Notes under the pieces: generated by a model
Seen by the model: the letters and a program-made list of their open reading frames with translations, nothing else
Told to the model about the DNA's origin: nothing
The model's database searches: none
Made by a program: the position numbers and the translations under genes
DNA from: Granulosicoccus sp.
GTDB taxonomy: Bacteria > Pseudomonadota > Gammaproteobacteria > Granulosicoccales > Granulosicoccaceae
Direction of reading: 5' to 3'
DNA: 36,151 nucleotides
Assembly: GCA_023301795.1 (NCBI GenBank)
Contig: JALZVU010000198.1
Coordinates: 1 to 36,151, forward strand
Shown: positions 1 to 36,151 of the stretch, piece after piece
Layout: the number at the start of each line of letters is the position of its first letter
Position numbering within the stretch: position 1 is the first letter of the stretch

Positions 1-690
1 GGCGGTGGTTTCGAGTACCGCCTGCACAATGACAAGGTTTCGGATCTTGCCGCTTGGCCATGTCAATTGACCGTGTCTGTTCAGTTCAAAAAGTACGAGT
101 ACAACGGCTCCGAGTAGAGCAAACAGCCGATTAAGATAAAGAGCATGCAGCGCACCTATTTCAGCGCCAGCCTCTTGTGCGAAAAACATTCTTACAGCCA
201 CGGCGGTGGCTGCAGCAAGTCCAAACAGCGCGGTATGTTTAAGCCACGTAGCGTCATAGTGCTCAGTTTCTGCATCAACGTGTGAAGGTTTTGCCAACAT
301 GGCAACACCTGTGAAAACAATCAGCATGGCAACGAGTTGTACCCACGACCACGGTTCACCGGTAAAGATGTTCAGGGCTACCAGTAGCACCGTAAATGTT
401 GAAGCTGCAGGTGATGCTACGGCAACGGGCCCACGCGCCAGGGCACGGTAGAGGAAATACAGCGCAACGATATTCAGCAGGCCAGACGCTGCGGATGCAC
501 TCCATGCCCCGAGATGAAAGCTTGGCCAATTGGCTGATGCTGCGAACCCGGCAGACAGGACAACGAAAGAGGTACCCATAATGCTGACGAACAAGATGCT
601 GACAGGAACTGTGCGCGTGGTCACGCGCGCGATGCAATCTGATGCGCCGATCAATACTGCACCTGTGAGACCCCAGAGAATTCCGGTCAT
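1..690 (-). CDS. EamA/DMT-family transporter, C-terminus cut by window edge
   Basis: Translation of the minus strand from the ATG at 688-690 stays open for 230 codons to the left edge, so the end of the gene lies outside the window. The product is a run of hydrophobic helices that starts MTGILWGLTGAVLIGASDC and contains the motif YRALARGPVAVASPAA near residues 80-100, typical of the EamA (drug/metabolite transporter) repeat. Such proteins are usually about 290-300 residues with ten helices in two EamA repeats; here the first repeat and part of the second are visible. It should be an inner-membrane exporter of small metabolites or amino acids; the substrate cannot be told. A 6-bp inverted repeat sits just upstream of the start. 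Confidence 0.85.
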   Translation of the reverse strand, partial: MTGILWGLTGAVLIGASDCIARVTTRTVPVSILFVSIMGTSFVVLSAGFAASANWPSFHLGAWSASAASGLLNIVALYFLYRALARGPVAVASPAASTFTVLLVALNIFTGEPWSWVQLVAMLIVFTGVAMLAKPSHVDAETEHYDATWLKHTALFGLAAATAVAVRMFFAQEAGAEIGALHALYLNRLFALLGAVVLVLFELNRHGQLTWPSGKIRNLVIVQAVLETTA

Positions 691-713
691 AGAGATTGGC
701 TTCCGGCTAAATT

Positions 714-727
714 AGTAACACGTTACT
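714..727. promoter_or_regulatory. Inverted repeat upstream of the EamA gene (candidate operator)
   Basis: AGTAAC-ac-GTTACT is a perfect 6-bp inverted repeat with a 2-bp centre, 24 bp upstream of the EamA start codon. Its place and symmetry fit a repressor site, but no cognate regulator is adjacent. This is an inference from symmetry and position only. Confidence 0.35.
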
Positions 728-916
728 CTTATCTACACGGGCGAACACCCCTTGGCGTAGCTCTCATGAGCGGCAGCACTATGATAATCAAGGGCTTACT
801 GACTACGACTAAGAGCATTTCCATACTTTATCTCCATGGGTGACACATTGCAGGTGTAGACTATGCGCCTTGATGAGCACATTCTGGCGACTGGCTGCAG
901 TTGTAGCGCCCAATTT

Positions 917-1765
917 ATGAAGACACCCAAACGTATTCAACCATTGATAGAAGATGGTCTTGTTGATGAAGTTCTTCGGCCGTTAATGAGTGGTAAGGAG
1001 GCAACCGTATATCTGGTCCGCTGCGGCGATGATATAAGGTGTGCAAAAGTCTATAAAGACGTAGCAGTGCGCAGTTTCAAGCAAGCGGTGCAATATCAGG
1101 AAGGACGGAAGGTCAGAAACAGCCGCCGCCAGCGAGCCATGGAAAAAGGCTCTCGTTTTGGCCGGGATGAGCAAGAGAAAGTGTGGCAATCAGCCGAGGT
1201 AGACGCGCTCTACAAGTTAGCTGCTGCGGGTGTGCGCGTACCAGAGGCTTTTGGCTGCTTTGATGGCGTATTGTTGATGGAACTGATCACTGATGGTGAA
1301 GGAGAGGTTGCCCCCAGACTAAACGACATCCTCATTCCTCAGGAGCGCGTACTTGAAGATCACGCCACAATGATGCGCTATGTATTGCGTATGTTATGCG
1401 TTGGGCTCGTACACGGCGATTTGTCCGAATTCAACGTGTTAATGGCAGAGGACGGCCCGGTTATCATTGATCTACCGCAGGCTGTAAATGCCGCTGGTAA
1501 CAACAATGCGCCGACCATGCTGGCCCGCGATGTGGCCAATATGACGCGCTACTACGCACAGTACGCACCTGAGTTGGCAGAAACACGTTATGCCGAAGAG
1601 ATATGGGCGCTGTATGAGGCTGGTGCTCTTGACCCTGATATGCAACTAACAGGAAAATATGAGCGCGATACCTCTGATGTGGATGTTGACTCGGTGCTGC
1701 AGCAGATCGAAGCAGCTTACGAGGAAGAGATGGAACGCCAGGAACGAATGAAGGGTGACGATTGA
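917..1765 (+). CDS. RIO-family serine/threonine kinase
   Basis: The 282-residue product is a bacterial RIO1-type atypical kinase. Visible parts are a phosphate-binding stretch MSGKEATVY (residues 24-32), the ATP-binding lysine in CAKVYK (about 44), the catalytic loop HGDLSEFN (166-173, D168) and the metal-binding IDLPQ (184-188, D185). These match the RIO pattern of catalytic Asp and metal Asp, and the short charged C-terminal tail is also typical. I chose the ATG at 917 because related proteobacterial proteins, as I recall them, begin MKTPKR; an in-frame ATG at 863 would add 18 residues (MRLDEHILATGCSCSAQF) with no family likeness. Neither start has a convincing ribosome-binding site. Bacterial RIO kinases are poorly characterised; the substrate is unknown. 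It appears to be a single-gene unit. Confidence 0.88.
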   Translation: MKTPKRIQPLIEDGLVDEVLRPLMSGKEATVYLVRCGDDIRCAKVYKDVAVRSFKQAVQYQEGRKVRNSRRQRAMEKGSRFGRDEQEKVWQSAEVDALYKLAAAGVRVPEAFGCFDGVLLMELITDGEGEVAPRLNDILIPQERVLEDHATMMRYVLRMLCVGLVHGDLSEFNVLMAEDGPVIIDLPQAVNAAGNNNAPTMLARDVANMTRYYAQYAPELAETRYAEEIWALYEAGALDPDMQLTGKYERDTSDVDVDSVLQQIEAAYEEEMERQERMKGDD

Positions 1766-1823
1766 ACCAAGCGCTCAGCTGTATTGCTGAGCACTTGTCC
1801 CTGTCATTGTCAGGCTAGCGCGA

Positions 1824-3878
1824 TCAAGTAGCGATTTTGCCACCCCCTGTGCGTGTTACTACAACAACCGAAGGCCTGGGCGGCATCTTTTCATCGAAGT
1901 CTGGCCATCGAGTAGCGGGATCCTCAAACGTTGAATCGCGCTCGAAGCCTGCATAGCCTGATGTGCCATCCGTACCCGGATGTTGAACCGCTAAAAACAG
2001 GGTTTCAGAATCCTCGGTGAAATAAGGCCCGCACATTTCGCCACCTACTGGGCAACGAAAAAACAACTTGGCGTGGCCTCTCAGGTCGCCCTCGGTCTCC
2101 ATGGAATACAGTCCGTCGGACTTACCGGTTTTTGGCCAGTTAGAGCCTTGATCAGTTGATACCCATAGCCGTCCCTCTGCATCGACTGCACAGTTATCAG
2201 GCGAACCAAACCAGCCGTGTTCTGAGGTTTCAGGATTCCATTGTGCGCCTACATCAGCCACTGTTGGATCCCCACACTTGACAAGAATATCCCAAGTGCC
2301 GTTGGTGGCAATGGGATCACCACCAGCCTCTTTTATCTCAATGATATGGCCAAACGAGCTTTCGGGTCTCGGGTTTGCGGCATTGAGTTGATCGGCACCA
2401 CGTCGGCTGTTGTTGGTAAGCATGACGTAGGTAGTGCCATCGTCGCGTGGCTGTACATCTTCGGGGCGATCCATTGGTGTAGCACCGAGTAAATCTCCGG
2501 CAATACGTGCATCAATAACAACATCGGCCTGCGTATCAAAGCCGTTTTCTGTTGTTAGCGGGCCTTCTCCGTGAACTAGCGGTAACCACTCAATGGTGGA
2601 ATCATCATTAAATTTGGCAACATACAAGATGCCCTCAGACAGCAGTTTTTTGTTAGCCTCAAGATCCTCGCTGACCTGCCCGGCACTGACAAACTTATAC
2701 AAGTAATCGAATCGATTATCGTCGCCTGAATACACCACCACATGACCATCAGGTGACACTGTAGATTCAGCACCTTCATGTCGGAAACGTCCCATGGCCG
2801 TGTGTTTTACCGGCATCGCATCAGGATCACGTGGATCAACTTCTACAATCCAGCCGTGGCGGTTTGATTCGTTAGGTTCTTTGTCCAGGTTGAATCTATC
2901 GTGATATTTTCCCCACGCATACCATGCACCGGGTACACCATATCGCTTGTGTGAATCAAAAGCAGGATGATCCTCGCTTAGTGCTCTATTGCCTTCGGCA
3001 TCCTTGTTGTCAGTCCAGAAGTAGCCGTGGAAGTTCTCTTCAGCCATCAGATAGGTTCCCCAAGGCGTCATACCTCCCGCACAGTTGTTGAATGTACCTA
3101 CTACCGTCATGCCATCCGGGTGCTCTGAGGTTTTCATTCGCGCATGGCCTGCCGCTGGGCCATCGATCATCATGGTTGTGTCGTCTGCTGTAATGCGCCG
3201 GTTGTAGGCGCTGTCCTTTACCAGTGCCCACTTGCCATTTGCATCAAGCGCAATCTCAACCACGGTGCCGCCGTGTGCTGCCATTTCGATGTCCACAAGT
3301 TCAGGGGTCATCCCTGCAAATTCCATTCTGTCTTGACGCCCAAGTTTTGGGAACATGACCTCTTCATTGGTGTACTCGTGATTCACACACAGCAAGCCAC
3401 GGCCGGGCTCGAGTTCCGTGTAGCCCACGTAGTCGTTGTTATAGCCAAACTGCTTGAGCTGTGCGGCAGCAGATTGGTTGTAGACATCGAAATCAGGTGC
3501 ATCTTCTGTGATCGGGTCACCCCATCGAAGTAGTATATTTGCGTCATACCCCTCAGCGATGTGATGTGTTTGATCATTGCCACTGGCAAGCTCGGTAAAT
3601 TTGTAACGATCAGCGGTGCTGCCAGCAAGCTTGCCAGCCGCTATATCTGTTGCTGCCGCTACGGGGGAGGATGTTGTGAATGCTGCAGGTCCGAATAGTG
3701 CGGCTGCCGCTGAGACTCCCAAAGAGCCTTTTAAGAACTCACGTCTGCCAAAGCGACGATGAATGATGTCGCCAATGGTGTTCTCTAAATGCGGATTGGT
3801 GGGAATGTCGTCGAAGGCCTCATACGCCTCTGCCTTGTTGCCGATAGTCGGATCGTTGATGATGTCCTTTCTAGTCAC
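1824..3878 (-). CDS. PhoX-family phosphatase (DUF839), Tat-exported
   Basis: This 684-residue protein belongs to the PhoX/DUF839 family of calcium- and iron-dependent alkaline phosphatases, which release phosphate from organic esters in the periplasm. The N-terminus carries a twin-arginine signal, RREFLK at 45-50, followed by an alanine-rich hydrophobic stretch (52-67) and an Ala-rich cleavage region, after a long 40-residue leader usual in this family. The body shows family-like segments such as GGMTPWGTYLMAEENFHGYF and CGPYFTEDSETLFLAVQHPG. The start is GTG at 3876-3878, preceded on the minus strand by GAGGT five bases upstream. Length is in the usual range. Some family members may not be phosphatases, so the activity is inferred. 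The stop lies about 60 bp from the convergent RIO kinase end. Confidence 0.88.
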   Translation of the reverse strand: MTRKDIINDPTIGNKAEAYEAFDDIPTNPHLENTIGDIIHRRFGRREFLKGSLGVSAAAALFGPAAFTTSSPVAAATDIAAGKLAGSTADRYKFTELASGNDQTHHIAEGYDANILLRWGDPITEDAPDFDVYNQSAAAQLKQFGYNNDYVGYTELEPGRGLLCVNHEYTNEEVMFPKLGRQDRMEFAGMTPELVDIEMAAHGGTVVEIALDANGKWALVKDSAYNRRITADDTTMMIDGPAAGHARMKTSEHPDGMTVVGTFNNCAGGMTPWGTYLMAEENFHGYFWTDNKDAEGNRALSEDHPAFDSHKRYGVPGAWYAWGKYHDRFNLDKEPNESNRHGWIVEVDPRDPDAMPVKHTAMGRFRHEGAESTVSPDGHVVVYSGDDNRFDYLYKFVSAGQVSEDLEANKKLLSEGILYVAKFNDDSTIEWLPLVHGEGPLTTENGFDTQADVVIDARIAGDLLGATPMDRPEDVQPRDDGTTYVMLTNNSRRGADQLNAANPRPESSFGHIIEIKEAGGDPIATNGTWDILVKCGDPTVADVGAQWNPETSEHGWFGSPDNCAVDAEGRLWVSTDQGSNWPKTGKSDGLYSMETEGDLRGHAKLFFRCPVGGEMCGPYFTEDSETLFLAVQHPGTDGTSGYAGFERDSTFEDPATRWPDFDEKMPPRPSVVVVTRTGGGKIAT

Positions 3879-4215
3879 TATTACCTCTACATTGTTGGAA
3901 ACGTGTATGTAAAATCGTATCGTGCGGTATCGATTGCACGCTCTCTACGCTAGGAAACGCTGTGCGAACCCTTTCCTGCCTACCTGACGAGTCAGAGCCT
4001 TATCAATGATGTTCAAGCGCACCAAGAAGCGTACATTGACGATATCTCAAGTTCATGACAGTGAGATGTTGACGCGGCACGCACTACGATGTTTTTAGTT
4101 ATTGATGATTCCCTGATTTTTTGTGTCAATTTTCAGGCGAGCTGGCCTAAGGTTGACGCACTCGTGAACAAACTCGGGTACGCTTCGCCGCACATAGCTT
4201 TGAACAGGACGCGTA
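3879..4215. promoter_or_regulatory. Divergent intergenic region between phoX-like and exonuclease genes
   Basis: This 337-bp gap has no gene I can support. It must carry the divergent promoters of the PhoX gene (minus) and the exonuclease (plus). One perfect Pho-box half-site reads CTGTCAT on the minus strand (4055-4061), but the second half at the expected 4-bp spacing matches only about 4 of 7 bases, so phosphate control is only suggested. An AGGA ribosome-binding site (4206-4209) lies 6 bp before the exonuclease ATG. Confidence 0.4.
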
Positions 4216-4869
4216 ATGACATCAAGTAGTTTTTCCAACGTAGTAGCGTCAGATGTTTACGCTGTATTGGATTTTGAAACGTCAGGTCTGAATCCAGATC
4301 ACGGCCACCGGGCTATTGAGATTGGCATCTCCTTGCTGTGTGAAGGCCAAGAGATCGGTACGTTCTCCTCGCTAATCAACCCTGGGTTCAAAGTCGATCC
4401 TTTTATTACCGGTCTGACGGGGATCAGTAATCAAATGCTTGCCTCAGCACCTTCAGCTCAGGAGGTTATGCCAAAAGCTTTTGAATTTGTAGGTGATGCG
4501 CATTTGGTAGCGCATAACGCCAGCTTTGACCGTAAGTTTTGGCGCCATGAGTTGCGGCGAACTCTAGGTAGTGATGATGAGCGGCGCTACCTCTGCACCC
4601 TAATGTTGTCCAGGCGCATTTTTCAATCGTTTGACAGTCACCGTTTGGGGGCTATTGCGCGAAAACTCGGTATAGAAATACACGACAGTCACAGGGCGTT
4701 AGCCGACGCGCAAGTCACGGCTCAAGCTCTGGCCATCATGATAGAGCGTTTGCGTGCTGCGCACTCATCCGAGCATATTGACGGGTTGTTTCTGCAGAAA
4801 TATCAGCGCAAGGTCAAATCGTCTTTACCGGATCTGACTAGGGTTGGGTACTGCCTTGAGCAAGTGTAG
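4216..4869 (+). CDS. DEDDh 3'-5' exonuclease (DnaQ/RNase T-like)
   Basis: The 217-residue product is a single DEDDh exonuclease domain. The acidic residues are all present: D19 and E21 in LDFETSG, D105 in AHNASFD, and H159 with D164 in HRALADA, so the fold should bind two metal ions and cleave nucleotides from 3' ends. It resembles the proofreading epsilon subunit (DnaQ) and RNase T, but it is shorter than DnaQ and lacks its polymerase-binding tail, and RNase T-specific features are not evident, so I leave it as a general exonuclease. An AGGA sits 6 bp before the ATG. It stands alone, followed by a 181-bp gap before a CBS gene. Confidence 0.85.
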   Translation: MTSSSFSNVVASDVYAVLDFETSGLNPDHGHRAIEIGISLLCEGQEIGTFSSLINPGFKVDPFITGLTGISNQMLASAPSAQEVMPKAFEFVGDAHLVAHNASFDRKFWRHELRRTLGSDDERRYLCTLMLSRRIFQSFDSHRLGAIARKLGIEIHDSHRALADAQVTAQALAIMIERLRAAHSSEHIDGLFLQKYQRKVKSSLPDLTRVGYCLEQV

Positions 4870-4993
4870 CGTTCAATGATTACGCTGCTGGGCCTGCAAG
4901 TTCTGGCGCAATGCATCGAGCAGGTCTGAAAGTTGGGCGCTAGTGAGTAGAGCTAACACTCAAACGTGCTGTTGAACCCGATCAATCAAGCTA

Positions 4994-5026
4994 TACGGTA
5001 CGTTCATCGCTTAGTGAGGTACCGTA
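4994..5026 (+). promoter_or_regulatory. 8-bp inverted repeat in the leader of the CBS-pair gene
   Basis: TACGGTAC (4994-5001) and GTACCGTA (5019-5026) are exact reverse complements separated by 17 bases, ending 24 bp before the CBS start codon. It could be an operator or a leader hairpin; there is no following T-run, so it is not a plain terminator. Confidence 0.4.
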
Positions 5027-5050
5027 CCATTTTGCTGAGTTAGCGCCCTG

Positions 5051-5461
5051 ATGTTAATCACTGATGTAATGACAAAACGCGTCGTCACCGTCGATATGGA
5101 TGATTCTCTGAAGGTGGCGAAGGAGATATTCGACAACGTCAAGTTTCATCATTTGCTGGTTGTACAGGCGACAAAGCTGCAAGGTGTGCTTTCAGACAGA
5201 GATCTGTTGAAAGCAATGAGCCCTTATTTGGGGTCAGCGGCGGAGAGTAATCGTGATAGATCTACATTGGATCGCAAGATTCATCAGTTGATGAGTCGAC
5301 AGCCTGTAACGCTGACTGAGTCAGCAACGCTTGATGACGCTATCGAGGTATTCAATACCCGAAGGTTCTCGTGCATTCCCATCATTGATGAGCAACACGT
5401 GCCTGTTGGGATTGTTAGCTGGAGAGATGTATTGCGTTGTTTACGACCGGATGCTGCATAA
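5051..5461 (+). CDS. Tandem CBS-domain protein
   Basis: The 136-residue product consists of two CBS domains and nothing else. The first covers roughly residues 1-58 (MLITDVMTKRVVTVDMDDSL ... GVLSDRDLL) and the second roughly 78-132 (LMSRQPVTLTESATLDDAI ... VGIVSWRDVL). A CBS pair folds into a Bateman module that commonly binds adenosine nucleotides and acts as an energy or ligand sensor for a partner protein. No effector domain is attached and the neighbours do not point to a partner. The start has no clear ribosome-binding site but matches the family's usual beginning. A second, diverged protein of this kind occurs at 32173. Confidence 0.85.
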   Translation: MLITDVMTKRVVTVDMDDSLKVAKEIFDNVKFHHLLVVQATKLQGVLSDRDLLKAMSPYLGSAAESNRDRSTLDRKIHQLMSRQPVTLTESATLDDAIEVFNTRRFSCIPIIDEQHVPVGIVSWRDVLRCLRPDAA

Positions 5462-5465
5462 AAAA

Positions 5466-5493
5466 AGCAGCCGTTTAACGGGCTGCTGTTTTT
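5466..5493. terminator. Bidirectional rho-independent terminator
   Basis: AGCAGCC (5466-5472) pairs with GGCTGCT (5481-5487) around an 8-base loop. GTTTTT follows on the plus strand and an A-run (5460-5466) precedes it, giving a T-run on the minus strand. It can end both the CBS transcript, whose stop overlaps the A-run, and the convergent sucD transcript. Confidence 0.85.
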
Positions 5494-5522
5494 ACTAATA
5501 CTACTAATAGTCCTGATTATTA

Positions 5523-6434
5523 CTAGCCGATTGCCTGAAGTAGCGTCTCGCCCAATTTTGCCGGTGACGGAGACACAACAATGCCAGCTTTTTCCATTGC
5601 AGCAATCTTGTCGTCAGCGCCACCCTTACCGCCTGAGATAACCGCACCTGCGTGACCCATGGTGCGGCCCGGCGGTGCAGTTCGGCCAGCAATAAAACCT
5701 GCCATTGGCTTTTTACGTCCAAGCTTGGCTTGTTCCATTAACCATTCAGCAGCCTCTTCTTCGGCCGAACCTCCGATCTCGCCTATCATGATGATGGACT
5801 TGGTTTCATCGTCATCTAAGAACATATCGAGCACATCGATGAATTCGGTACCCTTGACAGGATCACCACCAATTCCTACAGCCGTGGTCTGTCCCAGGCC
5901 TGCGGTTGTTGTCTGAAAAACCGCTTCATAGGTGAGTGTGCCGGATCGTGATACAACACCAACAGATCCTTGCTTAAAGATGCTTCCCGGCATGATGCCG
6001 ATCTTGCACTCATTGGGTGTCAGTATGCCAGGGCAGTTGGGTCCAACCAGACGCGAACCTGAATCAGCAAGCCGTGCCTTGACTTCCACCATGTCTAAAA
6101 CGGGAACGCCTTCAGTGATGCAGATGATGAGAGGGATCTGAGCGTCAATTGCTTCGATAATGGCTGCTGCGGCACCCGCTGGTGGTACGTAGACAACCGA
6201 TGCATCTGCATTCGTTGCATCGGCGCCTTCTTTTACTGTTGCAAAGATGGGTAGCTCAATGCCCAGACCAGACTCAGCAGAAGTTGCCCACGTCGTGCCA
6301 CCTTTTTTGGGGTGGATACCGCCGACCATTTGTGTGCCGTGATAGCCCAGCGCTTGCTCTGTATGGAACGTACCAGTCTTGCCGGTAAGGCCTTGAACCA
6401 AGATACGAGTGTTCTTGTTGATCATGATTGACAT
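5523..6434 (-). CDS. sucD: Succinate-CoA ligase alpha subunit
   Basis: SucD forms the alpha subunit of succinyl-CoA synthetase, which makes ATP or GTP as it converts succinyl-CoA to succinate in the TCA cycle. The CoA-binding N-terminal region ([19 protein letters not shown]) is followed by [30 protein letters not shown] and the phosphohistidine motif [10 protein letters not shown], with His at about 261. The start MSIMINKNT lines up with the usual MSILIDKNT opening, which fixes the N-terminus. Against the 289-residue E. coli protein as I remember it, there is an extra stretch near [13 protein letters not shown] (about residues 50-62). It lies five bases after sucC on the same strand and is not joined here to sucAB or sdh genes. 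Confidence 0.97.
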
Positions 6435-6439
6435 AGTGC

Positions 6440-7633
6440 TTATCCCTTTACCGCTTTAACGATTTTTTGAGCAGCATCGTCCAGATCGTCCGCAGCGATC
6501 ACGTCCAAACCACTGTTGTTGATGATGGCCTTGCCTTCTTCCACCTTAGTGCCTTCCAGTCTTACCACTAGAGGGACTTTCAAACCGACATCTTTCACCG
6601 CTTGAACTACGCCATCAGCGATAACATCGCAACGCATGATGCCGCCGAAAATGTTAACCAGAATGCCTTTAACCTGAGGGTCGGAGGTGATGATCTTGAA
6701 CGCCGCCGTCACTTTCTCAGTGGTAGCGCCGCCCCCTACGTCCAGAAAGTTTGCAGGAGTAGCGCCGTATAGTTTGATGATGTCCATGGTGGCCATAGCC
6801 AGTCCAGCACCGTTCACCATGCAGCCAATCTCACCATCCAGAGCGATATAGGCGAGGTCATACTTGGACGCTTCAATCTCCTTGGCATCTTCTTCTGTTT
6901 CATCGCGAAGCTCTGCAATGTCAGCATGACGGAATCCGGCATTGCCGTCGAAAGATACCTTGGCATCCAGCACTCGCAGATGACCGTCTTCCAATACCAC
7001 TAGAGGGTTGATTTCCAACAGGCTCATGTCTGTTTCTACAAACGCCTTGTAGAGAATAGGGAAGAGCTTTTTGCCATCGTCGGCAGCCATACCGCTGAGT
7101 TCAAAAGCTGCATTGAGAGTAGCGCAGTCAGCATCACTGATACCGCCCAATGGATCGATACCGATAGTGTGGATTTTTTCAGGGGTATCGTGAGCAACGG
7201 TTTCTATATCCATGCCGCCTTCAGTGGATGCCACGAAAGACACTTTACTCGTCTCGCGATCCACCAGGATAGAGAGGTAGAGCTCACGATCAATTTGCGC
7301 GCCGTCCTCCAGATACAGGCGATTAACTTGCTTGCCTGCAGGGCCGGTTTGCGCCGTAACCAATGTCTTGCCAAACATCTCTTGGGCATTAGCTCGTGCC
7401 TCATCAGCGGAGAAGCTGACTCTAACGCCACCTTTGGCATCGCTGCCGAGTTCGGTGAACCGACCTTTTCCACGTCCACCCGCATGAATCTGGCTTTTGA
7501 CGACATAGACTGGCCCCGGGAGGGCTTCTATGGCGGCATCAATGTCGGCCAGTGACAGAATTGGCACACCTTCTGAGATCGGGGCGCCAAAGCCTTTGAG
7601 GAGTTTTTTCGCCTGGTACTCGTGTATGTTCAT
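6440..7633 (-). CDS. sucC: Succinate-CoA ligase beta subunit
   Basis: SucC is the nucleotide-binding beta subunit of succinyl-CoA synthetase. The 397-residue product opens [16 protein letters not shown], has an ATP-grasp domain with [14 protein letters not shown] near residues 46-59, and carries the C-terminal ligase-CoA region with [14 protein letters not shown] and [14 protein letters not shown]. These are the standard landmarks, and the length is close to that of E. coli SucC (388). Whether ADP or GDP is used cannot be told. sucC and sucD form a two-gene operon on the minus strand, divergent from the oxalate regulator. The start has only a weak GAG ribosome-binding site. Confidence 0.97.
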
Positions 7634-7986
7634 AGTGTCTCGATGTCCGGATGCATCAGCATAGGTTGTTAACTACTAAGGATGGTGTGGTCGTTATTGG
7701 CAAGCGTTGAGCGTCGTGCCAGCCGTGAATGCTCTTATGATAACTTTTCGTGACGGCTTAGACCGTAGATTGGGTAACCTGCTCCCACTATTTAATGGAT
7801 AGGCGACAGTTATCAGCGGCTAATCCGCACCGAAAGCTGCATAAATGAGGATATACCGCCATTTCAGGTTCATCCCACCGCGTACAGCCTTCAATTAGCG
7901 ACCAGTGCTTGACTCGACTAAAATGCGGTGTATGGTATACCAAGTACCAGCCTATGACGGTTTGGAATGACACCTTGGTGAATTCG
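7634..7986. promoter_or_regulatory. Divergent region between sucC and the GntR regulator
   Basis: This 353-bp gap holds the sucC promoter (minus strand, not clearly visible) and the GntR promoter (annotated separately). An in-frame TTG at 7909 opens a longer reading frame, but that TTG falls inside the predicted -35 box, so 7909-7986 is better read as promoter and leader. A short inverted repeat AGCCGT/ACGGCT lies at 7721-7758. I see no gene or RNA in the rest. Confidence 0.5.
7909..7942 (+). promoter_or_regulatory. Promoter and palindromic operator of the GntR gene
   Basis: TTGACT (7909-7914) is a good -35 box. A -10-like TATGGT lies 16 bp downstream (7931-7936). The perfect 10-bp palindrome TGGTATACCA (7933-7942) overlaps the -10. 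Palindromes with a GTATAC core are typical sites for FCD-type GntR regulators, so this is a likely autoregulatory operator of the gene that follows. The boxes are seen; binding is inferred. Confidence 0.65.
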
Positions 7987-8733
7987 ATGATTGGGCCTGC
8001 AGACAAAAAACTTTCCACCTCACTCAGCTCTCGGCTCAAGCCGGTCAGTGGGAGTTTTTCGCTCGCTGATCACGTCTACGATGTTCTGCGTTCGGCCATT
8101 CTGGAGATCGATCTCTACGATGATGACGTTGACCTGCGACTGGACGAACGCAAGCTTGCCGAGCAGCTAGGTGCTTCCCGCACGCCTGTTCGCGAGGCAC
8201 TCGCGCGATTGGCACGCGAAGGGTTTGTCGAGGTTCAGCCTCGCAAAGGTGTATTTCTTCTTCGTAAGTCGCTGCCTGAGGTCCTGGAAATGGTGGTCGT
8301 ATGGGCAGCTTTGGAGAGCATGGCCGCAAGGTTGGTCACACAGCTTGCCAGCGACGCGGACATAGCGTCCCTGCGAGCGTTGGGTGTAAAGCACAGTGAA
8401 AGTACCGGGCGTGCCGAAATATCTGAGTATTCGGCGGCCAATATTCTGTTTCATCAGCGCATTCTGGAGTTGTCTCAGTGTGTTCTATTAAAGAGTACAG
8501 CTGATGCGCTGCTGCAGCATATGCACGCGGTACGGCGAAGGGCGATGAACGAGGGCGACCGGGTTAATCGCTCAGTGGTTGATCACATGGCCATCATTGA
8601 AGCTATCGAGAACCGCGAAGGTGATCTGGCGAGCATGCTAGTGCGCGATCATACGATGAAGCTTCATGATCATATTCGCAGAACATGGTCGAAGCTTGAC
8701 GGACCTCCTGGCGCTTGCGAACAGGCAATTTAA
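7987..8733 (+). CDS. GntR/FCD-family transcriptional regulator of the oxalate genes
   Basis: The 248-residue product has a winged-helix DNA-binding domain at about 25-92, with the family-defining LAEQLGASRTPVREALARL and the wing QPRKGVFL. An FCD ligand-binding domain follows at about 98-225, with histidines in ANILFHQRIL, DHMAIIEAIE and DHTMKLHDH that usually hold a metal bound to a carboxylate ligand. I chose ATG 7987 because GGTGA precedes it by 6 bp and because the upstream in-frame starts (TTG 7909, ATG 7954) lie on or next to the promoter and operator. The gene is followed 47 bp later by oxc, so oxalate, oxalyl-CoA or a related acid is a plausible effector. This role is inferred from position. 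Confidence 0.9.
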   Translation: MIGPADKKLSTSLSSRLKPVSGSFSLADHVYDVLRSAILEIDLYDDDVDLRLDERKLAEQLGASRTPVREALARLAREGFVEVQPRKGVFLLRKSLPEVLEMVVVWAALESMAARLVTQLASDADIASLRALGVKHSESTGRAEISEYSAANILFHQRILELSQCVLLKSTADALLQHMHAVRRRAMNEGDRVNRSVVDHMAIIEAIENREGDLASMLVRDHTMKLHDHIRRTWSKLDGPPGACEQAI

Positions 8734-8780
8734 CAAAGCATCTTCAATTAAGAACACTACTTTGGTAGACGGTAAACAAC

Positions 8781-10529
8781 ATGGTGGCGGACGCTCAAGT
8801 GCAAAATGATATAGCAGTAGACAGCTCAGAAGAGCAAGACTTGACTGATGGGTTTCATCTTCTGATCGAAGCGCTTCAACTGAACGGATTACACACGATC
8901 TATGGTGTGCCTGGCATCCCAATTACGGATCTGGGGCGTATGGCTCAAGCACAGGGTATGCGCGTAATCTCTTTTCGACATGAGCAGCACGCTGGAAATG
9001 CAGCGGCAGTAGCGGGTTATTTAACCGGCAAGCCTGGTTTGTGTCTGACGGTCTCTGCACCGGGTTTTCTGAACGGGCTTACGGCATTGGCCAACGCTAC
9101 GACAAACTGCTTCCCCATGATTCTTATCAGTGGTTCGTCAGAGCGGGAAATTGTTGATCTGCAACAAGGCGACTACGAAGAGATGGACCAGCTGGCTATT
9201 GCAAAGCCATTGTGTAAGGCAGCGTTTCGAGTTCTCAATGCAAGGGATATAGGCATTGGTGTGGCCCGTGCCATACGCGCTGCTGTATCGGGGCGTCCTG
9301 GTGGCGTATACCTGGATTTGCCTGCGGCTCTTTTTGGTCAGGTCATGGATGCCAAAGAAGGTGCGGCATCACTTCTCAAAGTGATTGATCCTGCTCCGCG
9401 TCAGTTGCCAGCGCCAGAATCAGTAGAGCGCGCACTGGGAGTATTGCGAGGTGCCAAGCGCCCCCTGATTATCCTGGGTAAAGGTGCCGCCTATGCTCAG
9501 GCGGACGACATCGTTCGCGATCTAGTCGAACGCAGTGGCATTCCTTATTTGCCCATGAGTATGGCCAAAGGTCTATTGCCAGATGATCATCCGCAATCAG
9601 CAGGTGCCGCCAGATCGCTAGTGCTGAAGGAAGCCGATGTGGTTGTCATGGTAGGTGCTCGGCTGAACTGGTTGTTATCGCATGGTAAAGGCAAGAGTTG
9701 GGGAGCTCCGGGTTCCAAGAAGTTCATACAGATCGATATCGAACCTGGTGAGATGGATAGTAACGTGGAAATCGCTGCGCCCCTGGTAGGGGATATTGCT
9801 TCGTGTGCCGCGGCACTACTCGAAGGAATGGGGGATAACTGGGCTGCTCCGCCGGCTGAGTGGTTAGCCATGGTCGAAGAAAAACGCAGTGTCAACCTTG
9901 CAAAAATGGCGCAGAAGCTTGGCGCTGATACCACGCCGATGGATTATCACTCTGCACTGGCGGCGTTGCGTCTTGTGGTTAAGGACAACCCTGACATCAT
10001 GTTGGTGAACGAAGGGGCCAATACGCTGGATTTTGCGCGCAGCATTATTGATATGTTCGAACCCAGAAAACGAATTGATGTAGGCACGTGGGGGATTATG
10101 GGTATTGGCATGGGCGCCGCGGTTGCCGCAGCCATTGAAACGGGCAATCGGGTGTTATGCATTGAAGGGGACAGCGCGTTCGGTTTTTCCGGGATGGAGA
10201 TTGAAACCATCTGCCGTTACAACCTGCCGGTGTGCATTGTTATTTTCAACAACAATGGAATTTATCGTGGAACGGATGTGAACCCTACCGGTAATGAAGA
10301 TGTAGCGCCTACGGTTTTCGTTAAGGGTATTCGTTACGACAGGATGATGGAGGCGTTCGGTGGCATCGGTGTACATGCTACATCACGAGATGGGCTTGAC
10401 GCAGCCGTTAGGGCGGCTCTTGAATCGGGTAAGCCCACACTGATCAATGCGGTTATTGATGAGGCATCTGGCACTGAGAGTGGACGTATTGGTAATCTCA
10501 ATCCTCAGAGTGTGGTTAAGAAAAAATAG
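8781..10529 (+). CDS. oxc: Oxalyl-CoA decarboxylase (thiamine diphosphate enzyme)
   Basis: Oxc converts oxalyl-CoA to formyl-CoA and CO2. The 582-residue protein matches the Oxalobacter enzyme closely over its length in stretches I recognise: [24 protein letters not shown] with the ThDP-activating Glu68, [29 protein letters not shown], and LGKGAAYAQ. The ThDP/Mg motif GDSAFGFSG begins at 463 and ends at NNNGIYRG (490-497), with Tyr495 and the C-terminal SGRI serine in place of known active-site residues. This separates it from acetolactate synthase and sulfoacetaldehyde acetyltransferase. An N-terminal extension of about 20 residues is acidic. It lies between the GntR gene and frc, so these form an oxalate operon. 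Confidence 0.96.
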
Positions 10530-10551
10530 CGAGCAGTGTCGGCTCTATAGG

Positions 10552-10565
10552 CAGATACGTATCTG
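10552..10565. promoter_or_regulatory. Perfect 14-bp palindrome between oxc and frc
   Basis: CAGATACGTATCTG is a perfect palindrome in the 100-bp gap between oxc and frc, 65 bp before the frc start. It could be an operator for a separate frc promoter; the AT-rich bases after it (10571-10610) would suit one. Its core differs from the GntR operator at 7933, so a different protein may bind. There is no T-run, so it is unlikely to be a terminator. Confidence 0.5.
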
Positions 10566-10629
10566 TTACGCGAATATTTTCAGTTAAGTCAATTTACTCA
10601 ATTAATAAACGATCAGGTAGGTACCGGTA

Positions 10630-11892
10630 ATGAAAGCACTTGAAGGCATCAGGATTCTCGATTTTACTCATGTTCAGTCAGGCCCCACCTGCACTCAGTT
10701 GCTGGCCTGGTTTGGCGCTGATGTGATTAAGGTAGAGAGGCCAGGGGTTGGTGATGCGACGCGTAAACAGCTGATGGATGTGCCCGACGCCGACAGTTTG
10801 TATTTCACCATGCTCAATCATAACAAGCGTTCCATCGAGCTTAATTCCAAGAATGAAACTGGCAAGCAAGTGCTAACACGCCTTATCGAGGAGTGTGATG
10901 TGCTGGTGGAGAATTTTGCCCCGGGCGCATTGGATCGTATGGGTTTTTCCTGGGAGCGGATACAGGAAATCAATTCGCGCATCGTCATGGCGTCTATCAA
11001 AGGTTTTGGCCCTGGCAAGTATGAGGATTGCAAAGTGTACGAAAACGTTGCTCAGTGCGCGGGTGGTTCGGCGTCCACCACAGGCTTTCGTGATGGGCCA
11101 CCGCTGGTAACCGGTGCACAGATTGGTGACTCTGGAACAGGTTTGCATTTGGCACTGGGTATTGTTACAGCATTGTTTCAGCGTGAAAAAAGCGGAAAAG
11201 GACAGAAGGTGACATGTGCGATGCAAGACAGCGTACTCAATCTTGCTCGTGTGAAACTGCGCGACCAACAGCGCTTGGCCAGTGGCCCTTTAAAAGAATA
11301 CTCGCAGTTTGGCGAAGGTATTCCCTTTGGCGAGGCAACCCCGCGCGCGGGCAACGATTCTGGCGGTGGTCAACCCGGTCGTATTGTTAAGTGCAAAGGC
11401 TGGGAACAAGATCCGAATGCCTACACCTACTTTATTATTCAGGCCGCTGTCTGGGAAAAAGTCTGCGATGTTATTGGCAAGCCAGAATGGAAGACAGAAG
11501 ACGGGTTTGCAAAGCCTGCTGACAGGCTCGATAAGTTAAACGTGATTTTTGAGGCCATTGAGCAATGGACGATGACCATGAGCAAGTTTGAGGTTATGGA
11601 CACCTGCAACCCTCACGATATTCCAGTGGGGCCCATCTTATCGCTCAAAGAGATTAGTGAAGATCAGGGCTTGTTTGATACCGGAACCATGGTCCGTGTC
11701 GATCATCCTGAGCGTGGCGAATACCTCAGTGTTGGCTGCCCTATCAAGTTGTCTGACAGCTCGGTAGAAGTTACCCGATCGCCCCTTCTGGGTGAGCACA
11801 CCTCACAGGTTCTGGAGGATGTGCTGGGCTACGATGGTGAAGCGTTGCAACAAGTTCTTGATTCGGGTGCAGTAGGTCAGGTAAAGCGCTGA
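10630..11892 (+). CDS. frc: Formyl-CoA:oxalate CoA-transferase (class III)
   Basis: Frc moves CoA from formyl-CoA to oxalate, giving oxalyl-CoA for Oxc and releasing formate. The 420-residue product starts [21 protein letters not shown], the class III CoA-transferase opening. It keeps [36 protein letters not shown] and the catalytic aspartate D167 in [10 protein letters not shown]. The mobile glycine loop, GGGGQ in Oxalobacter as I recall, reads SGGGQ here (244-248), and the stretch before it is shorter. That change is small but lies at the active site. The start has AGGT just upstream. It is 100 bp downstream of oxc and 51 bp upstream of the formyl hydrolase-like gene. Confidence 0.95.
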
Positions 11893-11943
11893 TATGCACA
11901 AGCAATCCTGTTCAGATTTAGAAGGCCAAGGTGGAGTAGCGAC

Positions 11944-12861
11944 ATGCGTTTGATTGTGATGGGCCAGCAGGCTTTTGGAAAAGACGCACTTGATACGCTG
12001 GTAAAAGCTGCCAAGGATGAGATCGTGGCGGTGTACTGTGAGCCTGATCGGGAAGGTAAGCCTGTTGACCCTATCAAAGAGTTTGCTCTTGAGCTGGGTC
12101 TGCCTGTAGAGCAGCCAGCGCACTTCAAGGATCAGTCGACACTGGATACTCTAGCGTCCTACAGGGCTGACCTGATGATCATGGCGTTTGTGAATGTCTT
12201 TGTACCGGAGGCGGCCCGTGATACACCTGAAATGGGTTCTATCTGTTTTCATCCTTCGTTGCTGCCTTTGCATAGAGGCCCTTCAGCGGTTAATTGGCCC
12301 ATTATCATGGGTCGCGAAGAGTCGGGTTTCTCCTGGTTCTATCCAACTGACGGTCTGGACGAAGGCGATGTCCTGTTCAATTGGCAATGTTCGATAGACC
12401 CTGACGACACAGTCATCAACTTGTATTTCAAGAAAATCTATCCGGCAGCAGTTGAATCGGTACTACAGGTTTGTGAGTTGTTCCGCGCTGGCAATCCGCC
12501 ACACATTGCGCAAGATGAATCGATGGCAACCTATGAGCGACGGTGCACCACTAAGCACACGCATGTTGATTGGTTCAAGCCGGTTGATCAGGTTTATAAC
12601 CTGATTCGCGGTGCTAATCCTGCCCCCGGTGCGTGGACAACCCATGCTGGAGCGGTACTCGGTGTCTTTGATTGTGTGCGTGTGGGTGGCGATGGCGTGG
12701 CAGGACGTGTTGTGGCTATAGACGATGCAGGGGTGACGGTGCAGAGCGTTGGTGGACGTGTTCTTATCAAACGCGTCAAGCCTGATGGCCAGTCAAAACA
12801 GGCGGCCACTGAGTGGGCTGCGGCGAGTGGATTGGCGGTAGGCGATAACCTGGGTGTTTGA
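11944..12861 (+). CDS. Formyltransferase-fold protein like the hydrolase domain of 10-formyl-THF dehydrogenase
   Basis: The 305-residue protein is a stand-alone version of the N-terminal domain of 10-formyltetrahydrofolate dehydrogenase (ALDH1L1). It has the catalytic histidine in FHPSLLPLHRGPSAVNW (H103) and the catalytic aspartate in DGLDEGDVL (D142), followed by the C-terminal OB-like domain (WFKPVDQVYNLIRGANPAPGAW at about 195-218). Methionyl-tRNA formyltransferase has an asparagine two residues before the histidine. Here that position is Cys101, as in the dehydrogenase type where it is non-Asn, so I do not call it fmt. It lacks the acyl-carrier and aldehyde dehydrogenase domains. It may hydrolyse 10-formyl-THF to formate, or take the formyl group from formyl-CoA; the second idea rests only on its place after frc. 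GGAG lies 10 bp before the ATG. Confidence 0.8.
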   Translation: MRLIVMGQQAFGKDALDTLVKAAKDEIVAVYCEPDREGKPVDPIKEFALELGLPVEQPAHFKDQSTLDTLASYRADLMIMAFVNVFVPEAARDTPEMGSICFHPSLLPLHRGPSAVNWPIIMGREESGFSWFYPTDGLDEGDVLFNWQCSIDPDDTVINLYFKKIYPAAVESVLQVCELFRAGNPPHIAQDESMATYERRCTTKHTHVDWFKPVDQVYNLIRGANPAPGAWTTHAGAVLGVFDCVRVGGDGVAGRVVAIDDAGVTVQSVGGRVLIKRVKPDGQSKQAATEWAAASGLAVGDNLGV

Positions 12862-13019
12862 TAGTTTCTGATTGTGCCAGTTGAACTTCAGCCTTCTATA
12901 TGCGATCAAACAAGACAATTGAGCGGTAATTGTTTTTTCGACTGAAATGATGAAAGTGAGTGTGTGACAGATAGCATTGAAAGGCCAATGTTTGGAGTAC
13001 GGATTAATTACTAGCGAGG

Positions 13020-13883
13020 GTGGACAGCTTGATTTATAAAATAGTCATACCAGTCAGGGGAGATGGTAAAGGCGATAACGTGCTTGCCCACGCGGCGGCA
13101 TTAGCCAGACGCCTTTCGGCACATGTGGTTATTACCCATTGCCGGCCTCGTGCTGAAGACATGATGCCTTACGGTGTGCCTATTCCTCCTTCCATGCGTA
13201 AGCTTTTGATATCCCAGTCCGAAACTGTGGCTGATCAGGTAGAAGAAGGTCTTCGCAAGGAAGTTGAAGTACTCGCCGTCGAATTCAAGCTTCGAATGAC
13301 TGATCAGCCTGTGTACACCGAGGCATCAGCTTCCTGGGTAGAAGAGCAGGGTCGTCAGGTTGATATCATCAAACGCCATGGTCGCCTGACAGATCTTATT
13401 TGCGTAGCCAAACCAGATGTCGATCGTAATCTAGGTATGAATACGCTCAAGGCAGCACTGTTCAATACGGGTCGCCCAGTGATGATGTGTCCACCTGCGG
13501 ATACACCACTCGATACGCTGTGCGACAAAATTGCTATTGCGTGGAATGGATCGACCGAAGCGAGCCGTGCCGTAGCGCTTAACGTAAGTGTCATTGAGAA
13601 GGCATCCGAGGTTGTCATCCTGAGTACGGGAGACGGTGTGGAAGGTGCCGGAGCGCAAGACCTTGCACGCTACCTTGGCGAGCGTGGCTCCAACACGTCG
13701 ATACACATGTTTTCGGCAAAGAAAAAAATCGGTCAGGCATTGTTGCAGGCTGCTCAAGATGTTGGGGCTGACACCATGATTATGGGAGCCTACAGCGACA
13801 GCCATGAGCGTGAAACAATTTTTGGTGGAACCACACAGGTTGTGGTGGACAAGTCGACAATGCCGATCATATTCGTTCACTAG
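13020..13883 (+). CDS. Tandem universal stress protein
   Basis: The 287-residue product contains two UspA-like domains. The first begins IYKIVIPVRG and the second begins DKIAIAWNGSTEASRAV at about 170. It ends with the nucleotide-binding pattern MGAYSDSHERETIFGGTTQVV, matching the G-2X-G-9X-G(S/T) signature in form, and MPIIFVH. Such double Usp proteins are cytosolic and are found beside transporters and catabolic genes, often induced under stress. The first start is GTG 13020, but GAGG (13016-13019) abuts it, so TTG 13029 nine bases further on may be the true start; the product would then begin MIYKIVIPV. It precedes the TctBA transporter and may belong to the same transcriptional group. Confidence 0.85.
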   Translation: MDSLIYKIVIPVRGDGKGDNVLAHAAALARRLSAHVVITHCRPRAEDMMPYGVPIPPSMRKLLISQSETVADQVEEGLRKEVEVLAVEFKLRMTDQPVYTEASASWVEEQGRQVDIIKRHGRLTDLICVAKPDVDRNLGMNTLKAALFNTGRPVMMCPPADTPLDTLCDKIAIAWNGSTEASRAVALNVSVIEKASEVVILSTGDGVEGAGAQDLARYLGERGSNTSIHMFSAKKKIGQALLQAAQDVGADTMIMGAYSDSHERETIFGGTTQVVVDKSTMPIIFVH

Positions 13884-13944
13884 CATTAGAAGACGTTGCG
13901 TGTACGTCAGGGAAGCCCGTTTTGGTCTGGGCTAGAAATCAAAG

Positions 13945-14004
13945 TTGACAAGGAGGCTGCCCTAGAGGGTAGCGATCGATCGGTCTATTCTCGAACAGCC
14001 TCCT
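13945..14004 (+). promoter_or_regulatory. -35-like box and 9-bp inverted repeat upstream of tctB
   Basis: TTGACA (13945-13950) is a perfect -35 box, but no good -10 follows at the right distance. AGGAGGCTG (13951-13959) and CAGCCTCCT (13996-14004) are exact reverse complements 36 bases apart, with a smaller CCCTAGAGGG hairpin between them. The structure ends 21 bases before the tctB start and could be a leader regulator or operator. The tctB ribosome-binding site GAGGAAA (14013-14019) lies outside it. Confidence 0.45.
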
Positions 14005-14025
14005 AATACCCTCGAGGAAAATTTC

Positions 14026-14529
14026 ATGAAACGCGCAGAACTTGTCATGGCGGGTGTGTTGGCACTCTTGTCCATCTATCTGATGTGGAAGAGCACCGAA
14101 CTGAATGTGGGCTATATCGAAGGCGAAGGGCCTGGTGGTGGAGCATGGCCTTTCTGGTTAGCCGGCATCATGCTGATCTGTACCATTGTGATTTTTGTTA
14201 ATGCCTTAAAAGGCAAGACAGTCCCTTCTCGCTCGGAAGAACCCATGCTCGATGGGTATGGCAAGAAAATGTTGCTGCAAGTGGGTGGTGGCATTCTCGG
14301 GTTTATCGCCTTGATCGATATCGTCTCCATGTACGGGGCGATGTTCTTTTTTCTTCTCTACTACCTAGGTTTTCTCGGGCGGCACACAAAGCTCCTGACC
14401 ATCACAACGGCTGTAATAACGCCCATTGTGTTCTTCTTTTTCTTCGAAGGATTGATGCGGATAACCATGCCCAAGGGACTACCGTTTCTGGAGCCGTTGT
14501 TCAATGTTCTCTTCGATATCATCTACTAG
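14026..14529 (+). CDS. TctB-family small membrane subunit of a tripartite tricarboxylate transporter
   Basis: The 167-residue product has four predicted transmembrane helices (about 8-26, 45-63, 82-101 and 121-140) and the family pattern EGPGGGAWPFWLAGIM after the first helix. TctB is the small integral subunit of a TTT transporter; with TctA it forms the channel complex driven by a periplasmic TctC binding protein. It is 15 bp upstream of tctA, with AGGA before that start. The TTT family imports carboxylates, and oxalate or another diacid is a reasonable guess from the oxc and frc neighbours. No binding-protein gene is seen nearby. Confidence 0.88.
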   Translation: MKRAELVMAGVLALLSIYLMWKSTELNVGYIEGEGPGGGAWPFWLAGIMLICTIVIFVNALKGKTVPSRSEEPMLDGYGKKMLLQVGGGILGFIALIDIVSMYGAMFFFLLYYLGFLGRHTKLLTITTAVITPIVFFFFFEGLMRITMPKGLPFLEPLFNVLFDIIY

Positions 14530-14544
14530 GGAAGGATTTTAATC

Positions 14545-16056
14545 ATGATAGAAATTCTTGGTCAGTTAGGTGATGGCATCTTGATGTCGTTGCAGCCAGT
14601 CAACCTGATGTTGATCGTCATCGGTGTGTCCTTAGGTTTGTTCATCGGTGCCATGCCAGGTTTGGGATCTGTTAATGGCGTTGCCATTCTCCTGCCGGTC
14701 ACGTTTCTGGTGCCACCAGCATCGGCGATCATATTTCTGGCTGCTATCTATTACGGGGCTATGTACGGTGGAGCGATCTCTTCAATCACGCTCGGCATCC
14801 CAGGTGCGTCCACTGCGGTGGCCACCACCTTCGACGGAAGACCGTTGGCGCTCAAGGGCCGGGCACGGCTTGCCTTAGTTACGGCCGCTATTGCCTCATT
14901 TATTGGTGGAACGGTTGCCAACGTGCTGTTTACAGGTTTTGCACCGCTGCTGGCATCGGTTGCCTTGAGCTTTGGGCCACCCGAAATTTTCGCACTTATG
15001 CTGTTGGCGTTTGCCACGTTCGTAGGTCTTGGTGGCGATGACATTGCAAAGACCATCTTTTCAATCTGTGTCGGTCTGGTTCTGGCTTCTGTCGGTTTTG
15101 ATCAGATCTCAGGTGAGCCGCGATTAATCTTTGGTGGAATCTCTGGGTTTCTACACGGTATTAATTTTCTGGTTCTGGCCATCGGTGTCTACGGCATTGG
15201 TGAAATGCTCTGGACGATTGACAGCACACGCGGCAAGATTACAACCACCGAAACCGAGATGACTGTGAAGGGTACGGTGGATGATGCGAAAGAAGGTGTG
15301 CGTCGAGGCTGGAAAGGTACTGCTATCGGCTCTTTTCTCGGATTCTTTGTTGGTATCCTGCCTGCGGCGGGTGCAACCCCTGGCTCACTGATGGCCTACG
15401 GTGTTGCCAAGATGGTATCCAAGACGCCAGAGGAGTTTGGCAAGGGACATCCCGGTGGCGTTGCAGCCCCTGAAGCTGCCAACAATTCAGCGTCCACGGG
15501 TTCGATGTTGCCCATGCTGACACTGGGAATTCCGGGATCTCCAACGACCGCTATCTTACTGGGCGGCATGGTCATCTGGGGGTTGACTCCTGGGCCTCGA
15601 TTGTTTGTAGAGCAGCCAGAATTTGTCTGGGGATTGATAGGCTCGTTTTATATCTCTAACGTGTTTGCGCTTATTGTGAATCTTGCTGCCATTCCAATCT
15701 TTATCTGGATGCTGCGTATGCCGTTCACTCTGTTAGCGTCAATGATTTTCGTGTTGTCGGTTGTGGGAGGCTATGCGGCCACCCGTGATATGCATGATGT
15801 CTGGCTCATGCTCGGATTTGGTTTTGCAGCATTTGCATTGCGCAAGCTTGATTATCCGCTGGCTCCTGCAGTTCTTGCCATCGTGTTGGGTCCTATTGCT
15901 GAGCCAACTCTGCGTCAATCTCTGTTACTTTCATCGGGCGATCCCATGATATTTTTCAATCGTCCAATTGCAGGCCCGATTACGGTCGTAGCCTTGGTTT
16001 TGATCCTTCTGCCTCTGTTCAAGATGATTAGTCAGCGCAGGAAAGCGTCTACCTGA
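14545..16056 (+). CDS. TctA-family large membrane subunit of a tripartite tricarboxylate transporter
   Basis: The 503-residue product matches TctA in length (about 500), hydrophobicity and signature motifs: IGAMPGLGSVNGVAILLPVTF near residues 40, YYGAMYGGAISSITLGIPGAST, LPAAGATPGSLMAYG, and LGIPGSPTTAILLGGMVIWGL. It should have about eleven to twelve helices. TctA is the main translocation subunit. It is the last gene of this strand segment, followed by a hairpin at 16077-16111. The missing TctC means substrate specificity is unresolved: a distant tctC elsewhere in the genome would have to serve it. Confidence 0.93.
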   Translation: MIEILGQLGDGILMSLQPVNLMLIVIGVSLGLFIGAMPGLGSVNGVAILLPVTFLVPPASAIIFLAAIYYGAMYGGAISSITLGIPGASTAVATTFDGRPLALKGRARLALVTAAIASFIGGTVANVLFTGFAPLLASVALSFGPPEIFALMLLAFATFVGLGGDDIAKTIFSICVGLVLASVGFDQISGEPRLIFGGISGFLHGINFLVLAIGVYGIGEMLWTIDSTRGKITTTETEMTVKGTVDDAKEGVRRGWKGTAIGSFLGFFVGILPAAGATPGSLMAYGVAKMVSKTPEEFGKGHPGGVAAPEAANNSASTGSMLPMLTLGIPGSPTTAILLGGMVIWGLTPGPRLFVEQPEFVWGLIGSFYISNVFALIVNLAAIPIFIWMLRMPFTLLASMIFVLSVVGGYAATRDMHDVWLMLGFGFAAFALRKLDYPLAPAVLAIVLGPIAEPTLRQSLLLSSGDPMIFFNRPIAGPITVVALVLILLPLFKMISQRRKAST

Positions 16057-16076
16057 ATTTTCGATGAAACGTAAAA

Positions 16077-16111
16077 GGCCGCCCCGCATAGTTCTTCTCT
16101 GCGAGGCGGCC
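16077..16111. terminator. GC-rich hairpin between convergent tctA and GST genes
   Basis: GGCCGCC (16077-16083) pairs with GGCGGCC (16105-16111), with one mismatch then four further pairs inside and an 11-base loop. On the minus strand it is followed by TTTT, so it best ends the glutathione S-transferase transcript. On the plus strand no T-run follows, so ending of tctA is less certain. Confidence 0.7.
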
Positions 16112-16162
16112 CCAGCTCAAGCTGTTGTTTCACCCATAATTCAAACTACTAGACATTGAAAT

Positions 16163-16780
16163 TCAGTAAGTTGACAGAACATGTTGTACCGAAGGACGAT
16201 CGAGCATGCGCGAATGATGGGCTTTGACGAGAGGGTAGTTGGTAATATCCACACCGTCTCCTTGCAGCCATTGGCAGATAGTAAATAGATAAGGGTCGCT
16301 GATGGATAGTGATTCACCATGTACCCATGGCTCTTTGATCATCTCCGATTCGATCAGATCAAAACACTGACTCATGGACACGGGCACAAACTCCGTTAGT
16401 TTCTTGTGCACATCTGTATCGTCAGACCAACGCGAACCGCGCATCTTGTGGGCATGTGCTATGTGCACCGTGGCGCACAGGTAGCTATTAAAAGACTGTA
16501 TTTGCGCAAAAGCCAATGGATTATCTGGCAGTGCCAGTGCTGAATCAGGTGCCAGCTGAGCAATATAGGCGAGGATGGCTGGCGTCTCTGTTAACACTTG
16601 TCCATCAACTATCAATGAAGGTACTCGTGCTTTCGGATTGATCTGTAAATACTGCTCTGACTGTTGCTCTTTCCCCTTCATGTTGACGGCGATGAATTCG
16701 TAGTCCAGTCCAGATTCTTCAAGTGCGATATGTGAGGCTGTGCCGACAGTGCCGGGGCCTGAATGCAGGGTTAGTTTCAC
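16163..16780 (-). CDS. Glutathione S-transferase family protein
   Basis: The 205-residue product has a thioredoxin-like N-terminal domain (MKLTLHSGPGTVGTASHIALEE, KARVPSLIVDGQVLTETPAILAYI) and a helical C-terminal domain with ICQWLQGDGVDI. The proline in ARVPSL and the TETPAI stretch match the glutathione site; a conventional N-terminal catalytic Tyr or Ser is not evident, though a Ser lies at 7. Length is normal. I chose the GTG at 16778-16780, since LTLHSGPGTVG is the family start. An ATG at 16831 would add 17 unrelated residues. GST proteins act on electrophiles or reactive compounds; the substrate is unknown. It lies downstream of the MocR gene on the same strand, separated by the tetranucleotide array. 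Confidence 0.85.
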   Translation of the reverse strand: MKLTLHSGPGTVGTASHIALEESGLDYEFIAVNMKGKEQQSEQYLQINPKARVPSLIVDGQVLTETPAILAYIAQLAPDSALALPDNPLAFAQIQSFNSYLCATVHIAHAHKMRGSRWSDDTDVHKKLTEFVPVSMSQCFDLIESEMIKEPWVHGESLSISDPYLFTICQWLQGDGVDITNYPLVKAHHSRMLDRPSVQHVLSTY

Positions 16781-16869
16781 TCTATTAATTCCAGATGATA
16801 GTTGCTGCAAAGAGTACACCGTTCCGCACATGTTGGTTTGCTCACTACTTGTCGGGTTTCTTACGCTAG

Positions 16870-16973
16870 CCTGCTTACCTACTTACCTACTTACCTACTT
16901 ACCTACTTACCTACTTACCTACTTACCTACCTACCTACCTACCTACCTACTGACTGACCGACCGACCGACCTA
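16870..16973. repeat. 104-bp tetranucleotide microsatellite array
   Basis: Twenty-six consecutive tetramers: CCTG, then seven alternating CTTA/CCTA pairs, five CCTA, two CTGA, three CCGA and a final CCTA. It lies between the 3' end of the MocR gene and the GST start on the minus strand. Stop codons (TAG, TAA) fall within it on that strand, so it is not coding there; on the plus strand it translates to a Pro-Thr-Tyr-Leu repeat with no family. It is followed by a TTTTTCTCTTTCTTCC tract. Confidence 0.92.
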
Positions 16974-16989
16974 TTTTTCTCTTTCTTCC

Positions 16990-18477
16990 TTATGCTGCTT
17001 CTCTTACGCATTTCTCAAGTCTTGCCATTATTTTCGGCAATCCCAGAGTGCTGACGTTACCAACGCCAATCACCAGTGCATGCAACTTTGTGCGAGTTTT
17101 CTCATGCCACAGAAAATCATCAAAATTCTGCGCACCCAGAGATTGCTCGGCTAACAGTGCCATTAGCCGCTTGGCATTTACGGGTGTTTTCAGCGTTGCT
17201 ACCAAACTCAGGCTGCCACCGATATCGTGTAATGGCGCAAATAAGGGCGATGCATTTAAAGCATCCAGAAGTGTCCGGCGACGCTGCAAATAGATGGGTC
17301 TGGCACGTGCGAGGTGCTTGGCTATCGACCCGTTGTCCAGCAATTCAGAGACAGTAGCCTGGGCCACGCTGTTGTGCCCGCCACCGAGCATACGCAAGCA
17401 AGAATGCGCAGCCGCGGTATGAGATTCTGGTACCACTAACCATCCAACACGTGCTGCCGGGAAGAGCAGTTTGGAGAATGTTCCAGCGTGTAGAACGATG
17501 GGGTTGTTCTGGCAGGCGGTGGTGTCACTGCCGCTGGACATCAGTTGTTGTACTTGCGAGGCTAGGGCAGGTCTGGGTTGCGAGGCATCACGAAACTCAC
17601 TGTCGTAGTCATCTTCAAAAATGACGCTGTTGTTTTGAGCGGCAAACTGCAAGAGCACTTTCCGTGTCTCTATTTGCAACGGTGCCCCACTGGGATAGTG
17701 GAAGCAGGGTGTCAAATAAATAAGCGCAGGCGGATCGTCGGGTTGAATCGCTGGTAAATGACTTCCCTGTCCGTCCACTGTAAGTTGATGGAGATTTAAC
17801 CCCTGCAGAGAAAACGCATCAACCGCTCCGCGATAGCCAGGTGACTCGACCCAGGCGCTCTGCCCGTGATCACTGTAGAGGCTGGTTGCCAGCATCAAGC
17901 TCTGCCGGGTACCGCTGGTTACAATGATGCGATCCGGATTAACGGATAGTGAGCGATACACTGTCAGGTGTCTGGCAATAGCCGATTGCAATCCAGGCAG
18001 GGGTGAGTTCCGATAGCCAAGCTCTTTTGTGGCAAGTCGCGACGCTTTGGTGGTTGCTCGTCGCCAATCGCTCTGTGGGAAAAGGTCGGGGTCAGGCATG
18101 CCGGGCGCTAGAGCTATGAAGCTGCGTTCACTGTGAGATTGCGGATTTGATCGTGTGGATAGACCGCGACCAGTTGTTTGATGATTGATTGCAGCGTTCA
18201 GGGTTTGCGTGTTGCCCGAGTAAAGCACGCGTGTGCCACGCCTTCCATCGCCTTCAATCAAGCCCTCATCATGCAGTTGGTTATACACCGCTATCACGGT
18301 ATTTCGTCCTAACGAAAGCTGATCAGCGAGCGCACGCGTGGAGGGTAGCTGTAATCCCTTGGGTAGTTCTCCGCTACTGATGCACTGATACAGCTCCAGA
18401 TAAAGCTGACGGACCTTTGATAGCGCGTGTCCGGATTCGGGGCGCAGTCGTTCAGTCCATTCAGGGGTATTCAGCAT
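16990..18477 (-). CDS. MocR-type GntR/aminotransferase-fold transcriptional regulator
   Basis: The 495-residue protein joins a GntR winged helix (about residues 16-85; LADQLSLGRNTVIAVYNQL, DGRRGTRV) to a class I aminotransferase-like domain (about 115-490) that binds pyridoxal phosphate. The PLP lysine is K336 in GTFSKLLFPAARVGW, and DDYDSEF (289-295) is conserved. Such MocR/PdxR regulators sense PLP or amino-group metabolites and often sit divergent from the gene they control; here that is the FMN-binding protein at 18603. I chose the ATG at 18475-18477 because MLNTPEWTERL fits the family start. An earlier frame start at 18603 would overlap the divergent gene and add 42 residues without likeness. 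Effector and target are inferred from position. Confidence 0.9.
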   Translation of the reverse strand: MLNTPEWTERLRPESGHALSKVRQLYLELYQCISSGELPKGLQLPSTRALADQLSLGRNTVIAVYNQLHDEGLIEGDGRRGTRVLYSGNTQTLNAAINHQTTGRGLSTRSNPQSHSERSFIALAPGMPDPDLFPQSDWRRATTKASRLATKELGYRNSPLPGLQSAIARHLTVYRSLSVNPDRIIVTSGTRQSLMLATSLYSDHGQSAWVESPGYRGAVDAFSLQGLNLHQLTVDGQGSHLPAIQPDDPPALIYLTPCFHYPSGAPLQIETRKVLLQFAAQNNSVIFEDDYDSEFRDASQPRPALASQVQQLMSSGSDTTACQNNPIVLHAGTFSKLLFPAARVGWLVVPESHTAAAHSCLRMLGGGHNSVAQATVSELLDNGSIAKHLARARPIYLQRRRTLLDALNASPLFAPLHDIGGSLSLVATLKTPVNAKRLMALLAEQSLGAQNFDDFLWHEKTRTKLHALVIGVGNVSTLGLPKIMARLEKCVREAA

Positions 18478-18602
18478 GATATTGAAAATTAATGGTTCTA
18501 TCGAATTGTTAGTTTTATACCTTTTATTGGGTCCAATCCGCAAGGATAATCCGTATTCGTTGTGTCGATACACCAACATTAAACTCATCGCAGAGACAAG
18601 CA
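18478..18602. promoter_or_regulatory. Divergent promoter region with ATTGG-GT-CCAAT inverted repeat
   Basis: The 125-bp gap between the MocR regulator and the divergent PNPOx-like gene contains ATTGGGTCCAAT (18526-18537), an inverted repeat with a 2-bp centre, and a nearby AATCCG direct repeat (18535-18540 and 18550-18555). These are good candidates for the regulator's site. No clear -10/-35 pair is assigned. Confidence 0.5.
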
Positions 18603-19283
18603 ATGTCAGTAAAAGCTACTACACCACCCAAAGGCGATAAGCTGCGGGTTCGACAATCAGCAAACCGCGCTGAGTACGATCGTCGAATAGTGAATCAAAT
18701 CCTTGATGCCGCTGTCATTGGACATGTCGCGTTTGTTGATAATGGATGGCCACAATCTATTCCAACCGCTATCGCTCGACTGGATGATCACCTCTACCTG
18801 CATGGCAGTCGCAGTAGTCGGCTTTACAAGCTCATGGCTGCAGGCGAACGTATCTGCGTCTCTGTTTGTCTGGTAGATGCTCTGGTGAAGGCCCGCTCAG
18901 CTTTCCACTGTTCGATGAACTATCGCAGTGTTGTCATATTCGGGTGCCCTGAACCTGTCGTGGGTGAGGGAAAACTTGCACTACTGGATCGCTTTACTGA
19001 GCATCTGATTCCAGGAACAACTGATGACTATCGAGCAGCATTACCCAAGGAAATCAAGGCAACCGAGTTGATTCGTCTGTCATTGGACGAGACGTCTGCG
19101 AAGGTTCGCGAAGGGGACCCAGTAGATGATGATGAAGACCTTGAGTTGCCACAATGGGCCGGTATCATTCCTTTGGCTACCACCGTTGGTCGGCCTGTCA
19201 ATTCGTCCAATTTGCCGCAAGGTGTACTACCTCCGGCAGACATGCTGCGTGAAGTTGCTGAGTTCTATCGGGTGAAAGGCTAG
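18603..19283 (+). CDS. Pyridoxamine 5'-phosphate oxidase-like FMN-binding protein
   Basis: The 226-residue protein belongs to the flavin-binding split-barrel group that includes PNP oxidase-like and nitroimidazole-resistance proteins. Its opening resembles the RxSxNRAEYDR type (RVRQSANRAEYDRRIVNQIL, 15-34), followed by HVAFVDNGWPQSIPT and LYLHGSRSSRLYKLMAAG (64-81). It would bind FMN or a related cofactor and reduce or sense a small molecule; the exact reaction is not known for this subgroup. It is divergent from the MocR regulator and probably its target. I do not call it pdxH. Confidence 0.8.
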   Translation: MSVKATTPPKGDKLRVRQSANRAEYDRRIVNQILDAAVIGHVAFVDNGWPQSIPTAIARLDDHLYLHGSRSSRLYKLMAAGERICVSVCLVDALVKARSAFHCSMNYRSVVIFGCPEPVVGEGKLALLDRFTEHLIPGTTDDYRAALPKEIKATELIRLSLDETSAKVREGDPVDDDEDLELPQWAGIIPLATTVGRPVNSSNLPQGVLPPADMLREVAEFYRVKG

Positions 19284-19374
19284 TCATTGCCCCCTCGGCA
19301 TCAGAAGGGTGAAAAAATGGGCAGTCGGTGTGGTATCAGGCAAGGTCTGAGTTTTAACACTAGGGTTTACTAGG

Positions 19375-19866
19375 CTACGCTGTAAAATACTGTGTTTGTG
19401 ATTCCAGAAAGCGATTGATTTGCGTGCAGGTTTGCCTAAGTCGTACGGTTTTTTTCTCGTACTCCTCAGTTACGGGAATCATACCCAATGCGGTGACTAA
19501 CACGATACGTGCGCAGTCATCTGCCCCTTCCTGAGGGTTTTTCGAGTATTCCAATCGTGCAGAATGTATCTGGGACACCGGTAGTGAGCGTTCGTGATGG
19601 TTGCAGAAGCGGTGGTGTTTGAGCCAGGCGCGATTGTAGGGAAGGCTAATTTTCAGTACCGTTTGTTCCATGCTGATCAGAACCTGACCCAGTAAAAAAC
19701 ACAGGACAATGCTCAGAGCAAAGTGATCCTGCGGCGGGATAATCTCTATTGTTGCCCTGATGCAGTAGAGAAGAGCGATAAACAGGGTGATGCCGAACCA
19801 CACGATAGCGACTTTTGGCAAGGGCGATTGCAGCGTTAGATCGGTGGAGTGTTTTCGGCAATGCAT
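19375..19866 (-). CDS. Membrane protein of unknown function, two helices
   Basis: I do not recognise this 163-residue protein. It has a short charged N-terminus, two hydrophobic helices (about residues 19-37 and 49-66), and a cytoplasmic tail of about 95 residues. The tail has the pattern RSLPVSQIHSARLEYS, then RIVLVTALGMIPVTEEYEKK, which resembles the layout of bacterial PH-like (bPH) membrane proteins but is too weak to assign. It stands alone between the PNPOx-like gene and the secreted Cache-like protein, on the opposite strand from both. Codon use and length look normal, so I think it is real. Confidence 0.55.
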   Translation of the reverse strand: MHCRKHSTDLTLQSPLPKVAIVWFGITLFIALLYCIRATIEIIPPQDHFALSIVLCFLLGQVLISMEQTVLKISLPYNRAWLKHHRFCNHHERSLPVSQIHSARLEYSKNPQEGADDCARIVLVTALGMIPVTEEYEKKTVRLRQTCTQINRFLESQTQYFTA

Positions 19867-20209
19867 GGCAACGTCTACTAATACAGGTTTGTGTTTGTTA
19901 CTGAGCAGAGTTCGTGCCGTGTGTGGATGCGCAACAGGTCTCTATAGTGTTTTTACGTGCACGGGACAACCAGCCTAAATCCTCGGTCAAGTTACGTCAT
20001 ATTCTCATTGGGGGATAAAGCTTTTGCCTGAGATTGTCGATTCATTGTTGTCAGAGAAGATTTCTGTTTTGGAGGATATCGTCTCTTTTGTGTTTCAACT
20101 CCCGAAAAATACAAGTAACTCTCCTAGCGTTTATCACTGTAAGAGTGGTGAAGCATGTTTTTCAGGAATTTACGTTCAAACTAAATCACAGATGATTAGG
20201 TATTTCATT
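19867..20209. other. Intergenic region upstream of the Cache-like gene
   Basis: The 343-bp gap holds no gene I can support. An in-frame upstream extension of the Cache-like gene begins at 20024, but its 62 extra residues carry no signal peptide or recognised motif, and the real signal peptide begins at 20210. The stretch should contain promoters for the divergent genes; none is clear. Confidence 0.5.
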
Positions 20210-20803
20210 ATGAAGCAGAATTTAAAAATTGCCGGCGTAGTGGTTGCCGCTGTCCTGACAATGAGTAACACAGCTATCGCTGATGAAGAAATTGAAGCTG
20301 CGGCCAAGCTGTTCGCGGAACGCAACGTTTCTAGCTGGATTCAGAACCCTGTGGTGATTACCGCTATCAAGGCTCAGAACAAGAAAAATGCATCATTGAC
20401 CCAGTCGGATGTTGATGCTCTGGATAAGACATGGCGCGCAGAATCAGCCAACTCTGGTGGCCCCATGATTTCAGAGGTGACGGACAATACATTGTCGAAG
20501 TTTTTACGCGACATAAAAGACGCTCAACAAGGACTCGTCACTGAGGTTTTTGTAATGGACGACAAGGGTTTGAATGTTGGGCAAAGCGATGTAACGTCTG
20601 ATTTCTGGCAAGGCGATGAGGCTAAGTGGCAGAAAACTTATCCAGCTTCCCCGAACGCCATGTTTGTTGATGATGTCGAGATGGATGAATCAACGCAAAG
20701 TTTTCAGACGCAGATCAGTATTGCCATCACAGATCCTGCCACAGGAGAGAACATTGGTGCTGTCACCATTGGTGTTGATGCTGAAGGCCTGTTAATGCAG
20801 TAG
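20210..20803 (+). CDS. Secreted stand-alone Cache-like sensor protein
   Basis: The 197-residue product has a classic signal peptide: MKQN, a hydrophobic run (6-18), and an AIA cleavage site after residue 24. The mature part resembles a single Cache/PDC sensor fold, with VTEVFVMDDKGLNVGQSDV and SDFWQGDEAKWQKTY, then DPATGENIGAVTIGVD. It has no membrane anchor or signalling domain, so it is a soluble periplasmic ligand-binding or sensing protein. The MCP that follows 97 bp later could be its partner. The start was chosen at the signal peptide; the frame extends upstream without support. The ligand is unknown. Confidence 0.75.
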   Translation: MKQNLKIAGVVVAAVLTMSNTAIADEEIEAAAKLFAERNVSSWIQNPVVITAIKAQNKKNASLTQSDVDALDKTWRAESANSGGPMISEVTDNTLSKFLRDIKDAQQGLVTEVFVMDDKGLNVGQSDVTSDFWQGDEAKWQKTYPASPNAMFVDDVEMDESTQSFQTQISIAITDPATGENIGAVTIGVDAEGLLMQ

Positions 20804-20817
20804 TGCAACGATTGGAG

Positions 20818-20843
20818 TGTGGCCTTATCTGATCGAGGCCACA
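20818..20843. terminator. 8-bp hairpin between the Cache-like gene and the MCP
   Basis: TGTGGCCT (20818-20825) pairs perfectly with AGGCCACA (20836-20843) around a 10-base loop, just after the Cache-like stop. No T-run follows, so it may be a weak terminator or an attenuator that lowers MCP expression relative to the upstream gene. Confidence 0.45.
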
Positions 20844-20900
20844 TTCATCACCCGACAATGAACGTATTGTCGACATGAGTCTTCGATGTAGAGAATATCA

Positions 20901-22757
20901 ATGCCAGTGACTAAAGTAGTAAAAGAGAGGCAGGGCTCTGTCAGTCGTACGCTGATGGTAACGTTAATCGGGTCAGCTGTTTTCGCGTTCGGAATCCTTA
21001 TTAGCCTGAATTTTTTTACCGCAGCGGCAAATATGCTGAGTGCCACAAAATCGGCACAAGCTGGTATGAGTTCTCTGATGGCTGGACAGCTTTCAGGCGC
21101 AGTACGATGGAAAAAAGAGCAACCGGTGCTCGATTCACTGGCAGTGCTGAAAGCCAAGGATAAAGACGGGCTAATAGTTAATGCCACGGTATTGTTGCAG
21201 GAACCTGCGCCGTGGGTGGCGATTGAAGGTAGTGCGGTTACTGCCTATGATCCAATGAGTACAGATTTTCTTCGACAGGCCATTGAGGCTGAGGGCGAGA
21301 TATCTGCCATGCAAGGCGATATCTTCACCACCACGGCCCCTATAGTAAATGCCAAAAGCCAGAGAATTGGAACACTGGTGACTCGTTGGGATCATGAACC
21401 TATTTTGCAGCAGATCCGTGGCGATGCTCTACAAGCCTCCGCGGCAGCGTTGGCACTGATGGTGGCCATGGTAGTCTTTGTGCTTACGTTGAACAAGCGA
21501 TTAGTAATACGCCCGTTGCGTGAAATTACGACGGTAATGTCGACCTTGGCCACAGGGGATACCTCGCTGGATATACCGGCCCTTAACAGGCGCGATGAGA
21601 TTGGTGCCATTGCCGGCGCTGTAGAAGTATTCAAAAGAAACGCAGTTGAGGCGGATGCTCTGAGAGAGGAGCGACAGACCATTGAACTGGAGGCACTGCA
21701 ACAACGTGAATTAATGGACGCAGCGCAAGCGCAACAACGTACCGAGGAAGCTGAGTTACAGCAGCAAAAACTTGAAGAGGCTGCGGCCGCTGAGGTTGCA
21801 TCGAAAGCTCTACAGGCAAGAATAACCGCCTTGCTGGAGGTTGTGGCTGCAGCGTCCAGAGGTGATCTGAATCAGCCGATTGATTGTTCTGATTCAGACG
21901 ATGAGCTGGGTATGATTGCCGTTGCGCTGGATGGATTGTTCGCCGAATTACGCAGCAGCTTTAACGACCTGGAAGACAGCGCAGCTTGTCTTTCTGATAC
22001 GGCTGCAGAGCTTAACGGGCTGGGTAGGGCCATCACACAGTCTTCAGCGCGCAACACCGAAATGACAGACTCGGTTTCTCAGCGTATCAGTAATGTAAGC
22101 GATGCCGCTGAATCTGCAGCTGTCGCTACAGAGGAGATGACCGCCACTGTTAAAGATATTGCGATTAACACCAGCAGTGCCGTGCGTACGGCAGAGGAGG
22201 CTGTTGATCTTGTTGAATGCACGGGTGCCAATATAAAACAGCTGTCGGCCTCATCGGCAGGCATTGGATCAGTGATCAAAGTGATTACCTCTATCGCAGA
22301 GCAGACGAATCTGCTGGCCTTGAACGCCACAATAGAAGCTGCTCGTGCCGGTGATGCCGGCAAAGGATTTGCGGTGGTGGCTAACGAAGTTAAAGACCTG
22401 GCAAAGGACACCGCACGTGCTACTGAAGAAATTGAAAGCCGCATAGAATCCATTCAGGCCGATACTCAAACGGCGGTTGCCGCTATTGAGGATATCAGCA
22501 AGATTGTCCGTACTATCAACGATACTCAGTCATCCATTGCCGCGGCTGTAGAGCAGCAGAAGGCCACCAGTCACGAGCTTCACAGATCCATTGGTGCAAC
22601 CTCTGAAGACAATGTAGCGATAAAGAATGTTATCAATAGTGTCTCAGAGCAATCTCGAGACACGCAACTATCTGCTGCGGCTATTAATTCGTCATCCGAA
22701 CAGCTGTCAAGGCATGCCACTGCCTTGCAAAAGCTCTTATCTCGCTATCATAGTTAA
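20901..22757 (+). CDS. Methyl-accepting chemotaxis protein with double HAMP
   Basis: The 618-residue protein has one transmembrane helix (about 18-40), a periplasmic segment of about 135 residues, a second helix (about 178-198), a HAMP domain (about 199-252), a coiled-coil rich in Glu, Ala and Gln (about 253-305), a second HAMP-like stretch (about 305-358, with [12 protein letters not shown] and [14 protein letters not shown]), and a long signalling domain. The hairpin tip is classical: [20 protein letters not shown] at 465-484, then [14 protein letters not shown]. It should signal to CheA and CheW and be methylated. The short periplasmic segment has Cache-like features, and the secreted Cache-like protein upstream may deliver or share the ligand. 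There is no C-terminal CheR-docking pentapeptide. Confidence 0.92.
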
Positions 22758-22822
22758 TTGAGTAATTTGGTTGTTGTAAACACGGTGTATGGAAACGTAA
22801 ATTAGTTGCTAGCGTGAGGTAG

Positions 22823-24613
<1,791 letters not shown>

Positions 24614-24624
24614 GGCAGATTGAC

Positions 24625-24649
24625 GACTTGCAGGCTTAGCTTGCAAGTC
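24625..24649. terminator. Perfect 8-bp hairpin between pgm and cobU
   Basis: GACTTGCA (24625-24632) pairs with TGCAAGTC (24642-24649) around nine bases, 11 bp past the pgm stop and 22 bp from the convergent cobU stop. Lacking a long T-run, it is a possible but imperfect terminator for both genes. Confidence 0.5.
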
Positions 24650-24671
24650 CATGGTTCTCATGTTTGTCAGA

Positions 24672-25241
24672 TCAGATCTGCCCTTTTATACTGAGTGGGA
24701 TGCCGGCAACCATCAACGTCACGGTATCCAACTCTTTTCCCAGCCATTGATGAAGCAGCCCCACTTCATCGCAGTAGCGCCGTGACAGCTCACCCAGCGG
24801 GGTGACACCCATGTTGGTTTCGTTGGACACGATGATAAGACGGGATGCGCACTGTTGTATTGAGTGCTGAAAATCAACCATCTCCTGCCTCAGGTAATCA
24901 CTGTCCGGGTGCATCAACAGATTTGTGACCCACAGAGTCAGGCAGTCGATGACGATACAGCCAGCGCTCTGAGTTTGTGCATAGCCATGCTCAATGTGGG
25001 TCAATGCTTCAGCTAATTTCAGTGGTTCCTCTGTGACTGCCCAGTGCTCAGGACGATCGGCCTTGTGGCGTGCTATTCGCTGCTCCATTTCTTGATCGTA
25101 GGCGGTTGCCGTTGCAATGAAGCTCACCGACGCCACCTCACGTTTTTCGTATTGGTGTGCGAGACGCTCCGCCAAACCTGATTTGCCGGACTTTACGCCA
25201 CCGAGAATGAGGCTTTTCTGCTGGATAAGATTTTCAGGCAT
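24672..25241 (-). CDS. cobU: Adenosylcobinamide kinase/guanylyltransferase
   Basis: CobU (CobP) phosphorylates adenosylcobinamide and then adds GMP in the late, nucleotide-loop part of vitamin B12 synthesis. The 189-residue protein has the P-loop GGVKSGKS (14-21), the RIARHKADRPEHWAVTEEP segment with the guanylylated histidine region, SNETNMGVTPLGELSRRYCDEVG, and the C-terminal VAGIPLSIKG. The family usually reads GGARSGKS, so Val-Lys replaces Ala-Arg. It is alone on the minus strand, convergent with pgm and divergent from the lar-associated dehydrogenase; no other cob genes are in the window. Confidence 0.93.
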   Translation of the reverse strand: MPENLIQQKSLILGGVKSGKSGLAERLAHQYEKREVASVSFIATATAYDQEMEQRIARHKADRPEHWAVTEEPLKLAEALTHIEHGYAQTQSAGCIVIDCLTLWVTNLLMHPDSDYLRQEMVDFQHSIQQCASRLIIVSNETNMGVTPLGELSRRYCDEVGLLHQWLGKELDTVTLMVAGIPLSIKGQI

Positions 25242-25422
25242 GGGTTGGAACTGATCAGGGGTTGGGAGGTGAGCAAAGGCAAACAGCCACGCGGTGCTGA
25301 CGCCAGAATATCCGATGGTAGCTAACTTGCCGCAGTGATTGCCACTGTTGTTGCGCTAGCTCATTTGATCGAACATGGGAATCGGGTAGTATTGAAGCTC
25401 ACTTTCACAATTTCAGGCAGTC

Positions 25423-26307
25423 ATGGCAACGGTTTCTTTCTTGGGTCTGGGTGTTATGGGTTATCCCATGGCGGGTTATCTTGCGAAGGCTGGACACAGT
25501 GTCACGGTCTACAATCGCACGTCTGCCAAGGCTGCAGCGTGGGTGGAAGAGCACGGTGGTCAAATGGCTGAGACCCCTGCCATGGCTGCCGAGGGCGCAG
25601 ATTTTGTGTTGGCTTGCGTTGGTAACGACAACGATCTTCGTTCGGTCATTTTCGGCGAGACAGGTGCTCTGTCGGCGATGCCCAGAGGCAGCGTGCTTAT
25701 CGATCACACAACCGCTTCTGCCGACGTTGCGCGTGAGATTGCTGCAGCGGGTGAGGAGTTGGGTGTAGGATTTGTCGACGCACCTGTATCAGGTGGTCAG
25801 GCAGGTGCAGAAAACGGGCAGCTGGCTATCATGTGTGGTGGCAAACAGGCCCACTACGACCTGGCTCTGCCGGTGATGGATGCCTACGCGAAAGCAGTAG
25901 AGCTTTTTGGTGATGTTGGCTCTGGTCAGCTAATTAAAATGTGCAACCAGATTTGTATTGCCGGGCTAGTTCAGGGAATGTCTGAAGCCATAAATTTTGC
26001 GCAAAATGCTGGGTTGGACGCCAAGCAGATGGCTAATCTTGTAGCAAAGGGTGCAGGCGGTTCATGGCAGCTGAGTAACCGCGCTGACACCATGGTGGAC
26101 AACAAGTTTGATTACGGCTTTGCCGTTGACTGGATGCGAAAGGATCTGGGCATTGCACTCGATGAAGCCAAGAGCATGGGTGTCTCGCTGCCCGTAACCG
26201 CTGTGGTGGACCAGTATTACGCTGATGTTCAACAGATGGGTGGTGGCCGATGGGATACGTCCAGCCTTATTCAGCGTCTGCGCCATTTCAATAAAAAAGA
26301 GTCGTAG
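25423..26307 (+). CDS. Beta-hydroxyacid dehydrogenase (3-hydroxyisobutyrate dehydrogenase family)
   Basis: The 294-residue NAD(P)-dependent oxidoreductase has the Rossmann start FLGLGVMGYPMAGYLAKAGH (5-24), the substrate-binding DAPVSGGQAGAENGQL (about 120-135), and the catalytic lysine in GSGQLIKMCNQ. Family members reduce or oxidise beta-hydroxyacids such as tartronate semialdehyde or 3-hydroxyisobutyrate. The gene ends only 8 bp before the LarA gene, so it is almost surely co-transcribed with it. The specificity of either enzyme cannot be told. NAD versus NADP use is also not settled; NRT follows beta2 (VYNRT), more typical of NADP. Confidence 0.9.
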   Translation: MATVSFLGLGVMGYPMAGYLAKAGHSVTVYNRTSAKAAAWVEEHGGQMAETPAMAAEGADFVLACVGNDNDLRSVIFGETGALSAMPRGSVLIDHTTASADVAREIAAAGEELGVGFVDAPVSGGQAGAENGQLAIMCGGKQAHYDLALPVMDAYAKAVELFGDVGSGQLIKMCNQICIAGLVQGMSEAINFAQNAGLDAKQMANLVAKGAGGSWQLSNRADTMVDNKFDYGFAVDWMRKDLGIALDEAKSMGVSLPVTAVVDQYYADVQQMGGGRWDTSSLIQRLRHFNKKES

Positions 26308-26315
26308 GTCGGCGC

Positions 26316-27614
26316 ATGGCCAACACGGCTCACACGTTGCTGTTCGGTCGCGGCACCATCGACATCAGCTTGCCTGATAGCGCGCAGGCGCATGTCATTC
26401 AGAAGCCAGATTTCCCGCCAGTGGCTGAGGCCAGTGAGGTGTTTGCTGCGGCCATGGCCAGCCCTGTCGACAGCGCAACTCTGGATGTTCTGTGTGAAGG
26501 CTGCAAGACGGCCTGCATCCTGATTTGTGATATTACAAGGCCGGTGCCTAATCATGTGTTTTTACGCCCGATGATAGAGGCCATGATGAGCTCTGGCATT
26601 GTGGCTGCAAACATTACCGTGCTTATTGCAACAGGTCTTCACCGCCCGAATGAAGGCGCTGAACTGGCTGAGCTTGTCAGCGACGACTGGGTATTGCAGA
26701 CAGTGAATATCGTTAATCATTTTGCGATGAATGAAGATGATCATATCGACCTTGGAGTGACGCCAACGCGTGCCACGCCGGTAAAACTTGATCGACGTTT
26801 TGTGGAGGCAGATCTGCGCATCGCCACCGGGCTTGTCGAGCCACATTTTATGGCAGGGTATTCTGGAGGTCGCAAAGTGATTGCGCCAGGCGTTGCTCAT
26901 CACGAAACGATTCGCACATTTCACAGCGCGCGGTTTATGGAAGATCCCGCGGCCACCCAATGTAATCTGGCACACAATCCATTGCACGAAGAGCAACTGG
27001 AGATCGTCAAGATGCTGGGAGACGTGTATGCGTTCAATGCTGTCATTGATGAAGATCGGAATCTTGTGCACGCCACGTTCGGTGAGGTCATTGCCAGTCA
27101 CTTGAGTGCGGTAGAGTTTGTACGCGCGTTCACTGAGATTCCTGTGGGTCGTAAATTCAATACCGTGGTTACCTCATCTGCTGGCTATCCATTAGACCAG
27201 ACCTACTATCAGACCGTGAAGGGCATGGTGACGCCTTTGGATATTCTAGAACCCGGTGGTACGTTGATTATGGTGTCAGAGTGTGCAGAAGGGATAGGCT
27301 CATCTCATTATCGTGATGCTCAGGCAAAGCTGGTATCGCTGGGGCCTGACGCTTTTCTGGAAACGCTACTGGCCAAGCAGCTGGCTGATGTTGATGAATG
27401 GCAAACAGAGATGCAATTAAAATCGATGCGCGGTGGCACCGTGTATTTGTATTCCACAGGGTTGAGCGATGCTGATCACGCCTTAACCGGTGTGCAGAGA
27501 ATTGAGAGTATTGAACAGGCTATTGTGGATAGCGTACAAGCACACGGTGATCCGCATGTGGCTATTATTCCTGAAGGGCCTTATGTCGTACCGATGTCGA
27601 AGTCCGCGTCTTAG
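26316..27614 (+). CDS. larA: LarA-family nickel-dependent racemase/epimerase
   Basis: The 432-residue protein belongs to the LarA family, which racemises or epimerises 2-hydroxyacids with the nickel-pincer nucleotide (NPN) cofactor. The residues known from Lactiplantibacillus LarA have clear equivalents with the same spacing: Arg75 (DITRPVP), H109 (GLHRP), H177 and K187 in GLVEPHFMAGYSGGRKVIAPG (His174 and Lys184, ten apart), H203 (His200), and Q299/K302 in YQTVK (Gln295/Lys298). The cofactor-anchoring lysine and catalytic histidines are therefore intact. Family members act on lactate, malate, gluconate and other acids, so the substrate here is open. The preceding dehydrogenase, 8 bp away, and LarC, LarE and LarB that follow mark one functional unit. 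Confidence 0.93.
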   Translation: MANTAHTLLFGRGTIDISLPDSAQAHVIQKPDFPPVAEASEVFAAAMASPVDSATLDVLCEGCKTACILICDITRPVPNHVFLRPMIEAMMSSGIVAANITVLIATGLHRPNEGAELAELVSDDWVLQTVNIVNHFAMNEDDHIDLGVTPTRATPVKLDRRFVEADLRIATGLVEPHFMAGYSGGRKVIAPGVAHHETIRTFHSARFMEDPAATQCNLAHNPLHEEQLEIVKMLGDVYAFNAVIDEDRNLVHATFGEVIASHLSAVEFVRAFTEIPVGRKFNTVVTSSAGYPLDQTYYQTVKGMVTPLDILEPGGTLIMVSECAEGIGSSHYRDAQAKLVSLGPDAFLETLLAKQLADVDEWQTEMQLKSMRGGTVYLYSTGLSDADHALTGVQRIESIEQAIVDSVQAHGDPHVAIIPEGPYVVPMSKSAS

Positions 27615-27706
27615 ATGTGCTGCTGACTTTTATAGATATCAATACGGGTGAATTTGCGTAATCTCATTGCGATAAAAAACAGTTTGAAAGAGCGGAGATT
27701 GCCTTC

Positions 27707-29041
27707 TTGAACAGCCTGCCTCAACATCGTCACATTCATCTGGACCCTGTCGGTGGCATAGCCGGTGACATGTTTGTCGCAGCCATGCTGGATCTGTTTC
27801 CAGAGGCGCTGGAATCTTGCATGGCAGATCTTGGTGCCTGTGGCGTACTGGAACATGTCAGCGTGTCACTGGAGTCCGGCAAGAGTCATGGCCTGGCTGT
27901 TCAGCGGTTTGTGGTCACAACCAAAAGTGACAAGCCACGGGCTACCGGTCAATACAGCGATTTAAAAGCCATGCTGCAAAACAGCTTTTTGGAGGCAACG
28001 GTACTGGCGCGTGCGCTAGAGCTGTTAAAGCTTCTGGCGAGCGCGGAAAGTCAGGTTCACGGTGTAGCGTTGGAGAACGTGCATTTTCATGAAGTTGCCG
28101 ATTGGGATTCCATTGCCGATATTGTTGCAGCGGCCAGCCTTATCGAGCGCAATCATAGGGGTAGCTGGAGCTGTGACCGTCTTCCGGTGGGCTCTGGTCT
28201 GGTCAAGACTGAGCATGGCATGTTGCCCGTGCCAGCTCCTGCTACGCAAGTGTTGCTTGAAGGTTTGGTCACATGGGATGACGGCGAACCCGGCGAGCGT
28301 GTGACGCCAACAGGAGCCGCCATTGTGAAATACCTGTCCCAGCTTAACGAGAACGCTACATCCTTTACTTGCAGGGCATCAGGTGTTGGTCTTATCTCAG
28401 GGATGGGCGCGGGTCAGCGACAACTCAAGGAGCGACCCAATGTGGTTCGCTGCCATCTCATAGACACCCTGGATGCGACGGCGGTGCCTACGGGTTATGA
28501 AGGCGCGTTACCAACACTGGATACCAAGCTGTTTGATCATGACATTGATCACGTGGCTCAGTTGAGTTTTGCCATTGACGATATGACATCAGAAGAGTTG
28601 GCTGTAGCATTGCAATACATACGACAAACCGATGGTGTTATTGATATTACTCACGCTACCTCTTTTGGCAAGAAGGGACGCATGATGTTTGATGTCACTG
28701 TGTTGTGTCAGCCTTCAATGGAGCCTGTGATTAGTCGCGTGTGCTTTTATGAAACCAGTACGTTGGGTATGCGTGTTCAACTGCTAGCGCGTCGTGTGCT
28801 GAAGCGCGAGAAGCTGATTGTGGATGACGTTAGTGGTGATGGTAACGTGACGGTTGGTGAGAAATCGGGGGCGGGTGTCAAGGTGGTACAAAGGCCTCGC
28901 CCTCCAAGCGATGAACTAGAACACACCTTGAAAGTGGAAAGTGATGACCTGCGTCGGGTGCCCGGATTGCAGTCTCGGCGCTTGCGTGCACACCGAATTG
29001 CTGAGCTGTCGGCAAATTCGGAGAAGGCATTCGGGAAGTGA
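27707..29041 (+). CDS. larC: LarC nickel insertion protein (NPN cyclometallase)
   Basis: LarC puts nickel into the pincer precursor in a CTP-dependent step, finishing the NPN cofactor. The 444-residue product opens with the conserved HIHLDPVGGIAGDMFVAAML. It continues with VHFHEVADWDSIADIVAAA (about 126-144) and the N-terminal domain motif VPAPATQVLLEGL, then a C-terminal part with EELAVALQYI and ETSTLGMRVQLLAR that matches LarC2. It is a single continuous frame, unlike the Lactiplantibacillus gene, which needs a programmed frameshift. The start is TTG at 27707, because no ATG precedes the conserved opening; GGAG (27694-27697) lies nine bases upstream. Confidence 0.93.
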   Translation: MNSLPQHRHIHLDPVGGIAGDMFVAAMLDLFPEALESCMADLGACGVLEHVSVSLESGKSHGLAVQRFVVTTKSDKPRATGQYSDLKAMLQNSFLEATVLARALELLKLLASAESQVHGVALENVHFHEVADWDSIADIVAAASLIERNHRGSWSCDRLPVGSGLVKTEHGMLPVPAPATQVLLEGLVTWDDGEPGERVTPTGAAIVKYLSQLNENATSFTCRASGVGLISGMGAGQRQLKERPNVVRCHLIDTLDATAVPTGYEGALPTLDTKLFDHDIDHVAQLSFAIDDMTSEELAVALQYIRQTDGVIDITHATSFGKKGRMMFDVTVLCQPSMEPVISRVCFYETSTLGMRVQLLARRVLKREKLIVDDVSGDGNVTVGEKSGAGVKVVQRPRPPSDELEHTLKVESDDLRRVPGLQSRRLRAHRIAELSANSEKAFGK

Positions 29042-29136
29042 TTCAAACGGCGATCGAGAGAGCATGATGTTAAGTGGTTTTGCAGTCGCTAGCTCAATAG
29101 TGAAAAAGGAACTCCTACCGTGAAGCAGGCGCAAAA

Positions 29137-29994
29137 GTGAACATCAACAAATCGTTGCCCACCCTGACATCATCGGATACTCAAGCCCTGGAATCGCTGC
29201 GCGGTGCGCTGAGCACATACGACTCTCTGGCAATAGCGATCAGTGGTGGTGTGGACAGCACAACGCTTGCGGCGGTTGCGCATGAGGTTTTGGGTGAGCG
29301 CGTATTGATGGTTCATGCGGTATCACCCGCTGTGCCGCAAGAGGCTACTGAGCGAGTTAAGTATTACGCACAAACACTGGGCTGGAATCTCACTATTGTT
29401 GATGCAGGAGAGTTTGCTGATGGTGAGTATCGCAAGAATCCTGTCAATCGTTGTTACTACTGTAAGTCGAACCTTTATGCGCGTGTGAGTCAAGTCTGGG
29501 ATGGAACGGTAGCGTCGGGTGCAAATCTTGATGATCTTGGTGATTATCGCCCAGGGCTTTTAGCTGCCAGTGAGAAGAAGGTGGTGCATCCACTGATTGA
29601 TGCAGGTATTAACAAGATGACAGTACGAGCCATAGCGGCGTCAATGGCACTGGCTCTGGTGGCTGATTTGCCAGCGCAACCGTGCTTGTCCAGTCGAATA
29701 GAAACCGGCATCGCCATTGACGCTGTCGATCTTCAGTTCGTTAACCAGATGGAGTCTTTTCTGAGTGGCCAAATGGGCATGGGAGATATACGCTGCAGGA
29801 TAACGGCATCTGGTGTGCGTATTGAGGTTGATGATGAGTTACAGCAAGGCTGTGCTGATATCTGGGAGTCGGTGTGTGAAGAGGTTCGTTTAAGGGTTGA
29901 GGGTTCGGGCAGAGTGCTAGCGGGCTTTTCGAGCTATCAGCGTGGCAGCGCATTTCTGATCAGTGACATTAGCGTTGTTGTCTCTCGTGAGTGA
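29137..29994 (+). CDS. larE: LarE sulfur transferase of NPN synthesis
   Basis: LarE adds sulfur to the pyridinium dicarboxylate precursor, making the thiocarboxylates that later hold nickel. The 285-residue protein has the PP-loop SGGVDS (36-41), the NRCYYCKSNLY motif (104-114), and PCLSSR with Cys183, equal to the sacrificial Cys176 of Lactiplantibacillus LarE. Three cysteines (C106, C109, C183) are therefore in place. In some LarE proteins such a set binds an iron-sulfur cluster that lets sulfur come from elsewhere, while others destroy their own cysteine; which applies here is undecided. The start is GTG 29137, 95 bp after larC, and larB follows after 20 bp. Confidence 0.92.
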   Translation: MNINKSLPTLTSSDTQALESLRGALSTYDSLAIAISGGVDSTTLAAVAHEVLGERVLMVHAVSPAVPQEATERVKYYAQTLGWNLTIVDAGEFADGEYRKNPVNRCYYCKSNLYARVSQVWDGTVASGANLDDLGDYRPGLLAASEKKVVHPLIDAGINKMTVRAIAASMALALVADLPAQPCLSSRIETGIAIDAVDLQFVNQMESFLSGQMGMGDIRCRITASGVRIEVDDELQQGCADIWESVCEEVRLRVEGSGRVLAGFSSYQRGSAFLISDISVVVSRE

Positions 29995-30014
29995 TATGGG
30001 TATAGGTTATTACC

Positions 30015-30701
30015 ATGAGTAGCGACGTAAAGTTTGATTGGCTGCGTACGATGCGCACCGGTGTGCCAGAGGTGGTCTTTGGTGAAGGTAAAAGCTACGC
30101 TCAATTAAGTGATATTTGTCTGAGTGCCATAGAGCGCAAGCAAAGAATTCTGATGACACGCGTGAGCTGCGAGAAGGCGGCAGCACTGTGTGCGGGTTGG
30201 CCTGCGAGTGTTACCTGGCATGAGCCTTCCAGAACGATTATCGTGGATAGCAGTAGCAGTAGCAGTAGCAATGAGCCGCCAGCCACACCCATTGTCGGTA
30301 TTGTGGCTGCTGGTACCTCAGACCACGCCCTTGTCAGTGAAATTGAACAATGCCTGCTTTTTCTGGGTGTGCAATCCCGCAGTTACATGGATGTTGGTGT
30401 AGCGGGTTTATGGCGACTCATTGACGTGGCGGATGAGCTGGATGCACACCCATTGAATATCGCTGTTGCGGGCATGGAAGGCGCATTGTTCAGCGTGCTA
30501 GCGGGGCTAGTGAAGGGGCCGGTTATCGCCGTACCCTCATCGGTTGGTTACGGTGTTTCAGCAGGTGGCCATGCAGCACTGAACTGCGCGCTCAGTAGTT
30601 GTGCGCCAGGCATCGCTGTTGTCAATATTGATAATGGATTTGGCGCTGCAGCACTTGCTGTGAAGATGCTAGGTGTGGCCGCTGCATCGCAGCAAAAATA
30701 A
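30015..30701 (+). CDS. larB: LarB P2CMN synthase of NPN synthesis
   Basis: LarB carboxylates and hydrolyses nicotinic acid adenine dinucleotide to give the dicarboxylated precursor P2CMN, the first step to NPN. The 228-residue product shows a typical N-terminal part (VPEVVFGEGKS), then the PurE-like domain with GTSDHALVSEI, YMDVGVAGLWRL, AGMEGALFSVLAGLVKGPV, PSSVGYGVSAGG, and VVNIDNGFGAAALAV. The catalytic cysteine region SCAPG is C196. Two oddities: GLWRL has Trp where I would expect His in LarB, and a run of seven serines (79-85) from a hexanucleotide repeat separates the two domains. It follows larE by 20 bp. Confidence 0.92.
   Translation: MSSDVKFDWLRTMRTGVPEVVFGEGKSYAQLSDICLSAIERKQRILMTRVSCEKAAALCAGWPASVTWHEPSRTIIVDSSSSSSSNEPPATPIVGIVAAGTSDHALVSEIEQCLLFLGVQSRSYMDVGVAGLWRLIDVADELDAHPLNIAVAGMEGALFSVLAGLVKGPVIAVPSSVGYGVSAGGHAALNCALSSCAPGIAVVNIDNGFGAAALAVKMLGVAAASQQK
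30249..30269 (+). repeat. AGCAGT hexanucleotide repeat inside larB
   Basis: (AGC AGT) repeated three times plus AGC encodes Ser79-85 of LarB, in the linker between its two domains. It is in frame and multiples of six bases would change length by two residues, so copy-number change would be tolerated. Confidence 0.85.
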
Positions 30702-30755
30702 CTCTGGCAAGGTTTTTGATCAGCACTCGTGATAACACCATTCGGATCTGACCCC

Positions 30756-31115
30756 ATGCGATACCTGTATTTTGCCCTGATGTGCCTGATGCTTTTGTTT
30801 GCGGGTGTGCAGTTCAACGATCCGGACGGTGTTATGTGGATGGTGATCTACGCCTGTCCCGCTATCTGGTGTGCATTGGCAGCAGCTGCACCCTCGTTGT
30901 TCAAGTACGCTGTGCTGCGATGGGCATTGTGGGGCAGCCTCTTGGCCTCGCTTGCAGGGGTTGTGTATTTCTGGCCACTGACGCCCAGATTCTGGACAAG
31001 TGAGGTCTGGTACAACATTGAGACAGCCCGCGAAGGCATGGGGCTTATGATTGTGGCTGCTGTCCTGATCACGATACTTGCGCGTCACGGAAGAAACACC
31101 AAGTCTATTTCCTAG
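30756..31115 (+). CDS. TMEM220-like small membrane protein
   Basis: The 119-residue product starts MRYLYFALMCLMLLFAGVQFNDPD. The phrase QFNDPDGVMWMVIY matches the transmembrane family 220 pattern found in bacteria and eukaryotes. It has about four helices. I chose ATG 30756; a GTG at 30729 would add nine residues. Function is unknown for the whole family. It is the last gene of the lar run and its 3' end overlaps the convergent EamA gene by 11 bp. Confidence 0.75.
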   Translation: MRYLYFALMCLMLLFAGVQFNDPDGVMWMVIYACPAIWCALAAAAPSLFKYAVLRWALWGSLLASLAGVVYFWPLTPRFWTSEVWYNIETAREGMGLMIVAAVLITILARHGRNTKSIS

Positions 31116-31986
31116 CGAGTAACACGCCTATCAACGCCAACACGAATCCACAGATCTGCCACGCGTTCAGAGCTTCGTTGTAGAGCTTCCAGCTCATCAG
31201 GGCTGCCATTGGCGGAACCAGAAAAAGCAGGCTGCTGGCGCGGGTTGCGCTACCTGTGCGCACTAACCAGGTCAGTAGGGTGAAGCCGCCGATGGACAAG
31301 ATGACTATGGCCCAGCTTAGATACCCTATCGTGGCAACTGTTATGTTCAGGACAGGTTCGGCAAACGCCACCGCCATCAACGCTGACACACCGACTGCTC
31401 CGAGTGTCTGAAACGTCACTGAGCTGAGCAAGGGTACGCTGACAATCGATGACTTTTGCATCAACGTGCCAGCAGTGATCGAGCCTATACTTAGTACACT
31501 GGCCATCAGTATCCAGAGAGTTGGTGCTGTAGTCATCAGCGTCTGATCAACAGACCCATGCTCGGGGATGATGCTGGGTGAGACCGCCAGGGCCACACCG
31601 AGGATGCCGAGGACAAGCCCTACGATGCCGCGCTTTGAAATGCGCTCTTTGAATAAATACCACGCAAACAGTGCAGTAATGGGCGGTTGCAGAGAGCCCA
31701 TCAATGCCATGATGCCAGCCTCAAGGCCTTGTGAGACTGCCCAGAAAGAAGGGCCCAGATAGAGTCCTTGCATCAGAGCCCCTATGGCTGCCAGGCGCCA
31801 AAGCTCGCTAGGCGTAGGCATCGCCTTGCGTAACACCATCATCGCGATACCGAACACAAGGGCAACCACGCTAAAACGTATTAGCAGAAATAGGTACGGA
31901 TCAATCTTCCCCGATATGCCGCGTGCCACAACAAAGCCTGTGGACCAGATAAGCACAAACATCCAGGCTGCTGCACGTTGACGCAT
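31105..31986 (-). CDS. EamA/DMT-family transporter
   Basis: The 293-residue protein has about ten hydrophobic helices in two EamA repeats: FVLIWSTGFVVARGISG at the first helix, LMGSLQPPITALFAWYLFKERISKRGIVGLVLGILGVAL across the end of repeat one, and SSLLFLVPPMAALMSWKLYNEAL in repeat two. It should be an inner-membrane exporter of small metabolites. It is a single gene on the minus strand, convergent with the TMEM220-like gene. This is the second EamA protein of the window, unrelated in position to the first. Confidence 0.9.
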   Translation of the reverse strand: MRQRAAAWMFVLIWSTGFVVARGISGKIDPYLFLLIRFSVVALVFGIAMMVLRKAMPTPSELWRLAAIGALMQGLYLGPSFWAVSQGLEAGIMALMGSLQPPITALFAWYLFKERISKRGIVGLVLGILGVALAVSPSIIPEHGSVDQTLMTTAPTLWILMASVLSIGSITAGTLMQKSSIVSVPLLSSVTFQTLGAVGVSALMAVAFAEPVLNITVATIGYLSWAIVILSIGGFTLLTWLVRTGSATRASSLLFLVPPMAALMSWKLYNEALNAWQICGFVLALIGVLLARK

Positions 31987-32172
31987 CGTGGTTGCATTGC
32001 TCTATTGAGATGAGGGACTGCAGGATACAACCAATAGCCTATCTGATCAGTTTGCTCTTGGACAAGCTCCTAATCCGAGCTGGGAGTTCATTACTGCAGA
32101 AAGTTAGATGCCCACCTACTGACGCTACGGGCGTAATATACTAAAAGACAAACAGGTTAGAGAACTAAGCTC

Positions 32173-32610
32173 ATGCTGATTGCAGATATTCTTCGTGATA
32201 AGGGCGCACATGTTGAGACAACAACGCCTAACACTTTGTTAAAAGAGGCCGTGAAAATGTTGGCCTCACAACGCATAGGTGCGTTGCTGGTGAGTGAGGA
32301 CGGTAGAAAGATAGACGGTATCTTGAGTGAGCGCGATGTGGTCAGAGCATTAGCAGATGACACAATAGAGTTTGGTGAGCGCAAAGTGAATGATTTAATG
32401 ACACGCGGCGTCTTCACCTGCGCACCTGATGCTACCGTTATTTCGGTTATGGAGTTGATGGATGAGAAGCGAATTCGTCATGTGCCAGTCACTGTCAATG
32501 ATGTGCTAGCAGGTGTTGTGAGCATTCGCGATATCGTCAACGCCCGTTTGAAAGAAACAGAAAGAGAGCGTGCCGAGTTGGCCAGTTACATTGCTGGTTC
32601 ACCTGCATAA
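32173..32610 (+). CDS. Tandem CBS-domain protein
   Basis: The 145-residue product is again a pair of CBS domains (about 1-60 and 75-130): MLIADILRDKGAHVETTTPN ... GILSERDVVRAL and VNDLMTRGVFTCAPDATVI ... AGVVSIRDIVNARL. The charged tail (KETERERAELASYI) is longer than in the one at 5051. It should bind adenosine nucleotides or related ligands. A -10-like TAATATACT sits upstream at about 32135-32143. The gene ends 13 bp before iolG, so the two may be co-transcribed, but a functional link is unproven. Confidence 0.85.
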   Translation: MLIADILRDKGAHVETTTPNTLLKEAVKMLASQRIGALLVSEDGRKIDGILSERDVVRALADDTIEFGERKVNDLMTRGVFTCAPDATVISVMELMDEKRIRHVPVTVNDVLAGVVSIRDIVNARLKETERERAELASYIAGSPA

Positions 32611-32623
32611 AAGAGCAAGTCAG

Positions 32624-33631
32624 ATGACAGACGAGAAAAAACTGTATTCCATTGCGCTGTTGGGTGCTGGTCGTATTGGCAAGGTGCATGCTGTCAATAT
32701 CCATCAACACCCGGCGACCACCATTCGGTATGTTGTCGATCCCTACGAGCAAGGCGCAAAGGAGCTGGCTGAGCAGGTGGGGGCTTCGGTAGCAACGCCT
32801 GATGAAGTGTTTAAGGATGAATCAATTGATGCCGTCGTAATCTGCTCCGCCACCAGCACACATGCAGACTTCATAGAGCAAGCGCTTCTCGCAGGTAAAG
32901 CGGTTTTTTGCGAAAAACCGATAGATTTATCCATCGAACGCGTTAATGCCGTTCTAGAGAAAACCCGTGATTGTGATGCGCCACTATTGGTTGGATTCAA
33001 TCGGCGGTTCGATCCTGCTGTGTCTACCATGCAAGCGCGCGTGCGTGCTGGTGATATTGGTGATGTGGAGCTGGTCACCGTGATTTCAAAAGATCCCGAG
33101 CCACCACCTATGGAATACGTCAAAGTGTCAGGTGGTATGTTTCGCGACATGACGGTTCATGATTTTGACATGGCCAGGTTCATGCTCGCCGAAGAGCCCG
33201 TAAGTGTTACAGCAACAGGCTCAGCGTTAACCAGCAAGGCTTTGGCTGATGAGGGCGATATTGATACGGCGGTGGTTACATTGCAATGTGCCAGTGGCAA
33301 AATTGCGGTCATCACCAACTCGCGCCGAGCCTCGTTTGGCTATGATCAGAGAGTGGAGGTGCATGGGTCTCTAGGTACGTTACGAACTGAAAATGTGCCA
33401 GTGTCCACCTTGGTTCTGGAAAGAGCGGAAGGTGTTCGACGTGAAGCGCCAGTACATTTTTTTATCGAACGCTACATGGAAGCCTATCGGCATGAATGGC
33501 AACATTTTGTGGATGTGCTTGATGGTACATGCGAGCCATCGTGCTCGGGTTCGGACGGGCAACGTGCGCTGCTTTTGGCTGAGGCTGCCATAGAATCGCT
33601 GGCTACTGGTCAGAAGGTTGACGTTAAGTAG
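32624..33631 (+). CDS. iolG: Inositol 2-dehydrogenase-like Gfo/Idh/MocA oxidoreductase
   Basis: The 335-residue protein has the Rossmann motif GAGRIG (14-19), the family motif CEKPI (96-100, Lys98), FNRRFDP, and DMTVHDFDMARF with His179, all typical of myo-inositol dehydrogenases. The match is good, but this family is broad and other sugar or polyol dehydrogenases share it. ATG 32624 was chosen because TDEKKLYSIALLGAGRIGKVH follows it directly. An earlier in-frame start at 32570 overlaps the CBS gene. No other iol genes are nearby, so inositol use must rest on genes elsewhere or the substrate is another polyol. Confidence 0.85.
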   Translation: MTDEKKLYSIALLGAGRIGKVHAVNIHQHPATTIRYVVDPYEQGAKELAEQVGASVATPDEVFKDESIDAVVICSATSTHADFIEQALLAGKAVFCEKPIDLSIERVNAVLEKTRDCDAPLLVGFNRRFDPAVSTMQARVRAGDIGDVELVTVISKDPEPPPMEYVKVSGGMFRDMTVHDFDMARFMLAEEPVSVTATGSALTSKALADEGDIDTAVVTLQCASGKIAVITNSRRASFGYDQRVEVHGSLGTLRTENVPVSTLVLERAEGVRREAPVHFFIERYMEAYRHEWQHFVDVLDGTCEPSCSGSDGQRALLLAEAAIESLATGQKVDVK

Positions 33632-33690
33632 TTCTCGAACAATTCCCAAGCAAAATCTCACGCAATACCAGTAAAGGAACTATAGGTCAT

Positions 33691-34146
33691 ATGTTGCCGT
33701 CGACCCTCACTGAATTCACCCCGTATGCCTCATTGATTGGCGGCATCATGATCGGGCTCTCCGCTCTGCTGGTGTTATTGGTATTCGGGCGTGTAGCTGG
33801 TATCTCCGGGATCACAACTCAAGGCCTGTTAAGCCCCGTTAGCGGTGATTCACTCTGGCGGGTAGCTTTTTTACTCGGCCTGGTCAGCGCTCCGTGGTTT
33901 TTGACGAAAATAGGACAGGATCAATGGGGGCTTGAGTATCTTGCCACGCTTCCGGTATCCACTGAACTGATGGGGATGTCTCTGGCTGGGTTAGCAGTGG
34001 GTGTTGGAACCGTTCTGGGCTCTGGTTGCACCTCTGGGCACGGTGTTTGTGGATTGGGGCGTCGCTCTGGCCGGTCACTGGTTGCTGTGGTTATTTTCAT
34101 GATTACAGCAGCGCTCACGGTTGCAGTACTACGGCACCTCGTATGA
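33691..34146 (+). CDS. YeeE/YedE-family membrane protein, first half
   Basis: The 151-residue protein has about four helices and the sulfur-transport motif GSGCTSGHGVCGLGRRSGRS near its C-terminus (about 110-129), with two conserved cysteines. YeeE/YedE family members are linked to thiosulfate or other sulfur uptake. Here the function is carried as two small proteins, the next gene being the partner. The stop overlaps the next start by ATGA (34143-34146), so the two are translationally coupled. Confidence 0.85.
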   Translation: MLPSTLTEFTPYASLIGGIMIGLSALLVLLVFGRVAGISGITTQGLLSPVSGDSLWRVAFLLGLVSAPWFLTKIGQDQWGLEYLATLPVSTELMGMSLAGLAVGVGTVLGSGCTSGHGVCGLGRRSGRSLVAVVIFMITAALTVAVLRHLV

Positions 34147-34595
34147 AGATGCCTGCGATGTTGCGTTCAGCCCTTATAACGATGGCGTTAGGTGTGGCGG
34201 CTGGTCTTTTATTTGGCGGTGGTCTGCTGGTGTCTGGTATGGCTAACCCTGCCAAGGTGATTAACTTTCTGGATGTCCTTGGACATTGGGATCCTAGTCT
34301 TGCGTTTGTCATGAGTGGGGCCGTTGTCTGCACGTTTGTGGGATACCCATTAATACAAGGCCGGTCGAAACCCTTGTTCGCCAGTAGTTTTCAACTGCCA
34401 ACGCGTCGTGATATTGATAAACCACTGGTGTTAGGTGCTCTGCTGTTTGGAGTGGGCTGGGGCGCTAGCGGTTACTGTCCAGGTCCGGCGTGGGTGTCGG
34501 TTGCTGGCTTGGCGCCAGGGACATTCGTATTTGCAGCGTTTATGCTTGCCGGTATGTGGGGCGCTGCGTGGTGGAAAGATAATAACTTGAAGTGA
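34143..34595 (+). CDS. YeeE/YedE partner protein (DUF6691-like), second half
   Basis: The 150-residue protein has about four helices: GVAAGLLFGGGLLVSGMANPAKV at the first, LAFVMSGAVVCTFVGYPL in the middle, and the signature GVGWGASGYCPGPAWVSVAGL (about 100-120) with the conserved Cys. The start is ATG 34143, overlapping the stop of the previous gene by four bases. With its neighbour it forms a two-part YeeE/YedE transporter, a common arrangement. The substrate is presumably a sulfur compound, but that is inferred from the family. Confidence 0.85.
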   Translation: MKMPAMLRSALITMALGVAAGLLFGGGLLVSGMANPAKVINFLDVLGHWDPSLAFVMSGAVVCTFVGYPLIQGRSKPLFASSFQLPTRRDIDKPLVLGALLFGVGWGASGYCPGPAWVSVAGLAPGTFVFAAFMLAGMWGAAWWKDNNLK

Positions 34596-34636
34596 AGTGG
34601 TTTGAAGCGATTCGCTTGATGTGAGCAGGCTACTCT

Positions 34637-35851
34637 CTACTTCTTGTGTGTGAATGGCTTCGGTATAGGGCTGATTTTCTCAACACCTGCAAAACGTGCC
34701 AGTCGTTTTAGCTCACTGTGCAAACGCTGTGTTCTCCCCGTTGAGGGTTTTACGCCAGGCTCCAGCCACCAGGCTCGTACATCAAGCATGTCACTCTTGC
34801 GGTCTGCCTTTATATCAATGCGTGCGGTCATTTTGTCGCCCTCCAATATGGGGTACACGTAGTAGCCGTATTGGCGCTTTGCAGCTGGCGTATAAATCTC
34901 AATTCTGTAGTCCATACCAAACAGCATTTTCAGTCTGCCTCTGTTGCGCACCACAGGATCAAACGGGTTAATGATTCTCAGGCGGGTGGACGGTTGCGGT
35001 ACAGATGTCAGCAGCTTGTTGAGATTGTTGGGCGCAAACATCAGATGCTCTTTGTTATCGAATGCCCTAACCATTATCTGCGACACGTTTGATGAAGGCT
35101 TTTCAAGCCAGGCGCGTACCTCGCTTAAATCACACGCGTCATAAAAGCCCTGAATATCTTTAGCTGTGGCAAAGCCAAGCCTGTGCAGAGCTGATGTGCA
35201 CAGGTAGTCAATTTGCTGCTGAGCCGTATAACTATGCTGGCGTTGTTGTGGAGGGAGTAACCGGCTGGCCAAGTCGTAGTACTTGATAAAGCCTTTGCGA
35301 TGAGATACTCCCAGTTCACCTTTAAGCCAAAGATAGTCCAGACAAAGCTTATGCGGCGGTCGCATCCAGGCATGCAAGGATTTATCAGCACGCTCGGTAT
35401 GCTGCTGTGCAAAATCACGAGAACACATGGGGCCATTGGATTTTATCCTGGCCAGTATCTGCTTTTGCATGGTGGCGTCCCCCAGATGTTTTCCCAGGGT
35501 GCCACGCTTGTAGATTTCGCTACGCCGTTTGCACTGGCGTTGCCAATACGGCAATAACGCTACAGGCAGAATGGCTGCATCATGACTGAAATGTTCGAAC
35601 ACACAGGGTTCTGTGCCCAGCAGAGTGTTGTAGTCATCCTCACGGTAAGCGGGGTGGCGACTCCACAGAATGTGATGATGTGCACGTACTACGTTATTGA
35701 TGGAATCCAGTTGCACCATGCCCAGTTGACTAATTGTGTCGATCAAGCTTTGCGTCAATGTTAAACATTGTGGCGTGGCCAGCAGGCTTTGACGAGAAAG
35801 CCACAGGCGCCGCGCTTGTTGGTTGCTGAGTACAATGCCGGAGGCTGTCAT
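34637..35851 (-). CDS. YcaQ/AlkX-type winged-helix DNA glycosylase
   Basis: The 404-residue protein belongs to the HTH_42 family of YcaQ (AlkX) and AlkZ, which unhook interstrand crosslinks. The catalytic QxD motif is seen as QLD at 47-49 in MVQLDSINNVVRAHHHILWSRH. This is the YcaQ form, since AlkZ has QxQ. Further landmarks are NPFDPVVRNRGRLKMLFGMDYRIEIYTPAAKRQYGYYVYPIL and ADRKSDMLDVRAWW. It should act in the cytoplasm on crosslinks or bulky N7 adducts. It is alone on the minus strand, convergent with the YeeE/YedE pair. Confidence 0.88.
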   Translation of the reverse strand: MTASGIVLSNQQARRLWLSRQSLLATPQCLTLTQSLIDTISQLGMVQLDSINNVVRAHHHILWSRHPAYREDDYNTLLGTEPCVFEHFSHDAAILPVALLPYWQRQCKRRSEIYKRGTLGKHLGDATMQKQILARIKSNGPMCSRDFAQQHTERADKSLHAWMRPPHKLCLDYLWLKGELGVSHRKGFIKYYDLASRLLPPQQRQHSYTAQQQIDYLCTSALHRLGFATAKDIQGFYDACDLSEVRAWLEKPSSNVSQIMVRAFDNKEHLMFAPNNLNKLLTSVPQPSTRLRIINPFDPVVRNRGRLKMLFGMDYRIEIYTPAAKRQYGYYVYPILEGDKMTARIDIKADRKSDMLDVRAWWLEPGVKPSTGRTQRLHSELKRLARFAGVEKISPIPKPFTHKK

Positions 35852-35951
35852 CCTTGAGGTTTATTCCTGTCGAATACGGGTGATCGGGTACACTATCGCG
35901 TAATTCGCCGCACTTTGTCGCGGCGTTTATCTATTGCTTAAGGAGAACACT

Positions 35952-36151
35952 ATGAGTCTTGTAGGAACACTAGGACGTATTGCTATAGGCGTGGCCATGG
36001 CGAAAGGTGTTGGTAAAATGATGGGCGGACGCAGCAGTGGTGGCGGCGGTCTTGGCGGAATGCTGGGAAGTGCATTGGGCGGCGGCAGTGGTGGTGGGCT
36101 TGGCGGTATGCTGGGCAATGCCATGGGCGGCAGTAGCGGTGGCGCTGGTGG
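35952..36151 (+). CDS. DUF533/TerB-like protein with glycine-rich start, cut by window edge
   Basis: The frame opens MSLVGTLGRIAIGVAMAKGVG (35952) with AGGAG six bases upstream and runs to the edge as a glycine- and serine-rich stretch with repeated GGMLG/GGSGGG units. This resembles the N-terminus of DUF533 or TerB-type proteins with a long low-complexity linker, but the domain itself is off the window. The function is unknown. Confidence 0.7.
   Translation, partial: MSLVGTLGRIAIGVAMAKGVGKMMGGRSSGGGGLGGMLGSALGGGSGGGLGGMLGNAMGGSSGGAG

Follow-up and report, generated by a model that had tools for sequence, protein, structure and literature searches.

FDH (ALDH1L1) combines a hydrolase, a carrier, and an aldehyde dehydrogenase in one chain. 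Its N-terminal domain (Nt-FDH) passes the formyl group to the thiol of 4'-phosphopantetheine (PMC8748788), and for this domain in isolation a mechanism was proposed that begins with an attack by the thiol of mercaptoethanol (PMC4388273). For HypX, the formyl-THF decarbonylase that serves NiFe-hydrogenase maturation, formyl transfer to CoA was proposed from the structure, in which a fused enoyl-CoA-hydratase-like domain makes CO and keeps CoA bound (PMC6802093), and a 2025 review reports transfer from 10-formyl-THF to CoA by the HypX N-terminal domain as shown (PMC12134894). In the open-access literature, as far as it was covered, such transfer between 10-formyl-THF and CoA is described for HypX only, and no enzyme like the one presented here was found.

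On the oxalate side, Frc uses formyl-CoA and Oxc remakes it, so a first formyl-CoA is needed unless Frc takes other donors. YfdE, the acetyl-CoA:oxalate CoA-transferase of E. coli, has been suggested as a primer when formyl-CoA is lacking, and for O. formigenes it was noted that priming may be unnecessary where Frc is more promiscuous (PMC3720670). In a survey from 2023, formyl-CoA hydrolase and oxalate CoA-transferase are among the activities still lacking a gene (PMC10192776). The words folate, tetrahydrofolate, and formyltransferase do not occur in its main text, and the last two are likewise absent from the main text of another oxalotrophy survey (PMC12927642).

An FDH-like module in an oxalate operon

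The window, i.e. the whole stretch of DNA analyzed (36,151 bases; contig C198 in a genome of 5.78 Mb), carries on its forward strand the genes gntR-oxc-frc-fdhh-usp-tctB-tctA, separated by 47, 100, 51, 158, 142, and 15 bp, respectively. The working label fdhh denotes the 305-aa product of positions 11944-12861, a stand-alone Nt-FDH-like formyltransferase by family. The preceding genes, frc (formyl-CoA:oxalate CoA-transferase, 10630-11892) and oxc (the ThDP enzyme oxalyl-CoA decarboxylase, 8781-10529), scored 690.3 bits with TIGR03253 and 982.3 bits with TIGR03254, above the equivalog cut-offs of 504.2 and 739.4. The first-pass annotation, which had placed a relative of the hydrolase-type FDH module inside an oxc-frc operon, 3' of frc, was thus confirmed. 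fdhh starts with ATG 51 bp 3' of frc, and the purine-rich AAGGTGGAG lies ahead of the start; a promoter and terminator scan yielded nothing exceeding shuffled sequences.

At the head of the operon, gntR (7909-8733) encodes a GntR/FCD-family regulator (PF00392 and PF07729) that was found in 70 of 80 related loci (the best 80 of 228 relatives). Its TTG start is uncertain, and only ~80-90% of its length was matched in many relatives. Downstream of fdhh follow usp (13020-13883, UspA family, PF00582), which in many relatives sits 3' of fhs, the gene of formate-THF ligase, and two subunits of a tripartite tricarboxylate-type transporter, tctB (14026-14529, PF07331) and tctA (14545-16056, PF01970), a candidate oxalate importer. 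Upstream and divergent, on the reverse strand, lie sucD (5523-6434) and sucC (6440-7633) of the succinate-CoA ligase family. They occupy the equivalent position in many relatives and possibly supply succinyl-CoA for Frc or form a malate-CoA ligase. Unlike many relatives, the window has neither fhs nor tctC between fdhh and tctB (12861-14026); fhs of the source genome is located on contig C4, adjoining formate dehydrogenase-like genes. Elsewhere in the window, genes for LarA-like, LarC, LarE, and LarB proteins, known from racemases with a nickel-pincer cofactor, were seen at 26316-30701, and a PhoX-type alkaline phosphatase (PF05787, 533 bits) at 1824-3878. With the models for lactate racemase and malate racemase, the LarA-like protein stayed below the respective cut-offs.

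Pfam divides fdhh into Formyl_trans_N (PF00551, residues 1-161, 81.7 bits against a gathering cut-off of 26.1) and Formyl_trans_C (PF02911, residues 203-293, 54.1 bits against 21.1), and its earlier description as a single-domain protein is inexact. The absence of acyl-carrier and aldehyde dehydrogenase domains, claimed at the same time, was borne out by the Pfam search, so that fdhh is not an FDH in the sense of a three-part chain; nor was a HypX-like C-terminal enoyl-CoA-hydratase-like domain detected. Among PDB sequences the top matches were nevertheless the hydrolase domains of FDH/ALDH1L1 (2bw0, 4.1e-49), and Foldseek also returned Nt-FDH first (4qpd, E 1.4e-35). An AlphaFold2 model built from 33 rows reached a pLDDT of 95.8. 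His103, Ser105, Arg111, Asp139, Gly141, and Tyr197 of fdhh are equivalent to His106, Ser108, Arg114, Asp142, Gly144, and Tyr200 of FDH, and each is unchanged in 104 of 104 family rows; the His/Ser/Asp triad and Tyr200 are therefore common to both proteins. Of the two catalytic residues named by the first-pass annotation, His103 stood, whereas "Asp142" is FDH numbering and corresponds to Asp139 here. Fdhh differs from FDH in its setting in a bacterial oxc/frc operon, in the residue at the position of FDH Ile104 (Cys in 85 of 104 rows, Gln in the other 19), and at two arginines of FDH, of which Arg58 is not conserved and Arg60 is retained in 12 of 104 rows. None of the fdhh residues proves CoA as the acceptor.

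HypX (6j1g) has the same fold as fdhh but is distant (21% identity, Z 22.0), and in its C. necator row Gly replaces the triad Ser, which fdhh keeps as Ser105. Fdhh would act like the HypX N-terminal domain or Nt-FDH, yet belongs to neither. PurU, which uses 10-formyl-THF, is a member of a different NCBIfam family, and this family (TIGR00655) was absent among the NCBIfam matches of fdhh at E <= 1e-3.

The two-domain fold is shared with Fmt, ArnA, and the sugar N-formyltransferases, and by VIA-align Z Fmt came first (1fmt, 35.9), in effect a tie with Nt-FDH (35.0). As one public record also names the gene fmt_2, fdhh might formylate another acceptor (an amine, a sugar, or a protein) or be a diverged Met-tRNA formyltransferase. 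We regard this as very improbable. The score with the Fmt model TIGR00460 was 122 bits, under the cut-off of 201.5, and the source genome possesses a separate fmt beside def. The Asn of this Fmt at the FDH Ile104 position, which we take to be significant, is Cys or Gln in the fdhh family, and the operon containing the gene named fmt_2 (plasmid CP031587.1) has no neighbor annotated for sugar or tRNA formylation. A search of the source genome with fdhh gave one other match, on contig C18, which was read, with names taken from sequence, as the housekeeping fmt beside def.

Linkage and co-occurrence with oxalate genes

Relatives were picked from genome contigs by fdhh similarity alone, and the best 80 of 228 (69-79% identity) were kept; all locus counts refer to these 80, the other 148 lying outside them. 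According to their titles, the 80 stem mainly from Rhodobacteraceae, Rhizobiaceae, and Granulosicoccaceae, the nearest titled ones being mostly Granulosicoccaceae or other gammaproteobacterial MAGs, and many fdhh-bearing oxalate degraders are apparently marine. frc was located 5' of fdhh on the same strand in 78 of the 80 loci, at a distance of <=200 bp in 76 and of 458 and 590 bp in two. oxc lay inside the locus in 74/80, 73 times upstream and on the same strand. An fhs gene started <=68 bp 3' of fdhh in 55/80, and in 44/62 when only fdhh loci with at least 1,800 downstream bases were counted. NCBIfam confirmed fhs of L009 and L109 (930.9 and 922.2 bits, cut-off 652); the other fhs calls in loci were made by tblastn against the protein of plasmid CP031587.1. 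Lack of co-conservation with oxc or frc had been named in the first-pass annotation as the finding that would speak against its reading; with linkage this strong, that objection falls away.

Two loci without oxc (L063 and L043) had it elsewhere in their genomes. In two others (L020 and L055), a different, HACL-like ThDP enzyme occupied the place of oxc, and in the genomes of L014 and L004 such an enzyme, 82% and 84% identical to that of L020, was encoded away from the locus, adjoining an frc in the case of L014. In locus or genome, all of the best 80 relatives thus had oxc (76) or the HACL-like enzyme (4). The latter, at 4885-6618 of L020 near frc, was also seen in loci L055, L146, L148, L149, L151, L152, L154, and L181. 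Its best NCBIfam match, PRK05858, stayed below the cut-off, and the nearest PDB entry was a 2-hydroxyacyl-CoA lyase (7pt3, 1.3e-73). At 25% identity, a plain oxc orthologue was ruled out. In G280, G412, G474, and G299, the frc next to the HACL-like gene exceeded the TIGR03253 cut-off. The product of Oxc is formyl-CoA, and formyl-CoA is the probable product of the HACL-like enzyme as well, which is a candidate for a second kind of oxalyl-CoA decarboxylase or another formyl-CoA-making lyase.

Some loci showed further arrangements. In L148, L154, and L156, fdhh-fhs was followed by formate dehydrogenase-like genes. L003 contained a second fdhh paralogue 3' of fhs (5475-6431); it is 46% identical to fdhh of the window and has Gln where FDH has Ile104. 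In L109 (1495-4942, genome G280), fhs and fdhh were followed by nicotinamidase and glutamine-amidotransferase-like genes; the HACL-like gene and frc of G280 reside on a separate contig from fdhh.

Only one of 72,556 plasmid records contained an fdhh relative at E <= 1e-40. This plasmid, CP031587.1 from a Paracoccaceae isolate (locus L114), has the order oxc-frc-fdhh-fhs-usp-tctC-tctB-tctA. Two of its annotations are likely erroneous, i.e. methionyl-tRNA formyltransferase (fmt_2) for fdhh (24037-24954) and argininosuccinate lyase for the gene in the tctC place (27735-28718), which is 47% identical to an L009 gene that Pfam names TctC. The operon is flanked on one side by ppc/succinyl-CoA ligase genes and on the other by genes annotated as ketopantoate reductase, glyA2, "soluble hydrogenase 42 kDa subunit" (presumably a serine-glyoxylate aminotransferase), glycerate dehydrogenase, and folD; we take the flanking set to be serine-cycle genes. 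For the gene annotated as ketopantoate reductase (32568-33620), neither NCBIfam (E <= 1e-10) nor Pfam (E <= 1e-5) gave a match. Similar panE-like matches occur near the operon in 30 of the 80 relatives, and we assume, by comparison with Methylobacterium PanE2, that the gene is a candidate oxalyl-CoA reductase.

Co-occurrence was analyzed in two genome samples. The phylum sample of 299 genomes was not chosen by fdhh; fdhh was present in four genomes at a limit of E <= 1e-60, oxc in 20, and both in three (Fisher, 0.001). Of the oxc matches, 19 were over the cut-off and the remaining one was split into two pieces. Because 17 of the 20 oxc genomes were without fdhh at the limit of E <= 1e-60, oxalate operons with fdhh form a variant that recurs but is not general, and fdhh is dispensable for oxalate breakdown as such.

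The class sample comprised 289 genomes around G047, taken as its center because it carries fdhh; its class is probably Alphaproteobacteria. The limits were E <= 1e-45 for fdhh and E <= 1e-150 for the L020-type enzyme, with at most four first-look candidates scored per genome in the ThDP searches. fdhh was found in 21 genomes, oxc over the cut-off in 12 (nine of them with fdhh), and the L020-type HACL-like enzyme in 13 (ten with fdhh). No genome (0/289) combined the HACL-like enzyme with an over-cut-off oxc, an overlap expected to be small by chance anyway for 13 and 12 occurrences. Either enzyme was present in 19 of 21 carriers versus six of 268 non-carriers (Fisher, 1.4e-22), a value that ignores phylogeny and the non-independence of genomes; the carriers span many families. 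Carriers G563 and G569 had only oxc-like and frc-like genes below the cut-offs, and G474 had a sub-cut-off oxc-like gene in addition to its HACL-like gene.

In the class sample, fdhh stood beside frc in 11 of the 21 carriers, beside fhs only in one (G280), and was unlinked in nine, including G474, where a contig end cuts the upstream side. Seven of these nine (G365, G398, G412, G414, G474, G496, and G512) encode Oxc or the HACL-like enzyme elsewhere. On a family tree of 35 rows, 32 of them labelled, parsimony gave eight oxc/HACL-like changes, a count that depends on a quick tree method by which many forks of another family tree came out weak. That other tree had human FDH and the genome's own Fmt as outgroups, and adjacent members were intermixed with non-adjacent ones on it. 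The end branches of the outgroups measured 4.4 and 10 changes per column; since these are too long, no sister group is claimed for fdhh.

The folate side: fhs and PurU

For the folate genes, 23 carriers (the 21 of the class sample plus G000 and G095) were compared with 22 genomes that have oxc or the HACL-like enzyme and no fdhh. The latter were the 17 oxc genomes without fdhh from the phylum sample plus G312, G419, G358, G510, and G560; G028, present in both samples, was counted once. fhs (PF01268) was detected in 22/23 carriers versus 9/22 comparison genomes (p 7.5e-5), one of the nine matches being a fragment, and the sole carrier without it, G365, is 82% complete. PurU (TIGR00655, E <= 1e-40), the deformylase that normally hydrolyzes 10-formyl-THF, was detected in 0/23 carriers versus 15/22 comparison genomes, and the source genome had no match at this limit. 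YfdE is a class III CoA-transferase with a fold unlike that of fdhh, and its model (NF008511) found none in 45 genomes at E <= 1e-130, which leaves no pattern from which YfdE and fdhh could be read as mutually exclusive primers.

The PurU distribution suggests that fdhh may do the job done by PurU elsewhere and favors the view that it is a stand-alone 10-formyl-THF hydrolase replacing PurU, a valve that would free formate and THF when oxalate-derived formate, via Fhs, ties up THF as 10-formyl-THF. Such a valve predicts fdhh only alongside fhs, as seen in the 22 carriers, and isolated Nt-FDH was named and assayed as a hydrolase, although its proposed mechanism opens with a thiol attack (PMC4388273). 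PurU itself, however, tracks the absence of fhs, occurring in 12/13 fhs-negative and 3/9 fhs-positive comparison genomes, which makes the pattern partly secondary; within fhs-positive genomes only, the contrast persisted, with 0/22 carriers versus 3/9 (p 0.019). A hydrolase co-expressed with Fhs would presumably amount to an ATP-burning futile cycle, and the tie of fdhh to frc and two kinds of ThDP enzyme is more specific than would be required for a formate valve. Absence of PurU is likewise expected if fdhh transfers formyl groups to CoA, as fdhh and Frc together would also deformylate 10-formyl-THF via formyl-CoA. A hydrolase function thus appears rather doubtful. Of the two roles offered by the first-pass annotation, a shunt between formyl-CoA and folate seems to fit most of the evidence, and clearance of 10-formyl-THF keeps the PurU distribution (0/23) in its favor.

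A proposed 10-formyl-THF:CoA formyltransferase

Being a stand-alone module that has the triad of FDH and is linked to formyl-CoA enzymes, fdhh is best read as a 10-formyl-THF:CoA formyltransferase, on account of its links to two ThDP enzyme kinds, frc, and fhs and of the thiol-acceptor chemistry of its relatives. Reaction, acceptor, and direction are what we infer from family, residues, linkage, and co-occurrence. Counting against this reading are the PurU distribution, the sub-cut-off genes of G563 and G569, the nine unlinked carriers, the location of fhs outside the operon in the source genome, and the 17 oxc genomes without fdhh. Fdhh would catalyze the reversible reaction 10-formyl-THF + CoA <-> formyl-CoA + THF, in which Asp139, held by His103 and Ser105, would activate the CoA thiol, comparable with the Nt-FDH proposal for the 4'-phosphopantetheine thiol. 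As free CoA has the same phosphopantetheine arm, a carrier domain would be unnecessary for a stand-alone Nt-FDH module. In this way, fdhh would join the folate pool to the formyl-CoA that Oxc and Frc produce and consume.

With regard to direction, Fhs would convert formate and ATP to 10-formyl-THF, fdhh would pass the formyl group on to give formyl-CoA, and Frc would use the latter to turn oxalate into oxalyl-CoA. Because fhs is nearly constant in carriers, a net flux from folate to CoA is modestly preferred over the reverse. We see an even chance that the whole reading holds, i.e. that fdhh is a 10-formyl-THF:CoA formyltransferase with net flux toward CoA, Fhs and fdhh feeding Frc. More tentatively, Fhs and fdhh could possibly constitute a formyl-CoA synthetase that depends on folate and works in two steps (formate + ATP + CoA -> formyl-CoA + ADP + Pi, with THF as the carrier), by which the Frc-Oxc oxalate cycle would be primed and replenished.

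The same chemistry could run in the opposite direction, formyl-CoA + THF -> 10-formyl-THF + CoA, bringing oxalate carbon into the serine cycle or purines and saving the ATP cost of Fhs; as the chemistry is common to both readings, our confidences in them overlap. With energetics of about -25 kJ/mol for 10-formyl-THF and about -30 to -36 kJ/mol for thioesters, formyl exchange between CoA and folate would lie near equilibrium, slightly toward 10-formyl-THF. The priming direction is then somewhat uphill, and the opposite flux is slightly favored, as it is by the position of the CP031587.1 operon among ppc, succinyl-CoA ligase, glyA2, glycerate dehydrogenase, and folD genes. Serine-cycle genes are nevertheless rare in the short flanks of the 80 loci (ppc 3, hpr 2, sga 1, glyA 0). 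Moreover, Fhs would become partly dispensable, yet fhs is retained in 22/23 carriers, and a drain of formyl-CoA would deprive Frc of the CoA donor that it normally uses, unless this is replaced by succinyl-CoA. We consider net flux toward folate unlikely.

Fdhh belongs to a known superfamily; judged from sequence, what appears new is a variant in the oxalate operon with a proposed function. If the transferase reading is true, a function would be assigned to a gene called fmt in at least one public record, and Fhs with fdhh would possibly explain how the cycle starts in organisms without YfdE. Formate could then also be turned into formyl-CoA in a simple way, via folate, which would be useful for synthetic formate assimilation. 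For the organisms themselves, fdhh would be a direct, reversible bridge between the folate and formyl-CoA pools and would show where oxalate carbon joins one-carbon metabolism.
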